Shown here one piece after another: positions 1 through 64,000 of a stretch of 64,000 bases of DNA; the first letter of the stretch is position 1, and each line of letters starts with the position of its first letter. The stretch spans positions 372,001-436,000 of the forward strand of contig MKVL01000025.1 in assembly GCA_001899205.1 (NCBI GenBank), given 5' to 3'. This DNA comes from Mesorhizobium sp. 65-26 (GTDB lineage: Bacteria > Pseudomonadota > Alphaproteobacteria > Rhizobiales > Rhizobiaceae). The notes below the pieces were generated by a model, which had not been told where the DNA came from, ran no database searches, and worked only from the letters and a program-made list of their open reading frames with translations. The position numbers were made by a program, and so were the translations under genes.

Positions 1-680
1 AAGGTCTTCTCGTAGTCGCCCTTGTAGCTCGCCGGCAGGATGACGGCGTTATAATTGTCGATCGAGACCGAGTAGGGGAAACTGCCGCTCGGCGCGTCGA
101 GATGGAAGGCGACCGTATGGTCGTCGACCTTGCGGGTGCCGCCCTTCGACAGCAGGCCCTTGAACACCGAAAGCGCGTTGGAGGCGACGGTCGGATCGGC
201 CAGGCGGTCGAAGGTCGCGACGACGTCGTCGGCCTTGAAGTCCTCGCCATTGTGGAACTTGACGCCCTTGCGCAGCTTGAACGTCCACACGCTGCCGTCC
301 TCGTTCGGCGCCCAGCTCTCCGCGAGCACCGGCCTCAGCGTCAGGTCCGGCTGGGTGACGCACAGGAATTCCGCCGTCTGGAAGACCATCTGGTAGCTGC
401 CGCTGTCGTAGAAGGTGACCGGGTCGATCGCCCCGCCCGGCATCGCCACGCCGGCGCGCACGGTGCCGCCCGGCCTTCCCTGGGCGCGTGCCGTGCCCGT
501 GCCGAAGCCGGCCGCCGCTGCGATGCTGCCCAGGAAGGGCAGGGACAGGCCGAGCACGCTGCCATGGCGCAGGAAATCGCGTCGGCCGATCCGGCCCGCG
601 AGCAGCTCGTCGACAACGGAATTTTCGATTGGCGTGAGATTGCGGCGTGCGTCATCGATGGTCCCAAGGCGCTTCGACAT
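1..680 (-). CDS. Family 5 (peptide-type) solute-binding protein, N-terminal part, cut by window edge
   Basis: Periplasmic binding component of a Dpp/Opp-type ABC importer. Reading begins at the ATG ending at 680 and stays open to base 1 (226 codons), so the C-terminal half is outside the window. Residues 33-34 are the twin arginine of a Tat-like signal (IGRRDFLRHGS), followed by a hydrophobic stretch and an ARAQG cleavage region near residue 67. Family 5 patterns follow (IDPVT, VWTFKLRKGVKFH, KADDVV, FHLDAP). It is a close paralogue of the protein at 8082-9746, with alignable DNA as well as protein. It diverges from the LysR gene at 801, which may control it. Family assignment is firm; the ligand is unknown. 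Confidence 0.9.
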   Translation of the reverse strand, partial: MSKRLGTIDDARRNLTPIENSVVDELLAGRIGRRDFLRHGSVLGLSLPFLGSIAAAAGFGTGTARAQGRPGGTVRAGVAMPGGAIDPVTFYDSGSYQMVFQTAEFLCVTQPDLTLRPVLAESWAPNEDGSVWTFKLRKGVKFHNGEDFKADDVVATFDRLADPTVASNALSVFKGLLSKGGTRKVDDHTVAFHLDAPSGSFPYSVSIDNYNAVILPASYKGDYEKT

Positions 681-765
681 GGCTGCTTTCCTCGCTTCTC
701 GTGGGGTAATTGCCATCTAGTTCATTGTTGACCGCGCCCGAAAAGCGATATTTTTTGATTGGGGT

Positions 766-782
766 CATCGAAATCTTCGATG
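766..782. promoter_or_regulatory. Perfect inverted repeat, candidate LysR operator
   Basis: CATCGAA-ATC-TTCGATG is a perfect 7-bp inverted repeat with a 3-nt centre. It lies between the divergent binding-protein gene (start 680) and the LysR gene. Its right end is 18 nt before the ATG at 801. The palindrome covers an alternative upstream ATG at 780, which argues for the start at 801. That it binds this LysR protein is inference from position. Confidence 0.5.
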
Positions 783-800
783 CAGACCTGGATGGGAAAC

Positions 801-1712
801 ATGGACACCGAGAACCTGCGCAGCTTCCTGGAGGTCGCCACCCATGGCAGCTTCACCGTGGCGGCCAGCCGGCTGAACCTTGCGCAGTCGACCGTCAGCG
901 CGCGGATAAGGGGGCTGGAGGAGCAACTGGGCCGACGGCTGTTCGTGCGCGATCGCGACGGCGTCACGCTGACGCCAGCCGGCCGGCAGTTCCTGCCGCA
1001 CGCATCGTCGATCACGCGCACCTGGGAGCAGTCGCGGCAGGACATCGCGGTTCCCGACGGCTACGAGACTTTATTGCGCCTTACCGCGCCAGCCTATCTG
1101 TGGGAGCGGCTCACCTCGCCGTGGGTCGCCTGGATGCGCGCCCACCGACCGAACGTGGCGCTGCGGCTCGAAGGCAGCTTTCCGGACCTTGCCATCGACC
1201 AGCTCGCCGAGGGGCTGCTCGACATCTGCGTCCTCTACCTGCCGCGCCCGCATCCAGGCATCGTCTTCGAACCGCTCGCCATCGATCAGGTGGTGCTCGT
1301 CCAGCATGCGCAGCAGCAGGGCGACTGGAGCGAGAACTACATCATGATGGACTGGGGGCTGGAGTTTCGCATCGAACACGACCGCGCCTTCGCCGGCATG
1401 GTCAAGCCGGCCATATCGGCGGCGCTTGTGTTCATCGGCTTGCAGCACGTGCTGTCGCAGCGGGCTTCGGCCTACCTGCCGCTCAGCGCCGTCAGCCCCT
1501 ATGTCGAACGCGGCGAGATGAGGCTGATCGCGGATGCGCCGGTGTTCCAGCGCCCGATCTATCTCGCCTATCCCGCGAACCCCGTCTCTTCCGATGTGCT
1601 CGACGTCGCCCTGAGCGGGCTGCGCGCGCTTGCCGCCGAATGGTCCGGCGATCAGGCGCTGGCACTGACGGGCCGCCCGCTCGCCATGTCCGGCAGGCCG
1701 CTCATCGGCTGA
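801..1712 (+). CDS. LysR-family transcriptional regulator
   Basis: DNA-binding regulator of 303 residues. The N-terminal winged helix is clear over about residues 3-62 (NLRSFLEVATHGSFTVAA, STVSARIRGLEEQLG, RLFVRDRDGVTLTPAG), followed by a periplasmic-binding-like effector domain. The ATG at 801 is preceded by GGATGGGA and gives the usual LysR beginning (MDTENLRSFL). TTG 759 and ATG 780 and 792 are in frame but would place the palindrome at 766-782 inside the gene. It is divergent from the truncated binding protein and ends 4 nt from the convergent peptide-importer ATPase. It probably regulates one or both peptide-uptake genes; the inducer is unknown. Confidence 0.93.
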   Translation: MDTENLRSFLEVATHGSFTVAASRLNLAQSTVSARIRGLEEQLGRRLFVRDRDGVTLTPAGRQFLPHASSITRTWEQSRQDIAVPDGYETLLRLTAPAYLWERLTSPWVAWMRAHRPNVALRLEGSFPDLAIDQLAEGLLDICVLYLPRPHPGIVFEPLAIDQVVLVQHAQQQGDWSENYIMMDWGLEFRIEHDRAFAGMVKPAISAALVFIGLQHVLSQRASAYLPLSAVSPYVERGEMRLIADAPVFQRPIYLAYPANPVSSDVLDVALSGLRALAAEWSGDQALALTGRPLAMSGRPLIG

Positions 1713-1716
1713 AGCG

Positions 1717-3774
1717 CTATGCGGGCTCCGACTGCGCCGCCCCGTGCTTCTGCAGCCTCGCGAGTTCCGGGTAGGGAATGTGGCAGCGGATCATGTGCCC
1801 CGGTTTCGCCTGGACCAGAGGCGGCTCCTGGCTCTCGCAGATCGCGCCGATCTTGCGTGGGCAGCGCGTCTGGAAGACACAGCCCGGCGGCGGATTGGTG
1901 GCGCTGGGGATTTCGCCGTCGAGGCGGATGCGCGAGCTCTCCGAGCGGTCGAGCTTCGGCACCGCCGACAGCAGCGCCTCCGTGTAGGGGTGGTGAGGGC
2001 CTGAGAAGACATCCTCCGATGGCCCCAACTCCATGATGCGGCCGAGATAGAGCACCGCGATCTTGTCGGAGAGATAGCGCACGACGCCGAGGTCGTGCGA
2101 GATGAAGATGTAGCTGACGCGCTCCTTGGCCTGCAGGTCGGCGAGGAGGTTGAGGATGGCGGCCTGCACGGAGACGTCCAGCGCCGAGGTCGGCTCGTCG
2201 CACACGACGATGCGCGGATCGCCGGCGAAGGCCCGCGCGATGGCGACGCGCTGCTTGAGGCCGCCGGAGAGCTGGCGCGGCTTGGCGGCAAGGTGGCGTT
2301 CCGTCAGACGCACGGAGCGCACGAGCTCGTCGAGGCGGGTTTCGAGCGCCTTGCCGGAGAGACCGGCGAGGCGTTTCAGCGCCCGTCCGATCAGATGGCG
2401 GATCGAATGCGAGCGGTTGAGCGCCGAATCCGGGTTCTGGAAGACGATCTGCATGGCCTTGACCTGGTCGTCGCCACGCCCTTCCAGCCGTGGCGCCAGC
2501 GTCTTGCCCTCGAGCGTGATCTGGCCGCCCTCGTCGGGCGCCACCAGGCCGAGCAGCAGTCGCGCGAAGGTGGTTTTGCCGCTGCCGGATTCGCCGACGA
2601 GGCCGAGCGTCTCGCCGGGGGCGAGATCGAGCGAGACGTCCTTGACCGCGCGCAGCGCATGGCCGTGGCTGGCATAGGTCTTGTTGACGTTTTCCACGCG
2701 CAGCACCGGTTCGGCGGCCGTTGCCGGCGCCGGCAGCTTGACGTCGGAAGGTGTCGCGCGCGGCAGCGTCTGCGCCTTGTCATGATAGTGGCAGCGCGAC
2801 AGTCGGCCATCGCCCAGTTCGTAAAGCGGCGGCAGTTCGCGGCGGCAACGGTCGTCGGCCAGCGCGCAGCGGTCGGCGAAGGCGCAGCCGGTGATGGTGG
2901 CGCCGATGCCTGGCAGGAAGCCGGGGATGGTGTCGAGACGGCCCTGGTCCTTGCGCTGGCCGCCGCGCGGCAGGCAGCGCAGCAGCGCCACCGTGTAGGG
3001 ATGGCGCGGATCGTTGAAGACATCCTTTGTCGTGCCTTCCTCCACCAGCATGCCGGCATAGAGCACGCCGACGCGGTCGCACATATTGGAGACCACGGCG
3101 AGGTTGTGGCTGATGAACAGGATCGAGGCAGAAAGCTCGCGCCGGAGCTGCGCGATGAGGTCGAGAACCTCCGCCTCGACGGTGGCGTCGAGCCCCGTGG
3201 TCGGCTCGTCGAGGATCAGCATCGACGGATCGTTGGCGAGCGCCATGGCGATCGCTACGCGTTGCTGCATGCCGCCGGACAGCTGGTGCGGATAACGCTG
3301 CATGACGCCGACCGGATCGGAGATGCGTACCCGCTTCAGCATGGCGAGCGCGCGCTCCTCGGCGGCCTTGCCGGTGATGCCGGCCAATTCGAAGATCTCG
3401 GTGAGCTGGCGGCCGATGCGGATCGACGGATTGAGCGCCTTGCCGGGGTCCTGATAGACCATCGACACGGTTTCGGCGCGGGCGCGGCGCAGCGCTTCGG
3501 CGTCGAGCTTCATGACGTCCTTGCCATCGATCGCGATGGCGCCGCCGGTGATGGAGCCGTTGCGCGGCAGGTAGCGCACCACCGAAAGCGCTGCGGTGGA
3601 CTTGCCGCAGCCGGATTCGCCGACCAGCCCATAGGCTTCGCCGCGCCCGATGCTGAGGCTGACATTGCGCAGCACCGCCCGGTTGCGGCCGCCGACGCGA
3701 TAGGCGACCGACAGGTCGTTGAGGTCGAGCGCGTTGGCCGTCATTCCAGTCGCTGCCTTGGCCGGGTCAGTCAT
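1717..3774 (-). CDS. Dpp/Opp-type ABC transporter double ATP-binding protein (DppD-DppF fusion)
   Basis: Cytoplasmic ATPase of 685 residues that powers the peptide-type importer encoded just upstream. It holds two complete nucleotide-binding domains, equal to DppD plus DppF. First domain: Walker A GESGCGKST at residues 52-60, signature LSGGMQQR, Walker B LILDEPTTGLD. Second domain: GESGSGKTT, LSGGLKQR, VVCDEPTSALD. Each half ends in an oligopeptide-type C-terminal extension rich in cysteines (GCAFADRC..., GCVFQTRCP...), which in DppD-type proteins can hold an iron-sulfur cluster. The start overlaps the end of the permease gene by 8 nt. It is the last gene of the operon and meets the LysR gene tail to tail. 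Confidence 0.96.
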   Translation of the reverse strand: MTDPAKAATGMTANALDLNDLSVAYRVGGRNRAVLRNVSLSIGRGEAYGLVGESGCGKSTAALSVVRYLPRNGSITGGAIAIDGKDVMKLDAEALRRARAETVSMVYQDPGKALNPSIRIGRQLTEIFELAGITGKAAEERALAMLKRVRISDPVGVMQRYPHQLSGGMQQRVAIAMALANDPSMLILDEPTTGLDATVEAEVLDLIAQLRRELSASILFISHNLAVVSNMCDRVGVLYAGMLVEEGTTKDVFNDPRHPYTVALLRCLPRGGQRKDQGRLDTIPGFLPGIGATITGCAFADRCALADDRCRRELPPLYELGDGRLSRCHYHDKAQTLPRATPSDVKLPAPATAAEPVLRVENVNKTYASHGHALRAVKDVSLDLAPGETLGLVGESGSGKTTFARLLLGLVAPDEGGQITLEGKTLAPRLEGRGDDQVKAMQIVFQNPDSALNRSHSIRHLIGRALKRLAGLSGKALETRLDELVRSVRLTERHLAAKPRQLSGGLKQRVAIARAFAGDPRIVVCDEPTSALDVSVQAAILNLLADLQAKERVSYIFISHDLGVVRYLSDKIAVLYLGRIMELGPSEDVFSGPHHPYTEALLSAVPKLDRSESSRIRLDGEIPSATNPPPGCVFQTRCPRKIGAICESQEPPLVQAKPGHMIRCHIPYPELARLQKHGAAQSEPA

Positions 3775-4642
3775 TGAGCGCTCCCTGGATGCCGTCGGTT
3801 ACGAGGTTGACGCCGATCACCAGCGAGGCGATGGCGAGCGCGTCGAACAGCACGGTCCACCAGAAGCCACCGCCGATCATGCCGTAATTGTTGGAGATCG
3901 AGAGGCCCCAGTCGGGCGAGGGCGGCTGGATGCCGAAGCCCATGAAGGAGAGCGTGGCCACGGCGAAGATGGCATAGCCGAGCCGCACCGTGGTCTCGAC
4001 CAGGATCGGCGGGATGACATTGGGCAGTATCTCGACGAACATGGTGTGGAATGCGCTCTCATGGCGCAGTTGCGCGGCCGCGACGTAGTCGAGCTCGCGT
4101 TCGGCGAGCACCGCCGAGCGCACGGTGCGCGCGATGATCGGGGCGAAGCTTAGCCCGATGACCACGATGACGGTCGCCTTGGAGGTGCCGAGCGCCACGA
4201 TGGCCAGCAGCGCCACGATCACCACGGGAATGGCCATGAAGGCCTCCAGAACGCGGCTGACGATATCGTCGGCGATGCCCCGGAAATAGCCAGTGAAAAG
4301 GCCGAGCGCGGTGCCGGCGACGGTGGCCAGCAAGGTGGCCAGCGGCGCGACGGTAAGGATGTCGCGCGAGCCGACGATGACGCGCGAGAACACGTCGCGG
4401 CCGATCTGGTCGGTGCCGAACCAATGTTCGGCCGAGGGCGGCGACAGCGCGTTGATGATGTCGTCGGCGAGCGGGTCGTAGGGGGTGAAGTGCTCGCCGA
4501 ACAGCGCGCATATCACCCAGAACAGAACGATGGCGAAGCCGGTCAGGAAGGTGCCGGAGCGCATGAGCGCGAAGAACAGCTCGGCATAGGGACCGCGCCG
4601 GCCGATCGGACGCTCCTGAGTGGTGGTGTCGGTAGCGCTCAT
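3767..4642 (-). CDS. Peptide-type ABC transporter permease, DppC family
   Basis: Inner-membrane permease of 291 residues. A first membrane span lies near residues 32-49, followed by the OppC/DppC hallmark HWFGTDQIGRDVFSRV (residues 73-88). The BPD_transp_1 domain with five further spans and the ATPase-contacting loop around RHESAFHTMFVEILPNVIPP follow. It overlaps the preceding DppB-like gene by 4 nt (ATGA) and the ATPase gene by 8 nt, so the three products are probably translationally coupled. It pairs with the DppB-like protein to form the membrane channel. Confidence 0.95.
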   Translation of the reverse strand: MSATDTTTQERPIGRRGPYAELFFALMRSGTFLTGFAIVLFWVICALFGEHFTPYDPLADDIINALSPPSAEHWFGTDQIGRDVFSRVIVGSRDILTVAPLATLLATVAGTALGLFTGYFRGIADDIVSRVLEAFMAIPVVIVALLAIVALGTSKATVIVVIGLSFAPIIARTVRSAVLAERELDYVAAAQLRHESAFHTMFVEILPNVIPPILVETTVRLGYAIFAVATLSFMGFGIQPPSPDWGLSISNNYGMIGGGFWWTVLFDALAIASLVIGVNLVTDGIQGALND

Positions 4643-5592
4643 TGTTCGCCTCCCAGACGAATGCGTGGGTTCAGAACGGAGTAGAGGAAGTCGGCGGCGA
4701 GGGTCGCGACGGCGTAGACGATGCCGATGGTTAGAATGCCGGATTCCAGCATCGGGAAATCCTTGCCGCGCGCCGCCGTGAAGATCAGCGAGCCGATGCC
4801 CTGGTAGCGAAACAGCGTCTCGATCACGACCAGGCCGCCGATCAGGTAGCCGGTCTGGGTGGCGATGACGGTGATGGTCGGCAAAAGCGCGTTGCGCAGC
4901 ACATGGCGCCAGATGACGGTACGCCAGGGCAGGCCCTTGAGCACCGCCGTGCGGGTATAGTCGGAATCGAGTGCCTCGATCATGCCGGCTCGCGCCATGC
5001 GCGCGATGTAGCCGAACAGCACGAGGAACAGCGGCAGCGACGGCAGGATCAGGTAGTAGAGCTGCGTGAAGAAACCGGCGTCGCGCGGCCAGGCGGCCGA
5101 GATCGGCAGCCAGCGCAGCCAGACGCCGAAGATCAGGATGAGGATGATGCCGGTGACGAACTCCGGCAGCACCGTGACCGAGAGGCCGCCGAGGCTGATG
5201 ATGCGGTCGAGCGGCCGGTTGAGATTGAGCGCCGCGACCACGCCGCCAAGGATGCCGATCGGCACCACCAGGGCGAAGGCGACCGCCGCCAGCTTCAGCG
5301 AGTTGCCGAGCGCCCGTATGACTTCGGGCGCCACCGGCCTGCGCAGGACATAGGACGTGCCCATGTCACCCTGCACGAAGCCCGAGATCCAGCTCCAGTA
5401 CTGCGTCAGCAAGGGGCGGTCGACACCGAGCGTGTGATTGAGCGTGTCGACGGCGCGCTGGTCGGCGAACGGCCCCAGTATCGCGCGCCCGACATTGCCG
5501 GGCAGAACCTGCCCGCCCAGGAAGACCATGACGCTGAGCAGAAACAGTGTGACCAGCGACAGCGAGATGCGGCGTGCGAGGAAGCGGAGGAT
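4639..5592 (-). CDS. Peptide-type ABC transporter permease, DppB family, with a likely AUC start codon
   Basis: Partner permease of the DppC-like protein. The first in-frame ATG is at 5529 and would cut the N-terminal membrane helix in half (296 residues). The reading frame continues upstream without a stop to ATC at 5592, giving an N-terminus (ILRFLARRISLSL...) and length (317 residues) normal for DppB. A perfect AAGGAG at 5600-5605 lies 7 nt before this ATC and overlaps the stop of the molybdoenzyme gene. Most family members begin MLRFL or similar, so either a rare AUC start is used or the base is a sequencing error for ATG. The rest of the family pattern (DRPLLTQYWSWI, EAA loop WRHVLRNALLPTIT) is normal. 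Confidence 0.92.
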   Translation of the reverse strand: MLRFLARRISLSLVTLFLLSVMVFLGGQVLPGNVGRAILGPFADQRAVDTLNHTLGVDRPLLTQYWSWISGFVQGDMGTSYVLRRPVAPEVIRALGNSLKLAAVAFALVVPIGILGGVVAALNLNRPLDRIISLGGLSVTVLPEFVTGIILILIFGVWLRWLPISAAWPRDAGFFTQLYYLILPSLPLFLVLFGYIARMARAGMIEALDSDYTRTAVLKGLPWRTVIWRHVLRNALLPTITVIATQTGYLIGGLVVIETLFRYQGIGSLIFTAARGKDFPMLESGILTIGIVYAVATLAADFLYSVLNPRIRLGGEQ

Positions 5593-5599
5593 GGCTGGA

Positions 5600-5605
5600 C
5601 TCCTT
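5600..5605 (-). promoter_or_regulatory. Ribosome binding site that fixes the AUC start of the DppB-like gene
   Basis: AAGGAG on the minus strand, overlapping the TAA stop of the upstream gene and 7 nt from the ATC at 5592. No ATG, GTG or TTG in the DppB frame lies at a workable distance. It supports initiation at 5592 rather than at ATG 5529. Confidence 0.65.
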
Positions 5606-7952
5606 ATGCAACGACCATCTTCCCGGCCAGGCCGGGAGTATCGGGCGGGTTCAGTATGACAGGCGGTTCAAATGCCGTCACTGGTGGAGCGGCCCCGGCG
5701 AACCGCGCCACCTGGACAAGCGTCGAATTGCAGGTCGGCGACTGGGCGAGGCGGGATGTGCCCCGGTCCGGCGTCAGCACGTTCGGGTTGCCGTGCTTTT
5801 CCAAGGACGGTCCGGCCTCCGACGGATCGAACCAGGCGCCGGTCGGCAACTGCACCACGCCTTCTATCAGGCCGTCGGTCAGCACCGCCCCGGCGAGGCA
5901 CGAGCCACGATCGTTGGAGACGAGGACGACATCGCCGTCGCCTATGCCGCGCGCGGCGGCGTCCGCGCGGTTGATCCACAGGGGAGCGCGGCCGGAAATC
6001 TTGCCGGCCCGGCTGACCGAGCCGTGGTCCAGTTGGCTGTGCAGCTTGTCGGCCGGCTGCGGCGACAGCAGGTGCAACGGGAAGCGCTCGGCGAGATCGC
6101 GATTGCCAAGCCATTCGCGCGGCTCGCGCCACACGGCGTGGCCGGGACAGTCCTCGTAGCCGAAGCCGTCGATGGTCGCGGAATAGAGTTCAATCAGGCC
6201 CGATGGTGTGGCGAGAGGGTGACGTTCGGGATCGGAGCGGAACGAGCCCAGCAGCGTCTGCGAGGTGACCTTGCGGGTGAGTTCGGCGTGGCCGTCGCGC
6301 CAGAAACGGTCGAAGGGCGGCATCTCGACGCCGATGGCGCCGGCATTTTCCCTCGCCCTGCCGTAGAGAAGCCGGATCCACTCATCCGTGTCGCGGCCCT
6401 CGGTAAAGGTCTCCTGGACGCCAAGTCGCGTCGCCAGCGCCGCGAAGATCGCGTAATCGTCGCGCGCGCCGTCGACTGGATCGATCGCCTGTTTCATGGC
6501 GACGATGAGGTTCTCGCGGTTGGAGAAGGCGAGATCGTTCCTCTCAAGCGAGGTGGTGACGGGCAGCACGATGTCGGCGTGGCGTGCGGTCGCCGTCCAG
6601 AAGGGCTCGTGGACGATGATCGTCTCGGGCCTCTGCCAGGCCTCGACGAGACGGTTCAGGTCCTGATGATGGTGGAACGGGTTGCCGCCAGCCCAATAGA
6701 CGAGCCTGACGTCAGGATACGACAGGGTCGCGCCGTTGAATTCGAACGGTCCGCCGGGGTCGAGCAGCATGTCGGCGACCCGCGCCACGGGTATGAAATC
6801 CGCGACCGGGTTGCGCCCTTGTGGCACCGAGGGCCAGCGGAAGCCCATCTCCGGACGGCCCGCGCCGTTGGTCGAGGAGTAGCCGAAGCCGATGCCGCCA
6901 CCCGGCAAGCCGATCTGGCCGAGCAGGGCGGCGAGCGTGATCGCCGCCCAATAGGGCTGCTCGCCATGATCGGCGCGTTGTAGTGACCAGCTGATCATCA
7001 GCATGGTTCGGCTGGTGGCCATCTCGCGGGCCAGCGCCACGATCCTGTCCTGCGCCACGCCGCTGAGCGATGCCGCCCATGCCGGGTTCTTGGGCTGGCT
7101 GTCGCTCTCGCCCATGATGTAGGCGCTCACGACCCCGAAGCCGGTGCAGTAGCGCTTCAGGAATGCCTCGTCGTGCAGGCGCTCCTCGATCAGGACATGG
7201 CACATGGCCAGCATGACGGCGGTGTCGCTGTTCGGACGAAGCGGCAGCCATTCGGCTTCGATTCCGCGCGGGGCGTCGTCGCGCACCGGCGAGACATTGA
7301 CGAGCCGCGCGCCGTTGCCGACGGCGTTGCGCAAGGCGGCCGACGCCTCGTGGCGCGCCGAGCCGCCGCCCTGGATCTGCGCGTTGCGCCAGGGCAATCC
7401 GCCGAAGGCCACGATGAGCTTGCTGTGCCGCTCGATACCGTCCCAGGTGGTGTGATTGCCGGTCAGCCCGTCGGTGCTGCCGAGCACATGCGGCAGGATG
7501 ATCTCGGCCGCGCCATAGGAATAGCTCAGCACGGAGCTCGTATAGCCGCCGATCGTGTTGAGGAAGCGATGCACCTGGCTTTGCGCGTGGTGAAAGCGGC
7601 CGGCGCTCGCCCAGCCATAGGAGCCGGCATAGATCGCGGCGTTTCCGTGGGCCGTGCGAACCCGGTCGAGTTCTCCCGCCACCAGATCCAGCGCCGTTTC
7701 CCAGGACACTTCGACGAAAGCGTCGCCGCCGCGCCGCCCGCTTGGCGACGACCGGTCTCCTTCGAGCCAGCCGCGCCGCACGGCGGGACGCGCAATGCGC
7801 ATGTTGCCCTGCGTGGTGCCGAGCATGGACTTGCCGATCGGCGACGGATCGGGATCGCCCGCCCACGGCTCCACGCCGACGAGCCTGCCCTCCTCGGCGC
7901 TGATCTCGTATGTCCCCCAATGCTGGGTGGTAAGCTGGGTTCTGGATTCCAT
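5604..7952 (-). CDS. Molybdopterin oxidoreductase of the BisC/DMSO-reductase type
   Basis: Cytoplasmic bis-MGD molybdoenzyme of 782 residues, the length of biotin sulfoxide reductase. No signal peptide and no N-terminal Cys4 iron-sulfur motif are present, as in BisC and the DMSO/TMAO reductases. The motif GSYGWASAGRFHHAQSQ (about residues 110-126) places Ser116 where the molybdenum-ligating serine lies in this subgroup. The C-terminal molybdopterin-binding domain is present (LHSQLDHGS, PNVLTPDRGTS). The ATG at 7952 is preferred over TTG 7964. The gene lies between the binding protein and permeases of a peptide-type importer, so its S-oxide or N-oxide substrate may be imported by that system. 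That link is inference; subgroup assignment is firm. Confidence 0.92.
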   Translation of the reverse strand: MESRTQLTTQHWGTYEISAEEGRLVGVEPWAGDPDPSPIGKSMLGTTQGNMRIARPAVRRGWLEGDRSSPSGRRGGDAFVEVSWETALDLVAGELDRVRTAHGNAAIYAGSYGWASAGRFHHAQSQVHRFLNTIGGYTSSVLSYSYGAAEIILPHVLGSTDGLTGNHTTWDGIERHSKLIVAFGGLPWRNAQIQGGGSARHEASAALRNAVGNGARLVNVSPVRDDAPRGIEAEWLPLRPNSDTAVMLAMCHVLIEERLHDEAFLKRYCTGFGVVSAYIMGESDSQPKNPAWAASLSGVAQDRIVALAREMATSRTMLMISWSLQRADHGEQPYWAAITLAALLGQIGLPGGGIGFGYSSTNGAGRPEMGFRWPSVPQGRNPVADFIPVARVADMLLDPGGPFEFNGATLSYPDVRLVYWAGGNPFHHHQDLNRLVEAWQRPETIIVHEPFWTATARHADIVLPVTTSLERNDLAFSNRENLIVAMKQAIDPVDGARDDYAIFAALATRLGVQETFTEGRDTDEWIRLLYGRARENAGAIGVEMPPFDRFWRDGHAELTRKVTSQTLLGSFRSDPERHPLATPSGLIELYSATIDGFGYEDCPGHAVWREPREWLGNRDLAERFPLHLLSPQPADKLHSQLDHGSVSRAGKISGRAPLWINRADAAARGIGDGDVVLVSNDRGSCLAGAVLTDGLIEGVVQLPTGAWFDPSEAGPSLEKHGNPNVLTPDRGTSRLAQSPTCNSTLVQVARFAGAAPPVTAFEPPVILNPPDTPGLAGKMVVA

Positions 7953-8031
7953 GGAACGCGCCAATGGCGGATTACCCGCGGAAAACCGTCAGGGCAGGGC
8001 GCATGGCACCCTGTCCCGACCGGTCGTGATC

Positions 8032-8056
8032 CGCCGGCACCCGAATGGCGCCGGCG
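8032..8056 (-). other. Intercistronic stem-loop downstream of the binding-protein gene
   Basis: CGCCGGC (8032-8038) pairs with GCCGGCG (8050-8056) around an 11-nt loop. It lies 26 nt after the stop of the binding-protein gene and before the molybdoenzyme gene. There is no U-run, so it is more likely an mRNA-stabilising or attenuating hairpin than a full terminator. Confidence 0.45.
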
Positions 8057-8081
8057 CGCGTGACATGCGTTATTCTCCCGC

Positions 8082-9746
8082 TCAGGCCTTCGAGGCCTTT
8101 TCCAGGAAGAGCTGCGACATGGCCGTCGGCTGGACCCCGGCCACACCCTTCGCCGTGGCCGTCAGGTAGTCGTAGAAATAGCCGAAGATCACGGGCGTTT
8201 CCTCGAGCAGCAGCTTCTGGATCTTGCCTGCGGTGGCCTTCTGCGCTTCCAGGTCGAGCGCGGCGATGTAGCTGGTCGCGAGCTGGTCGTAGTCCTTGTT
8301 CTTGAAGTGCGCTGCGTTCCAGGTTCCCTCGCTCTTCAGCGGCGCCGCGAGGTAGACGTTCGGCACGCCACGGTGACCGTAGTCGGTAATGCCCATCACC
8401 GAGTCCAGCCAGTTGGATTTGCCGAACACCGCGTCGCCGTAATAGGCGCTCTGGTCGAGGATGTTGAGGTCGAGCTCGATGCCGATCTCCTTCACCCAGT
8501 TCTGGATGAGCTGGGCGTATTCGGGGATTTCGAGATAGCGCTCGGTGGTGAGCGTCATCTTGAAGCCCTTGCCTACCCCGGCTGCCTCCATGAGCTGCTT
8601 GGCCTGCGCGATGTCCTGCTTGCGCTGCGGCACGCTCGCGTCCGTCGACGGATAGACGGCGGCGAACGGGCTGTCGTTGCCCGGCGCGGCGCGGCCCTTC
8701 ATCAGGCCTGCGACCAGCTTGTCGCGGTCGATGCTGAGCGCGATGGCGCGGCGCACGCGCGCATCCTTCATCGGGCCGTCGTCGCAACGCAGGTGCAACT
8801 GCTGGTGCGCCGACGATTTCAGGCTAAGGATGTCGACGTTCGGATCGTTGAGCAGGGCGACGCCGGCCAGAACGGGCATCTGGTTGATGATGTCGATCTG
8901 GCCGCCCTGCAGCGCCAGGATCTGCGGCTGGATGTCGGTGAAGAAGGTGAACTCGGTGCGCTCCGGCAGCGCCTTCTCGCCCCAGTAGTCGTCGTTGCGC
9001 ACGAAAGAGGCGCCGACCTTGGGCGTGTACTTCTCGATCTTGAACGGTCCGGTGCCGTCGAAGCTCTTTTCGTAGTCGCCCTTGTAGCTCGCCGGAATGA
9101 TGACGGCGTTGTAGTTGTCGGACGACAGCATGTAGGGGAAGTTGCCGTTCGGTGCGTCGAGGTGGAATTCGACCGTGTAGTCGTCGACCTTCTTGCTGGC
9201 GCCCTTCGACAGGATGCCGGTGAACACCGACAGCGCGTTGGAGGAATTGGCCGGATCGGCGAGGCGGTCGATGCTGGCCACCACGTCCTCGGCCTTCATC
9301 TCGCCGCCGCTGTGGAATTTGACGCCCTTGCGCAGCTTGAAGGTCCACACCGAGCCATCGGTGTTCGGCGACCAGCTTTCCGCCAGCGCCGGCTTCAGCA
9401 CCAGGTCGGGACCGTCGATGCAGAGGAATTCGGCCACCTGCTGCATGACGAGCAGGCCGCCGGCGTCGGCGATGGTGACCGGGTCGATCGCCGCGGCCGG
9501 CACGCTGCTGCCGACGCGGATCGTGGCGCCCGGAGCGCCCTGCGCGCGGGCGAGTGACGGCATCGAGCCGAAGCCGGCAGCCATGCCGATGCGGCCGAGC
9601 AGCGGCAGCGACAGGCCGAGCAGGCTGCCGTGGCGAACGAAGTCGCGGCGGCTGACGCGGCCGTCGACGAGCCCGTCGATGAGATGGTTTTCAAGCGGCG
9701 TGCGGTTGCGCCGGATAAGGTCGAGGATACGGTAGTTCTTGCTCAT
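8082..9746 (-). CDS. Family 5 (peptide-type) solute-binding protein
   Basis: Periplasmic binding protein of 554 residues, first gene of the importer operon. The ATG at 9746 gives MSKNYRILDLIRRN; longer in-frame extensions lack family resemblance. A Tat-type signal (VSRRDFVRHGSLLGLSLPLL) is followed by an A-rich stretch ending LARAQG. The SBP_bac_5 domain follows (PVTIADAGGLLVM, VWTFKLRKGVKFHSG, KADD-like KAEDVV, GTGPFKI). Gene order is binding protein, molybdoenzyme, DppB, DppC, DppDF. It is a near copy of the truncated protein at 1-680. Ligand unknown; a peptide, opine or other cationic solute is usual for the family. Confidence 0.95.
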   Translation of the reverse strand: MSKNYRILDLIRRNRTPLENHLIDGLVDGRVSRRDFVRHGSLLGLSLPLLGRIGMAAGFGSMPSLARAQGAPGATIRVGSSVPAAAIDPVTIADAGGLLVMQQVAEFLCIDGPDLVLKPALAESWSPNTDGSVWTFKLRKGVKFHSGGEMKAEDVVASIDRLADPANSSNALSVFTGILSKGASKKVDDYTVEFHLDAPNGNFPYMLSSDNYNAVIIPASYKGDYEKSFDGTGPFKIEKYTPKVGASFVRNDDYWGEKALPERTEFTFFTDIQPQILALQGGQIDIINQMPVLAGVALLNDPNVDILSLKSSAHQQLHLRCDDGPMKDARVRRAIALSIDRDKLVAGLMKGRAAPGNDSPFAAVYPSTDASVPQRKQDIAQAKQLMEAAGVGKGFKMTLTTERYLEIPEYAQLIQNWVKEIGIELDLNILDQSAYYGDAVFGKSNWLDSVMGITDYGHRGVPNVYLAAPLKSEGTWNAAHFKNKDYDQLATSYIAALDLEAQKATAGKIQKLLLEETPVIFGYFYDYLTATAKGVAGVQPTAMSQLFLEKASKA

Positions 9747-9862
9747 GGGTTCTAGGCCCTTTCCCCAGTTATTGTGGTTGGCAAAACATTCCAGTTGACG
9801 AAGTCCTTGGAGTTCTCCTGTCCAGGCAGTCATCAATGTCGGTCGACGAACTGTAGCACGCG

Positions 9863-9897
9863 CTTCCGCGTGGTCCACCCGCGCCATGGCGCGGAAG
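9863..9897. other. Hairpin-forming inverted repeat between two operons
   Basis: CTTCCGCG (9863-9870) and CGCGGAAG (9890-9897) can pair, and a perfect 16-bp palindrome CCGCGCCATGGCGCGG sits inside at 9879-9894. It lies in the 248-bp space between the end of the enolase-superfamily gene (9995) and the start of the binding-protein gene (9746). No T-run is present, so terminator function is uncertain; nothing else recognisable was seen in this gap. Confidence 0.3.
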
Positions 9898-9994
9898 GGT
9901 CAGATTTTCTTGATGCGTTTTCTGTCGATCAGGCGACCCGATCGAGCCAGGCACTGCCGTTTTATCGATATGTCCTCCTTGTGCGGTCGTCCTT

Positions 9995-11179
9995 CTAGTT
10001 AAGCGGCAGCCTGCGGTAGGTCCCGGGCCTCTGCGGGTCGTGGTATTTGTTGCATGGCCCGTTCTCGACGAAATCGCGATGGCAGGCGGCGAGCTTTTCC
10101 CGGGAGAGGGTGATGCCGAGGCCTGGGCCGTCCGGCACGCGCACGACATTGTTTCTCGGCACGAACGGCCCTTCCTCGATGATGTCCATCGGTTGCATGC
10201 GAAACAGCGATTGGTTGGGCTCCCGGATCCAGCCGAGCACCGCGCAAAGATGCAGATAGCAGGCGCTGCCGATGCCGGTGTCGCCGCTGTAGCACCAGTA
10301 GTCGATGCCGGCATGCTCGCAGGCGCCGACAAAACGCTGCATGCGTCCGATGCCGCCATGAGCGGTCGGGTTGCCGACAAAGGCGTCCGGCACCTTCATG
10401 TCGAGGGCGCTCGCAATATCGATGTTGTGGGTCGAAAACGGGATCGAGCAGTGCCTGCGCAGCTCGCGCATCTCGCCGATCGTGGCCACCGGGTCTTCCC
10501 AGTTGCGCACGCCGAGATCCTCCAGCGGCCGGGCCAGCCGCCGCGCCGTGGCGAGCGAGTAGGCCTGGTTGGAATCGATGCGGATCATGACGTCGTCGCC
10601 GAGCCGCTTGCGGATAAGCTCGATCATCCTGAGCGAGACTTTCGGGTCCTCGGTCGAGAACTTGCCCTCGAAGAAGGTTGTGCCGTGGCGCTCATGCAGT
10701 TCCACGCAGTAGTCGGCGACTTCTTCCGGTGTCTTCTCACCCTTGACCGTCGCGCCGTCACCGCGCAGCGAGAAGTAGTCGGTGAACGGCACGTCCTTGC
10801 GCACCGCGCCGCCGAGCAACTGGTAGAGCGGCTGGCCCCAGGCCTTGCCGCGCAGGTCCCACAGCGCCACCTCGATGGCCCCGAAACCCATGATACGCGT
10901 GCGGTCGTTGATCGACTGCACGCCGGTCCAGAACGGCAGGCAGACCTCCTCGGCGCCGGCGATGTCGAAGGCGTCGCGACCGATCAGCCGGGGCGCCAGC
11001 ACATCGTTGACGACGGCTGCCGCGGCCCAGGTCGGCGCTTCGCCGAAGCCGACCAGCCCGTCCTCGGTCTCGACCTCGACGATGGTCGGCGAGAAGCCGT
11101 CCAGTTCGCCGAACACCCAGACGTAGGGCGCTTCCAGCCGGTAGTTGATCGGCGTCGCCTTGATGCTTCTGATCTTCAT
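9995..11179 (-). CDS. Enolase-superfamily dehydratase, glucarate-dehydratase-like (MR/MLE family)
   Basis: Enzyme of 394 residues with an enolase-type N-terminal cap (residues 1-125) and a TIM-barrel active site. Visible candidate ligands and bases are Lys173 (FEGKFS), Asp202/Asn204 (RIDSNQAYS) and Glu228 in WEDPVATIGEMREL, a segment typical of the glucarate dehydratase subgroup. In that subgroup the catalytic base is a His in an HSNSHLG-like motif; here the corresponding stretch reads CYSGDTGIGSA, with Tyr in place of His, so the reaction may differ. The ATG at 11179 lies 1 nt after the stop of the preceding dehydratase gene, so both are co-transcribed. An upstream extension of the frame is not supported. 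Confidence 0.9.
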   Translation of the reverse strand: MKIRSIKATPINYRLEAPYVWVFGELDGFSPTIVEVETEDGLVGFGEAPTWAAAAVVNDVLAPRLIGRDAFDIAGAEEVCLPFWTGVQSINDRTRIMGFGAIEVALWDLRGKAWGQPLYQLLGGAVRKDVPFTDYFSLRGDGATVKGEKTPEEVADYCVELHERHGTTFFEGKFSTEDPKVSLRMIELIRKRLGDDVMIRIDSNQAYSLATARRLARPLEDLGVRNWEDPVATIGEMRELRRHCSIPFSTHNIDIASALDMKVPDAFVGNPTAHGGIGRMQRFVGACEHAGIDYWCYSGDTGIGSACYLHLCAVLGWIREPNQSLFRMQPMDIIEEGPFVPRNNVVRVPDGPGLGITLSREKLAACHRDFVENGPCNKYHDPQRPGTYRRLPLN

Positions 11180-11180
11180 C

Positions 11181-12284
11181 TCAGCCAACCTGGAAGAAGG
11201 GTTTGCCGAGCAGGTCGAGATCGACGTCGATGCCAAGGCCCGGACCGTCCGGAACGCCCATGCGGCTGCCCGTAACCGGCGGCATGTTTCTGGCGGTTCG
11301 CACCGTCACCCATTCGTGGAACGCGATCGCGTGCAGCCGGCGCTCTTCCGGTGTCGACAGCGACAGGTGCGCCATCGCGGCCGTATCGATCTCGGCGCCG
11401 CCAGTATCCTCCACGGTGATCATGAAGCCGAGGTCGACGGCGACGTCGCGCACCTGGCGGGTCTGCGTTACGCCGCCCAGCCTCGATATCTTCAGCGTCA
11501 GCCCGTCGGCGGCGCCCCGGCGATGGATTTCGAGCATCTCCTGCAGCGAGGTGACGGATTCGTCGAGCACCATCGGCTTGTCCAGCATGCGGCGCACCGA
11601 CATGTTTTCCTCGATCGTCGGGCATGGCTGCTCGAAGGTATAGTCGATGGCGCGCGTGGCATCGGCGAACTGGCGCGCCTGGTAGGGCGTCCAGCCGGCA
11701 TTGGCGTCGCAGAAGATAACCGTGCCCTTCGGTACGGCGGCGGCCACGGTCGTCACGCGCTCGATATCGTCGTGGACATTGCCGCCGACCTTGACCTGCA
11801 GCCGATGGTAGCCTTCAGCCACGATGCGTTTGGCAAGGGCCGCCATCTGGTCGAGCGTGCCGTGCGTGACCACCCGGTAGAGCTCCGCCGTCTCGCTCTC
11901 GCGGCCGCCGAGCATCGTCACCAGCGGGACGTCGGCGGCGCGTGCCGCGAGATCCCAGCAGGCCATGTCGAGCGCGGCCTTGATATAGGGATGGCCCTTG
12001 AACACCGTGTCCATCAGCCTGACGATGCCGGCAAGGCCGCGTGGGTCATGGCCGATGAGATGTGGCGCGATTTCGGGAATGCCCGCGCGCGTTCCCGCCG
12101 GAAACGCCGCCGAATAGAAATTGCCGAGCGGCGCCATCTCGCCCCAGCCGGTCACGCCGCTGTCCGAGGTTATGGCGACGATCACGGCGTCGAAGCAATC
12201 GGCCACACGGCCCTTGGACATGCGGTAGGGTCCGTCCACGAAGGGCTGCACGACATGGTAGGCTTTTACGGTCTTGATCTTCAC
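11181..12284 (-). CDS. Enolase-superfamily dehydratase, cis-3-hydroxy-L-proline dehydratase-like
   Basis: Enzyme of 367 residues expected to abstract an alpha-proton and eliminate water. The barrel carries Lys165 (RLQVKVGGNV), metal ligands Asp193/Asn195 (CDANAGW), Glu218 (FEQPCPTIEENM) and Asp241 (VLDESVTS), and Lys265 (LTLKISRLGG). The pair of Lys bases, the single-Lys form of the KxK motif (QVKVGG), the APLGNFY...AGTRAGI loop and EDTGGAEIDTAA segment are the pattern I recall for the cis-3-hydroxy-L-proline dehydratase group. It lies between a GntR/FCD regulator (26 nt upstream) and a second MR/MLE gene (1 nt downstream). Subgroup assignment is from remembered motifs, so substrate is tentative. 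Confidence 0.9.
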   Translation of the reverse strand: MKIKTVKAYHVVQPFVDGPYRMSKGRVADCFDAVIVAITSDSGVTGWGEMAPLGNFYSAAFPAGTRAGIPEIAPHLIGHDPRGLAGIVRLMDTVFKGHPYIKAALDMACWDLAARAADVPLVTMLGGRESETAELYRVVTHGTLDQMAALAKRIVAEGYHRLQVKVGGNVHDDIERVTTVAAAVPKGTVIFCDANAGWTPYQARQFADATRAIDYTFEQPCPTIEENMSVRRMLDKPMVLDESVTSLQEMLEIHRRGAADGLTLKISRLGGVTQTRQVRDVAVDLGFMITVEDTGGAEIDTAAMAHLSLSTPEERRLHAIAFHEWVTVRTARNMPPVTGSRMGVPDGPGLGIDVDLDLLGKPFFQVG

Positions 12285-12310
12285 GGCGGTGTCCGTTTCA
12301 GCAGGGTTGG

Positions 12311-13003
12311 TCAGGCGCCCTTCGACGCGCGCTTCTCGAGCCCGCGCGCGTAGGCGACGAGCTCCTCGAAATCGAGGTCGATGTGTTCGCGGGCATGCCG
12401 TTGCGCGGCGCCCATGTCAGCGCCCTTGAGCAGGCGCACATAGGTTTCGTGTACATCCTCGGCCGGGACGACCTCGTTGCGGGCGCGCTGATGCAGCGCG
12501 AAATACATCTGCAGCCTGGAGGTCAGTCGCTGCCAGGTGTCCAGCAGCACCGCGTTGTCCGCCCATTCGTAGATCAGTCCGTGAAGCTGCAGCGCCGTCT
12601 CGATCTGGCGGGTGGTGTCGCGATCGCGGGTCGCCTGCTTCACGGCCTCGTGTCGCCGGTCCAGCTCTTCGAAGAAGCGCTCGTCGCGCAACGGCCAGCT
12701 TCGCTCGATGGCGAATTCGTCGAGCACCTTGTTGAGGGAATAGGCATCCTCGATGTCCTTGGCGGTGACGTCGATGACGAAGGTGCCGGCGTAGGGAATG
12801 CTGGTCAGGATGCCCTCTTGAACCAGTTCGCGCATCGCCTCGCGCAGCGGCGCGCGGCTCACCCGCATCTGCTCCGCGATGCGCAACTCGTTCAGCTTCT
12901 GGCCGGGCTCCAGCTGGCCCGTCAGGATCGCGCGCCGCAACAGGCCCACGATTTCGGCGCGTCGCGTCGTGTCGGCGATCGGACTGAAATCCAGCTTGCC
13001 CAT
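12311..13003 (-). CDS. GntR-family regulator, FCD subfamily
   Basis: DNA-binding regulator of 230 residues. A winged helix lies at about residues 15-80 (RRAILTGQLEPGQKLNELRI, SRAPLREAMRELVQEGI), followed by the all-helical FCD effector domain (DAYSLNKVLDEFAIE, HGLIYEWADNAVL, HAREHIDLDFEEL) that commonly binds a metal and a carboxylic acid. The ATG at 13003 has GGAG 7 nt upstream. A perfect palindrome of the FCD type lies 38 nt upstream of the start. The gene leads the two enolase-superfamily genes and probably controls them and itself. Confidence 0.93.
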   Translation of the reverse strand: MGKLDFSPIADTTRRAEIVGLLRRAILTGQLEPGQKLNELRIAEQMRVSRAPLREAMRELVQEGILTSIPYAGTFVIDVTAKDIEDAYSLNKVLDEFAIERSWPLRDERFFEELDRRHEAVKQATRDRDTTRQIETALQLHGLIYEWADNAVLLDTWQRLTSRLQMYFALHQRARNEVVPAEDVHETYVRLLKGADMGAAQRHAREHIDLDFEELVAYARGLEKRASKGA

Positions 13004-13040
13004 TCGGCCACTCCAGAGGAAGTTGGCTGCTAGACAAGCA

Positions 13041-13054
13041 GATTGTCGACAATC
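13041..13054. promoter_or_regulatory. Perfect 14-bp palindrome, candidate GntR/FCD operator
   Basis: GATTGTCGACAATC is fully palindromic and contains TTGT-CG-ACAA, the usual half-site arrangement of FCD-type GntR operators. It lies 38 nt upstream of the GntR gene start, which suggests autoregulation of the GntR-dehydratase operon. Confidence 0.6.
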
Positions 13055-13131
13055 CAGCAAGGTGCTCTTTTCAGTTCTTCACATCGGTTGGCTTCGGTCG
13101 GCGCCTGTCACGCACCGCATCCGCTGAAGCG

Positions 13132-13920
13132 TCACGCGGCCCTGCCATAGAAGCCGACGCGCTCCTCGTCGGTGAACATGACGCCAGGACGTTCATAGTA
13201 GGAGAACACCGCGATCATGCGCTCGCGATCTCCTTCGACCGTGGTGACGCGATGGGCGGTGTTCTTGCCCCGGAAGACGTTCAGCGTACCGGCCTTGATG
13301 CGCAGGATCCTCGCTTCGGGGTCGCGCCCCTCGAGCAGCCTGGCCACGCCGTCATAGTTGGGATTGTCGTCGGACCTGAGGTCGGTGCGGTATTCGAAAT
13401 CGCCGCCACGCTCCGGGGCCTGCAGGAGAAGCGTCGTCGTGAACTCCGAGCGGTCGAAATGCCAGTTCAAGGCCTCGCCGGCCCGGTAGCCCATGACGTT
13501 GGCGCGGGCGAGCGGGTCCTGCATCACATGCAGTTGCTGCTTGCCCATGGTTGCCGCCAGGAAACGCACCAGCGGCTCGTACTCATAGATGGCGAGAACG
13601 GTGCTTTGCGGGATCTGGTCGGCACAGACCGTATGGCTGATGGTCTCGACCTTGCGCAGGGCCGGGTGGTCGGGCGAAAGCTCCGGGATCGACGGCTTGA
13701 AGTAGATGTTGTGCATGCGCTTGTGGACATATGAGCGCGTGTCCATCACCGGCCGGATTTCCGCGACCGCCTTTTCGGCCACGCCGGCGCGCAGGAAGCC
13801 TTCCAGGTTGAACATGCCGTTCGCTTCGAGCTCGGCAATACAAGCGTCAACGAGGCGCTTCCATTCAGGGCTGCCCTCGCGGTCGAGCGGATAGCGGTCG
13901 AGGTCCAGAATGTCCTTCAT
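13132..13920 (-). CDS. HalD/BesD-like Fe(II)/2-oxoglutarate-dependent oxygenase with a hydroxylase-type triad
   Basis: Predicted non-haem iron oxygenase of 262 residues, a length typical of the HalD/BesD group that acts on free amino acids. The motif NWHFDRSEF gives His154 and Asp156, and NTAHRVTTV gives His223; together they form a complete 2-His-1-carboxylate iron site. In the halogenating members the Asp is Gly or Ala, so this protein is expected to hydroxylate. RERMIAVFSYYERPG is typical of the C-terminus. ATG 13920 is chosen because GGAGG lies 8 nt before it; ATG 13926 is only 2 nt from it. It faces a LysR gene and neighbours a hydroxyproline-dehydratase-like gene. Substrate unknown. Confidence 0.85.
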   Translation of the reverse strand: MKDILDLDRYPLDREGSPEWKRLVDACIAELEANGMFNLEGFLRAGVAEKAVAEIRPVMDTRSYVHKRMHNIYFKPSIPELSPDHPALRKVETISHTVCADQIPQSTVLAIYEYEPLVRFLAATMGKQQLHVMQDPLARANVMGYRAGEALNWHFDRSEFTTTLLLQAPERGGDFEYRTDLRSDDNPNYDGVARLLEGRDPEARILRIKAGTLNVFRGKNTAHRVTTVEGDRERMIAVFSYYERPGVMFTDEERVGFYGRAA

Positions 13921-13950
13921 CGTCATGTCCTCCAGAAGTTTGTGGCTTCA

Positions 13951-13971
13951 GAAGATCGCAAAAAAATCTTC
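13951..13971. promoter_or_regulatory. Inverted repeat between divergent oxygenase and LysR genes
   Basis: GAAGAT (13951-13956) and ATCTTC (13966-13971) form a perfect 6-bp inverted repeat around a 9-nt A-rich spacer. It sits 31 nt upstream of the oxygenase start and 53 nt upstream of the LysR start, a usual place for a LysR site. Binding is inferred from position only. Confidence 0.4.
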
Positions 13972-14023
13972 CGCTCAACGGCGAAAATAATTAGGATTGC
14001 GAAAGAAAAACTTTGGGAAGAGC

Positions 14024-14932
14024 ATGGATCGGCTGCCGCCCCTCAACGCGATCAGGGCTTTCGAAGTGGCGGCGCGCGCCGGCAGCTTCACGCTTGCCGC
14101 AAGCGAACTCGGTGTCTCTTCCGCTGCGGTCAGCCAGCAGATACGCAACCTCGAGGGCTGGTTCGGCAAGCAGCTTTTCGTGCGCAGCGGCAACCGCATC
14201 GCGCTCACCGATGCGGGCCACGCCATCTATCCGCAGACCGCGCGCGCGCTCGGCGACATCGCCGCGATCGGACGCCGCATGCTGGAGGGCGGCGTGCGGA
14301 CACGACTTGTCGTCAGCGTGCCGTTTTCCCTGGCCGAACTGTGGCTGGCGCCGAGGCTCGCCCTGCTGCTCGACGCCTTCCCGCACATGGCGATCGATGT
14401 GCGGGCGGAGGACGATCCGGTCGACCTGGCGCGCCAGAACATCGATCTGCGCATCAGCTATGGCGACTACCACTATCCCGGCCTGCGCATGGTCAGGCTC
14501 GTGCATGACGAGGTGCTGCCGGTCTGCGCGCCGGAGTTCTGGCGACGGCACGGCGATGGGGCCGCCGGCCTGGGCGATCTGCATGAGAGCATGTTCATCC
14601 ACACCAACTGGGGCCCGAACTATGCCTCGCATCCAAGCTGGGCCGACTGGTTCGAGGCTGCCGGCACGAACCGTTCGCCCGACCCTTCGCATGGCCGCCG
14701 CGTCGGCCTCTCCAGTCTGGCCATCGCATCGGCGAGACTTGGCCTGGGCATAGCGCTGGGCCAGCGTGTCATGGCGAGCGACGATATCGCGGCCGGGCGG
14801 CTGATCGCGCTTTCGACGACATCGGTCCGGCTCGGGCATCCCTATTGCGCCTTCATGCCACCGGCCAAGGCCGACCGCGCCGACATCGTGCGGCTCGTCG
14901 AACTGCTCGCGAAAACGGCGCCCTCGACCTGA
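14024..14932 (+). CDS. LysR-family regulator, GcvA-like
   Basis: Regulator of 302 residues with a GcvA/AmpR-type winged helix (LPPLNAIRAFEVAARAGSF, SAAVSQQIRNLEGWFGKQLF) and a LysR effector domain (VSVPFSLAELWLAPRLALLL, DLRISYGDYHYPGLRM). The ATG at 14024 has GGGAAG close upstream and gives the family-typical start MDRLPPLNA; the frame extends to TTG 13997 without added similarity. It is divergent from the HalD/BesD-like oxygenase and likely controls it. Confidence 0.93.
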   Translation: MDRLPPLNAIRAFEVAARAGSFTLAASELGVSSAAVSQQIRNLEGWFGKQLFVRSGNRIALTDAGHAIYPQTARALGDIAAIGRRMLEGGVRTRLVVSVPFSLAELWLAPRLALLLDAFPHMAIDVRAEDDPVDLARQNIDLRISYGDYHYPGLRMVRLVHDEVLPVCAPEFWRRHGDGAAGLGDLHESMFIHTNWGPNYASHPSWADWFEAAGTNRSPDPSHGRRVGLSSLAIASARLGLGIALGQRVMASDDIAAGRLIALSTTSVRLGHPYCAFMPPAKADRADIVRLVELLAKTAPST

Positions 14933-14945
14933 CCGGTCAAGGGCG

Positions 14946-14972
14946 CCGCCGCTGAAGCCGAGCCTGCGGCGG
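14946..14972. terminator. Possible hairpin between convergent genes
   Basis: CCGCCGC (14946-14952) can pair with GCGGCGG (14966-14972). It lies in the 43-bp gap between the LysR stop and the stop of the efflux adaptor gene, a position suited to a shared terminator. It lacks a U-run on either strand, so support is weak. Confidence 0.3.
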
Positions 14973-14975
14973 AGG

Positions 14976-16121
14976 TCAGGTGGCCGGCTTTTGCGGTAGC
15001 GGTGATACCGGCATTCCCGGTCCGATCTTCTGCAGGTTACCCGTGATGATCTGGTCGCCCTCGGAAACGCCGCTCAGGATGGCCACCTGATCGCCATTGG
15101 TCGGCCCCAGCGAAACGATGCGCTGGTCGACCGTGTTGCCCTTGCCGAGGACGTAGAGATATTTTCCGAGTTGGCTTGAGCCCAGCGCCGTCTGCGGCAC
15201 CATCAGCGCGTCAGGTTGCTGCTTGATGTGCAGCCGCACGCGAACATATTGCCCAGGCAGAAGCGCGAATTTCGCATTGCCGATCGTTGCACGCGCCGTG
15301 ATCGTGCCGGTCGAGTGGTCGATGGTGTTGTCGATGAAGGTAAGCTGGCCTTTCTGGACGGGTGCTGTTTCACCGGGCAGCAATATGTCGACATCGACCG
15401 GTCCCGCCGCCCTGGCTTGCTCGATCTGGGCCAGGTCCGTTTCGCTCGGATTGAACGTCACATAGATCGGGTCGAGCTGGACCAGTGTGTTGAGGACAGT
15501 GCCCGCGACGCTGACCAGCGTTCCGACGGAGGCCTGGCTGCGGCCGACACGCCCGGCGAAGGGGGCCCGGATTTCGGCGTAGCCCAGATTGAGTTCCGCC
15601 GTGCGGAGCGCGGCCTGGTTGACGGCAAGCGATGCTTCCGCTTCGCGCAGGGTGCTGGTGCGCTGGTCGAAAGCGTCCTTGGCGATGTAGCCGCTCTTGG
15701 CCAGTTCGGTGCCGCGGCCGAGATTGGAGCGGGCGTAGTCGAGCGTCGCGGTGTCGCGCTGGACCTGTGCCTTGGCCTGGTCGAGGGCGGCCTGATAGTC
15801 CTGCGGGGCGATGCTGTAGAGAAGATCGCCCTGCCGGACGTCGCTGCCGTCATCGGCGTTCTGCTCCTGCAGATAGCCGGGCACGCGCGCCTGCAGCGTG
15901 ATGCTGTGGATAGGCTCGGTGCGCGCGGCATAGTCGAGATAGATCGGTATGGTCTTCCTGACGACGTTCACCACCGGTACGGGCATGACGAACGCAGCCG
16001 GGGCCGGTGCCGCGCCGGCAGTGCCGGCGCTCAGGCTGCCCATGTCCAGCAGGTGAACGCTGGCCACGGAGATTGCGCCAAGCGCGACAGCCGTTCCCAA
16101 TGCTATTTTCCATCTACGCAT
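14976..16121 (-). CDS. RND efflux periplasmic adaptor (membrane fusion protein)
   Basis: Adaptor of 381 residues linking an inner-membrane RND pump to an outer-membrane channel. An N-terminal hydrophobic anchor (about residues 6-26) is followed by a lipoyl-like half (ITLQARVPGYLQEQNADDGS), an alpha-hairpin (ATLDYARSNLGRGTELAKSG), a second lipoyl half (GYAEIRAPFAGRVGRSQASVG) and a beta-barrel with DNTIDHSTGTITARA. It resembles MexE/AcrA-type proteins. It follows the pump gene by 15 nt; the order pump-then-adaptor is the reverse of the common acrAB order. No outer-membrane channel gene is adjacent. Confidence 0.95.
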   Translation of the reverse strand: MRRWKIALGTAVALGAISVASVHLLDMGSLSAGTAGAAPAPAAFVMPVPVVNVVRKTIPIYLDYAARTEPIHSITLQARVPGYLQEQNADDGSDVRQGDLLYSIAPQDYQAALDQAKAQVQRDTATLDYARSNLGRGTELAKSGYIAKDAFDQRTSTLREAEASLAVNQAALRTAELNLGYAEIRAPFAGRVGRSQASVGTLVSVAGTVLNTLVQLDPIYVTFNPSETDLAQIEQARAAGPVDVDILLPGETAPVQKGQLTFIDNTIDHSTGTITARATIGNAKFALLPGQYVRVRLHIKQQPDALMVPQTALGSSQLGKYLYVLGKGNTVDQRIVSLGPTNGDQVAILSGVSEGDQIITGNLQKIGPGMPVSPLPQKPAT

Positions 16122-16136
16122 GATCAGTCTCCGATC

Positions 16137-19100
16137 TCATTCAGCCGCTGCGGCCAGGGGAGGGATGGCCGGCGCGGCAGTTGGTTCAGTGTGCCGGGAA
16201 ACGGTCTCGTCGCCGCCACGGCGTTCGCGCAGTCGTTCGATTACCGCGTAGAAGACAGGTACGAACACCAGCGACAGGATGGTCGCGGCGACCATGCCGC
16301 CAAACACCGTGGTGCCGATCGACTGGCGGCTGGCTGCTCCAGCGCCGGTCGCGAACATCAACGGCAGCACGCCGAGGATGAAAGCGAAGGCGGTCATCAG
16401 GATCGGCCGCAGCCGCAGTCGCGCGGCTTCCATCGCGGCCTCCACTATGGTGAGGCCTTCCTCGCGTCGCCGTCTCGCGAACTCGACGATCAGGATGGCG
16501 TTCTTGGCCGCCAGGCCGATCAGCATGACGAAGCCGATCTGCGAGTAGACGTCGATCTGCATGCCTCGCATCCACAGTGCGGCGAACGCGCCGAACAGAG
16601 CGAGCGGCACCGCCAGCAGCACCATGAACGGCATGGCCCAGCTCTCGTACTGCGCCGCCAGGATGAGGAAGACGAACACGATGGCAAGGGCAAAGACCAC
16701 CGAGGCGATCGATCCCGCCTTGAGCTCCTGGAAGGTGATGCCGGTCCATTCGAACCCGAAATCCCTTGGCAGCGCGGTGGCGGCGGCTCGCTCCATCGCG
16801 GCGACCGCCTGTCCCGAGGAGAAGCCGGGCGCGGCGCCGCCATTGATCGTGGCCGAAGCGTTGTTGTTGTAGTGCGGCACGGTCTCCGGGCCGACGAAGG
16901 GCACGAGCTTGCCCAGCGTGCTGAGTGGCACCATGCCGCCGGAGGCATTGCGCACGTAGAGCCGTGAAATGTCGGCCGCGCCCGCGCGCGCATCCTTGTC
17001 GGCCTGGATGGTCACCCGGAAGGTGCGGCCGAACAGGTTGAAGTCGTTCACGTAGAGCGAGCCGAGATAGATCTGCAGCGTGTTGAAGACGTCGGGCAGG
17101 CTGAGGCCGAGCAGCTTGGCCTTGGCACGGTCGAGGTCGTAGTTGAACTGCGGGGTCGAGGTCGAGAAGGGCGAGAACAGCTGCTGCGGATTGATTTCCG
17201 GCTGCTTGCGGGCCTCGGCGATGACTGCTTGCGTGGCGTCGTTGAGGGCGGTGCTGCCGCGGCCGGTAAGGTCCTCGACGACGAATTCGAAGCCGCCCGT
17301 GGTGCCGATGCCGGGGATGGATGGCGGATCGAAGGACAGCGCGAAAGCTTCCGGTATCTGCATCAGCTTGCCGCGCACGTCGGCCACCAGCTTCGACGCG
17401 CTCTGGTCAGGTCCGCGTTCCTCCCATGGCTTGAGGATGGCGAACTCCACCGCCGAGTTCGACTGCGCAGCGCTGGTCAGGAAGTTCAACCCGCTGATCG
17501 AGCCGACGATGTCAACGCCGGGCGTCGCCTGCAGGATGTCGCGCGCCTTCTTCGCCACCGCATCGGTGCGCTCGAGCGAAGCGCCGTCGGGCAGTTGGAT
17601 GACGACGAAGAAGTAGCCCTGGTCCTCGACCGGAAGGAAGGTCGAGGGCAGCTTCTGCCAGACGAAGTAGGTGGCGACCAGACCGGCCGCGAACAGCCCG
17701 AGCATGACCCAGCGCAAGCGGATGAGGAAGCGCACGCCATGTGCGTAGGCATGCGACATCCGGTCGAAGCCCGCGTTGAACCAGCGGAACAGTACGAACT
17801 GCGTGCCATGGCGATGGCGCAGGAAGGCGGCGCTGAGCGCTGGGCTCAGCGTCAGCGAGTTGAAGGCGGAAATGCCGACGGAGATCGCGACCGTCAGCGC
17901 GAACTGGTTGTAGAGCCTGCCCGAGACGCCGGGAATGAAGGCGACCGGTATGAACACCGCCATCAGCACGGCGGTCGTGGCGATGATCGGGCCGGTAACT
18001 TCGGCCATTGCCGCCTTTGTCGCGGCGAGAGGCCGGAGCCCGGCCTCCAATTGACGTTCGACATTCTCGACCACGACGATGGCGTCGTCGACGACAAGGC
18101 CGATCGCCAGCACCATGCCGAGCAGGGAGAGCATGTTCAGCGAAAAGCCGAGCATCTCCATGACGACAAGCGTCGCCACCAGCGACACCGGAATGGCGAT
18201 GGTCGGTATGATCGTGGTGCGCCAGCTCTGCAGGAAGATGAACACCACGGCGACCACCAGGACGAGAGCCTCGCCAAGCGTGATCAGCACGTCATGCATC
18301 GACGCCGACACGAAGCGCGTCGTGTCATAGTGCATCGCGTAGGAGACACCCTTGGGGAACCGGGCCGACAGCTCCTGCATCTTGTCCTTCACGCGCTGCT
18401 GCAGATCGAGCGCGTTGGAGCCGGGCATCTGATAGACCGCGAGCACCACGGTCGGGTCCTTGCCGAAGAAGGCAGACGACGAGTATTGCAGCGCGCCGAG
18501 CTCGATGCGGGCGACGTCGCGCAGCCGCACCAGAGAGCCGGTGGCTGGGTCGGCGCGCAGGACGATGTCGCCGAACTCCTTGGGGTCGCTCAGGCGGCCG
18601 ACGGCGTTGACCTGCATTTCAAACGCGGTGCCGGCCGGTGCCGGAGACTGGCCGATCTTGCCGGCCGCTACCTGCACATTCTGCTCGGCGATGGCGTTCT
18701 GGACGTCGACGGCGGTGATGCCGAGGTTGGCGAGCTTGTCGGGGTCGAGCCAGACGCGCATCGAATAGCGCCGTTCGCCGAAGATCTGCACGTCGCCCAC
18801 GCCGGGCAGGCGCTTCAGCGGATCGACGACCTGCAGATAGGCGAGGTTCGACAGTGCCACCGGATCGACCGAGCCGTCCGGTGAGGTGAGGTTCACGATG
18901 AGGACGAAATTCGGGTTCTGCTTCTTGATCGTTACGCCACCCTGGTTAACGATCGCTGGAAGCGACGACGCGGCCTGCGACACGCGGTTCTGCACGTCGA
19001 CGGCTGCGGTGCTCAGGGAATAGCCGACATCGAAGGTGATGGTGATGGTCGACGAACCGTCGTTGGAACTCGTCGAGGACATGTAGGTCATGCCCTGGAC

Positions 19101-19313
19101 GCCGTTGATCTGCTGCTCGAGCGGCGTGGTCACCGTGTCGGCGACCACCTGCGCGCTGGCGCCGGGATAGTGGGCGCTGACCACGACCTGCGGAGGGGTG
19201 ATGTCGGGGAATTGCGAGACCGGCAGAAGGAAGTAGCAAATCGTCCCGGCGAGCACCATGATGATGGCGATCGCCGAAGCGAAGATCGGGCGATGGATGA
19301 AGAAGTTTACCAC
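16137..19313 (-). CDS. RND multidrug efflux pump, HAE1 (AcrB/MexF) family
   Basis: Inner-membrane proton-driven efflux pump of 1058 residues, full length for the family. It starts MVNFFIHRPIFASAIAII and shows the tandem membrane-plus-periplasmic domain layout. The proton-relay Asp pair is in GLVVDDAIVVVENVERQ (about residues 400-420) and the partner Lys in GLAAKNAILIVEF near residue 940. The start is GTG at 19313, and it overlaps the stop of a small upstream gene by 7 nt, so translation is probably coupled. A TetR repressor is divergent upstream. Substrates are probably hydrophobic compounds or antimicrobials, which sequence cannot specify. Confidence 0.96.
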   Translation of the reverse strand: MVNFFIHRPIFASAIAIIMVLAGTICYFLLPVSQFPDITPPQVVVSAHYPGASAQVVADTVTTPLEQQINGVQGMTYMSSTSSNDGSSTITITFDVGYSLSTAAVDVQNRVSQAASSLPAIVNQGGVTIKKQNPNFVLIVNLTSPDGSVDPVALSNLAYLQVVDPLKRLPGVGDVQIFGERRYSMRVWLDPDKLANLGITAVDVQNAIAEQNVQVAAGKIGQSPAPAGTAFEMQVNAVGRLSDPKEFGDIVLRADPATGSLVRLRDVARIELGALQYSSSAFFGKDPTVVLAVYQMPGSNALDLQQRVKDKMQELSARFPKGVSYAMHYDTTRFVSASMHDVLITLGEALVLVVAVVFIFLQSWRTTIIPTIAIPVSLVATLVVMEMLGFSLNMLSLLGMVLAIGLVVDDAIVVVENVERQLEAGLRPLAATKAAMAEVTGPIIATTAVLMAVFIPVAFIPGVSGRLYNQFALTVAISVGISAFNSLTLSPALSAAFLRHRHGTQFVLFRWFNAGFDRMSHAYAHGVRFLIRLRWVMLGLFAAGLVATYFVWQKLPSTFLPVEDQGYFFVVIQLPDGASLERTDAVAKKARDILQATPGVDIVGSISGLNFLTSAAQSNSAVEFAILKPWEERGPDQSASKLVADVRGKLMQIPEAFALSFDPPSIPGIGTTGGFEFVVEDLTGRGSTALNDATQAVIAEARKQPEINPQQLFSPFSTSTPQFNYDLDRAKAKLLGLSLPDVFNTLQIYLGSLYVNDFNLFGRTFRVTIQADKDARAGAADISRLYVRNASGGMVPLSTLGKLVPFVGPETVPHYNNNASATINGGAAPGFSSGQAVAAMERAAATALPRDFGFEWTGITFQELKAGSIASVVFALAIVFVFLILAAQYESWAMPFMVLLAVPLALFGAFAALWMRGMQIDVYSQIGFVMLIGLAAKNAILIVEFARRRREEGLTIVEAAMEAARLRLRPILMTAFAFILGVLPLMFATGAGAASRQSIGTTVFGGMVAATILSLVFVPVFYAVIERLRERRGGDETVSRHTEPTAAPAIPPLAAAAE

Positions 19314-19561
19314 GACACGCAGGCCTCGCCGGCTGCCCGTGCCCGTCCGAATGCGCTGGCAACCCAGGACAGGCCCTGGCCTGTCCCGTCCTCGTCCAGT
19401 GAATTGGGCGACGCTACACGGTTTCGCGTGTCCTGAGCCCCGGCAAGCGAACGCAGCATTGTCTCCAGGGCGCGCGGGTCGACCCCATCGGCCTTCATCA
19501 CCAGCCGGATCATCGGATCCCGGACGGCTTCATCTATGGTAAGATCGCGGCGCTGTAGCAT
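19307..19561 (-). CDS. Small conserved-looking protein leading the efflux operon, function unknown
   Basis: An 84-residue product that I cannot assign to a characterised family. Its N-terminal 45 residues (RRDLTIDEAVRDPMIRLVMK, ADGVDPRALETMLRSL) look like an amphipathic helical domain, while the C-terminal part is low in structure-forming pattern. An AAGGAG lies 7 nt before the ATG at 19561, and the stop overlaps the GTG start of the RND pump, both signs of a real, translated gene. It is a soluble product without a signal peptide. It may mainly serve translational coupling or may regulate the pump. Confidence 0.6.
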   Translation of the reverse strand: MLQRRDLTIDEAVRDPMIRLVMKADGVDPRALETMLRSLAGAQDTRNRVASPNSLDEDGTGQGLSWVASAFGRARAAGEACVSW

Positions 19562-19714
19562 TGGCCGGCTCCTTGTCTGGCGGTTCGCAGCACATGCTCG
19601 CGAACCTTTCTCGTCTCTTCACCGGCCGAGGCCGCATGATCTTCAGAATTTCCGTCCGTCTCGATCTGGCAGAATCAGCCCGGACCCTTTTTGTTGACGG
19701 CGAACGATGTAGGT

Positions 19715-19754
19715 GTTACCAGTAAGTAACATTGGAAAGTTACAGACCGGTAAC
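19715..19754. promoter_or_regulatory. Two identical-arm inverted repeats, candidate TetR operators
   Basis: GTTAC-N6-GTAAC occurs twice, at 19715-19730 and 19739-19754, centres 24 bp apart. The two repeats lie in the space between the efflux operon (start 19561) and the divergent TetR gene (start 19805). Duplicated palindromes two or so helical turns apart suit two TetR dimers that repress both directions. Confidence 0.7.
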
Positions 19755-19804
19755 ACCCTAGTCAAGAGGTGGCCGAGGGTTTTTGGAAACGAAAGGAGAT
19801 CATC

Positions 19805-20395
19805 ATGACAGATGGTGCCATGGAGCGCTCCCGCCCCCGGGACAGAATCCTGGAGACGGCGCGTGACATGTTCCACAAGCACGGCATCAAGGCCGTCGGT
19901 GTCGACGCCATCACCGAGGCTGCCGGCACGAACAAGATGACGCTCTACCGCCATTTCGAATCCAAGGACGAACTCATCATCGAGTGCCTGCGCGCGACCG
20001 CGTCCAAGGCCGGGGCGATGTGGGACGCGTTCGAGGCCGAGTTCCCCGGCGACAAGCTCGCGCAGCTTCATGCCTGGGTACGCAAGGCCTCGGACATGCT
20101 CAGCGCCGACAGCCGCGGCTGCGACATGGCCAACGCCGCTGTTGAATTGACTGAGGCCGATCACCCGGCGAGGAGCGTCATCAAGGAGCTCAAGGGAGCC
20201 CAGCGCGATCGCCTTGTTGCGCTGTGCCGTGACGCCGGCATCGGTCAGGCCGAGCTTCTGGCCGATACGCTATCTCTGCTGTTCGAGGGCGCGCGCGTCA
20301 GCGTGCAGGCCATGGGCACCGAGGGGCCGAGCGCGCAGTTCAAGCGGATGGCGGAAGGCGTCATCGCATCGTTCCGGGGCAGCCCGGCAGCTTAG
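19805..20395 (+). CDS. TetR-family repressor, probable regulator of the RND efflux operon
   Basis: Regulator of 196 residues. The HTH lies over about residues 10-57 (RDRILETARDMFHKHGIKAV, ITEAAGTNKMTLYRHFESKD), followed by a TetR-type helical ligand domain (GCDMANAAVELTEADHPARS). The ATG at 19805 is preceded by AAAGGAGAT at good spacing; a longer frame to 19769 lacks a site. It is divergent from the efflux operon, with a double palindrome between. It is expected to be released by a pump substrate. Confidence 0.94.
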   Translation: MTDGAMERSRPRDRILETARDMFHKHGIKAVGVDAITEAAGTNKMTLYRHFESKDELIIECLRATASKAGAMWDAFEAEFPGDKLAQLHAWVRKASDMLSADSRGCDMANAAVELTEADHPARSVIKELKGAQRDRLVALCRDAGIGQAELLADTLSLLFEGARVSVQAMGTEGPSAQFKRMAEGVIASFRGSPAA

Positions 20396-20731
20396 GTTTC
20401 AGGATCCGCCGTGATGTGTGTGGGCGTGGCCGCCGCGCCCAGGGTCCGGTGTTGACGACTTACCGGAACAAAAAAAGCCCGCTGCCGGGAGGAGGAGGCA
20501 GCGGGCTCGATTTTCGAACGCGGCGTGGGAGGAGGTACACCACGTTCCCTGCCGGCATCGCATCTGGGAGGAAGAAATGGCCGACTGTTCAGAATATAGA
20601 AGCTGCCTAATGATTCGGCAATACTGTATACTGCATGGCAGCTGTGCGGATTTGCCGGATCACCTTGCGCGGCCTCGATAAAAGCTTGCTCATCTCGCGG
20701 GAAGAGGCGAAACGCGCTGGCATGCGGCGGT
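20396..20731. other. Non-coding gap with one terminator
   Basis: This 336-bp stretch separates the TetR gene from the LacI gene, which converge. A short reading frame on the minus strand (20392-20748) has no recognisable domain and overlaps the hairpin, so I do not call a gene. The only clear element is the stem-loop at 20477-20506. Confidence 0.6.
20477..20506 (-). terminator. Rho-independent terminator for the leftward sugar operon
   Basis: GCCCGCTGCC (20477-20486) pairs perfectly with GGCAGCGGGC (20497-20506) around a 10-nt loop. Read on the minus strand the stem is followed by seven U residues (A-run at 20470-20476), the classical form. It would end transcription of the operon from 24724 to 20732. 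A weaker T-rich stretch on the plus side may also help end the TetR transcript. Confidence 0.75.
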
Positions 20732-21766
20732 TCACTGGACGGGAACATTCTCCCGCAGGATCAGGCGCGGCTCGATGAATTTGCGTGTCAGGTAGGGGGC
20801 CGAGGAGGCGATTGAGCCGAGCAGGCGGATGACGGATTGCTCGGCGATCAGTCGGGCGTTCTGATCGATCACGACGTCGAGCAGGTCGTCGACCAGGTAG
20901 CCCCGGGTTTCCTTCGTCAGGTCGTGGCAGATGAAGATCGGCTTGCGCTGCGGCCGCGCCTCGCGCAGCGCCCGCGCGACGCCGGAACGCCCGGCGCCGA
21001 CGCAGTATATGCCGAGCAGTTCCGGCTCGTTGTGCAGGGCCCGCATCGTCGCCGCGTAGCTGACCTCGGGCTCGTCGTTGATCTCGACCGCGCTGCTGAT
21101 GGTGAGGTTGGGGAACTCCTCGCCGAGCACGGAGCGAAAGCCCATCTCGCGCTCCTCGTGGCCGCGATAGGAGCGCGATCCCACGACCATCGCCAGATGG
21201 CCGGAGCGTCCGCCGAGGAAACGTCCCATCAGCAGCGCGGCCGTGCGGCCGGCAACGCGGTTGTCGATGCCGACATAGGCCGAGCGCGGCGCGCCTGGAA
21301 CGTCCGATATCATCGTCACCAGGCGAATACCCGCCTCGACGATCTCGCGCAGAATGTTGCGGGTCCTGGGATGGTCGACGGCGATGACGCCGACGCCATT
21401 GGCGCGCAGCGAAAGGTTCTCCACCGCCGCCTGTAATGCGCCCGGCGCGATGCCGGCGAGATTGTGGATGCGGCACGAGGCGACCAGCGGCAGCCGCGCG
21501 GCGTAATCCTCGATATGCGCCGCGAGGTCGATCATGAAGGCGTTGCTGCCGATCGGCAGGAAGAATTCGAGATGGGCGGGCCGCGAGGGCAGCGCTACCT
21601 GGTCCACGACAGGCAGGTAGCCGAGCTGTTTGGCGGCTTCCATCACGCGCTGCCGGTTTGCCGCGCTGGCGCCGGGCCTGTTGTTCAGGACACGGTCGAC
21701 GGTCGCGGTCGACAGCCCGCAGCTCTTGGCTATGTCCGAGACAGTGGCTTTCATGGGTGCAGTCAT
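20732..21766 (-). CDS. LacI-family regulator
   Basis: Sugar-responsive repressor of 344 residues. The HTH with hinge helix is at the start (VSDIAKSCGLSTATVDRVLN, PGASAANRQRVMEAAKQLGY), followed by a periplasmic-binding-like domain (SNAFMIDLAAHIEDYAARLP, YVGIDNRVAGRTAALLMGR). ATG 21766 gives MTAPMKATVSDIAK; ATG 21754 is a second option and the longer frame lacks similarity. It is the last gene of the FrcBCA-like transporter operon and most likely controls that operon and the divergent dehydrogenase genes at 24998. Confidence 0.93.
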   Translation of the reverse strand: MTAPMKATVSDIAKSCGLSTATVDRVLNNRPGASAANRQRVMEAAKQLGYLPVVDQVALPSRPAHLEFFLPIGSNAFMIDLAAHIEDYAARLPLVASCRIHNLAGIAPGALQAAVENLSLRANGVGVIAVDHPRTRNILREIVEAGIRLVTMISDVPGAPRSAYVGIDNRVAGRTAALLMGRFLGGRSGHLAMVVGSRSYRGHEEREMGFRSVLGEEFPNLTISSAVEINDEPEVSYAATMRALHNEPELLGIYCVGAGRSGVARALREARPQRKPIFICHDLTKETRGYLVDDLLDVVIDQNARLIAEQSVIRLLGSIASSAPYLTRKFIEPRLILRENVPVQ

Positions 21767-21864
21767 AGGGGCAGACAAAGTCCTGTGCCAGACGGCTATT
21801 GCCGTCCGTGTATGGGCAAGGAGGGGAGCGGTCCGGAAAGGTGCCTTTCGGAGGGCACGCCGTA

Positions 21865-22659
21865 TCAATGCTGCTGGCGGTCCCCCTCGGCGACGGCTTC
21901 GCGGATTTCCCTGTCGGACATGCCGGTGATGATCCGCTCGACTTCGGCGACCGTCGTCTGCTTCGGATCGATGTCGTCGGCCACCACCTTGCCGCGGCGC
22001 ATGACGACGATGCGATCGACCACCTGGAAGACGTGGTGGATGTTGTGCGCGATGAAGATGCAGGAGTGCCCGGAATCGCGGGCGCTGCGCACGAAACTCA
22101 GCACGCCTTGCGTCTCCGCGACGCCGAGATTGTTGGTCGGCTCGTCGAGGATGATGAGATCGCTGTCGAAATGCATGGCGCGCGCGATCGCCACCGCTTG
22201 CCGCTCGCCGCCGGAAAGGGAGCCGATCGGCGTCGTCGGCGGGATGTTCTTGGAAATGCCGACCTGCTTCAGCAACGCCCGTGCCACCGTGTTCATCGCA
22301 TCCTGGTCCATGCGGTTGAGGAAGCGCGGCGGCTTGATCGGCTCGCGTCCGAGGAACAGGTTGCGGGCAATCGACAGTTGCGTGACCAGCGCGGAATCCT
22401 GGTAGATCGTTTCGATGCCGTGGGCGATGGCGTCGCTGGTGCTGCGCAGGGTCACCTTCTTGCCGCGGATGAAGATGTCGCCGCTGGTCAGCGGCACGGC
22501 GCCCGACAGCACCTTGATCAGCGTCGACTTGCCGGCGCCATTGTCGCCCAGCAGGCCGACGATCTCCCTTTCGTTGACGTGGAAGTTGGCATCCTCCAGC
22601 GCCTGCACGCGGCCGTAGGACTTGCGGATATGCTCCATGCGGATCAGCGGTTCGGCCAT
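21865..22659 (-). CDS. Sugar ABC transporter ATP-binding protein, single-domain (FrcA-like)
   Basis: ATPase of 264 residues driving a ribose/fructose-class importer. It has Walker A GDNGAGKST (about residues 38-46), signature LSGGERQAV and Walker B LIILDEPTNNLG. Unlike RbsA or MglA it carries only one nucleotide-binding domain, as in the rhizobial fructose importer FrcA, so it should act as a homodimer. It follows the permease gene by 4 nt. Confidence 0.94.
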   Translation of the reverse strand: MAEPLIRMEHIRKSYGRVQALEDANFHVNEREIVGLLGDNGAGKSTLIKVLSGAVPLTSGDIFIRGKKVTLRSTSDAIAHGIETIYQDSALVTQLSIARNLFLGREPIKPPRFLNRMDQDAMNTVARALLKQVGISKNIPPTTPIGSLSGGERQAVAIARAMHFDSDLIILDEPTNNLGVAETQGVLSFVRSARDSGHSCIFIAHNIHHVFQVVDRIVVMRRGKVVADDIDPKQTTVAEVERIITGMSDREIREAVAEGDRQQH

Positions 22660-22663
22660 GGTC

Positions 22664-23683
22664 TCACGTCCCCGCCTGGTGCCGGCGTTCCAGCCATGAG
22701 TGCAGCGCCATCATGCCAAGGATGATTGCGCCGATGAAGATGTTGTAGGCAAGACCGGGCACGCCGATCAGCACGATGCCGTTGCGCATCACGCGCAGGA
22801 TGAGAATGCCGAGCACGGTGCCGATGATGGTGCCCCGTCCGCCCGTCAGCGCCGTGCCGCCGATCACCACCATGGCGATCACCTCCAGCTCGTAGCCGGT
22901 GCCGCTGTTGGGGTTGGCGGCCGAGGTCCGCAGCGAGGAGATGACGCCGGCGAGCGACGCCATGACGGACGACAGCACGAACAGGCCGATCTTGACGCGG
23001 TTGACGTTGACGCCGCGCGCGCGGGCCGCGTTGGGATTGCCGCCGGCGGCCTGTATCCAGTTGCCTGTACGGCTCTGCGTCAGCACGTAACCGAGGATGA
23101 TGGCGGCCGCGATGAACCAGAACAACGACATGTAGATGCGGAACGGGCCGATGTAGAAATCGCCGACGAGGGCAGTGGCCAGCCATGTGCCTTCCGCGCT
23201 CCAGGTGCGCTGCGGGAAGCCGTCGGTGATGAAGAGTGCCGCGCCGCGCACCACCAGCAGCATGCCGAGCGTGACCAGGAAGGACGGGATCTTGAGCTGG
23301 GTGACGAACCAGCCGTTGACCAGCCCGATGCAGGCCGCGACCACCAGCGCGACGATGAAGCCGACCTCCAGCGATGTCACCCCGCCGTTGAACAGCGTCC
23401 ACATCAGCACCGGCGAGAAGCCGAACAAGGATCCCACCGAAAGGTCGAACTCGCCCGACGTCATCAGCAGGGTCATGGCGAGCGCGATGAGGCCGAGCTC
23501 GACCGTGAAGGCCAGCGTGTTGGAGATGTTCTGCGGCGACAGGAAATCGTGGTTGATGCTCCAGAACACCGCGATCTCGATGACGAGCAGCACGAAGGGA
23601 CCGAATTCCGGCCTCGCGATTAGGCCTTGGACGAACGAACGATTTTCCACCGTGGAGCCCGCGACATGGTTGGAACCGAGCAT
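22664..23683 (-). CDS. Sugar ABC transporter permease (FrcC/RbsC family)
   Basis: Inner-membrane permease of 339 residues with eight to ten hydrophobic segments. The family hallmark MTLLMTSGEFDLSVGSLFGF is near residue 88, and the C-terminal GTALTGGRGTIIGTVLGILI loop contacts the ATPase. It closely resembles what I recall of FrcC of rhizobial fructose uptake. It is encoded between the binding protein (upstream, separated by a hairpin) and the ATPase. Confidence 0.94.
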   Translation of the reverse strand: MLGSNHVAGSTVENRSFVQGLIARPEFGPFVLLVIEIAVFWSINHDFLSPQNISNTLAFTVELGLIALAMTLLMTSGEFDLSVGSLFGFSPVLMWTLFNGGVTSLEVGFIVALVVAACIGLVNGWFVTQLKIPSFLVTLGMLLVVRGAALFITDGFPQRTWSAEGTWLATALVGDFYIGPFRIYMSLFWFIAAAIILGYVLTQSRTGNWIQAAGGNPNAARARGVNVNRVKIGLFVLSSVMASLAGVISSLRTSAANPNSGTGYELEVIAMVVIGGTALTGGRGTIIGTVLGILILRVMRNGIVLIGVPGLAYNIFIGAIILGMMALHSWLERRHQAGT

Positions 23684-23751
23684 TCACGGCGTTGCCTGGC
23701 ATCGCGCGAATGCGGCTAATCAGACAGCCGGCGCCGGAAGCGAACGGCTAT

Positions 23752-23781
23752 GCCCGGTCGCGCAACGGGGCGCGACCGGGC
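23752..23781 (-). other. Strong intercistronic stem-loop after the binding-protein gene
   Basis: GCCCGGTCGCGC (23752-23763) pairs perfectly over 12 bp with GCGCGACCGGGC (23770-23781), loop of 6 nt. It begins 10 nt after the stop of the binding-protein gene. With no U-run it is unlikely to stop transcription completely; it would stabilise the upstream mRNA and raise binding protein over permease, as known for other ABC operons. Confidence 0.65.
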
Positions 23782-23791
23782 AGGGCGTGGA

Positions 23792-24724
23792 TCACTTGCC
23801 GGACAGGATGTCGTCGTAGATCTTGGCGGTGTCCTTCTCGTAGAGCGCGCCGGTGATCACGTTGAACCCGGGCGGGATGCCGCTGGCGGCCATGGCGGCC
23901 AGCGAGAGCGCCACGTAGCTGGTCGCCTGCGGGTCCTGCCACTGGGCGGCGTTGACGTAGCCGTTCAGCACTTCCTGGGTGGTGTCGAGCGAGTTGCCCC
24001 AGCCGACGACCGGGATTTCGCCCGGCTTGACGCCGACCTGGTCGAACACGCGCTTGATCGAGCCGGTGACGAGGTCGCCGAGGCCGATGATGGCCTTCAC
24101 CTTGCCCTTGTGCGCGGTGAGGTAGTCGACCATGCGGTTGATCACTTCGGCCTGGTCGAGCGTCGCCTCGGTGACCTCATAGGTAATGCCGAGCGGCTCG
24201 AAAACGCTCTTGATGCCCTCTTCCTCCTGGACGCCATAGGTGGCGCCGGGAATCTCGACCGGCATCCAGACGAAGTCGCCCTTCTTCACCAGTCCCTTGT
24301 CGACCAGATATTGGGCCCAGTGCCGGCCGAAGACGACGTTGTCGCCGCCGACATAGGCATTGAAGTTTGCCTTCGGGTCGGGCGTGTTGAAGTTGATGAT
24401 CGGGATCTTCGCCGCGCGGGCTTCCTTGACGATCTCGACAAGGCTGCCCGGATCGGGGCTGGTGGTGGCGATGCCATCGGCCTTGGCCGCGATCGCCGCG
24501 CGCACGGCCTCCTGCTGCGAGGCGACGTCGCCATTATGGAAGGAGGTGTTGACCGTGTTGCCTGTGTCCTTGGCCCATTGCTTGGCCCCGGCCAGGAAGT
24601 AGGTCCAGACCGGATCGGCCGGGCCGCCATGCGATATCCAGTAGAAGGTCTTGGCCTGTGCCGCCGCCGGAATGGCCAGTGCGACGAGCAGGCCGCATAA
24701 AAGCAATCGTAGCCTTGTCAGCAT
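23792..24724 (-). CDS. Sugar ABC transporter periplasmic binding protein (ribose-type, Peripla_BP_4)
   Basis: Binding protein of 310 residues. The ATG at 24724 gives a standard Sec signal (LLLCGLLVALAIPAAAQA, cleavage near residue 24) before a two-lobe ligand domain (GAKQWAKDTGNTVNTSFHNG, VRAAIAAKADGIATTSPDPG, VVGWGNSLDTTQEVLNGYVN). First gene of the binding protein-permease-ATPase-LacI operon. It is divergent from two Gfo/Idh/MocA dehydrogenase genes, which suggests that the imported compound is a sugar or cyclitol oxidised by them. Confidence 0.94.
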   Translation of the reverse strand: MLTRLRLLLCGLLVALAIPAAAQAKTFYWISHGGPADPVWTYFLAGAKQWAKDTGNTVNTSFHNGDVASQQEAVRAAIAAKADGIATTSPDPGSLVEIVKEARAAKIPIINFNTPDPKANFNAYVGGDNVVFGRHWAQYLVDKGLVKKGDFVWMPVEIPGATYGVQEEEGIKSVFEPLGITYEVTEATLDQAEVINRMVDYLTAHKGKVKAIIGLGDLVTGSIKRVFDQVGVKPGEIPVVGWGNSLDTTQEVLNGYVNAAQWQDPQATSYVALSLAAMAASGIPPGFNVITGALYEKDTAKIYDDILSGK

Positions 24725-24747
24725 TAGATTTCCTCCCTGTTTGAAAA

Positions 24748-24763
24748 GACCATCAGCATGGTC
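24748..24763. promoter_or_regulatory. Inverted repeat near the binding-protein start
   Basis: GACCAT-CAGC-ATGGTC is a perfect 6-bp inverted repeat located 23 nt before the binding-protein start, in the 273-bp space between divergent operons. A second small palindrome, CAATCAGATTG, lies at 24894-24904. Either could be a LacI operator; the sequence does not decide. Confidence 0.3.
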
Positions 24764-24997
24764 CGGCCGCTGCCGGACGTTCCCTCCCGTGCCAGAGCCG
24801 GTCGAATGCCTTACAGCATTCCCTTTTTCGGCGGATGGCAAGCCTCCGTCGCCAAGTGGTAGATGGCGCAAGGCAAGGTGCCATCATCCGTTCAATCAGA
24901 TTGCATCAGTTTGGCCGAGATTTTCCCGGCGGCCAGCCCTTTTTCGACCGGCAAATTCCCATAAAGTGCGCCACTTCCAGACAGGGAGGAAGACGCA

Positions 24998-26077
24998 ATG
25001 AAGAAACCGTGGCGCGTCGTCGGCGTGAACTTCGATCACATGCACATGGGCGACCTTCTGCGCGAGGTGCATGATCACGCCGGGGCCGAGATCGTCGGCA
25101 TCTGCGATGCGAGGCGGGAGCGGATGAATGGCGCGATCGCGGCGCTCGGCATTGCCGAGGACCGCGTCTTCACCGATGTCGGCAAGTGCCTGGACGCCAC
25201 GCGTCCCGACCTGATCATCCTGTGTCCGGCCACGGCCGACCATGCGAGCGCCGTGGAGGAAGTCGCTGGCCATGGCGCCGCCATATTGGTCGAGAAGCCG
25301 TTCGCCGCCTCGCTCGCCGATGCCGACCGTATGATCGCGGCGGTGGACAAGGCCGGCGTGCGCCTTGCCATCAACTGGCCGCTCGCCTGGTATCCGCCGC
25401 ATGTCACGACCAAGCGGCTGATCGACGAGGGCACGATCGGCGATGTCATCGAGGTGCATTTCTATGACGGCAACCGTGGTCCGCTCTACCACCTCGCCGA
25501 CAAGGTGGAGGTCTCCGACGAGGAGGTGCGGCGGGCGAAGCCGACGTCCTGGTGGTACAAGGCCGCTTCCGGCGGCGGCAGCCTGCTCGACTATCTCGGC
25601 TATGGCGCGACGCTGGGGACCTGGTTCATGGACGGGCGCGCGCCACTCACCGTGACGTCGGTCGTCGACCGGCCGGAAGGGCTGGAAGTGGACGAACACT
25701 CTATCACCGTCTGCCGCTATGCGACGGGCCTGTCGAAATTCGAGACGCGCTGGGGCACCTTCACCGATCCGTGGACGCTGCAGCCGCAACCGAAGTGCGG
25801 CTTCGTGGTGGTCGGCACCGAAGGCACCATCTCGAGCTACGACTACGACGACCATGTCGGCTTGCAGACCAGGGCCCACCCGCAGGTGCGCGACATTCCC
25901 GTCGACGTGCTGAAGGCGCCATTCCGCAAGCCGGTCGAATATGTCCTTCACTGCATCGACGCGGGCACGCCGATCGAGGGACCACTCGATCCGCGGCTCT
26001 GCCGCACCGCGCAGCGCATCATCGACACGGCGGCCTTGTCGGCGCGGGAAGGGCGCACGCTGGAGCTGCTGCCGTGA
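24998..26077 (+). CDS. Gfo/Idh/MocA-family oxidoreductase
   Basis: NAD(P)-dependent sugar or cyclitol dehydrogenase of 359 residues. An N-terminal Rossmann fold (VVGVNFDHMHMGDLLREVHD, IVGICDARRERM) leads to the family motif LVEKPFAAS with its catalytic Lys. A C-terminal alpha/beta substrate domain follows (PTSWWYKAASGGGSLLDYL). The ATG at 24998 has AGGGAGGAAG upstream. It overlaps the next dehydrogenase gene by GTGA, so the two are co-translated. Divergent from the FrcBCA-like importer. Confidence 0.93.
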   Translation: MKKPWRVVGVNFDHMHMGDLLREVHDHAGAEIVGICDARRERMNGAIAALGIAEDRVFTDVGKCLDATRPDLIILCPATADHASAVEEVAGHGAAILVEKPFAASLADADRMIAAVDKAGVRLAINWPLAWYPPHVTTKRLIDEGTIGDVIEVHFYDGNRGPLYHLADKVEVSDEEVRRAKPTSWWYKAASGGGSLLDYLGYGATLGTWFMDGRAPLTVTSVVDRPEGLEVDEHSITVCRYATGLSKFETRWGTFTDPWTLQPQPKCGFVVVGTEGTISSYDYDDHVGLQTRAHPQVRDIPVDVLKAPFRKPVEYVLHCIDAGTPIEGPLDPRLCRTAQRIIDTAALSAREGRTLELLP

Positions 26078-27177
26078 GCGCCGGGGATACGGCCGCGCCG
26101 GCGCCGGACTCCTATGCGCTGGTCGCCACGGATGCCAAGCCCGTCGAAGCGCCCGTGCTCGACTACGCACCGCCCATGCCCAGGGACAGGTCGACGCCGA
26201 TCGGGTTGATCGGTGCCGGCGGCATCAGCTTCGCGCATCTCGAGGCCTACAAGAAATACGGACTGAATGTCGTTGCCATCGCCGACCGCCATCTCGACCG
26301 GGCCGAGGGGCGGCGTGACCAGTTCTTTCCGCAGGCCATCGCCACCGATCGTGTCGAGGCTCTGATCGGTGATCCCGCCATCAAGGTCCTCGACCTCACG
26401 CTGCATCCGCGCGACCGTGCGCCATTGATGCGCCGCGCGCTCGAAGCGGGGCAGCATGTCCTGTCGCAGAAGCCGTTCGTGCACGAACTCTCGGTTGGGC
26501 GCGAACTGGTCGAACTGGCGGAGGCGAACGGGTTGCAGCTTGCGGTCAACCAGAACGGTCGCTGGGCGCCGCATCTTTCCTACATGCGCGAGGCCGTGGC
26601 CGCCGGCCTTGTCGGCCAGGTCACCGGAGTGCATGTCTCCATCCAATGGGACCATTCCTGGATAGCCGGTACGCCGTTCGAGAAGATCGACCAGATCGTG
26701 CTCGAGGATTTCGCCATCCACTGGTTCGACTTCCTCGCCTCCGTGATCGGCGACACGGCGCGCACCGTCTACGCGACGGGAACGCGGGCAGAGGACCAGA
26801 AGGTTGCCTCCAGGCTTCTGGCGCAGGCGCTGGTCGATTATCCCGGCGGCCAGGCCTCGCTCGTCTTCGACGGCCACACGCGTTTCGGCGCGCAGGATTC
26901 GACCGTGGTCGTCGGCACGTCGGGCACGCTGCGCAGCACCGGGCCCGATCTCGGGCGCCAGGAGGTCAGCCTGGTGACATCGGAAGGCATCGCCCGGCCG
27001 ACGTTGGCTGGCCAGTGGTTCAATGACGGCTTCGCCGGGGCCATGGGGGCGCTGCTGGTGGCGATCGAGACCGGCAAGTCGCCGATCAACGCGGCGCGGG
27101 GCAATCTCGCCTCGCTGCGCCTCCTGGAGGCGGCGATCACCAGCGCCAGGACCGGCGGCCCCGTAGGGTTGAGATAG
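26074..27177 (+). CDS. Gfo/Idh/MocA-family oxidoreductase, second of a pair
   Basis: Dehydrogenase of 367 residues that starts at GTG 26074 inside the stop of the previous gene (GTGA overlap). About 40 residues of Pro/Ala-rich leader precede the Rossmann fold (TPIGLIGAGGISFAHLEAYK). The catalytic Lys motif is LSQKPFVHEL. The substrate domain includes IQWDHSWIAGTPFEKIDQIV and HWFDFLASVIG. It differs clearly from the first partner, so the pair may catalyse successive or reverse oxidations of one substrate. It converges on the permease gene at 27249 with 71 bp between. Confidence 0.92.
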   Translation: MSAGDTAAPAPDSYALVATDAKPVEAPVLDYAPPMPRDRSTPIGLIGAGGISFAHLEAYKKYGLNVVAIADRHLDRAEGRRDQFFPQAIATDRVEALIGDPAIKVLDLTLHPRDRAPLMRRALEAGQHVLSQKPFVHELSVGRELVELAEANGLQLAVNQNGRWAPHLSYMREAVAAGLVGQVTGVHVSIQWDHSWIAGTPFEKIDQIVLEDFAIHWFDFLASVIGDTARTVYATGTRAEDQKVASRLLAQALVDYPGGQASLVFDGHTRFGAQDSTVVVGTSGTLRSTGPDLGRQEVSLVTSEGIARPTLAGQWFNDGFAGAMGALLVAIETGKSPINAARGNLASLRLLEAAITSARTGGPVGLR

Positions 27178-27248
27178 CCGCTGTTTCTTGGATCCGGGGC
27201 TCGAGCCGTCGCGCGCGCCGGGCCTTTTCGTCAGCCTGGGGCGGCCGC

Positions 27249-28235
27249 TCAGCGGTCCTCGGTGATCCGCAGATAGGCCGCGGTGACGAGCAGGACGATG
27301 GCGCCGAACAGCATGCGGCGCGCGCCTTCCGGCATCTGCAGGATGGTGAGCAGCGTCGTCAGCACGGTCAGGATCAGCGCGCCGACGATGGTGCCGGCAT
27401 AGCCGCCTCGACCGCCGAAGATCGATGTTCCGCCGATGACGGCGGCCGCCACCGAAGGCAGCACCAGCGGTTCCGCGAGCGACAGCGAAGGCGCCTTGAT
27501 CAGGCCGATATAGAGTAGCCCGGTGATGCCGGCGAGCAGGCTCGACAGGATGTAGAGCGCAAGGATCACCTGCCAGTAACGCACGCCGGAAAGGCGGGTC
27601 GCGCGCTCGTTGTCGCCGACGGCGTAAAGCAGCCGGCCGAAGCCGGTGCGGTTGAGTGTGAAGACGATGAACACCGCCACCGGGATGAACAGCAGCAGCG
27701 CGTTGGGAAAGCCGAAGCTGACGCCGGTTCCCAGCCAGTTCAGGAAATCGGGGATCTTGGCGCCGGAGGCGATCACCGTGCGCTGGTAGACCTGCAGGAA
27801 GCCGGTGCCGATCAGGCTGGTACCCAGCGTCATGATCAGCGGGTGGACACGGAAGACGCCGACGCCGATGCCGTTGACCAGGCCGATGAGGACCGCCGGC
27901 GTCATCGCCAGCAGGAAGGCCACCGTCGGGTCCTGGTTGACGATCTGGGTCGCCATGATGAAGGCGCTCATCGTCGCCACCGTTCCGACGGAAAGGTCGA
28001 TGCCGCCGGTCAGCATGGTCATGGTCTGACAGCCGGCCAGGATCGCCAGCGGTATGGCGAATTTCACCGTGTTCGCGATCCAGCGTTCGTTGACGATGCC
28101 GGGGCGCAGGATCTGCAGGATGACGACCAGCGCGACCAGCAGGATGACTAGCGGCACGATAGGCCTATCGGCCATGAAGCGCTTGAGGCGGCGTCCGAAG
28201 GAGGGCGCCTGTGGGACAGTGGCGGCACTGCTCAT
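27249..28235 (-). CDS. Sugar ABC transporter permease (RbsC family), second of two
   Basis: Inner-membrane permease of 328 residues. The ATG at 28235 (MSSAATVPQAPSF) overlaps the preceding permease gene by 4 nt; the much longer open frame upstream is a shadow. The motif AGCQTMTMLTGGIDLSVGTV and the C-terminal GGTSIFGGRGGYAGTIVGAL loop are typical of the ribose class. With the other permease it probably forms a heterodimeric channel. Confidence 0.93.
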   Translation of the reverse strand: MSSAATVPQAPSFGRRLKRFMADRPIVPLVILLVALVVILQILRPGIVNERWIANTVKFAIPLAILAGCQTMTMLTGGIDLSVGTVATMSAFIMATQIVNQDPTVAFLLAMTPAVLIGLVNGIGVGVFRVHPLIMTLGTSLIGTGFLQVYQRTVIASGAKIPDFLNWLGTGVSFGFPNALLLFIPVAVFIVFTLNRTGFGRLLYAVGDNERATRLSGVRYWQVILALYILSSLLAGITGLLYIGLIKAPSLSLAEPLVLPSVAAAVIGGTSIFGGRGGYAGTIVGALILTVLTTLLTILQMPEGARRMLFGAIVLLVTAAYLRITEDR

Positions 28236-29206
28236 GATTGCCGGCTCCGCATGGTGATGAAGGCGCCGAACATGACCACGGCGACCATGATGACGCCCTC
28301 GATGATGGCGGTGACGTTGGGGTCGATGGCGAGCAGGGTGAGGTCCGTGCGCACCAGCCGCAGCACGAAGACGGCGACGATCGGGCCAAGCAGCCCGCCC
28401 TTGCCGCCGCCGAGCGCGACGCCGCCGAGCACCACGGCCGCGACGCTGGCCAGCAGGTAAGGGCCGGGGATCGGCGCGCCGATGCCGGTGCTCATGGTGA
28501 GTGCCAGCCCGCCCATGGCCGCGAACAGCCCCGAGAAGGCATAGGCCGCGATGCGGGTGCGGGCCACCGGCACGCCGCTGCGGAAGGCAGCCAGCTCGCT
28601 CGAGCCGATGGCGTAGATGGACAGGCCGAGCCGCGAGCGCCGAAGCGGTATCCAGATGATGCAGAGGCAGACGACGAGCAGCAGCAGCGCCTTGGGCAGC
28701 CAGGCCTCCACGGTGTCCGGCAGGCCCGGTATCGGCACGGTGCCGACGATGGTCGCCTTCAGCCATTCGGCGGCGGCGCCGCCCGGCGCGTCGAGCACAA
28801 GCAGGGCGGCGCCCTGCAACACGAACAGCATGGCGAGCGTCACCACGATGTCGGGCACGCGGGTGACGACGATCAGCACGCCGTTGAGGGCGCCGAGCAC
28901 CAGCCCCATGGCGAGCACGAAAGGCACAACGAACAGCGCGTACTCCTCGGAGGCTCCCGCCATCATCGAGGCGGCGGTGACGCTGGTCAACGCCATCATC
29001 GCGGCCACCGAAAGATCGATGCCGCCGGCGATGACGACGATGGTCTGCGCGGCCACCGCGAAGGCATAGGGCAGGACAGCGCGCGCCAGCGAGCCGAAGT
29101 CGCCGCTGCCGTAGCCGGGCTGGATCAGCTTGGTGACGATGAACAGGATGATGAGAAGGGCAAACAGGCCGGCGACCCAGCCCTGGCGACGCAGGATATG
29201 GCTCAT
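28232..29206 (-). CDS. Sugar ABC transporter permease (RbsC family), first of two
   Basis: Inner-membrane permease of 324 residues. It starts at ATG 29206 (MSHILRRQGWVAGLF), overlapping the ATPase gene by 4 nt. It shows TIVVIAGGIDLSVAAMMALT and the C-terminal GGVALGGGKGGLLGPIVAVF loop. The presence of two different permeases, rather than one homodimeric one, distinguishes this system from the importer at 21865-24724. Confidence 0.93.
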   Translation of the reverse strand: MSHILRRQGWVAGLFALLIILFIVTKLIQPGYGSGDFGSLARAVLPYAFAVAAQTIVVIAGGIDLSVAAMMALTSVTAASMMAGASEEYALFVVPFVLAMGLVLGALNGVLIVVTRVPDIVVTLAMLFVLQGAALLVLDAPGGAAAEWLKATIVGTVPIPGLPDTVEAWLPKALLLLVVCLCIIWIPLRRSRLGLSIYAIGSSELAAFRSGVPVARTRIAAYAFSGLFAAMGGLALTMSTGIGAPIPGPYLLASVAAVVLGGVALGGGKGGLLGPIVAVFVLRLVRTDLTLLAIDPNVTAIIEGVIMVAVVMFGAFITMRSRQS

Positions 29207-30756
29207 GGCGCCGTCCCCCCGGCCGGCGATGGGGAGGATGGCTGGGTCGGGTCGGCCAGGATGCCGACATCCTCCTTGGCGTCGCGCGGCAGGCCGTAGG
29301 CGGCGCGCATCAGCGCCGGCTCGTCGGCGAGTTCGACTGGGAAGACATCCACGACGCGGCCGCCGAAGATGACGATGACGCGGTCGCAGACACGCTGCAC
29401 TTCCTCCAGTTCCGATGTGTAGAACAGCACCGACTTGCCCTGGCCGGCCAGTTCGCGCAGCAGCTTGTAGATCTCCTGCTTGGTGCCGACATCGATGCCG
29501 CGCGTCGGATCGAAGCACAGGATGGTGCGGGCGTCCGCCGCGATCCAGCGGGCGATGGTCACCTTCTGCTGGTTGCCGCCGGACAGTCTTTGCACCTCGC
29601 CCTGGGCGCGCGTGTCGATCTGCAGCCGCTTGATGGCGTCCAGCACGGTCGCGCGCTCTCGGCCCATGGCGATCGGGCCCCAGTGGCGCAGCGCCGCGCT
29701 GAAGGGCAGTGCGATGTTCTCGCGCACCGACCGCTGCATGGCGAGCGCCTCGGCGCGGTCGCCCGGCACGTAGGCGATGCCGGCGCGGATGGCATCGAGC
29801 GGATGGCCGAACCTGGCCGGCTGGCCGCCGACCTCGATCGTGCCGCCGGACGGGCGGATCGAACCGGCAAGCGCCGCGAACAGTTCGTCCTGGCCTTGGC
29901 CTTCGAGAGCGATGACGCCGGCGACCTCGCCATCGGCGAGATCGAAGGAGACGTCGTTGAGCTTGGTGCCGACACGCAGGTTGCGAACGCCGAGGCGCGG
30001 CCGGGCAGGGGCCGCGGCGGCCTGGCCGGCGGCGCGGGTCGCCACCTTGGTCTTTTCGATGCGGGCGCCGAGCATGAGCTCGACGATCTTTTCCTCGACG
30101 CCAGGCTCGATGTCGACGACGCCGACCGTCTGTCCGTCGCGCAGCACCGTGGCGCGGTCGCACAGCGCGGAGATCTCGACGAAGCGATGCGAAATGAAGA
30201 TCACCGCCCGGCCGCTGTCGCCCTGGCGGCGCACCACCTCGAGCACCTTTTCGGCGAGGTTGGCGGGAAGCGCCGCCGTCATCTCGTCGAGCAGCAGTAC
30301 GTCGGGCTCGACGGCAAGCGCGCGGGCAAGGTCGAGCACGCGCAGCACGGCCAGCGGTATGTCGCGCGCCATCTCGCGGATATCGAGGTCGGGAATACCG
30401 AGTTCGCGCACCCAGGCGCGGAAAGGCTCGACCGGCGTGCCGGTGAGGCGAAGATTCGAAAGAACGTCCAGGTCGGGGATGAGCGCCGGTTCCTGGTAAA
30501 CCGGCAGCAGGCCGGCGCGGCGGGCGGCGGCCGGCGAGCGCACGTCGCGCGCCTCGCCGCGGATCAGGATGCGCCCGGCATCGGCCCGTATGGCGCCGGT
30601 CAGGATCTTCACCAGCGTCGACTTGCCGGCGCCGTTGGCGCCCATCAGCGCATGCACTTCGCCCGGCAGAACCGATAGTGAAGCGTTACGCAGCGCCGCC
30701 ACGGCGCCGTAATTCTTGGCGACGCCCGTGGCGTCGAGGAGTGGTTTGGTCGTCAA
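29203..30756 (-). CDS. Sugar ABC transporter ATP-binding protein, double-domain (RbsA/MglA family)
   Basis: ATPase of about 517 residues with two nucleotide-binding domains. The first has Walker A GANGAGKST and Walker B DVLLLDEMTAALP; the second has a degenerate Walker A (IALEGQGQDELFA) with signature LSGGNQQKVTIARW and ILCFDPTRGIDVG. That asymmetry is normal for RbsA-type proteins. The TTG at 30756 gives LTTKPLLDATGVAKNYG, the usual length; GTG 30846 is in frame but badly spaced from its site. It overlaps the first permease gene by 4 nt. Confidence 0.92.
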   Translation of the reverse strand: MTTKPLLDATGVAKNYGAVAALRNASLSVLPGEVHALMGANGAGKSTLVKILTGAIRADAGRILIRGEARDVRSPAAARRAGLLPVYQEPALIPDLDVLSNLRLTGTPVEPFRAWVRELGIPDLDIREMARDIPLAVLRVLDLARALAVEPDVLLLDEMTAALPANLAEKVLEVVRRQGDSGRAVIFISHRFVEISALCDRATVLRDGQTVGVVDIEPGVEEKIVELMLGARIEKTKVATRAAGQAAAAPARPRLGVRNLRVGTKLNDVSFDLADGEVAGVIALEGQGQDELFAALAGSIRPSGGTIEVGGQPARFGHPLDAIRAGIAYVPGDRAEALAMQRSVRENIALPFSAALRHWGPIAMGRERATVLDAIKRLQIDTRAQGEVQRLSGGNQQKVTIARWIAADARTILCFDPTRGIDVGTKQEIYKLLRELAGQGKSVLFYTSELEEVQRVCDRVIVIFGGRVVDVFPVELADEPALMRAAYGLPRDAKEDVGILADPTQPSSPSPAGGTAP

Positions 30757-30822
30757 GGCGTGCGGCTTCTCGCTTGTGCGGCCAGTCTCGGGTCTTGCGG
30801 CGTCGGTCTTGCGGCCATGGCA

Positions 30823-30854
30823 CAAGGACGGCAGGCGGTCACCCACCGTCCTTG
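30823..30854 (-). other. Intercistronic stem-loop after the binding-protein gene
   Basis: CAAGGACGG (30823-30831) pairs with CCGTCCTTG (30846-30854) over 9 bp around a 14-nt loop. It starts 18 nt after the binding-protein stop and lies before the ATPase gene. No U-run follows on the minus strand, so partial attenuation or mRNA protection is more likely than termination. Confidence 0.5.
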
Positions 30855-30872
30855 CATAGGCTGGTCAGATGC

Positions 30873-31904
30873 TTACTCGCCCGGACCCTTGCAGGCGACG
30901 ATCTGTTCCTTGGTGTAGGTCGTCCAGTCCGGGATCGAGATCGAGACCGGCCATTCCGGGCTGAGCGACGGATCGGCCGCTGACTTCAGCTTGGCCTTGC
31001 CTTCGTCGGTCGCGTTTTCCCAGAGCTGCGGTTCGACCAGCACGGTCTGCTGCGCCGGCTTCTTGCCGTCGAGGATCTGCAGGGCCAGCGTCACGCCGGC
31101 GCCACCGATCGAGCCTGGGTTTGTCACGGCGGCGCCCACCAGGCCCTTGACCGTGTTCAACTGGCCGACGAAGCCGGCATTGTCCGCGCCGACGACCGGC
31201 ACCAGCGGCGCCTGGGATTCGACCAGCGCGTCGACGATTACGTTGTCGATGCCCGAGGTCCAGATGCCGTTGAACGGCGTGCCCGTGGCCAGGAAGGACA
31301 GGATCTGCTGCTTGGCCTGGTCCTGCTGCCAGCCGGTGAACACTTCCTGCGCCACCTTCACGTTGGGGAATTCGGCGAGTGCCTTCTTGAAGCCCTTGTC
31401 ACGATCGCTGTCGGCGGAAGCACCGGCGGCGCCGCGCATGTAGACCACCTCGCCCTTGCCACCCATCTGCTGGAACAGCCACTTGGCGCCGAGATAGGCG
31501 TACTGCTCCTGGTTGTTCGAGATGATGTAGGCCGACGGCTCGGTGACCGCCTGGTCGACGGCGACGACGACGATGCCCGCCTTGGTGGCTTCCTCCAGGC
31601 CCGCCTTGATGCCGGCGGGATCGGCCGGGTTGACGACGATGGCGTCGACCTTGGCGCTGATCAGGTTGCGGATGTCCTCGAGCTGGCCGGCGGCATCGGT
31701 GTTGCGGTGGGCGATGTTGAGCTTGGCGACCTCACCGGAAGCCAGAGCCTGCGCCTTCATCGCGCAGATCATCTCCTCGCGCCAGCCATTGCCCTGGACG
31801 GTGTTGGAGATGCCGATCGTGTAGCTCTTGCCGGCCGCCATGGCGACGCCGGACGACAGGCTTGCCGCCAGGACGGCGAGGCCGATTTTCGTAATCATTT
31901 TCAT
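30873..31904 (-). CDS. Sugar ABC transporter periplasmic binding protein (ribose-type)
   Basis: Binding protein of 343 residues. The ATG at 31904 has GGAGGAG upstream and begins a Sec signal peptide (KIGLAVLAASLSSGVAMAAG, cleavage near residue 23). The mature part is a Peripla_BP_4 fold (SYTIGISNTVQGNGWREEMI, IVVNPADPAGIKAGLEEATK, ASADSDRDKGFKKALAEFPN). First transport gene after the Gfo/Idh/MocA gene, with a downstream hairpin. Ligand probably a sugar or polyol, judged from the polyol dehydrogenase and SDR upstream. Confidence 0.94.
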   Translation of the reverse strand: MKMITKIGLAVLAASLSSGVAMAAGKSYTIGISNTVQGNGWREEMICAMKAQALASGEVAKLNIAHRNTDAAGQLEDIRNLISAKVDAIVVNPADPAGIKAGLEEATKAGIVVVAVDQAVTEPSAYIISNNQEQYAYLGAKWLFQQMGGKGEVVYMRGAAGASADSDRDKGFKKALAEFPNVKVAQEVFTGWQQDQAKQQILSFLATGTPFNGIWTSGIDNVIVDALVESQAPLVPVVGADNAGFVGQLNTVKGLVGAAVTNPGSIGGAGVTLALQILDGKKPAQQTVLVEPQLWENATDEGKAKLKSAADPSLSPEWPVSISIPDWTTYTKEQIVACKGPGE

Positions 31905-31950
31905 TTTTGAACTCCTCCAATGTTCGTTTTTTGCATTACCACACGGGTGC

Positions 31951-33132
31951 TCATGCAGCGAGCGTCGTCCATGTTCCTCCATTTTCATGGGAATCCACGG
32001 CTGCCTCGATGAAACGCATGCCGGCGAGGCCATCATGGATGCTTGGCACAGCCGCGACAAGGGCAGGATCGGGCGTCCTGCCGGCGCGGCGGGCGACGAT
32101 CAGCGCGGCTGCGTCGCGATAGAGATTGGCGAAACCCTCGACATAGCCTTCCGGGTGCTCGGCCGGCATGCGCGACACCGAAGCCGCAGCGGCGCCGACG
32201 CCGGGGCCGCCCCGCGTGAGGATCCGGGTCGGCTCGCCGAAGGGTGAAAAGCGCAGGACTTCAGGCTCGTGCGCGAACCATTCCAGGCCGGCTTTCTCGC
32301 CGTAGACCTTGAGGGAAAGGCGATTGTAATTGCCCGGCGACACCTGGCTGGCCACCAGCACGCCGCGCGCGCCTCCGGCATAGCGCATCATGACATGGGC
32401 ATTGTCGTCCAGCCGGCGGCCCGGCACGAAGGTCGTCAGGTCCGCCGCCACCTCGTTGGGCACCATGTCGGTGACGAAACGCGCAAGGTTGAAGGCATGG
32501 ACGCCGATGTCGGCCAGGCAGGCGGAGCGCCCGGCCCGTTCGGGATCGGTGCGCCATTCGGCCTGCTTCTGGCCGTCGGCGTCGATCGGCAGGGTCAGCC
32601 AGTCCTGGATGTAGTCGGCGCGGATGATGCGGATCTTGCCGAGCGCTCCGGAAGCGATGAGGGAACGCGCCTCGCGCACCATCGCATAGCCGGTGTTGTT
32701 GAAGGTGACGGCAAACACCAGGCCGCTCTTCGCAGCCACGGCCGCCAACTCCTCGGCTTGCGCCAGGGTCGCCGACAACGGCTTGTCGCAGATCACGTCG
32801 ATGCCGGCCTCGAGAAAGGCTTTTGCGACAGGCGCGTGCAGATGGTTGGGCGTGACGATGACGACTGCCTCGATGCCGTCGGCGCGCGCCGCCTCGGCCC
32901 TGGCCATCTGTTGGTAGCTTGAATAGGCGCGGTCGGCGGCGATGCCGATATCGGCCGCTGAAAGACGCGCGCGTTCGGGATCGGACGAAAGCGCGCCAGC
33001 CACGAGCTGGATACGGTCGTCGAGCCTTATCGCCAGCCGGTGCACTGCGCCGATAAAGGCATCGCGCCCGCCGCCGACCATGCCGACCCGCAGCCGTCGG
33101 CCGCCGATACTGTCGTCAGTCGCATGCACCAT
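31951..33132 (-). CDS. Gfo/Idh/MocA-family oxidoreductase
   Basis: NAD(P)-dependent dehydrogenase of 393 residues. It has a Rossmann fold (LRVGMVGGGRDAFIGAVHRL), the catalytic Lys motif VICDKPLSATLAQAEEL and a substrate domain (IRADYIQDWLTLPIDADGQK, CLADIGVHAFNLARFV). It heads the transport genes, 46 nt before the binding protein, and is separated by 195 bp from the polyol dehydrogenase gene, where a promoter is likely. Substrate unknown; cyclitols and aldoses are usual. Confidence 0.93.
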   Translation of the reverse strand: MVHATDDSIGGRRLRVGMVGGGRDAFIGAVHRLAIRLDDRIQLVAGALSSDPERARLSAADIGIAADRAYSSYQQMARAEAARADGIEAVVIVTPNHLHAPVAKAFLEAGIDVICDKPLSATLAQAEELAAVAAKSGLVFAVTFNNTGYAMVREARSLIASGALGKIRIIRADYIQDWLTLPIDADGQKQAEWRTDPERAGRSACLADIGVHAFNLARFVTDMVPNEVAADLTTFVPGRRLDDNAHVMMRYAGGARGVLVASQVSPGNYNRLSLKVYGEKAGLEWFAHEPEVLRFSPFGEPTRILTRGGPGVGAAAASVSRMPAEHPEGYVEGFANLYRDAAALIVARRAGRTPDPALVAAVPSIHDGLAGMRFIEAAVDSHENGGTWTTLAA

Positions 33133-33327
33133 GGTTCAGCCCTTCGCCGCCTGAGATGGAAAATGCCGGAGAGCGGATTGCGTCAGGGCCGCGCGCTTCA
33201 TGACGCGTATGATCTTAGCCCCTGATCCGGCCATCCTTTTTCCTCCCGTGAAGCTCTTTTTTGATCGAAGTACTGCATGCGCATTTCCAAAAGTCAAATT
33301 CTGAAATTCTCGTTCCCTGCCTTGTTT

Positions 33328-34854
33328 TCAGCCGGCTTCCGAAGCCAGGAAGTCACGCACGACCAGCCGCGCCGGCCGTTGCATCAGTCTTGCCACGGCA
33401 TCGCTCAGACGGGCCTTTATTGCAGCGTCGGCGCTGAGGTCGAAACCGAAGATTCCATCAATTTCCAGCATCTTGCCGACCAAAGTCGCGGCATCGCCGC
33501 CACTGGCTTCGCCAATCGCCAGCGTGCGCTGGGCGAACGGTTCGTCGACCGGGAGTTTCCGGCCTGAGCTGTCGCGGCCGCTGGCATATTGCATCCAGCC
33601 GGCGATGCCGATCAGCAGGCCGTCGCAAGGCGTGCCCGCGCGCAAGGCCGCGCGCAGCGGCTCCAGCAGGCGCTGCTTGATCTTCTGCGAGCCGTCGGTC
33701 GATATCTGCAGCGTGCGATGCTTCAGCGCCGGATTGGTCAGGCGCTTGATCGTCTCCGTCAGATAGGCGGGCACGTCGATGCCATGCACCGCGGGCAGGT
33801 TGGGCATCACCTCGCGCTCGATCGTGCGGCGCGCGAAGGCGCGGAAGATCCCGTCGGCCATCACGTCCGACATGAACTCCAGGCCGGACAGCACCCCGAG
33901 CTGGCAGAGATTGGACTGGATGCCGTTGACCACGCGCATCTTCAGGATCTCGTACGGCGCGACGTCGTCGACGAAGAGAGCGCCGGCCTTTTCCCAGGCC
34001 GGCATCGGTCCGCCGAAACGGTTCTCGATGACCCACATGAGGAACGGCTCGCCGACGACGAGGCCCATGTCCAGGACGCCGGTCTGGCTCGCGAAGCCGT
34101 CGATGTCCTCCGGCCGCGTCGCCGGCACGATGCGATCGACCATGGTGTTGAGGAAACATGCTTCGCGGGCGAGCCGGTCGCCGAGCGCCGGGTCGATTGC
34201 CCGGGCAAGCCCCAGCACGGAGCGACGCAGGGTCGAGCCGTTGTCGGGAACGTTGTCGCAACTGATCAGCGCGGGCAGGGGCGTACCCGCCCCCAGCCGC
34301 CGCGCCATCATGCGCAGGACGAAGCCCGGCACCGATGACGGAGCCGAAGGGTTGGCGATGTCGTGCCTTATGTCGGGGTGATCGAGATCGAGCTCACCGG
34401 TCGCCGGTATGTGGCAATAGCCCTTCTCGGTGACCGTCAGCGTCACCACGCCGATGGAAGCCCGGCTGGCGGCAGCCAGCGCGCGTTCCAGCGTGGCGGC
34501 GTGCGAGGCATCGTTCGCGCCGGGGACGGAAATGGTCTCGACCATCGATCCGATCAGCCGGCGCTCGACCTGTTCGCCCTCGCGCAGTTCGCGGCAATAG
34601 TAGCCGCCCTGCGCGCCGAGGCTGGCGGAAAGATCCGGCGCGCGCAGATTGACGCCGAGGATGCCCCATGGGCCGAAAGCCGCCTCCAGCGCGTCGTCGG
34701 TGTATTCGGCCTGGTGGCAACGATGAAACGCGCCGACACCGAGATGCAGGATGCCGGGCGTGAGCCTTGCCCTGTCGTAGCCGGGCCTGCGAATGGCGGC
34801 CGGCAGGCGGTCGAGGGTCGCCGGGCCTAGGCGAGGGGGTGTCGGGTTTGTCAT
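33328..34854 (-). CDS. Long-chain polyol/hexuronate dehydrogenase (mannitol dehydrogenase family) with altered active-site motif
   Basis: NAD-dependent dehydrogenase of 508 residues, full length for the mannitol 2-dehydrogenase/fructuronate reductase family. The N-terminal nucleotide-binding part shows ILHLGVGAFHRCHQAEYTDD; the C-terminal domain follows. The catalytic signature K-x5-N-x2-H reads KMRVVNGIQSN: Lys and Asn are kept, but the His is Gln. The family His helps place the substrate hydroxyl, so specificity or rate may differ. It lies 3 nt after the SDR gene and belongs with the sugar importer at 27249-31904 and the RpiR regulator. Confidence 0.92.
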   Translation of the reverse strand: MTNPTPPRLGPATLDRLPAAIRRPGYDRARLTPGILHLGVGAFHRCHQAEYTDDALEAAFGPWGILGVNLRAPDLSASLGAQGGYYCRELREGEQVERRLIGSMVETISVPGANDASHAATLERALAAASRASIGVVTLTVTEKGYCHIPATGELDLDHPDIRHDIANPSAPSSVPGFVLRMMARRLGAGTPLPALISCDNVPDNGSTLRRSVLGLARAIDPALGDRLAREACFLNTMVDRIVPATRPEDIDGFASQTGVLDMGLVVGEPFLMWVIENRFGGPMPAWEKAGALFVDDVAPYEILKMRVVNGIQSNLCQLGVLSGLEFMSDVMADGIFRAFARRTIEREVMPNLPAVHGIDVPAYLTETIKRLTNPALKHRTLQISTDGSQKIKQRLLEPLRAALRAGTPCDGLLIGIAGWMQYASGRDSSGRKLPVDEPFAQRTLAIGEASGGDAATLVGKMLEIDGIFGFDLSADAAIKARLSDAVARLMQRPARLVVRDFLASEAG

Positions 34855-34857
34855 CGT

Positions 34858-35652
34858 TCAGCCGATGTTGCGCGGTGGCGCGCCGAACACGGTTTGCTCC
34901 ATGTCGATCTGCGTTCCCGTCATCAGTCCGGACGCGTCACTGAGCAGGAACAGGGTGAGACGCGCCACCTCGTCCATTGTCAGCAGGCGCCCGAGCGGCA
35001 GGCCGGCCGCGGCGATCTTCTCCCAGTCCTCGCCCTTGCCGAGCGTGCGGGCCTGCATCGCCTGTTCGTTGGGCGTGGCGACCCAGCCCATATTGATGCC
35101 GTTGACCCTTATGCGGTCGGAAAGATGCGCATTGGCGACGTTCCTGGTCAGCGTCGAAAGCGCGCCCTTGCTTGCCGAATAGACGGCGAGGTCCGGCGCT
35201 CCGCAATGCGCGTTCACCGACAGGATGTTGACGATGGAGCCGGAGGCGTGTCGCGCCTTCATGTCGGCGACAGCCGCCTGCATGGTGAAGAAAGGCGCAC
35301 GCGCGTTGACGGAAAAGATGCGCTCCCAGTCCGCGATCGTGCCCGCTTCGAGCGAGGCGCGGTCGGTAAGTGCCGCGCCATTGACCAGGCAGTCGACGCG
35401 GCCGAGCTTTTCGATCGCTTGCGCCATGGCGCTGGCGGGGGCCGTCGGCTCCGCGAGATCGGCCTGGATGAAGAAGCACGGCCGCCCACTTGCGGAAAGA
35501 TCGCCGGCGACCCGCGCGCCGCGCTCGGCATTGCGGCCGACAATGGCGATGGCCTCGACATTGCTGGCTAGCGCCAGCCTCGCGACGGTCTCGCCGAGCC
35601 CTTGCGTTCCACCGGTTACAACGAGGGTCTTGCCCTCCAGGGCGACATCCAA
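34858..35652 (-). CDS. Short-chain dehydrogenase/reductase
   Basis: Classical SDR of 264 residues. The cofactor motif is TGGTQGLGE, the NNAG equivalent is LVNGAAL, and the catalytic Tyr-Lys pair is YSASK. It is followed 3 nt later by the polyol dehydrogenase gene, and an RpiR-type box lies 52 nt upstream of its start. It probably oxidises a polyol or sugar-derived alcohol imported by the neighbouring transporter. Confidence 0.93.
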   Translation of the reverse strand: MDVALEGKTLVVTGGTQGLGETVARLALASNVEAIAIVGRNAERGARVAGDLSASGRPCFFIQADLAEPTAPASAMAQAIEKLGRVDCLVNGAALTDRASLEAGTIADWERIFSVNARAPFFTMQAAVADMKARHASGSIVNILSVNAHCGAPDLAVYSASKGALSTLTRNVANAHLSDRIRVNGINMGWVATPNEQAMQARTLGKGEDWEKIAAAGLPLGRLLTMDEVARLTLFLLSDASGLMTGTQIDMEQTVFGAPPRNIG

Positions 35653-35703
35653 GGGAACCTCCCGATTCTTGTCGTCAACGCTGGATTTCTAAAAGTTATA
35701 TTA

Positions 35704-35718
35704 CAGAAAATTATTTCC
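35704..35718. promoter_or_regulatory. Candidate RpiR box upstream of the SDR-polyol dehydrogenase operon
   Basis: CAGAAAATTATTTCC matches the element CAGAAAGATAATTCC upstream of the RpiR gene at 12 of 15 positions, in the same orientation. It sits in an unusually AT-rich 83-bp gap between the RpiR stop and the SDR start. Confidence 0.45.
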
Positions 35719-35735
35719 AAAAAAGAGTCAAGCCG

Positions 35736-36587
35736 CTACCGGTCGATGACGCTGCCCAGGCTGACGATGATCGACTGGCACAGCACCATCGCCGGCACCT
35801 GCGAGCGGAAATGGCCGAGCCTCGCTTCCTTGACGAACAGCGTGTGCGCGCCGAGCGCCGCGATGGGGCTCAGTTCATTGTCCGTCACGACGAGCAGCTT
35901 GCGCCCCCTGCGGTGCGCGGCTTTCGCCAGTTCGATGGTTTCAGGGGTGTAGTCGTCGAAGGTCAGCACGAACAGCACGTCATCGGGCGCCATCGCGGCC
36001 AGTTGCTGCTCGCGCATGGCGCCGAGGTTGTCGATGAGATGCGCCCGTTTTCCGACGCGCGAAAAACCGTAGTAGCAGTAGGCGCCGACGCCGAAAGCGC
36101 CGCGCGCCGCGGTGATGTGAACCGCCCCGGCCTGGCGCAGCGTCTCGACGAAACCGCGCAGCGCGGCCCCGTCTATGTCCTCGCGCAGCCTGAGCAACGC
36201 GTCCATCGCCGCCAGCACGAAGGTGTCGAACACGACATGCGGCTCATCGAGCTCGAGTTCCGCCGACAGCGGCTTGCCCGGGCCCTCCGACAGTGCCTTC
36301 ATGCGGTCGGCATAGGTCATCTTCGGGCCGACGAGGCGCTGCCTGAAGACGCTTTGCAGGCTGCTGAAGCCATCGAAGCCCATTTCCTTGGCAAAGCGCG
36401 AAATGGTCGAGGGGTGCGTGCCGGCCTGCCGTGCGAGCTCGACGATGGTGTAGATGGCAACGTCCTCGGGATTGTTGAGGAAGAACTGCGCGACCTGCTG
36501 CAGCCTCTTGCTCAGCTTCGACTTGCCCGCCGAAAGCGCCTCGACAAGGCTGCCGTAGTCGTCCGCCGCCCGTTGTTCGGACGCCAT
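35736..36587 (-). CDS. RpiR-family regulator with SIS domain
   Basis: Regulator of 283 residues. An N-terminal HTH_6 domain (LSKRLQQVAQFFLNNPEDVA, ELARQAGTHPSTISRFAKEM) is followed by a SIS sugar-phosphate-binding domain (GAVHITAARGAFGVGAYCYY, VLFVLTFDDYTPETIELAKA). The ATG at 36587 has GGAGG 7 nt upstream; the longer frame to 36608 begins inside that site. It is upstream of the SDR, polyol dehydrogenase and transport genes and probably controls them and itself. Confidence 0.93.
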   Translation of the reverse strand: MASEQRAADDYGSLVEALSAGKSKLSKRLQQVAQFFLNNPEDVAIYTIVELARQAGTHPSTISRFAKEMGFDGFSSLQSVFRQRLVGPKMTYADRMKALSEGPGKPLSAELELDEPHVVFDTFVLAAMDALLRLREDIDGAALRGFVETLRQAGAVHITAARGAFGVGAYCYYGFSRVGKRAHLIDNLGAMREQQLAAMAPDDVLFVLTFDDYTPETIELAKAAHRRGRKLLVVTDNELSPIAALGAHTLFVKEARLGHFRSQVPAMVLCQSIIVSLGSVIDR

Positions 36588-36648
36588 TGGCCTTCCTCCC
36601 TGGCGCATGTCTCCGGCCGGAGCGGCGGATCAGGACAAGCACCATTTT

Positions 36649-36663
36649 CAGAAAGATAATTCC
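36649..36663. promoter_or_regulatory. Candidate RpiR box upstream of the RpiR gene
   Basis: CAGAAAGATAATTCC, 62 nt upstream of the RpiR start, resembles the box at 35704-35718 (12 of 15 positions). A further GGAAAATTC-like repeat follows at about 36678. It suggests autoregulation. Confidence 0.4.
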
Positions 36664-36754
36664 ATATTCCTCGTTGTGGAAAATTCAATGGTCTTGTGCG
36701 CGGCGGCAAAGACTTGTCCACGCCGATGCGCCGGGCACCTAGCCTTTATCAGGA

Positions 36755-37228
36755 TCAGGGCTCGACCGGCAGCAGGTTGGAGCGCTTGATCTGGACGAGC
36801 GCGAAACTGGATTCGATCGAGGCGACGCCGTCGAGGCGCGTGAGCTTTTCCTTGAGGAAACGCTCATAGGCGTGCAGGTCGCGCACCACAACGCGCAGCA
36901 GATAGTCGCGCTGGCCGGTCATCAGGTAGCAGTCGACCACTTCGGGCCAGCGCGCGATCGCCGCGTTGAAGCGCTCCAGCTCGTTCTCGCGCTGGCGCTC
37001 CAGCTTGATCGACGCGAACACCGAGATCGGCAGGTCGACGAGGTCCTGGTCTATAACGGCGGCATAGCCGGTGATGACGCCCATGTCTTCCATCAGCCGG
37101 ACGCGCCGGGCGCATGGCGAGGCCGAAAGGCCCACTTTGTCGGCCAGTTGCTGCGCCGTCATGCGGCCGTCCACCTGGAGCGCGGCGATGATCTTGCGGT
37201 CGATCTCGTCAAGTCGGCTTTTTGGCAT
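36755..37228 (-). CDS. Lrp/AsnC-family regulator
   Basis: Regulator of 157 residues with an N-terminal AsnC HTH (LDEIDRKIIAALQVDGRMTA, QLADKVGLSASPCARRVRLM) and a C-terminal RAM ligand-binding fold (YLMTGQRDYLLRVVVRDLHA). It is divergent from the AceE-like gene at 37358 with 129 bp between. Such pairs are known where an Lrp protein senses an amino acid and controls its breakdown, for example MdeR and mdeB in methionine catabolism. Confidence 0.94.
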   Translation of the reverse strand: MPKSRLDEIDRKIIAALQVDGRMTAQQLADKVGLSASPCARRVRLMEDMGVITGYAAVIDQDLVDLPISVFASIKLERQRENELERFNAAIARWPEVVDCYLMTGQRDYLLRVVVRDLHAYERFLKEKLTRLDGVASIESSFALVQIKRSNLLPVEP

Positions 37229-37344
37229 GATGAACCACTTTGTATGTCGAGATTGACAGAGATAGCCAAATTCAAATGAAAATCCACGTCATTTTGACAG
37301 AAAGCAGCGCACCGATTGTCCTATCCTGCGGCTGTAAGCGAGCA

Positions 37345-37350
37345 GGGAGG
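37345..37350 (+). promoter_or_regulatory. Ribosome binding site that fixes the TTG start of the AceE-like gene
   Basis: GGGAGG lies 7 nt before TTG 37358. The ATG at 37351-37353 directly after it is in a different frame, and the in-frame TTG at 37316 has no site. It decides the start of the gene. Confidence 0.6.
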
Positions 37351-37357
37351 ATGGCGC

Positions 37358-39748
37358 TTGGAAGAGACGAAACTGCGGGCGCTTTCCGCGCTGGAAAAGA
37401 AGGTGCTGTGGCTGTCGGCATGGACGATCCACAATGCCAATCATCTGCGCGAGAACAGCGATGGCCTGAAGGTGGGCGGGCATCAGGCCTCCTCCGCTTC
37501 GTTGGCGACGATCATGACCGCGCTTTATTTTTCGGTGCTGCGTCCGCAGGACCGCGTCGCGGTTAAGCCGCATGCCTCACCGGTCTTCCATGCCATCCAG
37601 TACCTGCTCGGCAACCAGACGCGCGACAAGCTGGAGCATTTCCGCTCCTTCGGCGGCGCGCAGAGCTACCCCTCGCGCACGAAGGACATAGACGACGTCG
37701 ACTTCTCGACCGGCTCGGTCGGGCTTGGCGTGGCGCAGACGCTGTTCGCCTCGCTGGTGCAGGACTATCTGCGCGCCCGTGACGAGAACTTCGCCGAGGG
37801 CCGCATGGTGGCGCTCATCGGCGACGCCGAGATGGACGAGGGCAACATCTTCGAGGCGCTTCTCGAAGGCTGGAAGCATGGCCTGCGCAATTGCTGGTGG
37901 ATCGTCGACTACAATCGCCAGAGCCTCGACGCCGTCGTGCGCGAGGGCCTGTGGGAGCGCTTCGAGAGCATCTTCCGCAACTTCGGCTGGGATGTCGTTA
38001 TCCTGAAATACGGCTCGCTGCAGCGGGCCGCCTTCGCCGAGGAAGGCGGTGAGGCGCTGCGCGACTGGATCGACGCTTGCCCGAACCAGCTCTACTCCGC
38101 GCTGACCTTCCAGGGTGGAGCCGCCTGGCGCAAGCGCCTGCAGGCCGACATCGGTGAACGGCCGGGCATGGCGGGGCTGCTCGACAGGCGTTCGGACGAC
38201 GATCTCGCCGCGCTGATGACCAATCTCGGCGGCCACGACCTGCCGAGCCTGCTCGAGGCCTTCGAGGCCGCCAGGGGCAACGATCGCCCTACCTGCTTCA
38301 TCGCTTACACGATCAAGGGCTACGGCTTGCCGCTTGCCGGCCACAAGGACAACCACGCCGGCCTGATGACCAAGGACCAGATGGCGATGCTGCGCGTCGC
38401 CATGGCCATTGGCGAAGGCCGGGAATGGGACGCTTTCGAGGGCCTCGATATCGATGCATCCGAACTCGGCCGCTTTCTGGCTGCCGTGCCCTTCGCCGCC
38501 GAGGGCACGCGCCGCCGTCACGCCCAGCGCGTGCTGGTGCCTGAGAAGCTTGCCGTCGAGGCCAAGGGGGTCATGTCCACGCAGGTCGGCTTCGGCAGGG
38601 TCATGGACGAGATTGCGCGCGCCGGCGGCGCGCTGGCCGATGCCATCGTCACGACCTCGCCCGATGTCACGGTCTCGACCAATCTCGGTCCCTGGGTCAA
38701 TCGGCGCGGCCTGTTCGCCCGGCAATCCATGGCGGACACCTTCCGCAACGAACGCATCGCCTCGGCGCAGAAATGGGAGTTCGGAAGCTCCGGCCAGCAC
38801 ATCGAGCTCGGCATCGCGGAGAACAACCTGTTTATCCTCCTGTCGGCGCTCGGCCTCTCGCACACCATCTTTGGCAAGCGGCTGTTGCCCGTCGGCACGC
38901 TCTACGACCCGTTCATTCAGCGCGGCCTCGATGCGCTCAACTATGCCTGCTACCAGGACGCCCGCTTCCTGCTTGTCGCCACGCCCTCGGGCGTCACGCT
39001 GGCGCCGGAAGGCGGCGCGCACCAGTCGATCGCCACCCAGTTGATCGGCATGGCGCAGGATGGGCTTGCCGCCTACGAGCCGGCCTTCGTCGACGAGCTT
39101 GCCGTCATCATGCGCTTTGCGCTCGACTACATGCAGCGTGACGGCGACGCGGTGCAGTCGGAACGGACGTGGCTGCGCGACGAGACCGGCGGCTCCGTCT
39201 ACCTGCGCCTGTCGACGCGGCCAGTGGAGCAGGTCTCGCGCCCGATGACGCCCGACCTCGAACAGGACATTGTCGACGGCGCTTACTGGCTGCGGCGGCC
39301 CGGTCCCAATGCGGAGGTGGTGGTCGCCTATACAGGGGCGGTCGCGCCGGAAGCCATCGACGCGGTCGGCCTGATGGCGCAGGACCGCCGTGACGTCGGC
39401 CTGCTGGCGGTGACGTCGGCCGACAGGCTCAACGCCGGCTGGACGGCGGCAAGCCGCGCCCGCGAGCGCGGCCTGGTCCATGCCCGGAGCCATGTCGAAC
39501 GCCTGCTGGCAGACCTGCCCGGCCATTGCACCATCGTCACCGTGACGGACGGGCATCCGGCCGCGCTCGGATGGCTAGGTTCGGTCCAGGGCCATCGTAC
39601 GCGCAGCCTCGGCGTCGAGCATTTCGGCCAATCCGGAACTATCGACGACCTCTACCGGCACTTCGGCATCGACGCCAACTCCATTGTCGCCGCCGGCAAC
39701 GCCATGTCCGCCGGCCGGCCGATGCGCTATCTGCGCGCGCTGGACTGA
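37358..39748 (+). CDS. AceE/MdeB-like thiamine-diphosphate 2-oxoacid dehydrogenase E1 (homodimeric type)
   Basis: Cytoplasmic TPP enzyme of 796 residues, about 90 shorter than E. coli AceE. The TPP/metal motif is GDAEMDEGNIFEALLEG with the closing Asn in DYNRQSLD. Transketolase-type pyrimidine and C-terminal domains follow (SSGQHIELGIAENNLFILLS). It starts at TTG 37358 by the ribosome site. The divergent Lrp regulator suggests a 2-oxoacid made from an amino acid, as for alpha-ketobutyrate dehydrogenase MdeB. No E2 or E3 gene is adjacent. It meets the SDR gene tail to tail with 5 bp between. Confidence 0.9.
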   Translation: MEETKLRALSALEKKVLWLSAWTIHNANHLRENSDGLKVGGHQASSASLATIMTALYFSVLRPQDRVAVKPHASPVFHAIQYLLGNQTRDKLEHFRSFGGAQSYPSRTKDIDDVDFSTGSVGLGVAQTLFASLVQDYLRARDENFAEGRMVALIGDAEMDEGNIFEALLEGWKHGLRNCWWIVDYNRQSLDAVVREGLWERFESIFRNFGWDVVILKYGSLQRAAFAEEGGEALRDWIDACPNQLYSALTFQGGAAWRKRLQADIGERPGMAGLLDRRSDDDLAALMTNLGGHDLPSLLEAFEAARGNDRPTCFIAYTIKGYGLPLAGHKDNHAGLMTKDQMAMLRVAMAIGEGREWDAFEGLDIDASELGRFLAAVPFAAEGTRRRHAQRVLVPEKLAVEAKGVMSTQVGFGRVMDEIARAGGALADAIVTTSPDVTVSTNLGPWVNRRGLFARQSMADTFRNERIASAQKWEFGSSGQHIELGIAENNLFILLSALGLSHTIFGKRLLPVGTLYDPFIQRGLDALNYACYQDARFLLVATPSGVTLAPEGGAHQSIATQLIGMAQDGLAAYEPAFVDELAVIMRFALDYMQRDGDAVQSERTWLRDETGGSVYLRLSTRPVEQVSRPMTPDLEQDIVDGAYWLRRPGPNAEVVVAYTGAVAPEAIDAVGLMAQDRRDVGLLAVTSADRLNAGWTAASRARERGLVHARSHVERLLADLPGHCTIVTVTDGHPAALGWLGSVQGHRTRSLGVEHFGQSGTIDDLYRHFGIDANSIVAAGNAMSAGRPMRYLRALD

Positions 39749-39753
39749 AGCCG

Positions 39754-40593
39754 TCAGCCAGGCCGGCTGGCGACCCATGGCGGGTCGCGGAAATTGTCCC
39801 AGGTGGCGCCAATCCCGGCGTCCACCGGGATCGCCGCGCCCGTGATGCCGTTGGCGATCGACGAGCCGACGAAGGCGATTGCCGAAGCGATGTCGCGCGG
39901 CGTCAGCACCCTGCCGAGCGGATGCCGTTCGGCATAGGAGGCAAGCACGGCGTCGCCATTGGGCAGGGTCGCGAGACGCCCGGCGAGCAAGGGCGTGTGC
40001 GTCACGCTCGGGCACACGCAGTTGACGGTGACCCGGTCGCGCGCCAGGTCCAGCGCCGCGGCGCGGGCGAGATTGAGCAGCGCTCCCTTGGAGACGCAGT
40101 AGGAGAACATGCCGTGCTCGGCCTGCAGCCCGTCGAGGCTGGACAGGAGCACGATGGCGCCGCTCTTGCGTTTGCGCATGCCCTTGGCCGCCTCGCGCAC
40201 GACCAGGAACGAGCCGCGCACGTTGACGCCCATCACCTGCTCGAAATCCGCCACCGATGTCTCGAAGACAGGCCCGCCGTCGCCGAGCACGCCGGCGCAG
40301 GCGACCGCGAGATCGATCTCGCCGAGGGCCTTGCGCGTCGTGGCGAAAGCCTCGATCACCGTCCGCTCGTCGCCGGCGTCGCCCTGGAGGGCGAAGGCCT
40401 TGCGCCCGATCTTGCGGATTTCCCGCGCCGTTTCCTCGGCGGAACCCGCGGTCCAGTCGAGCACGGCGACATCGGCGCCGAGCTCGGCGAGCGTCAGCGC
40501 CGTTTCCCGTCCGATGCCCGAGCCACCGCCGGTTATGAAGGCGACCCTGTCTCGATAGGAAAGGCCGGGGAAGGCCTGGCGCGGCGCGCTCAT
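39754..40593 (-). CDS. Short-chain dehydrogenase/reductase, end of the MalFG-type transporter operon
   Basis: Classical SDR of 279 residues with cofactor motif TGGGSGIGRE and catalytic YCVSK. The ATG at 40593 overlaps the SMP-30 lactonase gene by 4 nt; the longer frame to 40776 is a shadow. In non-phosphorylative sugar breakdown an SDR makes the lactone that an SMP-30 lactonase opens, so the two adjacent products probably act in succession. Confidence 0.93.
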   Translation of the reverse strand: MSAPRQAFPGLSYRDRVAFITGGGSGIGRETALTLAELGADVAVLDWTAGSAEETAREIRKIGRKAFALQGDAGDERTVIEAFATTRKALGEIDLAVACAGVLGDGGPVFETSVADFEQVMGVNVRGSFLVVREAAKGMRKRKSGAIVLLSSLDGLQAEHGMFSYCVSKGALLNLARAAALDLARDRVTVNCVCPSVTHTPLLAGRLATLPNGDAVLASYAERHPLGRVLTPRDIASAIAFVGSSIANGITGAAIPVDAGIGATWDNFRDPPWVASRPG

Positions 40594-41501
40594 GCCGTTG
40601 CCCGCGCCGGTTGGGCCTTGATCGTGCCCTTGTAGGTCGGGGCGCCGCCGCCGGGCAGTTTGAGCCGCCACAGGCGCCCGGCATAGGAGGGCTTGTCGCT
40701 TGACGCCAGCACGCTGGCATCGGTGACCCACAGCGTCTCGCCGTCGAAGGCGAGATTGGTGGGCGCGCCGCCGCACTTGATGAAGCCTTTCACCGTGCCG
40801 TCACGCGCCACGACATGGATGCCGGCGCCGACCAGGTCGGTGACCAGCAACGAGCCGTCGGCGGCGACCGCCATGCCGTCGAGGATCGGGTTTTCTCCCG
40901 GCATGCGGCCGAGGTCCTCGATCGTGCCGTCCCGGCGCAGCCGGCCGACATGCCCCGTGTAGGATTCGTCCCAGACGATCGAGCCGTCGGCCTCCACCAC
41001 CACGCCGTTCGGGAATACGGGCTTGGGGAAGGCCACCTTCACCGATGCCTTGCCTTCGGGGGAGAGCGCGAAAATGTAGCTGGGGTCCGGATTGGCCGGG
41101 TTGTAGGTGCCGGGGTCGGTCCACACCAGAGTCCCGTCCGGCGCGAAGACGAGGTCGTTGGGCCCGTTGAGCTTGATCCCTTCGACCTCGGTGACGAGGA
41201 TTTCGGGTTTGCCGCCGGGCCGAACCCGCTGGATCGATGGCACCGTCATCTCCGGCGCCCGCCATGGGCCGACCGTGCCACCGTTCTGGCAGACATAGAG
41301 CGCGCCGTCGGATCCCAGCACGCAGGAATTCGGCGCGCCGGTGACATAGGCGAGTTGCCGGGGCTTGTCGTCCTTGCCGACGATGGTGAGTTGGCTGCGG
41401 TAGCTCTCGACGAAGACGAGGCTGCCGTCGGGCATGACCGTCGGCCCTTCCGGCCAGCCGAGATTGTCGGTGACGAGTTCCGGCGAGAGATCGAACTTCA
41501 T
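40590..41501 (-). CDS. SMP-30/gluconolaconase-family lactonase
   Basis: Predicted calcium-dependent six-blade beta-propeller lactonase of 303 residues. Metal-site segments are visible: Glu18 in NLGWPEGPTVMPDGSL, the Asn-Asp of KLNGPNDLVFAPDGTL, and ILDGMAVAADGSLLVTD. The ATG at 41501 overlaps the permease gene by 4 nt. Its place in a sugar importer operon next to an SDR fits hydrolysis of an aldonolactone. Confidence 0.92.
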   Translation of the reverse strand: MKFDLSPELVTDNLGWPEGPTVMPDGSLVFVESYRSQLTIVGKDDKPRQLAYVTGAPNSCVLGSDGALYVCQNGGTVGPWRAPEMTVPSIQRVRPGGKPEILVTEVEGIKLNGPNDLVFAPDGTLVWTDPGTYNPANPDPSYIFALSPEGKASVKVAFPKPVFPNGVVVEADGSIVWDESYTGHVGRLRRDGTIEDLGRMPGENPILDGMAVAADGSLLVTDLVGAGIHVVARDGTVKGFIKCGGAPTNLAFDGETLWVTDASVLASSDKPSYAGRLWRLKLPGGGAPTYKGTIKAQPARATA

Positions 41502-42331
41502 TTGACGGCTCCGGCGGTTAGTCCGCGCACGATGTAGCGCTGGACGAAGAGGGAAAAGAGCAGGATCGGGATGACCGTGACCACGCCGACGGTGGCGGCG
41601 ATGTTCCAGTCGATCGGCCGCTGCGCGCTGACCAGCGTTGCAGCGCCCAGCGAGATCGTCTGGAAGGTACGGCTGTCGATGACATAGAGCGCGACGAGGA
41701 ATTCGTTCCAGATGAACAATGCCCCGAACAGCGCGGCGGTCATCAGCCCAGGCCGCACGATGGGCAGCATGACATGCCACAGGACGCCGACGCGGGTGCA
41801 GCCGTCGATCATCGCCGCCTCGTCGATCTCGCTCGGAACCTCGTCGAAGAAACCGATCATGATCCAGACCACAAGGGGCAGCGAGAAGGCGACATAGGGA
41901 AGGATGAGGCCCGGATAGCTGTCCTGCAGCCCGGCGCCTTTGACCATCAGGAACAGCGGAATGGCCACCGCGATCGGCGGCATGAACCGCATCGACAGGA
42001 TGGTGCTGGCGAGCTGCTCGCGGTGCCGGAAGCGCAGCCGGGAGAAGGCGTAGGCCGCCGGCGTGCCGATCACGATCGCGATGGCGGTCGCCGCCCCGAC
42101 GACGATGATCGAGTTGAATGTGAAGGCGAGCATGCCTTGGCTGAACAGCACCTCGTTGTAGTTCTTGACGATTTGCGCCCAGCTGAAGTTCAGCGTCGGC
42201 GGCACCTGCGCCAGGATCTCGATGCGTTTCTTGGTCGAGAGCACCGCCAGGTAGAGAAACGGCGCCGCGCCGAAAACGCCGAGCGCGATCAGGAAGAGAT
42301 AGGCGATGACCCTGCCCGGACGGATCCTCAT
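41498..42331 (-). CDS. Sugar ABC transporter permease, MalG/UgpE family
   Basis: Inner-membrane permease of 277 residues with six hydrophobic segments and the EAA loop EIDEAAMIDGCTRVGVLWHV. N-terminal MRIRPGRVIAYLFLIALGVF is typical of the carbohydrate uptake 1 class. It overlaps both neighbours by 4 nt. The operon has no ATPase gene; the one at 54228 is the likely partner. Confidence 0.95.
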   Translation of the reverse strand: MRIRPGRVIAYLFLIALGVFGAAPFLYLAVLSTKKRIEILAQVPPTLNFSWAQIVKNYNEVLFSQGMLAFTFNSIIVVGAATAIAIVIGTPAAYAFSRLRFRHREQLASTILSMRFMPPIAVAIPLFLMVKGAGLQDSYPGLILPYVAFSLPLVVWIMIGFFDEVPSEIDEAAMIDGCTRVGVLWHVMLPIVRPGLMTAALFGALFIWNEFLVALYVIDSRTFQTISLGAATLVSAQRPIDWNIAATVGVVTVIPILLFSLFVQRYIVRGLTAGAVK

Positions 42332-43272
42332 CGTGTGTCTCCCGGCCGGATCTGGACGTATTTGAGCATCACCGTCGTGCCGACCGCCAGGATCAGCAGC
42401 ATCATGTAGGCGACGGCCGCCGCGTAGCCGTAGTTCTGGAACTGGAAGCCGTTCTGGAACGAGAAGAAGGACAGCGTCGTGGTGCTGCGCGCCGGCCCGC
42501 CATAGCTGAGGCCGTAGATGAGATCGAAGGAACGGAAGGCGTCGACTGCGCGAAACACACCGGCAAAGACGATTGCCGGCATCAGCATCGGCAAGGTGAT
42601 GCGCCGGAAGGTGACGAAGGGGCCGGCGCCGTCGACCTGCGCGGCCTCGAACACGTCCTGCGACAGCGCCTGCAGGCGCGCGAACACGATGATGAAGACG
42701 AACGGCGTCCATTGCCAGGTGTCGACCAGGATGACCGTCACCATGGACATGCCGATCGAGCCCAGCCAGTCGGGCGGCGTCAGGCCGACATGGCGGATCG
42801 CCCAGTTGACCAGGCCCCAGTCCGGGTTGAGCAGCGCGCGCCACATGACGCCGACCACGATCGGCGTCATCAGCATCGGCAGCAACAGGATGCCACGCAC
42901 GATCCAGGCGCCGCGGAGCTGCAGGTTGAAGAACATCGCCAGCGCCACGCCCAGCACGACCTGCAGCGTGACGGAACAGACGACCATGATGGCGCTGTTC
43001 CTGGCCGCGTTCCAGAACTGCGGATCGGAGAGCAGCGCCCGATAGTTGGCGAGACCGACGAAATTGCCCGTCCCGGTCGCTGCGGTCAGGTCGGTAAGCG
43101 ACAGCCGCAGACTGTGGAACAGGGGATAGATGCTGAAGACGATCAGATAAAGCAGGCACGGGCCGAGGAGCAGCCAGATGGCCCTCCCCGGCTCGTCGCG
43201 TTTGCCGAACACGAACTTCGTCCGGGCAGCGGGAACTGCCAGGCCCATCGACGTTTCCACTCCCGGCGACAT
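42328..43272 (-). CDS. Sugar ABC transporter permease, MalF/UgpA family
   Basis: Inner-membrane permease of 314 residues. ATG 43272 lies 14 nt after the binding-protein stop; the open frame extends further only into the end of that gene. It has six hydrophobic segments, the typical YLIVFSIYPLFHSLRLSLTD beginning and the EAA loop VFEAAQVDGAGPFVTFRRIT. It pairs with the MalG-like protein. Confidence 0.94.
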   Translation of the reverse strand: MSPGVETSMGLAVPAARTKFVFGKRDEPGRAIWLLLGPCLLYLIVFSIYPLFHSLRLSLTDLTAATGTGNFVGLANYRALLSDPQFWNAARNSAIMVVCSVTLQVVLGVALAMFFNLQLRGAWIVRGILLLPMLMTPIVVGVMWRALLNPDWGLVNWAIRHVGLTPPDWLGSIGMSMVTVILVDTWQWTPFVFIIVFARLQALSQDVFEAAQVDGAGPFVTFRRITLPMLMPAIVFAGVFRAVDAFRSFDLIYGLSYGGPARSTTTLSFFSFQNGFQFQNYGYAAAVAYMMLLILAVGTTVMLKYVQIRPGDTR

Positions 43273-43286
43273 CGGCTCGGCTCCGG

Positions 43287-44723
43287 TCAGGCCAGGTGGC
43301 CTGCCTTGCGCAGGATCGCTTCCCACTGCGTCTGCACTTTCTCGCACGCGGTCTTGGCATCCTGCGTGCCGATCAGCGCGGCGTTGAACTCGACATTCAT
43401 GACGTCGTTGAGCTGGAAGAATTCCGGGATCAGCGAGGTCGGTATCGTGTCGGCGGTCTCGATCGCGGTCAGCGCGTCCTTCAGGTAGGGGAACTTCGCC
43501 ACCAGTTCGGGATCGTTGAAGGCGGAGCTGCGGTTGGCGTCGATGTTGTACTTCTCGATCGAGTAGCGGTTCACCGCCTTGTTGGTGATCCAGGTCAGCG
43601 CCAGCCAGGCAGCATCTTTCTTGGCCGGGTCGATGTTCTTCGGAATGCCGACGCCCCAGCCGCCCTGGATGGCGCGCGGCGACTTGCCGTCGCCCGACGG
43701 CACCGGTGTCGTCCCCGTCTTGTCCGCGACCATCGAGTTCTCGCTGTTGAGGATCGGGCCGGCGATCGTCGACCAGAAGATCATCTGCGCGATCTTGCCC
43801 GTGGAGAAGCCGTCGACGTTCTCGGCGAAGCCGTATTTGGTCACGTTCTTCGGCGCGTAGGGCAAGAGGTCGATCAGCATCTGCAGCGCTGCGATGCCTT
43901 CCTTCGAATTTACCTGCGGCTTGAAGTTCTTTTCCTTGGCGCTGCCGGTCATCAGCGCTCCGCCGGTGGTGATGAAGCGCGTGTACCAGTCGACCGCGGC
44001 AAGCGAGAAATCGTTGGCGCCGATGAACGAGCAGCCGGCGACGTCGTCGGTGTGCAGCTTCTGTGCCGCCGCCTTGAACTCGTCCCAGGTCTTGGCCGGC
44101 TGCAGGCCGGCGGCGTCGAAGAGATCCTTGCGGTAGAAGTAGATGACCGACCCTGAATGCAGGCCGGGGATGCCGTATATGTCCTTGCCCTTGCCGACGG
44201 CGCCGGACGCCATGTCGAAGATGCCGACGTTCTTAAGGGCTGCCGGGATGATGTCGTTGAAATCCCAGTCCGGCGGCGTCTTGGCCGGATCGTCGATATA
44301 GGCGTTGAGCTGTTCGTAATAGCCGCCGCCCACCTGCTGCGTGGTCAGGAAGCCGAGATACTCTATGAGGTCGAACGAGGATTTCTCGGCCTTCAGGTTC
44401 TGGAGTGTCTTCTCGATCAGCGCGCCGAGCGCCGGCGAGGTGATCTCCAGCTCCATGCCGGTTTCCTCGGCGAATTTCGGCGCCATGTCGGCCAGCGCGC
44501 GGTGGTCGTTCTCGTCGCCGGTCATCAGGATGTTGATCTTGGTGCCGGCGTATTTCTTCATGTCGAAGCCCGCCGCCTGAAGCGCCTCTATGCCGCCCAG
44601 GCCGGTAAAGGCCGCCGCGAGGCCAAGCACGCCGGCGCGCTGCATCAGGTCACGGCGGGTAAGGCCGCCGGAAAGGGTGGCGACGTCTTCGCCAGGCCGT
44701 GGGTGATGCGTCTTTCCCTTCAT
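43287..44723 (-). CDS. Sugar ABC transporter binding protein (family 1) with Tat signal
   Basis: Periplasmic binding protein of 478 residues, first gene of the transporter operon. ATG 44723 is preceded by GGGGAGAGAG. A Tat signal is visible (LTRRDLMQRAGVLGLAAAF). The SBP_bac_1 domain follows (INILMTGDENDHRALADMAP, YGIPGLHSGSVIYFYRKDLF). Two LacI-type palindromes lie 83-117 nt upstream. Family 1 proteins bind sugars, oligosaccharides or glycerol phosphates; the ligand here is unknown. Confidence 0.94.
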   Translation of the reverse strand: MKGKTHHPRPGEDVATLSGGLTRRDLMQRAGVLGLAAAFTGLGGIEALQAAGFDMKKYAGTKINILMTGDENDHRALADMAPKFAEETGMELEITSPALGALIEKTLQNLKAEKSSFDLIEYLGFLTTQQVGGGYYEQLNAYIDDPAKTPPDWDFNDIIPAALKNVGIFDMASGAVGKGKDIYGIPGLHSGSVIYFYRKDLFDAAGLQPAKTWDEFKAAAQKLHTDDVAGCSFIGANDFSLAAVDWYTRFITTGGALMTGSAKEKNFKPQVNSKEGIAALQMLIDLLPYAPKNVTKYGFAENVDGFSTGKIAQMIFWSTIAGPILNSENSMVADKTGTTPVPSGDGKSPRAIQGGWGVGIPKNIDPAKKDAAWLALTWITNKAVNRYSIEKYNIDANRSSAFNDPELVAKFPYLKDALTAIETADTIPTSLIPEFFQLNDVMNVEFNAALIGTQDAKTACEKVQTQWEAILRKAGHLA

Positions 44724-44805
44724 GTCTCTCTCCCCAGTTTTTCTTTGTTCCGCCGACGGGACTGCATCGGTCTGGCAGGCAGACTGCATCCGCTCAAACA
44801 AATAG

Positions 44806-44840
44806 TCAATCGATTGAGCAGACATCACTCAATCGATTGT
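44806..44840. promoter_or_regulatory. Paired LacI-type palindromic operators
   Basis: TCAATCGATTGA (44806-44817) and TCAATCGATTGT (44829-44840) are two copies of one palindrome, centres 23 bp apart. They lie between the divergent transporter operon (start 44723) and the SDR-LacI pair (start 45010). Near-identical sites recur at 54056-54089. The encoded LacI regulator at 45813 is the likely ligand. Confidence 0.75.
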
Positions 44841-45009
44841 CCAAATTTTTTCGACGTGCTATCGATGCGGTCGCGATGAATGGAAAAAGCCTCGGCCAGC
44901 GCTTGGCGAGGGCGGCCTCCGGCGCCGGGTTTCACCCCTCGGGCCGGCACGGGAAAGGCCGCGCCGACGCGCCGCCGACGCGATGCCCGAAAGGGGCGGG
45001 GAGGTTGGC

Positions 45010-45807
45010 ATGAGCGTTGGAAGTGTGGTTGTCACCGGTGCGGGCGATGGGATAGGTCGCGCCATAGCGGTGCGGCTGGCCGCGGATGGATGGAACGTCG
45101 TTGGACTGGAGATCGACCGCGCCGCCGCCGAGGCTTTGGGCAAGACTCTGGGCGAGGGGCACCGGGGCCTGTGCGGCGACGCATCCGACCGTGCCGTCCT
45201 GAAGGCCGCGCGCGAGGCGGCGGAGGAACTCGCCCCACTGCGCGGCTGGGTCAACAATGTCGGCATCGCCCTGATGGGCAATCTTCACGAGCCGGTCGAG
45301 GCCGATGTCGAGCGGCTGTTCTCGGTCAATCTGATGTCGCATTTCTGGGGCTCGTCGGAAGCGATCCGGACCTGTGTCCGCGACCGGGTGACCGGCTCGA
45401 TCGTCAACGTCTCGTCGGTTCATGGCCGATCGGCCTTCAACATGTGGGCCGCCTACGATGTCGCCAAGGCGGGCATCGACGCATTGACGCGCTACATCGC
45501 CGTCGAATACGGGCCGGTCGGCATTCGCGCCAATGCGGTCGCGCCGGGTGCCGTGCGCACCGCGCTGGTTCAGCGCGTGATCCGCGACAGTCCCAACAGC
45601 GCCGTAGCCGAGCGCGAGATGTCGATCCAGCATCCGCTGGAGCGTATCGGCGAGCCGGAAGAGATCGCCGCGGCGGTCGCATGGCTCATTTCATCGGAGG
45701 CCTCGTTCGTCACCGGCCAGTCGCTCGCCGTCGATGGTGGCTTGACATCACGCTGCTATCGGTACGATCCAGATGCGAAATTGCTAGCCATGTACGGGAA
45801 AGGCTGA
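45010..45807 (+). CDS. Short-chain dehydrogenase/reductase
   Basis: Classical SDR of 265 residues with TGAGDGIGRA, WVNNVGIA in the NNAG position and catalytic YDVAK. The ATG at 45010 has GGGGAGG 5 nt upstream; ATG 44983 is also in frame but lacks a site. It is divergent from the MalFG-type importer and co-transcribed with the LacI gene 5 nt downstream. Probably oxidises the imported compound. Confidence 0.93.
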   Translation: MSVGSVVVTGAGDGIGRAIAVRLAADGWNVVGLEIDRAAAEALGKTLGEGHRGLCGDASDRAVLKAAREAAEELAPLRGWVNNVGIALMGNLHEPVEADVERLFSVNLMSHFWGSSEAIRTCVRDRVTGSIVNVSSVHGRSAFNMWAAYDVAKAGIDALTRYIAVEYGPVGIRANAVAPGAVRTALVQRVIRDSPNSAVAEREMSIQHPLERIGEPEEIAAAVAWLISSEASFVTGQSLAVDGGLTSRCYRYDPDAKLLAMYGKG

Positions 45808-45812
45808 AGCCG

Positions 45813-46832
45813 TTGAGTCCACCCAGTCCGCCGGGCCGCGCCACCTTGAAGGACATAGCCCGTGCCGTCGGCGTGGACGTGTCGACGGTTTCCAAGGTGC
45901 TGAACGACGGCGGCATCAGCGTGCGCGCCCAGACCCGGCAGGCCATCATCGACGAGGCGAACCGGGTCAACTACCGGCCTCATGCGCTGGCGCGCAATCT
46001 TCGCACCCAGCGCACTGGCGCGCTCGGCATCCTGCTGCCTGACCTCACCAACCCGATCTATGCCGAGACCGTGCACGGCGCGATGCGCCAGGCCGAGCAG
46101 TCCGGTTATGTGACGCTGATCGCCGAGGTTTCCGACGAGCGGCGGTCGGCTGCGGCCTATATGCGGCTGGTCAGCGAGCGCCGCATCGACGGGCTGATCA
46201 TCGCGGTCAGCGCCGAGACGGAAGAGATGATGGCGGCCATCGAGGCCAATCCGGTGCCGCACGTTTTCGTCAACCGACGCTCGTCCATCGGCCGCAGCGT
46301 CACCGTCGACGATCAGGCATCGGGCCGGCTCGCCGCGCAAACCCTGATCGATGCCGGCCACCGGCATCTCGCCTTCATCGGTTCCGCTCCGGAACTCGAC
46401 ACCTCGCGGCGCCGCCGTCAGGGTTTCGTCGAGGTCTGCGCGGCCGCCGGCCTGGCTCCGGTTCTGGATATTGTCGGTCCGGTCTCCCGGCGGGGCGGTT
46501 TCGATGCCATGCACAAGCTGCTCGATGCGACACGTCGTCCTACCGGCGTCTTCGCCTTCAACATGCTGGTCGGCATAGGCGCGCTCGCCGCCGCGCGTGT
46601 CCGTGGCGTGCGTGTTCCCGACGACATCTCGGTAATAAGCCTCGACGGCGAGGACGCCATCTTCACCGCGCCACCGCTCACCGCCATCGCCACGCCGCTG
46701 GCCGAGATGGGCGCGCGCGCTGTGGTCGAGCTCGAGGCCATGATAGACGGCCGCGAGCCGCAGGACGTGGTGATCGACATCCCGCCCAAGCTGATCTATC
46801 GAGAATCCGTCGCGGGCCCGCCTAACGAATAA
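45813..46832 (+). CDS. LacI-family regulator of the catabolic regulon
   Basis: Repressor of 339 residues starting at TTG 45813. The HTH and hinge are clear (TLKDIARAVGVDVSTVSKVL, RAQTRQAIIDEANRVNYRPH, ALARNLRTQRTGALGILLPD), followed by the sugar-binding domain (GRSVTVDDQASGRLAAQTLI, FNMLVGIGALAAARVRGVRV). The long open frame upstream belongs to another frame of the SDR gene. Palindromes of the LacI class lie near both this operon and the one at 54 kb, so it probably acts on all of them. The effector is unknown. Confidence 0.93.
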   Translation: MSPPSPPGRATLKDIARAVGVDVSTVSKVLNDGGISVRAQTRQAIIDEANRVNYRPHALARNLRTQRTGALGILLPDLTNPIYAETVHGAMRQAEQSGYVTLIAEVSDERRSAAAYMRLVSERRIDGLIIAVSAETEEMMAAIEANPVPHVFVNRRSSIGRSVTVDDQASGRLAAQTLIDAGHRHLAFIGSAPELDTSRRRRQGFVEVCAAAGLAPVLDIVGPVSRRGGFDAMHKLLDATRRPTGVFAFNMLVGIGALAAARVRGVRVPDDISVISLDGEDAIFTAPPLTAIATPLAEMGARAVVELEAMIDGREPQDVVIDIPPKLIYRESVAGPPNE

Positions 46833-46881
46833 CCTCGAAATCGGATCTTCCGGCAAATAGCCGATACGCTTCACTCGCTAT

Positions 46882-48093
46882 TCAGGCTCTAGGTCCGGCC
46901 ACCACGCCCTTGTCGTGCAGGCGTCGGATCTCGGCATCGCCGAACCCGAGCTCCGCCAGGATAGCGTCCGTATGCTCGCCGGGCAGCGGCGCGCGCGCGG
47001 CCGGAACCCTTGCGGCAGACGAGAAATCAAGCGGCGAGGCCGGGGTCAGAAGCGGGCCTATTCCCGGATGGTCGACCCTTGAGAACATCGGATTGCCGGT
47101 GGAGCAGCGGGCATCCTCCGCCAGCAATCGGCCGAAGTTCTGGTAGGGCCCCCAGGCCGCGCCGGCTCCGTTGAGCGCCTCCTGGACGAGAGCGAAATCG
47201 CGCTTGGCGAACCAGGGCGCCAGCGCGGCGGCGACGGCGTCGCGCGCGGCGAACCGCCCGCCTTCGGTGGTCAGGTCGGCCCCCGTCGATCTTGACAGCG
47301 CGTCGACATCGATGCCGGTCGCCTGCAACAGCGCTGCCCATTGGCGGCTGGTCAGGCCGACGACCATCACGCGCCGTCCGTCGGCGGTGACGAAGTCGCG
47401 TCCGAACGCGCCGTAAAGGCAGTTGCCGTCCTTCTCCGCCGCCCCGCCAAGTTCGGCTTGCGCCAGTCGGCCGAGATTCGCCGTCATGGCGAGCGCGACG
47501 TCGGACAACGCGAGCTTCACCAGCGATCCCTGGCCGGTGCGGGCACGGTGCCTGTCGGCTGCCAGGACGCCGACGGCGGCCAGTTCGCCCATGGCGATGT
47601 CCCAGGCCGGCAGGACGCTGTTGGTCGGCTCGGTGGAACCGCGCGGGCCGGTGATTTCGGCGAACCCCGTGGCGACATTGACCGTGTAGTCGACTTCGCT
47701 CGATCCGTCCGGATTGCCGGTCATCGCCACCATGATGAGATCGTCGCGCCGCCGCTTCAGCGCTTCGTAGGCCAGCGCGCCGCGCGGTGGAAGATTGGTC
47801 AGGAAGATGCCCTTGTCCGGTCCTGGCCGCGCGATCAGTCTGGCGACGATATCCTGGCCTTCCGGGGACCGCAGATCGATCTGGATCGAGCGCTTGCCCT
47901 TGTTCATGCCGGCCCAGAACAGGCTCCTGCCGTCCGCCGCCAGGGGCCAGCGACCCTGGTCGAGGCCGCCGCCAATCTGGTCGAAGCGGATGACGTCCGC
48001 GCCGAGTTGGGCAAGCGTCATGCCGCCCAGCGGCGCCGCGACGAAGGCCGAACCTTCGACGACGCTGAGCCCGGAAAGAATGCCGCCATTCAT
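46882..48093 (-). CDS. Class III CoA-transferase (CaiB/BaiF family)
   Basis: Predicted enzyme of 403 residues moving CoA between carboxylic acids. The family start pattern is LSGLSVVEGSAFVAAPLGGM with GADVIRFDQIGGG, and the catalytic Asp is probably that in LPAWDIAMGELAAVGVLAAD. ATG 48093 overlaps the hotdog-hydratase gene by 4 nt. Last gene of an eight-gene leftward operon. The pairing with a double-hotdog hydratase recalls mesaconyl-CoA and itaconyl-CoA handling, but donor and acceptor cannot be told. Confidence 0.92.
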   Translation of the reverse strand: MNGGILSGLSVVEGSAFVAAPLGGMTLAQLGADVIRFDQIGGGLDQGRWPLAADGRSLFWAGMNKGKRSIQIDLRSPEGQDIVARLIARPGPDKGIFLTNLPPRGALAYEALKRRRDDLIMVAMTGNPDGSSEVDYTVNVATGFAEITGPRGSTEPTNSVLPAWDIAMGELAAVGVLAADRHRARTGQGSLVKLALSDVALAMTANLGRLAQAELGGAAEKDGNCLYGAFGRDFVTADGRRVMVVGLTSRQWAALLQATGIDVDALSRSTGADLTTEGGRFAARDAVAAALAPWFAKRDFALVQEALNGAGAAWGPYQNFGRLLAEDARCSTGNPMFSRVDHPGIGPLLTPASPLDFSSAARVPAARAPLPGEHTDAILAELGFGDAEIRRLHDKGVVAGPRA

Positions 48094-49103
48094 GCGAAGA
48101 CCCCGATCAGGCGCCAATCGAGCACGTCGCTCGGCGTCCCGTCCAGCCCCGTTGCCCGAGCGCGACAGCGCAGATGCGCAAGACCGCCCCCGCCGGACAG
48201 CGCTTCGAGGCGTTCCACGGCGATGGCACAATGCACGGTGTCACCCTCCCGCACCGGGCCGAGATGGTCACAGCCGTCCCAGCCGAGTATGGTGACCAGT
48301 GCCGGGAAGGCGCGCGTTACTTGCGCCGCCGCGAGCCCGATCGTGTGGCCGCCATAGACGAGCCGTTGTCCGTCACGCGAGCCGTCGTGATGGATCGTCG
48401 CCAGGTTCATCGTCAGCCGTGCCAGTTCCGGCGCGCTGCTCACCAGATCGCCACCGGCGAGCTGAAAGGCCATCCCCTGGCGCAGGTCGTGGAAATGCGG
48501 GCCGGGAACCTGCGCGCGATAGGTCGCCAGGTCCCAGCCGCGGATGGCCGCCGCGATTTCCGTCGTCTCCATGTCTCGCTGGGGCGGGTCGGGCTCGCCT
48601 TGGACGCCGATGCTGTCGGCCCGGCGGGCGGGCAGCATGGCACAGCGGTGGAAGTCGAGGACCGGTCTGCCTTGCTGGTCTGCGGTGGCTATCCGCATGG
48701 TCACCAGGCCGCGCGGCGGCCGTCCCGGCTTGGCCGATGCCGGCCGCAGGCCGACGATGGTGGTAACCGTCCTCAGGCTGTCGCCGATGGCTGGCGCGCG
48801 GCGGAAAACCAGGCCTCGGTAGAAAAGGTTGGCGATGGCTTCCCGCGTCACAAGGGTCGACTGGCCGATCGCCACGTCCCAGACGAAGGCTGGCGCCGCG
48901 AAAGGCGCGGGTTGTCCTGTCACGGACGCGGAAAGCTCGGCATCGAAGGCAAGTCTTAGCCTGCCGCCGACGATGGCATGATGGGCTGCGGCCATCCCGT
49001 CCGTCAGGCGCATCGTCGGCGCGCCCTCGAAGCGGTCGCCGATCTTCAAATCGTCATAGAACGGTCCGTCGATCTCGGTCGCGCGAAAGGAGGTGTCTGC
49101 CAT
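48090..49103 (-). CDS. Double-hotdog acyl-CoA hydratase (MaoC/mesaconyl-CoA hydratase-like)
   Basis: Protein of 337 residues built of two hotdog folds. The N-terminal half shows the FAS1-like dehydratase pattern (DDLKIGDRFEGAPTMRLTDG, FVWDVAIGQSTLVTREAIAN) and the C-terminal half a MaoC-like segment (YGGHTIGLAAAQVTRAFP, LGPVREGDTVHCAIAVERLE). Fused hotdogs of this length include mesaconyl-C4-CoA hydratase of the 3-hydroxypropionate cycle. It probably hydrates an enoyl-CoA made by the neighbouring CoA-transferase. Substrate is inferred only. Confidence 0.87.
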   Translation of the reverse strand: MADTSFRATEIDGPFYDDLKIGDRFEGAPTMRLTDGMAAAHHAIVGGRLRLAFDAELSASVTGQPAPFAAPAFVWDVAIGQSTLVTREAIANLFYRGLVFRRAPAIGDSLRTVTTIVGLRPASAKPGRPPRGLVTMRIATADQQGRPVLDFHRCAMLPARRADSIGVQGEPDPPQRDMETTEIAAAIRGWDLATYRAQVPGPHFHDLRQGMAFQLAGGDLVSSAPELARLTMNLATIHHDGSRDGQRLVYGGHTIGLAAAQVTRAFPALVTILGWDGCDHLGPVREGDTVHCAIAVERLEALSGGGGLAHLRCRARATGLDGTPSDVLDWRLIGVFA

Positions 49104-49127
49104 GCGGAGGTCCTGTGGATCGAAGCT

Positions 49128-49412
49128 TCAGCCGCGGCCGGGATCGGACGGATGCGCGGCCAGCGGTTTCACCACCACTTTCAGCCAGGGATAGAAGGGC
49201 AGCGACGAGATGGCCTCGTGAAGCGCCGTCGCGTCCGGCGCTTCCCATATGCCGAAATTCGCCCACCGGCCCGGCTGGCGCCAAAGCCGCCGTATGGTGC
49301 CGGCCGCGGCCAGTTCCCTGGCGCGCTTGCCCTCCGCCGCGATCAGCTCCGCCTTCTGCCGGGGATCGCCATCGGGCGGAAAGGTGACCTCTATCTCGAC
49401 CAGAAATTCCAT
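49128..49412 (-). CDS. Muconolactone delta-isomerase-like small protein
   Basis: A 94-residue protein matching the muconolactone isomerase family through its whole length: MEFLVEIEVTFPPDGD, LAAAGTIRRLWRQPGRWANF, SSLPFYPWLKVVVKPLAAHP and the terminal HPSDP. Known members isomerise muconolactone to enol-lactone in the catechol branch of the beta-ketoadipate route. No catechol dioxygenase or muconate cycloisomerase gene lies here, so it may isomerise another butenolide. GGAGGAG precedes ATG 49412; the start overlaps the end of the E1 alpha gene by 22 nt. Confidence 0.85.
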   Translation of the reverse strand: MEFLVEIEVTFPPDGDPRQKAELIAAEGKRARELAAAGTIRRLWRQPGRWANFGIWEAPDATALHEAISSLPFYPWLKVVVKPLAAHPSDPGRG

Positions 49413-50425
49413 CGCTGGTCTCCTCCGGCCGAGTGGGCGCCGATATGCGACAGGATCTCCCCGAGATCAGGCGCCGGCGATTCCAGCACCTCGGCGGTCG
49501 CCCGCTCGACCGCTTCGCGCGTCTCCGCCTTCAGCGGCTCCAGGCCGCCGGCGGCGAGAACGCCTTCCTCGATCAGCCGGCTGGCGAAGATGTCGATCGG
49601 ATCGCGCTTCAGCCACGCGTCGAGCTCGCCGGCCGGGCGGTAAGTCGCGGGGTCGGAGCGTGAGTGGCCGGAATAGCGATAGGTCTTCATCTCGATCAGC
49701 GTCGGACCCTCGCCCCGGCGCGCTCTCGCGACCGCCGCTGCCATTGCCTCGGCGACCTTGTCGGCATCCTGTCCATCGACGATGACGCCGGGCATGTTGT
49801 AGCTCGTCGCGCGAATGGCGATGTCCTCGACGGGCGTCGAAAGCTGGATGCGGGTGTATTCGCCGTAGAGGTTGTTCTCGCAGACGAAGACCACCGGAAG
49901 CTTGCGGATGGCGGCGAAATTGAGCGCTTCGTGGAAGGCGCCGATATTGGCCGAGCCGTCGCCGAAGATCGACACGGCGATGCGGTCCTTGCCGCGCGCT
50001 CGCGCCGCCATGGCGGCGCCGCAGGCAATGGGCAGGCCCGCGCCGATGATCGCGGCGGTGGGCAGCAGCCCGACCTCGGGCTCGACCAGATGCATCGAGC
50101 CGCCGAGGCCGCCGGCGCAACCGATGACGCGGCCGCAGATCTCGCCGATGACACCGGCCGGCGTGACGCCGAGCGCCAGCGCGTGCCCATGGCCGCGATA
50201 GGTGCAGGTGACGATGTCGTCAGGATCGATCGAACGGGCGATGCCGACCGAAACCGCTTCCTGGCCGCTGGCGAGATGCGTGCTGCCGCGGACATGGCCT
50301 TCCGCGAACAGTTTCTGGATGCGGTCCTCGACCGAGCGGATCTCGATCATGCGCGTAAGCTGCTCCAGCCGGTTGGCCAGCGCCTCGCGCCGGGCGAGCG
50401 GGGAGTTGGAATTGGAGATGGTCAT
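49391..50425 (-). CDS. TPP-dependent dehydrogenase E1 alpha subunit (AcoA/PdhA type)
   Basis: Subunit of 344 residues. The TPP motif is GDGSANIGAFHEALNFAA ending in VCENN, and the phosphorylation-loop region reads TYRYSGHSRSDPATYR. ATG 50425 (MTISNSNSPLARRE) overlaps the E1 beta gene by 4 nt; the longer frame is a shadow. The family cleaves 2-oxoacids or, in acetoin dehydrogenase, acyloins, and passes the acyl group to a lipoyl domain. No E2 or E3 gene is in the operon; a free lipoyl protein is encoded at 55672. Confidence 0.94.
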   Translation of the reverse strand: MTISNSNSPLARREALANRLEQLTRMIEIRSVEDRIQKLFAEGHVRGSTHLASGQEAVSVGIARSIDPDDIVTCTYRGHGHALALGVTPAGVIGEICGRVIGCAGGLGGSMHLVEPEVGLLPTAAIIGAGLPIACGAAMAARARGKDRIAVSIFGDGSANIGAFHEALNFAAIRKLPVVFVCENNLYGEYTRIQLSTPVEDIAIRATSYNMPGVIVDGQDADKVAEAMAAAVARARRGEGPTLIEMKTYRYSGHSRSDPATYRPAGELDAWLKRDPIDIFASRLIEEGVLAAGGLEPLKAETREAVERATAEVLESPAPDLGEILSHIGAHSAGGDQRWNFWSR

Positions 50426-51429
50426 GCTGCTTTCCTCCACCAGGGCAGGGGTGGCTTGTTGGTCGACACCAGCGCCGAGACCTGCTCGGCGACATAGGCC
50501 GGGCTCGGCAGGAAGCGGGCTTCGAGAACGCCGCTGTAGGGAACTGGCGCTTCGGGAAGGGTGATGCGGTGCGGCGGCGCCTTCAACGAACCGAAGGCTT
50601 CGGTGGCGATCGTGGCGGCCACTTCGCCGCCCCAGCCGCTGCCGGGTGGCGCTTCTTCCAGCGTCACGAGGCGGCCGGTGCGCGCGACCGATTCCATCAC
50701 CGTCTTGCGATCCCATGGCCACAGCGTCAGCAGGTCGATCACCTCGATGTTGGCGCTGCTGGCCTCGGCCGCTGCCAGGGCCACGCGCCGCATCGCCCCG
50801 CAGGTCACCAGCGTCGCGTCGCTGCCGGGCCGCGCGATCTCGGCCTTGCCGAGCGGGATGCGATAGCTCTTGTCGAACTCGTATTCCTCGCGCTCGGCAT
50901 AGAGGATGCGCGGTTCGAGGATGACCACCGGATCGGGATCCTCGATCGCCGAGCGCAGCAGGCCGTATGTGGTGCGGGCATTGCTGGTCACCGCCACCTT
51001 CAGGCCCGGCGTGCCCCGGAACCAATGGTCGAGCATCTGCGAATGCTGGCATCCGAAACCCTGACCGGCCCCAGCCGAGGCGCGCACCACCAGCGGTGTC
51101 GTGAGCTTGCCGCGCGACAGGTAGCGCATCGTCGCCGCCTGTGTCGTCAACTGGTCGAGCGCCACGCCGATGAATTCGATGAACATCATCTCGACGACCG
51201 GCTTCAGGCCGCAGACCGCCGCGCCCACGGCGGCGCCCATGAAAGCCATTTCGGAGATCGGCGTGTCGATCACACGTTCCGGACCATGCGCGGCCAGAAG
51301 CCCCTCCGTCACCTTGAACGGGCCGCCCGCGGCGGCGATGTCCTCGCCCATGACGATGACGCTGGGGTCATCGCTCATCGCATCGTCAAGCGCCCGCAGG
51401 ACCGCTTGCCGTATCCATATCTTCGCCAA
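50422..51429 (-). CDS. TPP-dependent dehydrogenase E1 beta subunit (AcoB/PdhB type)
   Basis: Subunit of 335 residues with the transketolase pyrimidine domain (VIVMGEDIAAAGGPFKVTEG, TPISEMAFMGAAVGAAVCGL) and the transketolase C-terminal domain (IEVIDLLTLWPWDRKTVMES). It forms an alpha2-beta2 E1 with the next gene product. The conserved Glu for TPP activation is in TPISEMAF. A 100-bp gap with an inverted repeat (51504-51525) separates it from the VOC gene upstream. Confidence 0.94.
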   Translation of the reverse strand: MAKIWIRQAVLRALDDAMSDDPSVIVMGEDIAAAGGPFKVTEGLLAAHGPERVIDTPISEMAFMGAAVGAAVCGLKPVVEMMFIEFIGVALDQLTTQAATMRYLSRGKLTTPLVVRASAGAGQGFGCQHSQMLDHWFRGTPGLKVAVTSNARTTYGLLRSAIEDPDPVVILEPRILYAEREEYEFDKSYRIPLGKAEIARPGSDATLVTCGAMRRVALAAAEASSANIEVIDLLTLWPWDRKTVMESVARTGRLVTLEEAPPGSGWGGEVAATIATEAFGSLKAPPHRITLPEAPVPYSGVLEARFLPSPAYVAEQVSALVSTNKPPLPWWRKAA

Positions 51430-51503
51430 GGTACAGACCTCCCATTACGCTGTCTTCGGATCGTCGGTGCAGGCGGCGAAACTATCGCAGCCGTCGAAAT
51501 TTG

Positions 51504-51525
51504 GAAACGTTTTTATTTGCGTTTC
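51504..51525. promoter_or_regulatory. Inverted repeat in the gap before the E1 genes
   Basis: GAAACG (51504-51509) and CGTTTC (51520-51525) flank a T-rich 10-nt spacer. It lies between the VOC stop and the E1 beta start. It could be an internal regulatory site or a weak hairpin; the half-site GAAACG also occurs in the elements at 63536 and 63832. Confidence 0.35.
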
Positions 51526-51529
51526 GACA

Positions 51530-52003
51530 TCATTCCGGCTTGTAACTCCCGAAGGCTTGCGCGCTTTCGATGAGCTCGACACGGAACCCGTCGGGATCGA
51601 TCACATAAACCGCCTTGCCCCCTTTGTTGGGGCCGATGGTTGGCGTCACCGGCGCGGAAACGGATTGCACGCCGAGCGCGGTCAGCTTGTCGTGGAAAGC
51701 CGTGAGGTCGTCGACGTTGAAGGCAATGTGGCCGTTGCCGACATTGCCGTTACGCATGTCGACCGGCACCTGCTCGACATTGCGATATTCGAGCAGTTCC
51801 AGGCAGACGTCCGTCCCCGGCAGGCGCAGGATCGCGCCGTGCAGGTCGACATCGGGATAGCCGACGAGCTCGCCGATATAGGGCGCGCGCGGATTCCACT
51901 GGAAGGCCAGCTCGAAGCCCAGCACGTCGCGATAGAAGGCTATGGAGCGCTCAAGCGACCGTACAGTGAAGCCCGTGTGGTGTGCTTTGGTGATCCTTGC
52001 CAT
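51530..52003 (-). CDS. VOC-superfamily (glyoxalase/dioxygenase-fold) protein
   Basis: Metal-dependent VOC protein of 157 residues with two beta-alpha-beta-beta-beta modules. Probable metal ligands are His9 in KAHHTGFTVR, the Glu of LELLEYRN, His in GNGHIAFNVDD and Glu in DGFRVELIES. ATG 52003 follows the SDR gene after 35 nt; the longer frame is a shadow. Members isomerise, epimerise or cleave small oxygenated substrates. A second VOC gene lies at 61062; the two are related but not copies. Confidence 0.88.
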   Translation of the reverse strand: MARITKAHHTGFTVRSLERSIAFYRDVLGFELAFQWNPRAPYIGELVGYPDVDLHGAILRLPGTDVCLELLEYRNVEQVPVDMRNGNVGNGHIAFNVDDLTAFHDKLTALGVQSVSAPVTPTIGPNKGGKAVYVIDPDGFRVELIESAQAFGSYKPE

Positions 52004-52038
52004 GGCTATCTCCGGCGCTGGATGAGGCGCATCTGTCG

Positions 52039-52836
52039 TCAGGCGGTGAGGTAGCCGTCGTCGCACATCACGACATGGCCGGTGACCAGCTCCGATGCGT
52101 CGCTGGCGAGGAAGACGGCCGTGCCGATCAGTTCGCGCGGCAGGCCGAGGCGGGGCCGCAGCATGCGCGCCTTGATGAAGTCGGCGGTGATCGAGCTGGT
52201 CGATGCCGCCGCCTTGGTCAGCGGCGATTCCATGAGCGTCGGTCCGATGCCGTTGACCCGCACGCCGCGGTCGCGCCACTCCAGCGCCAGCGCGCGGGTC
52301 ACCTGCAGCACGCCGCCCTTGGAGGCCAGATAGGCGCTGGCCCACGGATAGGCGCTGAACGACCCGATCGAGGCGATGTTGATGATGCTGCCCTTGCGCT
52401 GGTCGAGCATGACGCCGCCGAAGGCCTGGCAGCAGAAATACGTGCCCTTGAGGTTGAGATCGAGGATGAAGTTGAACTTGTCCTCGGGGAAGTCCTCGGC
52501 GGGGCTGCGGAAGGCCGACCCGGCGCTGTTGACCAGTATGTCGACATGGCCGTGGTCGCGGCGGACCGTTTCGGCCAGCGCGAAACACTGATCCCTGCGC
52601 GTCACGTCGAGTTCCGCGACCATGGCCTTGCCGCCTTGTTCGGCGATGGTGACGCGGGTCGCCTCGGCGCCAGCCACGTTGACGTCCGCGACGATGACGG
52701 TGACCCCGAGCTGCGCGTAGCCGATCGAGATTGCCGCGCCCAGCCCGCTGCCGCCGCCGGTAACCACCGCCACGCGGCCGGAAAGATCGAAAAGGCCGGC
52801 CGCGTAGTTGGCTGGAACTGTCGGTTCTTCGCTCAT
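52039..52836 (-). CDS. Short-chain dehydrogenase/reductase
   Basis: Classical SDR of 265 residues with TGGGSGLGAA, LVNSAGSAFR and catalytic YLASK. It lies 16 nt after the enolase-superfamily gene, so the two products probably act in successive steps: dehydration of a sugar acid and oxidation of the resulting 3-deoxy-2-keto acid is one known pattern. Confidence 0.93.
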   Translation of the reverse strand: MSEEPTVPANYAAGLFDLSGRVAVVTGGGSGLGAAISIGYAQLGVTVIVADVNVAGAEATRVTIAEQGGKAMVAELDVTRRDQCFALAETVRRDHGHVDILVNSAGSAFRSPAEDFPEDKFNFILDLNLKGTYFCCQAFGGVMLDQRKGSIINIASIGSFSAYPWASAYLASKGGVLQVTRALALEWRDRGVRVNGIGPTLMESPLTKAAASTSSITADFIKARMLRPRLGLPRELIGTAVFLASDASELVTGHVVMCDDGYLTA

Positions 52837-52852
52837 CGAGCTTCGTCCCTCG

Positions 52853-53986
52853 TCAATTCAGGATGTGGTCTGGATCCTGATGCGGCTGGCTCAGCGCCCA
52901 TTCGCGGTTTAGCATGTCGCCGAACCCCGGCTTCGACGGCAGCGGCTTCATCAGCCCGCCGGCGATGATCTCCGGCTGGACGAGGCTGTCGGCATAAGGG
53001 TCGACGCCGCTCCACGGCACGCCCCATTCGACCGGCTTGTCGGAGAAGCCCCACGCGCTGAACACCTGGCTGTGCACATGCGCGAACATATGCGGGCCGA
53101 AATCCACGCCGGCCGCAAGGCATTCGTCGATGATGGCGCGGCCTCCGGTGATGCCGCCCATGCAGGTCAGGTCGACGCGCACGCGATCGACCGACCCCGC
53201 CATGATCAGCGCTTCCGGATAGTAGGAGCCGCCTTGCTCGTCGCCCTGCCAGATCGGCATGGGCACGCGCTTGCGCAGCTCGGCGAGCTTCCTGGCGTTG
53301 CCGGGTGGGAAGATGTCCTCGATGCAGCCCATGTCGAGGTCGCCGATGCGGTTGGCGTAGTCGGCGGCGGAATCGACGTCCGAGAACATCCAGACGAGGT
53401 CGGTGCCGAGCCATGCATCCGGCGCGTTCCTGCGCGCGGCGCGCAACCGCGCTTCCGATTCATCGAGCGTCACGCCCATCGGCGCCTTGAACCGCCGCCA
53501 TCCCTCGGCATAGAGGCCCTTGACCTGCTCACCGATCTTCTGCGGGTTCATCAGCGCGGGTGGGTAGCCGATGATCGCGGTCGCGGGCATCGGCGCCGTC
53601 TTGCCGCCGAGGAACTCGGCGATCGACTTGTCCGCCATCCTGGCCGCGACGTCCCAGGCGGCGAGATCGACCTGCGACAGGGCGCGCAGGCCGACGCCCG
53701 CGCTGTGCGAGCCATAGGTCCGTCCCTTGGCTGTCTTGAAGGTCTTTTCGCGGTCGGCGATGTCGGTGCCGACATAGACCGGCGCGATGCTCTTGCGGAT
53801 CTGTTCGGCGCAGGCGCCGTCGCGCGTCAGCGTGAAGGACCAGCCCTCGTGGCCGGATTGCGTGCGCAGCCGCACCACCACGAATTCCCGGTGGTTCATC
53901 ACCCAGTCGCCGAAGATCACCGGCGCCGGCAACTGGCCCTGAATGGTGGCGACGCTGATGTCGACGATAGCAGAAGGACTAGGCAT
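52853..53986 (-). CDS. Enolase-superfamily enzyme (MR/MLE family), head of the CoA-pathway operon
   Basis: Enzyme of 377 residues. The N-terminal cap (residues 1-125) and barrel are visible, with candidate metal or catalytic residues in RRFKAPMGV, GTDLVWMFSDVD, GCIEDIFPPGN and GDEQGGSYYPEAL. The usual KxK motif is replaced by KAP, so it differs from both MR/MLE proteins at 10-12 kb. ATG 53986 has GGGAGGGGA before it. LacI-type palindromes lie 70-103 nt upstream. Probably dehydrates a sugar acid; substrate unknown. Confidence 0.9.
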   Translation of the reverse strand: MPSPSAIVDISVATIQGQLPAPVIFGDWVMNHREFVVVRLRTQSGHEGWSFTLTRDGACAEQIRKSIAPVYVGTDIADREKTFKTAKGRTYGSHSAGVGLRALSQVDLAAWDVAARMADKSIAEFLGGKTAPMPATAIIGYPPALMNPQKIGEQVKGLYAEGWRRFKAPMGVTLDESEARLRAARRNAPDAWLGTDLVWMFSDVDSAADYANRIGDLDMGCIEDIFPPGNARKLAELRKRVPMPIWQGDEQGGSYYPEALIMAGSVDRVRVDLTCMGGITGGRAIIDECLAAGVDFGPHMFAHVHSQVFSAWGFSDKPVEWGVPWSGVDPYADSLVQPEIIAGGLMKPLPSKPGFGDMLNREWALSQPHQDPDHILN

Positions 53987-54055
53987 TCCATCCCCTCCCA
54001 AGGAGTCCGGACGATCCCGGAGCCTTCGTCACCATAGCGAGCGCAACTCTCTTGG

Positions 54056-54089
54056 TCAACCGATTGATCAGTTAAAGTCAAACGATTGA
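54056..54089. promoter_or_regulatory. Paired LacI-type palindromic operators, second location
   Basis: TCAACCGATTGA (54056-54067) and TCAAACGATTGA (54078-54089), centres 22 bp apart, differ from the sites at 44806-44840 only at position 5 or at an end. They lie between the divergent starts at 53986 and 54228, so both operons should respond to the same LacI repressor. Confidence 0.75.
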
Positions 54090-54227
54090 CAAGATTTTCT
54101 TGATTGCCTATCGTGCCGTCAATGTTGGGGTGTGGAGGCGCTTGGCGGCCGGTGTTCGGTGTCGCGCGACGCGGACGCGGCGATGCTGCCTCGAGGGTGG
54201 CGACGTCCGCGTCGCGAAGGGGTTCGG

Positions 54228-55397
54228 ATGGGTTCGATCAGTCTTAGAAAAGTCGGAAAGACTTACGGCGCCGTCGCCGCCGTCCGGGGCGTCGACCTGG
54301 AGATCGGCGATGGCGAGTTCGTCGTCTTCGTGGGGCCGTCCGGATGCGGCAAGTCCACCTTGCTGCGCATGATCGCCGGGCTGGAATCGATAAGCGCGGG
54401 CGAGATCGCCATAGACGGCAAGGTGATGAACGAGGTGTCGCCGCGCGATCGCGACATCGCCATGGTCTTCCAGAGCTACGCGCTTTATCCGCAGATGACG
54501 GTGCGCGAGAACATCGCCTTCGCGCTGGAACTGCGCAAGGTGTCGAAGGCGGAGATCGCGCAGCGCGTCGACGAGGCGGCGCGCATCCTGGACCTCAGTG
54601 AATTGCTCGGCCGCAAGCCGCGTGAACTCTCGGGCGGCCAGCGGCAGCGTGTCGCCATGGGGCGGGCGATCGTGCGCGACCCGGCGGTGTTCCTTCTCGA
54701 CGAGCCGCTCTCCAACCTCGACGCCAAGCTGCGCGTCCAGCTTCGCGCGGAACTCGGCCGCCTGCACGCCCGGCTCGGCGTGACCACCATCCACGTCACC
54801 CATGACCAGGTCGAGGCGATGACGCTGGGCAGCCGCGTTGCCGTGTTCTCGCGCGGCTCCCTGCAGCAATACGATACGCCGCATACGCTCTACCACGCGC
54901 CGGCCAACATCTTCGTCGCCGGTTTCATCGGCAGCCCGGCGATGAACTTCCTGGAAGCGCGGGTGGTCGAGAAGGCTTCCGGAGGCCTGTTGGTCGCCGT
55001 CGGCCGGGGCCGGTTCACGGTCACGCCACGGTCGGACGCGCACGGCCTGGCGCCGGGTGACGCGGTGCTGGTCGGCGTCCGTCCGGAGCATCTTTCCCTG
55101 CGGCATGCCGGTCAGGCCGAGACCGGCATCGAGGCGCAGGTCGAACTGGTCGAGCATCTCGAACCGGAGTCCTTCATCGGTGTCGCGCCGTCCGACCCGG
55201 CCGTTGTGATCCGCACGGCCGACGATTATGCGCCCACCTCAGGCGCCGACCCGGCCGAGCGGGTTCGTCGGGAAGCACGCCTTATCGTGGCGCGCGTTCC
55301 CTCAAATGCGCTGCCACCGCGTGGCGCCGGGCTTGAACTCTGCGTCGATGGCCGGAGGGCTCATCTCTTCGACATGTCCAGGGGAGTGGCGCTGTGA
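54228..55397 (+). CDS. Carbohydrate ABC transporter ATP-binding protein (MsmK/UgpC type)
   Basis: ATPase of 389 residues with Walker A GPSGCGKST (about residues 37-45), Q-loop VFQSYALYPQMTV, signature LSGGQRQRV, Walker B VFLLDEPLSNLDAKLRV and a C-terminal TOBE/OB regulatory domain. ATG 54228 gives MGSISLRKVGKTYG; the upstream open frame has no similarity. No permease or binding protein is adjacent; the MalFG-type importer at 41498-44723 lacks an ATPase and shares the same operator motif, so this is its likely partner. Confidence 0.94.
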   Translation: MGSISLRKVGKTYGAVAAVRGVDLEIGDGEFVVFVGPSGCGKSTLLRMIAGLESISAGEIAIDGKVMNEVSPRDRDIAMVFQSYALYPQMTVRENIAFALELRKVSKAEIAQRVDEAARILDLSELLGRKPRELSGGQRQRVAMGRAIVRDPAVFLLDEPLSNLDAKLRVQLRAELGRLHARLGVTTIHVTHDQVEAMTLGSRVAVFSRGSLQQYDTPHTLYHAPANIFVAGFIGSPAMNFLEARVVEKASGGLLVAVGRGRFTVTPRSDAHGLAPGDAVLVGVRPEHLSLRHAGQAETGIEAQVELVEHLEPESFIGVAPSDPAVVIRTADDYAPTSGADPAERVRREARLIVARVPSNALPPRGAGLELCVDGRRAHLFDMSRGVAL

Positions 55398-55671
55398 TGG
55401 GCAGTGGTTTTCCGGCCCGCGTCGCCTCCGCGCCCGCGCATTGCCCCGGCGGTGACAGTGACAGCGGCGCCTTGTGGCCGAACGGTGGATATCCGGTACG
55501 GCAAGGTGCGTTTCAGAGTCGATTTTCCAAAGGGATCATGCGCAAAATCAAGGTGTTACAGCGTCCCGTGAAACCGGAAGGGGCCGGGTGCGCCGTAGCG
55601 CGTTCGCGTGCCCGCCGGCCATGCTCCGGCGAGGCCCACCCAACCCTTGCCTCGGATACGGAGAACTGACC

Positions 55672-55908
55672 ATGCGTTCCACCCTCAAGATGCCAAAGGT
55701 CGGCGATGCCGTCGACGAAGTCGTCATCAGCGAAATACAGGTGCAGCCAGGCACTCGGGTGACGGAGGGGCAGACCCTCTTCGTCGTCGAGACCGACAAG
55801 ACGCAGGTGGAGGTCCCCGCGCCATTCGCCGGCACGGTCGCCGAGATCCTGATCGCGGTCGGCGACGATGTCAGGACCGGCGCGCCGACGCTGGTGCTCG
55901 AGGTCTGA
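55672..55908 (+). CDS. Free-standing lipoyl (biotinyl/lipoyl attachment) domain protein
   Basis: A 78-residue protein consisting only of a lipoyl domain. The attachment Lys is residue 43 in VVETDKTQVEVPAP, and the symmetric second half (GTVAEILIAVGDDVRTGAPT) is complete. In normal 2-oxoacid dehydrogenases this domain is part of E2 together with an acyltransferase, which is absent. It is encoded 1 nt before a MaoC gene, opposite an operon with E1 alpha and beta, so it likely accepts the E1 product. ATG 55672 follows GGAGAAC. The 274 bp before it hold only a 91-residue open frame without similarity. Confidence 0.88.
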   Translation: MRSTLKMPKVGDAVDEVVISEIQVQPGTRVTEGQTLFVVETDKTQVEVPAPFAGTVAEILIAVGDDVRTGAPTLVLEV

Positions 55909-55909
55909 C

Positions 55910-56401
55910 ATGCCCAGGGTTCATTCGGCCCGTGACGAGAGGTTCGGCGGCTATCTCGACGATTTCGAGATCGGCGAGGTGTTCAGGCACTGGCCGGGCA
56001 AGACCGTCACCGAGGCCGATGACCATCTGTTCTGCCTGCTGACCATGGCCGCGAGCCCGCTGCATATCGATCGCCATTTCGCGGCGACCGAAATGGCTCA
56101 CGGCCGCAATGTCGTGGTCGGCACCTACATCTACTCGCTGCTCCTCGGCATGAGCGTGCCCGACATCTCCGGGCGCGCCGTGGCCAATCTCGGTCTCAGC
56201 GACCTGCGGCATCTGGCGCCGCTGTTCCACGGCGACACGCTCTACGGCGAGACGGAGGTTCTCAACCGCCGCCACTCGGCGTCACGCCCCGGTGAAGGCA
56301 TCCTCACCGTCCGCACGGACGGCTTCAACCAGGACCGGCTCAAGGTCTGTACGTTCACGCGCTCGGTCCTGCTTCCGGTGCGCCAGGGAAAGGATGCATG
56401 A
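55910..56401 (+). CDS. MaoC-like hotdog dehydratase/hydratase
   Basis: Single-hotdog protein of 163 residues with the (R)-specific hydratase pattern FEIGEVFRHWPGKTVTEADD, then SPLHIDRHFAATE and LFHGDTLYGETEVLNRRHSA. It starts 1 nt after the lipoyl gene and overlaps the CoA-transferase gene by 4 nt. It probably adds water to, or removes it from, an enoyl-CoA, in step with the transferase. Confidence 0.91.
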   Translation: MPRVHSARDERFGGYLDDFEIGEVFRHWPGKTVTEADDHLFCLLTMAASPLHIDRHFAATEMAHGRNVVVGTYIYSLLLGMSVPDISGRAVANLGLSDLRHLAPLFHGDTLYGETEVLNRRHSASRPGEGILTVRTDGFNQDRLKVCTFTRSVLLPVRQGKDA

Positions 56402-57639
56402 TGGAACAGGCCACGGCGCGCGAAACCGACGGATCGGACCACGGAGCCCTTCGGGGTATTCGCGTCGTCGAGCTCGCGACCGTGGTCGCCGGGCCCGGTG
56501 CCGGCCGCTATCTCGCCGATTTCGGCGCCGAGGTCATCAAGGTCGAGGGACCGGGCGGTGATCCGACCCGCCGCATGGGCTGGACAGGCGAGGGCGAGGC
56601 CGATTCCTATTTCTGGAAGCTCGTCAATCGCAACAAGCAGGCGGTCGTGCTCGACCTCAAGACGGAGGACGGCAAGAACAGCCTGTGGTCGCTGCTGCTC
56701 GACGCCGACGTGCTGATCGAGAACATGCGCCCTGGCAAGCTCGAGGCGCTTGGTTTCGGTCCCGAAGAGCTGCTGCGCCGCAACCCGAAGCTCGTCATCC
56801 TGCGCGTCACCGGCTTCGGCCAGGACGGCCCCTATGCCCTGCATCCAGGCTTTGCCACCATCGCAGAGGCGATGAGTGGTTTTTCCGGCCTTCTCGGCGA
56901 GGCCGACGGCCCGCCGCTCTTGCCGCCCATCGCCATGACCGATGAGGTGACGGCGCTCGTCGGCGCCTTCGCCACCATGGTGGCCCTGCGCCACGCAGAG
57001 CGCACCGGAGAAGGGCAGACGATCGACGTCAACCTGCTCAACTCCATGTTTCAGATCATGGGGCCGCTGCCGTCCGCTTACGCTCACATGGGCTACCTGC
57101 AGCCACGGCTCGGCGCCGGAATTCCCTACACCGTTCCGCGCGGCACCTATCGTTGCGCCGACAAGGTTTGGGTGGCGATCTCAAGCTCTTCCGATTCCGT
57201 CGCGCGTCGCCTGCTGGTTCTCATCGGCCTTGGCGACGACGAGCGCTTCTCGTCCTTTCAGGCGCGCAGCCGCAACCGTGACGCCCTGGAAGCCTATGTC
57301 GCCGCCTGGGTCGCGGAGCGGTCGTCGGAGGAGGTGCTGCGCGAGTTCCGCCGCGTCGACGCCGCGATCGCCAAGGTGCTCGACATGCGCGACATTTTCG
57401 CCGACGAGCATTTTCGCGCACGCGGCATGATCGCCGAACTGGACGGCGTCGTGATGCAGAATGTGGTTGCCGGCCTGTCGAGGACGCCGGGCCGCCTGCG
57501 TCATCAGGGACGCCCGTTCGACGCCGACACCAAGGCGGTGCTCGCGCGTTTCGCGGCAAAGAAGACAGGAGCATCGCGGGCCGGGAAAGCGAAGCCAGCC
57601 GGATCGTCTGCCAAGGATACCTCCGGCAAGGGTACCTGA
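56398..57639 (+). CDS. Class III CoA-transferase (CaiB/BaiF family), second copy
   Basis: Enzyme of 413 residues. It shows RVVELATVVAGPGAGRYLAD, FGAEVIKVEGPGGDPTR, NRNKQAVVLDLKTEDGK and the catalytic Asp in AMTDEVTALVGAFATMVALR. The C-terminus ends in a Lys/Ala-rich tail of about 30 residues. It is only distantly like the transferase at 46882, which suggests two different acids or two steps. It converges on the broken ligase gene. Confidence 0.93.
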   Translation: MMEQATARETDGSDHGALRGIRVVELATVVAGPGAGRYLADFGAEVIKVEGPGGDPTRRMGWTGEGEADSYFWKLVNRNKQAVVLDLKTEDGKNSLWSLLLDADVLIENMRPGKLEALGFGPEELLRRNPKLVILRVTGFGQDGPYALHPGFATIAEAMSGFSGLLGEADGPPLLPPIAMTDEVTALVGAFATMVALRHAERTGEGQTIDVNLLNSMFQIMGPLPSAYAHMGYLQPRLGAGIPYTVPRGTYRCADKVWVAISSSSDSVARRLLVLIGLGDDERFSSFQARSRNRDALEAYVAAWVAERSSEEVLREFRRVDAAIAKVLDMRDIFADEHFRARGMIAELDGVVMQNVVAGLSRTPGRLRHQGRPFDADTKAVLARFAAKKTGASRAGKAKPAGSSAKDTSGKGT

Positions 57640-57712
57640 ACGGCTTCAATCGCGGAGTTCGAGCATTTCGCTGCTCGGCGAGGGAGCCGAAGGGATCGTG
57701 TTTTGGACCGGC

Positions 57713-59057
57713 TCAGACCGGCGAAAGATTCCGCCGCAAGAGCTTGCCGTTGGCACTGCGCGGCAGGGCCGGCACGAAGAACACCTGCTTGGGGCGCTTG
57801 TAGGCGGCCAGCCGCTCCGTCGCCAGCGCTGCGATGTCATCGGCGCTGACATCGGCGCCGTCCTTGCGCACCACGAAGGCGGCGATCACCGAGACGTCGT
57901 CGCGCACGCGATGCTCCGCCACGGCGATCTCGGCAACGCCGGGGCAGGGGGCCAGCGCTGCCTCGACCTCGAGCGGGGAGACACGGAAGCCGCCGGCGTT
58001 CATCAGGTCGTCGGCGCGGCCGTGGTACCAGAGGTAGCCGTCCTCATCGAAGGCGGCGAGGTCGCCCCCGGCGAACCAGTCGCCGTGGAAAACGCGCTCG
58101 TCCTCGTCCGGTCGCCGCCAGTAGCCGCGCATCAGGCCGGCGTCGCCGCGATGGATGGCGAGAAGGCCGATCTCCCCGGCCGGAAGCGGTTCGGCCGGGC
58201 CGGACACCGGCAGTATCGCGATCCGCCGGCCGCGTTGCGGCATGCCGGGGCTGCCGGGCCGGATCGGCATGCCTTCCCGGTTGGAGACGAAGGTCGAGCA
58301 TTCGCTCATGCCGAAGGCCTCGTAGATCTCGCGGCCGGTCGCCATGCGCCACGCGTCCAGGATCGCCGGGCTCAGGGCTTCGCCGGCGGCAAGCCCATGC
58401 CGCAGCGTCCAGGCCGACGCCGAGCGTGTAGCTCCAGTTGAAGGCGCCCGCATGCAGCATCACGTCGCCGGCGGTCAGCCTCTGCCAGTCGCCATGCATG
58501 GGCACGCGTCCGAGCGCGGTCCGATGGGCATGGACGACGCCTTTCGGCCGCGTGCTGGTGCCGGAGGTGTAGATCATGTAGGCCGGCGCCTCGGCCTCGG
58601 TGTCGGCATAGCCGGCCGGCGGCGATGCCTTGAGCCGGCCGATCGCCGTTTCGTCGAGAATCCGGCAGCTGACGGGAACCGCCGCGACCGCCAGCGATCC
58701 GACCTGGGCGATTGCCGCCGCCTGGCAATCGTCGAGCAGGAACGCGACCTCGGCTTCGGTCAATTGAGCTGAAACCGGTATCGGCACCAGGCCCGCGGCG
58801 ATGGCGCCAAAGAACAGCAGCGCGTAGTCGCTCGTGTTGGGCAGCCGCAGCATGATCCGGTCGCCGGGCCGGAGACCGGTCGCCAGCAGCCCGGCGGCAA
58901 CACGCCGGGTCGCAATATCGAGCTCGGCGTAGGTCCAGCGCTCGGCCTGCCGCGGCGCATCCACGTCGCTGACGACGATCAGCGCCGTCTTGTCCGGTGT
59001 CGCGCGCGTGGCTGGCTCCAGGCAGTGACGCGCCAGGTTGAAGTGCGTCGGGATCAT
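57713..59057 (-). pseudogene. Acyl/benzoate-CoA ligase (AMP-binding) broken by a deletion and frameshift
   Basis: The N-terminal part runs from ATG 59057 (MIPTHFNLARHC) in one frame and includes the P-loop YTSGTSTRPKGV and FNWSYTLGVG. The family continues in another frame from about 58420 (TLRHGLAAGEALS, YEAFGMSE, catalytic Lys region RSANGKLLRR) to the stop at 57713. In intact benzoate-CoA-ligase-like enzymes about 120 residues separate the P-loop Tyr from the AGE motif; here about 63 do, so some 60 residues (near 58416-58422) are missing together with the frame. The product is expected to be inactive. It overlaps the SDR gene upstream by 4 nt. A sequencing or assembly loss is the alternative. 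Confidence 0.8.
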
Positions 59058-59830
59058 GAGGCCGGCGTCTGCAACCACGTCGGTGCCTCGGGGATGCCCT
59101 GAACGATCCAGCCGCCGTCGACGACGATCGTCTGGCCGGTCATGTAGGTTGCCTCGTCTCCCGCCAGGAAGCGCACGGCGTTGGAGATCTCCTCCGTGGT
59201 GGCGAGCCTCTTCATCGGCACACGGCCGATCATCCAGCCTTCCTCGAGCGAGCCGTCGGCGAGGCCCTGGTCGATGAACTTGGTGCGCGTGAAGCCGGGC
59301 GCGACGGCGTTGACGCGGATGCCCGACGTCGCCACTTCCAGCGACAGCGCCCGCGTCAGCCCGAGGATACCGGCCTTGGCGGCGCAGTAGGCGCCGCGCC
59401 CCGGCAGGCCGACGAAGGCCGCCGTCGAGGCGATGCTGACGATGGAGCCGCCCTTGCCGCGCGCCACCATGCGCGGCACGGCCTCGGACGCGCACAAGAA
59501 CAGGCCGTTGAGATGCGTGGCGACGACGGCCGAAAAGTCGGCGAACGAAACCTTGCCCACGAGGCCGACGCGCTGGATGCCGGCATTGTTGACCAGTATG
59601 TCGATATGGCCGGCTCGCTCGTCGATGGTCTTGAAAGCGGCCGCGACGCTTGCCGGATCGGTGACGTCGGTCTCGATATGGACGATGCCTGCTCTGGGCT
59701 CGTCCGGCGGGTTCTTGTCCAGCGCGAAAACAGTCGCGCCGTCGGCCAGCAGACGTGTCGCGATGGCATCGCCGATGCCGCGCGCCGCGCCCGTGACCGC
59801 GGCGACCTTTCCGTCCAGCGACCGCGTCAT
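59054..59830 (-). CDS. Short-chain dehydrogenase/reductase
   Basis: Classical SDR of 258 residues with TGAARGIGDA, LVNNAGIQRVG and catalytic YCAAK. ATG 59830 is preceded by GGAGACC; the frame to 59944 adds no similarity. It lies 121 nt after the next SDR gene upstream and overlaps the ligase remnant by 4 nt. Confidence 0.93.
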   Translation of the reverse strand: MTRSLDGKVAAVTGAARGIGDAIATRLLADGATVFALDKNPPDEPRAGIVHIETDVTDPASVAAAFKTIDERAGHIDILVNNAGIQRVGLVGKVSFADFSAVVATHLNGLFLCASEAVPRMVARGKGGSIVSIASTAAFVGLPGRGAYCAAKAGILGLTRALSLEVATSGIRVNAVAPGFTRTKFIDQGLADGSLEEGWMIGRVPMKRLATTEEISNAVRFLAGDEATYMTGQTIVVDGGWIVQGIPEAPTWLQTPAS

Positions 59831-59951
59831 GGTAGGTCTCCTTCCTCCGGCAATTCCGGGACGGCGCCTGATGGCTTTCCATCCGGATTGCGCAACAAAC
59901 ATGGCCTGGGGCGCTTCCGCGATTTCGCAGGCAGCGCGCCCCAAGTGGGGT

Positions 59952-60719
59952 TTAGTACATCAGCCAGCCGCCGCTGACGTTGATGGTCGCGCCGGTGATG
60001 TAGCCGGCATGGTCGGACGCCAGGAACAGCACCGAGCCGGCGAGTTCCGATGGCGCGGCCATGTAGCCCAGCGGTATCTGCGCGACCGTGGCGGCGAGCG
60101 CCGCCTCGTCCATGCCCGACCGCATCATGGCCGTATCGGCGGCGCCCGGCGAGACAGCGTTGACCGTGATCCGCTCCTTGGCCAGCGAGCGGGCAAGCCC
60201 GCGCGTCATCGAGACGATGCCGCCCTTGGTCGCAGCGTAGGCGACCGAACCGCCGAAGCCGCCGCTCATCCAGCCCTGGGAGGTGAAATTGATGATCCGG
60301 CCGCCGGAGCCCTGGTCCCGCATGACGCGCGCGGCGGCCTGGCACAGGAAGAAGCTGGCCTTCAAATTGACGTCGTGCTGGATGTCCCAGTCGGCCTCGC
60401 TGACGTCGAACACGCTCGGCCGTCGGCGCAGTACCGCCGCCGTCTGCACCAGCACGTCGAGCTTTCCAAAGGCATTGGTCACCTTCTCGACCAGCGCGGC
60501 ATGACCTGCGACCGGTCGCAGGTCGTGTGCTATCGCCAGATGTGGCCCGCCCTCCATCTCGGCGACGAGGGCCTTGACGCTGGCCTCGTCGACATCGACC
60601 ACGGCAACGCGCGAGCCGGCGGCGGCGAAGGCGAGGCAGACCTCGCGGCCGATGCCGCCCGACCCTCCGGTGACAATGACGCTTTTGCCTTCCAGCCCTG
60701 AGCCGATGTTGAAAGCCAT
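59952..60719 (-). CDS. Short-chain dehydrogenase/reductase
   Basis: Classical SDR of 255 residues with TGGSGGIGRE and catalytic YAATK; the NNAG segment reads LVQTAAVL, an unusual form. It follows the EthD gene by 13 nt. Two adjacent but different SDRs suggest two separate alcohol oxidations in this operon. Confidence 0.93.
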   Translation of the reverse strand: MAFNIGSGLEGKSVIVTGGSGGIGREVCLAFAAAGSRVAVVDVDEASVKALVAEMEGGPHLAIAHDLRPVAGHAALVEKVTNAFGKLDVLVQTAAVLRRRPSVFDVSEADWDIQHDVNLKASFFLCQAAARVMRDQGSGGRIINFTSQGWMSGGFGGSVAYAATKGGIVSMTRGLARSLAKERITVNAVSPGAADTAMMRSGMDEAALAATVAQIPLGYMAAPSELAGSVLFLASDHAGYITGATINVSGGWLMY

Positions 60720-60732
60720 GGGAATTCTCCTG

Positions 60733-61065
60733 TCAGTCGATCGCCGGCGGCGCGATCACAGTCTGCTCGGTGACGAAGCAGGACTGCGCCTCGCGCATGA
60801 ACTTCTTGCGGTCCTCCGCAAGCAGGCTCCGGTAGGGCTCGGTGGCGAAAGCCTTGTGCGCGTCCTCGACGCTGTCGAACCAGACCTCGCCGATCCCGTC
60901 CCAGGCTGCGTCCTCGGGCGTCCAGCTTTGCACCCGGCCGAAGCGCAGGCCGCGCACGCCAGGCATCCGGCGCACGATATCGGCGTGCGGGCCGGTCCAG
61001 TGGGCGAAGAACTCTTCCTGGGTGAGCCCTTCCTTGCGGCGCAGGAAACTGACGCGCTTGATCAT
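60733..61065 (-). CDS. EthD-domain protein
   Basis: A 110-residue dimeric alpha-beta-barrel type protein. The EthD pattern is clear: MIKRVSFLRRKEGLTQEEFF, HWTGPHADIV, FDSVEDAHKAFATEPY. EthD-like proteins accompany oxidative degradation operons, with unclear catalysis. ATG 61065 overlaps the VOC gene by 4 nt. Confidence 0.87.
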   Translation of the reverse strand: MIKRVSFLRRKEGLTQEEFFAHWTGPHADIVRRMPGVRGLRFGRVQSWTPEDAAWDGIGEVWFDSVEDAHKAFATEPYRSLLAEDRKKFMREAQSCFVTEQTVIAPPAID

Positions 61066-61541
61066 GATGCGGCGGCCTTCGGTGGCGGTTCGAAGAGCTC
61101 GATGGTGACATTGTCGTGCGCGCGAAGATAGGCGGCGCGCGCGCCGATGTTCGGTCCGCCGTCGATGTCGACCGGACCGTCGGTGAGCGGACGCGCGCCA
61201 CAGGCCACGGCATGTTTCCAGGCCTTCGCGGCATCCTCGACCTTCAGGCACAGATGCACGTTGCCCGGGTTTGCGGTGACCTCGGTGTTGGGCGTGCGGC
61301 CCTCGACCTGATAGTCGAGCAGCTCGACGACCACGCCGCCGGGCAGATCGACGAAGGCAGCCTTGATCGCCACATTGGGATAGCCTGTGATGCGGCCGAG
61401 ATAAGGGCGGTCGAGCACCGTCTTCCAGCGCGGCGGCTTTTCCAGGAAACGCTCCCAGAAGGCCAGCGCGGCATCACGGTCGGCCACACTTATGCCGACG
61501 TGGTGCAAGGTCTCCATGGTTGAAGCACTGGCCTGTGTCAT
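61062..61541 (-). CDS. VOC-superfamily (glyoxalase-fold) protein
   Basis: Metal-dependent VOC protein of 159 residues with likely ligands in LHHVGISVADRD, VELLDYQVEG, NVHLCLKVEDAAK and VTIELFEPP. ATG 61541 is chosen; the frame to 61634 is unsupported. It is related to, but distinct from, the VOC protein at 51530. It lies 10 nt after the amidohydrolase gene. Confidence 0.9.
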   Translation of the reverse strand: MTQASASTMETLHHVGISVADRDAALAFWERFLEKPPRWKTVLDRPYLGRITGYPNVAIKAAFVDLPGGVVVELLDYQVEGRTPNTEVTANPGNVHLCLKVEDAAKAWKHAVACGARPLTDGPVDIDGGPNIGARAAYLRAHDNVTIELFEPPPKAAAS

Positions 61542-61551
61542 TCTTCTCCCC

Positions 61552-62421
61552 TCAGATCCTGAACAGCCGTTCCGCATTGCCGGAGAACATCGCGACCTGT
61601 TCCTCACGCGAGAATCCGGAGATGATCTCGGCATAGGCGTTGATGACGTCCGGGTAGGAACTGAACATGCGGTCGACCGGCCAGTTGGTGCCGAACACGA
61701 TCCGCCCGGTGCCGAAGGCTTCGATGCTGCCGAGCACGTAGGGCCGGATCGATGCGACGGTCCAGAGCGGGTCGCCCATGCCCAGTCCGGACACTTTCAT
61801 GGTGACGTTCGGGGACCTTGCCATCACATCCATGGCCGTGCGCCAGCGCCGGAAGCTCTCCGCGTCGCGCCCCATGGGAATGGCGCAGTGATCGATGCAG
61901 ATCTGCACCTGCGGAAAGGCGCGCGCGAGGTCGAGTATGTCGTCGGCGCGTTCAACGCGCGTGTCGATGCAGGAGACAAGCTTGCGCGGTCCGAGTTCGG
62001 CGAAGCCGCGCCGCCAGGCTTCGTCCATCAGGTAGCGGCCGTCGCCGAAATTGCGGATGCCGCGCACATTGGCGTACTGCAGATGCCGGTCCAGCACCTG
62101 CGCCGCGTCGGGCCGCGCCAGGTGACATTCGGCGACGATGCCGTGCGGGTAGCCGGTGCGGTCGGCGAAAGCCTGCAGCCAGGCCGTCTCGACCACCGGA
62201 TCGGGCGTGTTGACCGCCGCCTGCACATGGATCGCCTTGGGCACGTTGGCGAAGCGGATCTCGGCTATGTAGTCCTTGATGAAATAATGCTGCGACTTCA
62301 GCGGGTCGGTGTCCTCGAGGAAGCCGTGCACGGCGTCGGGCTCGAGCCATCCGTAGCGCAGCTGCGGATGCTTCATGTCGTGCAGGTGGAAATGGGTGTC
62401 GACGAACGGGATGTCAGCCAT
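61552..62421 (-). CDS. Amidohydrolase-fold lactonase-like protein (COG3618 type)
   Basis: TIM-barrel hydrolase of 289 residues. Metal or catalytic residues are visible in FVDTHFHLHD (HxH), VAECHLARPD, ICIDHCAIPMGR and the closing Asp of FGTNWPVDRMFSS. This group includes L-fuconolactonase, L-rhamnonolactonase and 2-pyrone-4,6-dicarboxylate lactonase. It overlaps the TtuC/DmlA-like gene by 8 nt. A lactone ring opening fits the context, but the substrate is unknown. Confidence 0.92.
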   Translation of the reverse strand: MADIPFVDTHFHLHDMKHPQLRYGWLEPDAVHGFLEDTDPLKSQHYFIKDYIAEIRFANVPKAIHVQAAVNTPDPVVETAWLQAFADRTGYPHGIVAECHLARPDAAQVLDRHLQYANVRGIRNFGDGRYLMDEAWRRGFAELGPRKLVSCIDTRVERADDILDLARAFPQVQICIDHCAIPMGRDAESFRRWRTAMDVMARSPNVTMKVSGLGMGDPLWTVASIRPYVLGSIEAFGTGRIVFGTNWPVDRMFSSYPDVINAYAEIISGFSREEQVAMFSGNAERLFRI

Positions 62422-63496
62422 GGCGTCGCGCCTCCATCGGATGGACCGACACGGCATCGGCGATCGCCTGACCGAGCGCGCTGGTCGAGGCGTCTCCGCC
62501 CATGTCGCGGGTCAGGTTCTCGCCTGACGCCAGAACGCGCTCGATCGCCGTCACGATCGCCGCCGCCGCTTCCTGCGCGCCGAGATGTTCCAGCATCATG
62601 GCGCCGGACCAGATCTGCCCGATCGGATTGGCGATGTTCTGGCCGGCAATGTCGGGCGCCGAGCCGTGCACCGGTTCGAACATCGACGGGAACCTGCGCT
62701 CCGGATTGAGGTTTGCCGACGGCGCGATGCCGATGGTGCCCGTCACTGCCGGCCCGAGGTCGGAGAGGATGTCGCCGAACAGATTGCTTGCCACCACGAC
62801 GTCGAAGCTCGAGGGGCGGCGCACGAAATGCGCGGTCAATATGTCGATATGGTACTGCTCGGTGGCGATGTCGGGGAAGTCCCTGGACACGGCGCGGAAG
62901 CGCTCGTCCCAGAACGGCATGGTGTGGATGATGCCGTTGGATTTCGTCGCCGAGGTTAGTCGCCGCTTGCGCTTGCGCGCCAGCTCGAAGGCAAACCGCA
63001 TGACGCGGTCGCAGCCGAACCGCGTCAGCACGGTGTCCTGGATGACCATTTCCTGGTCGGTATCCGGGAACATTCGTCCACCCACCTCGGAATATTCGCC
63101 CTCGTTGTTCTCGCGAACGATGCAGAAATCGATGGCGCCCGGGTCGGCGAGAGGCGAGGGCACGCCGGCGAACAGGCGCACCGGCCGAAGGTTCACATAT
63201 TGCTGGAAGTTGCGCCGGATCGGCATCAGCAGCGTCCACAGCGATTCCACGTCCGAGACGCTGGGCCAGCCGATGGCGCCGAGAAAGATTGCGTCATGGC
63301 CGGCGATGCGGTCGAGCCCGTCCTGCGGCATCATCCTTCCGTGCCGGGCATGGTGATCGCAGCCCCAGTCGAAGCGGTCCCAGGCGAGATCGAGACCGAA
63401 GATGCGCGCGGCCGCCTCGACCACCTTGACGCCTTCCGGCACGACCTCCTTGCCGATTCCATCTCCTTCGATGACCGCGATCCTGGCTGAGGGCAT
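62414..63496 (-). CDS. Tartrate/D-malate dehydrogenase-like (TtuC/DmlA family) beta-decarboxylating dehydrogenase
   Basis: NAD-dependent dehydrogenase of 360 residues in the isocitrate/isopropylmalate dehydrogenase family. The pattern is that of tartrate and D-malate dehydrogenases: IRRNFQQYVNLRPVRLFAGV, TSATKSNGIIHTMPFWDERF, DVVVASNLFGDILSDLGPAV and MFEPVHGSAPDIAG. ATG 63496 gives MPSARIAVIEGDGIGKEV. It oxidises and decarboxylates a 2-hydroxy diacid. First gene of the leftward operon; a 13-bp element shared with 63832 lies 40 nt upstream. Confidence 0.93.
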   Translation of the reverse strand: MPSARIAVIEGDGIGKEVVPEGVKVVEAAARIFGLDLAWDRFDWGCDHHARHGRMMPQDGLDRIAGHDAIFLGAIGWPSVSDVESLWTLLMPIRRNFQQYVNLRPVRLFAGVPSPLADPGAIDFCIVRENNEGEYSEVGGRMFPDTDQEMVIQDTVLTRFGCDRVMRFAFELARKRKRRLTSATKSNGIIHTMPFWDERFRAVSRDFPDIATEQYHIDILTAHFVRRPSSFDVVVASNLFGDILSDLGPAVTGTIGIAPSANLNPERRFPSMFEPVHGSAPDIAGQNIANPIGQIWSGAMMLEHLGAQEAAAAIVTAIERVLASGENLTRDMGGDASTSALGQAIADAVSVHPMEARRHG

Positions 63497-63535
63497 GATT
63501 GTCTCTTTTCTGATGCGGTCTGGTGGTTGGGAAAA

Positions 63536-63548
63536 ATATCGTTTCAAT
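63536..63548. promoter_or_regulatory. 13-bp element repeated at 63832-63844
   Basis: ATATCGTTTCAAT here and ATAACGTTTCAAT at 63832-63844 match at 12 of 13 positions in the same orientation. One is 40 nt upstream of the leftward gene, the other inside the rightward promoter, so both may bind one regulator. No longer palindrome is visible. Confidence 0.4.
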
Positions 63549-63819
63549 TCATAGCCAGCCAAAATGACCATTGCAAGTGTGTCTTGAGTGGTCGCCTCGC
63601 TATTGTGTTCGCTGATCGGGAGGGAGAGGGGAAAAACCGATCGGCCTGGCTCGGAAATCCGCCGCCAATACGGAAAATGGCGCTGAAACCTATATTGTTC
63701 ATGGGATTTCCTGCGTTTGTCGGACCTGTTGCGCAGTCTTTCGTGCCGCCCTGGCGGCGGACGGGCCGCTGCTTTCGCGGGGTTCCGCGGTGTCGTTTCA
63801 TGACTTGCTCAAAAATCGC

Positions 63820-63849
63820 TTGCATCAATCGATAACGTTTCAATATAGT
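63820..63849 (+). promoter_or_regulatory. Sigma-70-like promoter for the gene at the right edge
   Basis: TTGCAT (63820-63825) and TATAGT (63844-63849) with an 18-nt spacer are close to consensus. The spacer holds TCAATCGATAAC, a partial match to the LacI-type palindrome at 44806, and the 13-bp element. Transcription would begin about 110 nt before the ATG at 63964. Confidence 0.45.
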
Positions 63850-63963
63850 CCTTCGAAGTAGGAATTGCCTCTCCGGGGAGGAGTGGTCCGCGTTCGCGAG
63901 CGAGCCCTGTCGTCATGGCAGGGGCGGGCGTGCCTTCACGGCTTGGTCAAGGGCAGGAGCATC

Positions 63964-64000
63964 ATGGGATCGGCAGTGCGCATGCGTCGCGGTGTGGTGA
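63964..64000 (+). CDS. Start of an unidentified gene, cut by window edge
   Basis: ATG 63964 follows GCAGGAGCATC (AGGAG 4 nt before it) and opens MGSAVRMRRGVV. Only 12 codons are visible, so no family can be named. The promoter at 63820 points to it. Confidence 0.4.
   Translation, partial: MGSAVRMRRGVV

Follow-up and report, generated by a model that had tools for sequence, protein, structure and literature searches.

In the textbook view, the E2 acyltransferase provides both the core and the swinging arm of the 2-oxoacid dehydrogenase complexes, and a lipoyl domain usually makes a poorer substrate when free than when tethered. GcvH works with a shared E3. Lipoyl and catalytic parts can act in trans between proteins, as PMC7568260 (in excerpt) describes for the PDH-ODH hybrid of Corynebacterium with OdhA, the succinyltransferase of OdhA being dependent on lipoyl residues of AceF (Hoffelder 2010, cited in PMC5301498, in excerpt). 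GcvH and LbpA are free carrier proteins with a single lipoyl (PMC6067878, in excerpt). LbpA belongs to sulfur oxidation, is GcvH-like in sequence, and is linked to hdr-like genes. Archaeal single-domain lipoyl proteins contain the lipoyl domain only, with no link to an E1 pair in the parts of PMC3904984 used here.

The gene set considered here lies within a 64,000-nt stretch of DNA from Mesorhizobium sp. 65-26 (hereafter, the window). It shares with the pyruvate and branched-chain 2-oxoacid dehydrogenase complexes the E1alpha/E1beta family, its motifs, and an ETDK lipoyl domain. It differs from them in that no E2 catalytic core was matched, the lipoyl domain forms a 78-aa protein of its own, and E1beta carries a Trp-Trp tail. 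The E1beta of acetoin dehydrogenase (AcoA/AcoB/AcoC) in Paracoccus (L076, L139) is about 48% identical, but there the E1 genes are followed by a gene annotated as acetoin dehydrogenase dihydrolipoyllysine-residue acetyltransferase, and the AcoC-like protein of the source genome itself appears to join lipoyl and hydrolase parts in a single chain, whereas the window offers the lipoyl domain only. The Corynebacterium case is the reverse: OdhA has a transferase domain and borrows lipoyl, while the E1 of the window has its own lipoyl protein and comes without transferase. Unlike GcvH and LbpA, the lipoyl protein would have a TPP-dependent E1 as partner. Its sequence is E2-type, scoring 20.2 bits against GCV_H, below the cut-off of 22.2, and so it is not GcvH; the same score applies to the comparison with LbpA. 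Table 1 lists the features of the cluster.

Table 1. Genes and operator-like sites of the cluster, in window coordinates
Feature	Position	Strand	Evidence and remarks
Third, weaker palindrome copy	44805..44818	.	At start of the ORF for a solute-binding protein (43287-44828 as called; where it truly starts is uncertain)
LacI-type regulator	45840..46832	(+)	Start approximate; label by eye from translation
Family III CoA-transferase close to 2-methylfumaryl-CoA isomerase	46882..48120	(-)	PF02515 193 bits; TIGR04253 501 bits vs cut-off 725
Protein without Pfam match	48090..49103	(-)	0 families at E<=0.001
Muconolactone-isomerase-family protein	49128..49412	(-)	PF02426 106 bits
E1alpha	49391..50425	(-)	344 aa; start overlaps E1beta stop; E1_dh 270.5 bits
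E1beta	50422..51429	(-)	Beta subunit of a TPP-dependent dehydrogenase; 335 aa from a TTG start; Trp-Trp tail at the C terminus (W330, W331)
VOC/glyoxalase-family protein	51530..52009	(-)	PF00903 64 bits; start by eye
SDR dehydrogenase	52039..52836	(-)	Pfam
MR/MLE enolase-superfamily protein, probable sugar-acid dehydratase	52853..53986	(-)	Pfam; weak similarity to L-rhamnonate dehydratase
Operator-like palindrome GTCAACCGATTGAT	54055..54068	.	Invariant in 6 aligned sequences; present in L063
Operator-like palindrome GTCAAACGATTGAC	54077..54090	.	Invariant in 6 aligned sequences; one base changed in L063, at a free position
ABC transporter ATPase, MalK-like	54225..55397	(+)	Pfam
Free-standing lipoyl-domain protein	55672..55908	(+)	78 aa, Lys43; PF00364 71.6 bits; 16-row alignment
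MaoC hydratase-family protein	55910..56401	(+)	Best NCBIfam match RipB/Ich, below cut-off; start judged
Family III CoA-transferase	56398..57639	(+)	PF02515 368 bits

In the tree, the window's E1beta and those of 29 relatives form one clade, its 30 rows being the window, 20 relatives from one scan, and 9 actinobacterial genomes. The trees have long branches, and some comparison rows kept residues past their natural stop (L025, L026, L049, L078, and L079, and likewise L125-L127 in the tree with the 30-row clade). Labels given to genes of the relatives come from tblastn to window genes or from reading translations, except where Pfam was run.

There is good reason to accept the E1 pair that a sequence-only reading had placed at 49391-51429. 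Transket_pyr and Transketolase_C cover E1beta and E1_dh covers E1alpha, each almost end to end. The TPP motif is present, E1alpha retains GDG and GHS, and the histidines of lipoyl acylation are in place. PMC2663715 (in excerpt) ties E1 histidines to reductive acetylation; their equivalents are found within QHSQ of E1beta in 30/30 clade loci and within GHS of E1alpha in 28/30, the two misses being partial matches. The Trp-Trp tail ends E1beta in every one of the 30 clade rows and in none of 34 others, and it is invariant in 20 aligned rows. In L027 a lipoyl domain follows E1beta within one chain, so that the chain end there is not an E1beta tail.

The same reading took the 78-residue protein for a lipoyl domain alone with Lys43. 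The protein shows ETDKTQVEVPAP with Lys43, and the PF00364 match bears the reading out. All 27 clade copies keep the modifiable lysine, which the motif suggests is lipoylated. Biotin-type carriers have the motif MKM. The lipoyl protein has ETDK in 26 copies and DTAK in one (L135); a biotin carrier was rejected on this ground, and biotinylation, the outcome that could have overturned the reading, is unlikely. Both the lipoyl and the E1beta genes are under purifying selection (NG86 dN/dS of 0.06-0.18 and 0.06-0.15, respectively, in 6 comparisons each). A chance or decayed lipoyl ORF is ruled out by its recurrence with orthologous E1 genes, the kept lysine, and the low dN/dS.

A free lipoyl gene is found within the cluster in 27/30 clade loci, the remaining three being cut contigs. 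It lies no more than 70 nt from E1 in 13 of the 27 (L060-L062, L066, L130-L138) and 4 to 10 kb away, beside other genes, in 12, including the window (L088 represents L068 in this count). A second, distant triad of E1alpha, E1beta, and free lipoyl protein occurs in six small genomes of the window's order, and the lipoyl gene is within 70 nt of E1 in all six f4 loci. The split E1/lipoyl set observed in the sequence-only reading is confirmed, and it is wider than first reported. The window's own version is rare: E1beta matches of E<=1e-100 occur in 1/297 genomes of the order (the source genome) and matches of E<=1e-75 in 14/397 genomes of the phylum, the best foreign match being 52%. A search of plasmids gave 80 records for E1beta, all below 60% identity, none for the enolase, and 13 for the lipoyl protein, of which 8 are annotated aceF, by gene or product, and 5 are unannotated under the match.

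Among the families sought, only E1, lipoyl, enolase, and SDR are near-universal in the clade. The MR-type enolase is present in 28/30 loci; the SDR count is loose, because the family is broad. The VOC protein, a candidate for a universal partner, was rejected, since it appears in 20/30 loci only. A shared operator region had been suggested, and it gains support from the conserved palindrome pair between the divergent enolase and ABC-ATPase genes. Seven of the 11 Rhizobiales-type loci have the palindromes, whereas the search gave none in L058 or L060-L062. The window's LacI-type regulator has an 89% identical match in L056.

An E2 core could not be matched near these genes. With tblastn queries taken from the source genome (five E2s, one AcoC-type protein, and one E3), the lipoyl gene was the window's only match, in line with the earlier claim that neither an acyltransferase domain nor an E3 is encoded there. 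Across the window and 20 relatives, the full-length E2 queries hit the lipoyl gene alone, and none of 36 loci (the window and 35 related loci) gave an E2 core match near E1. These searches rule out a local E2 overlooked by eye. The same queries contain the short subunit-binding domain, to which they gave no match. The AcoC query found no hydrolase part in the 36 loci, and the E3 query no E3 near E1 in them, the latter being a single query that had no positive control in that set or in the window. The picture of a split set without its own E2 holds across genomes, and, as far as that single query reaches, so does the lack of an E3. Pyr_redox_dim is found at 9 places elsewhere in the source genome, none of them on the same contig, C25.

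I propose that the cluster is catabolic, probably for a sugar or sugar acid. The heterotetrameric E1 would decarboxylate a 2-oxo acid, which probably comes from the MR-type dehydratase, possibly with the SDR acting in between. It would reductively acylate a small diffusible lipoyl protein in place of a lipoyl arm fixed to an E2 core. A housekeeping E2, acting in trans through its catalytic domain, would then move the acyl group to CoA, and a housekeeping E3 would reoxidise the dihydrolipoyl protein. Where present, the MaoC, CoA-transferase, and HpcH-type enzymes would process the CoA ester. The reaction, the substrate, and the borrowing of E2 are what the genes by themselves suggest, and I give the scheme as a whole an even chance of being right. 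Borrowed housekeeping E2 and E3, the first of two options in the sequence-only reading, offer the likeliest way to CoA: all of the 20 genomes searched have E2 cores elsewhere, support that is permissive rather than direct, and the dependence of OdhA on AceF is a precedent. In the complete 1.5-Mb genome CP015605 there are two E2 cores, and E1_dh is matched there, apart from the cluster's E1alpha, only by a 1,225-aa frame, which includes an E2 core as well and which I take to be OdhA-type, and by one weak partial. Against borrowing, the acyl group that a housekeeping E2 would need to take on is an unusual one.

Other fates for the acyl group must be weighed. The dehydrogenase might be core-less, its lipoyl protein working in the manner of an acyl-carrier protein and its Trp-Trp tail a replacement for E2 docking; the cluster's enzymes would then use or transfer acyl-lipoyl as the intermediate in place of acyl-CoA, and E2 would be fully dispensable. 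This is a tentative idea and unlikely. It may be that no CoA ester is made: E1 and the lipoyl protein would be an oxidising decarboxylase, with acyl-lipoyl hydrolysed to a free acid that a CoA-transferase or ligase activates later. CoA-transferases of the acid-activating kind are common, an acyl-CoA ligase-like gene (by eye) lies in 6 of the 20 relatives from one scan, and the source genome has a fused E1 beside alpha/beta hydrolase-like and ligase-like genes (by eye) with no PF00364 match. Such a route would waste the thioester, however, and I consider it unlikely. The second option of the sequence-only reading was another route from acyl-lipoyl to CoA, perhaps by the encoded CoA-transferases; a family III CoA-transferase, or another protein of the cluster, would then replace E2 in moving the acyl group to CoA. 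Both in the window and in acI-type loci, the lipoyl gene does adjoin genes for MaoC or CoA-transferase, and a family III CoA-transferase is near in 21/30 clade loci. This does not support a general rule: nine loci show none nearby, though two of these contigs do not reach 6 kb and L066 has only some 1 kb of sequence upstream of E1, and the enzyme is not among the near-universal families. Moreover, family III CoA-transferases are known to use acyl-CoA donors. Replacement of E2 in this manner is decidedly doubtful.

Still less credible is that the window's set is a second E1 for a nearby E2. There is indeed a complete E2 (C25:442695-443897) some 6.7 kb past the window's end and about 19 kb from E1beta. 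It is linked, like the window's set, to an enolase-like gene (by eye), and the tree places its E1beta (L025) next to the clade (99/76, with long branches). Yet it has its own E1alpha and E1beta, the palindrome is absent from the 20-kb region around it, and elsewhere, in the other loci, the searches matched no E2 core close to E1. The sequence-only reading had held that a co-regulated E2 and E3 just outside would count against it; the E2 is there, but its own E1 pair and the lack of a palindrome in its 20 kb speak against co-regulation. The poorest prospect of all is a lipoyl protein whose partner is not E1, for example one that carries electrons or one-carbon units in the manner of GcvH or LbpA. 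In the window it occupies a separate transcription unit, 4.2 kb from E1, and free lipoyl proteins with other roles do exist (PMC6067878, in excerpt). Its closeness to E1 in the 13 clade loci and the f4 loci speaks against this, as does the GCV_H score.

I return to the borrowed E2 and the diffusible carrier. The set points to a sugar-acid route of which no description was found in the literature searched; none of the matches listed described an E1 pair alongside a free lipoyl protein, subscription journals lying mostly outside the scope of the search. Rhizobiales and Actinobacteria share a conserved E1 pair that comes with a free lipoyl carrier, and a distant E1 lineage shows the same arrangement; with three small genes, the need for tethering becomes directly testable.

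Both E1 genes and the free lipoyl protein that the sequence-only reading had claimed for this stretch are present (table). On the minus strand, genes for an enolase-superfamily protein, an SDR and a VOC protein precede E1beta and E1alpha, which are followed by a muconolactone-isomerase-family protein, a protein that matched no Pfam family, and a CoA-transferase III with close similarity to 2-methylfumaryl-CoA isomerase. The plus strand carries, in order, an ABC ATPase, the lipoyl protein, a MaoC-family protein, and a CoA-transferase III. From its gene families the cluster looks like one for sugar or sugar acid catabolism. An AMP-dependent acyl-CoA ligase, recognized by eye at 57713-59070 (minus strand), lies in two frames with a part apparently missing; both parts are matched on one strand in three relatives (L058, L059 and L062), and the gene looks decayed.

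Features of the E1-lipoyl cluster, in window coordinates
Feature	Position	Strand	Remark
Solute-binding protein, permease, SMP-30 family gene	40.6-44.8 kb		
Weaker palindrome copy	44805-44818		
E1alpha	49391-50425	-	stop/start overlap with E1beta
E1beta	50422-51429	-	stop/start overlap with E1alpha
14-bp palindrome	54055-54068		between two divergent units; invariant in 6/6 aligned sequences
14-bp palindrome	54077-54090		between two divergent units; invariant in 6/6 aligned sequences
Lipoyl protein, 78 aa	55672-55908	+	

The operator region said to be shared by the two units is supported by the conserved palindrome pair. Allowing one mismatch, the pattern gives 7 strand matches (4 places) against 0.48 expected, a count reached in none of 100 shuffles; the fourth place is at 33737. 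The pair and this excess support the view that, in the window, the lipoyl gene and E1 are regulated together. Among the window and ten Rhizobiales-type relatives (L056-L065), 7 of 11 have the pair (the window, L056, L057, L059 and L063-L065), L063 with a single base change at a free position. It was not found in the four others, L058 and L060-L062, in which less than 250 nt separates the lipoyl gene from E1.

Is there an E2 or E3 to go with the set? Five E2s from the same genome, an AcoC-type protein and one E3, used as queries against the window and 20 relatives, matched only the lipoyl gene. E2 cores, the hydrolase part of AcoC and E3 had no match over 36 E1-bearing loci (3.3-21 kb, the window counted from 39 to 64 kb; E<=1e-5, query coverage of 40% or more). 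In the first of these tests the AcoC query and several of those for E2 recovered their own source loci; the E3 query had no such positive control. The genome has 10 places with an E2 core. A complete, co-regulated E2 and E3 pair just outside the window had been named as one finding that would overturn the reading, and the nearest core does lie about 6.7 kb past the window's end, but it adjoins an E1 pair of its own and its 20-kb region holds no copy of the palindrome.

I propose, with about an even chance of being right, that the lipoyl protein is a diffusible carrier on which housekeeping E2 and E3 act: it would diffuse between E1 and those two enzymes. At least two E2 cores lie outside these loci in 20/20 genomes searched (this one, those of 4 of the 20 loci from the E1beta scan, and 15 more). 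In CP015605, a relative from that scan and, according to PMC5301498, the freshwater acI strain IMCC19121, the only E1_dh matches are the E1alpha of the cluster, a frame of 1,225 aa with an E2 core as well, and a single weak partial match. Excerpts of PMC7568260 offer a precedent for lipoyl borrowing in trans in Corynebacterium, and the His residues tied to lipoyl acetylation in PMC2663715 are conserved in E1. Hydrolysis of acyl-lipoyl to the free acid is unlikely, and it is more doubtful still that an enzyme of the cluster stands in for E2.

The survey for the same split set that had been called for shows that it recurs. Scanning genome contigs with E1beta gave at least 20 loci, 10 at 76-93% identity (Mesorhizobium, Devosia, other Rhizobiales and one MAG labelled Alphaproteobacteria) and 10 at 57-65% (8 labelled Actinobacteria or Nanopelagicales, and two MAGs labelled Alpha- and Betaproteobacteria with near-identical genes). 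L072-L075 are near-identical clusters whose MAGs carry the labels Actinobacteria, Alphaproteobacteria and Betaproteobacteria; some of these MAGs are probably mis-binned. Among 296 genomes of CP015605's class (E<=1e-100), 10 have E1beta orthologs, and in all 9 besides CP015605 the genes E1beta, E1alpha and free lipoyl are consecutive. A free lipoyl gene accompanies orthologous E1 in 27 of 30 loci (the window, the 20 of the scan and these 9); in 26 it was matched directly, and for L068 it lies on the adjoining stretch L088. It was not found in L069, L071 and L075, all cut contigs. In 13 loci no more than 70 nt separates it from E1 (in L066 its ATG overlaps the E1alpha stop). The gap is 245 nt in L058 and 381 nt in L067, and in 12 loci, among them the window, the gene is 4-10 kb off or on the next stretch. 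The lipoyl lysine is conserved in 27/27 and ETDK in 26/27, the sole exception being DTAK at L135:9745-9987.

The 30 E1beta sequences form one group in the tree, with support of 100/100 by the group table and 100/99 at its fork; in a second tree the group had 21 rows. Every one has Trp-Trp within its last 25 residues, versus none of 34 other E1beta. The E2-docking site of E1 is near the E1beta C-terminus. Crystal structures place the E2 subunit-binding domain on E1's two-fold axis (PMC2663715, section 5). Given these positions, the tail may take the place of E2 docking or obstruct it.

This split set may have evolved on two occasions. Within the window's order, a lipoyl profile matched 99 of 199 genomes (E<=1e-16); among the matches listed, 6 genomes have frames shorter than 90 aa and belong to one family (1.3-1.4 Mb), most other frames are at least 390 aa, and the window's own copy appears as a 148-aa frame enclosing the 78-aa gene. 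In this family, four of whose six loci were read gene by gene, the genes stand as E1alpha-E1beta-lipoyl; ETDK is present in 6/6, and the lipoyl gene is 0-51 nt from E1. A second origin is suggested because its E1beta is distant (34-38% identity to that of the window), lacks the Trp-Trp tail (its six rows are among the 34), and groups apart from the clade, with AcoB-like rows and L029, another E1 locus of the Mesorhizobium genome, on long branches with weak support. Neighbours at locus L125 include GFO/IDH/MocA, GMC oxidoreductase, VOC, FrsA-like hydrolase and amidohydrolase genes.

The Mesorhizobium genome has 17 E1_dh matches, 14 above 160 bits, several adjoining transport genes by eye. At L027:8333-10738 (G000:C5), one chain of about 800 aa joins E1alpha and E1beta to a lipoyl domain at its C-terminus; beside it are an enolase-like gene and a protein that by eye has a subunit-binding domain and a degenerate transferase part. 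At L026:7055-11806 (G000:C25:200-220 kb) an E1alpha/E1beta fusion accompanies alpha/beta hydrolase-like and acyl-CoA ligase-like genes (by eye); PF00364 had no match on that stretch. VOC/glyoxalase-like genes, again by eye, lie near two other E1 pairs (L028:7184-7717 and L029:4688-5122), as in the window.

Across the 30 loci the partners are SDR (29), enolase superfamily (28), CoA-transferase (21), VOC (20) and HpcH lyase (10). By these counts the near-constant core is a dehydratase-like protein, a dehydrogenase, E1alpha, E1beta and the lipoyl protein, and this core suggests a 2-oxo (3-deoxy) acid, produced by the dehydratase, as the E1 substrate. The acI-type clusters additionally carry genes for an HpcH/citrate-lyase-type enzyme, MaoC and CoA-transferase, a combination that occurs in mesaconate or itaconate degradation.

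Excerpts of PMC10332631 name E2, GcvH and LbpA as lipoate carriers, and those of PMC3904984 describe single-domain lipoyl proteins in archaea; among the matches listed from the literature searched, none pairs E1 with a free lipoyl protein. An E2 core belongs to 2-oxoacid dehydrogenase complexes and is missing from the window's set, which for that reason I do not count as a complete member. I take it as a variant within the 2-oxoacid dehydrogenase kind.
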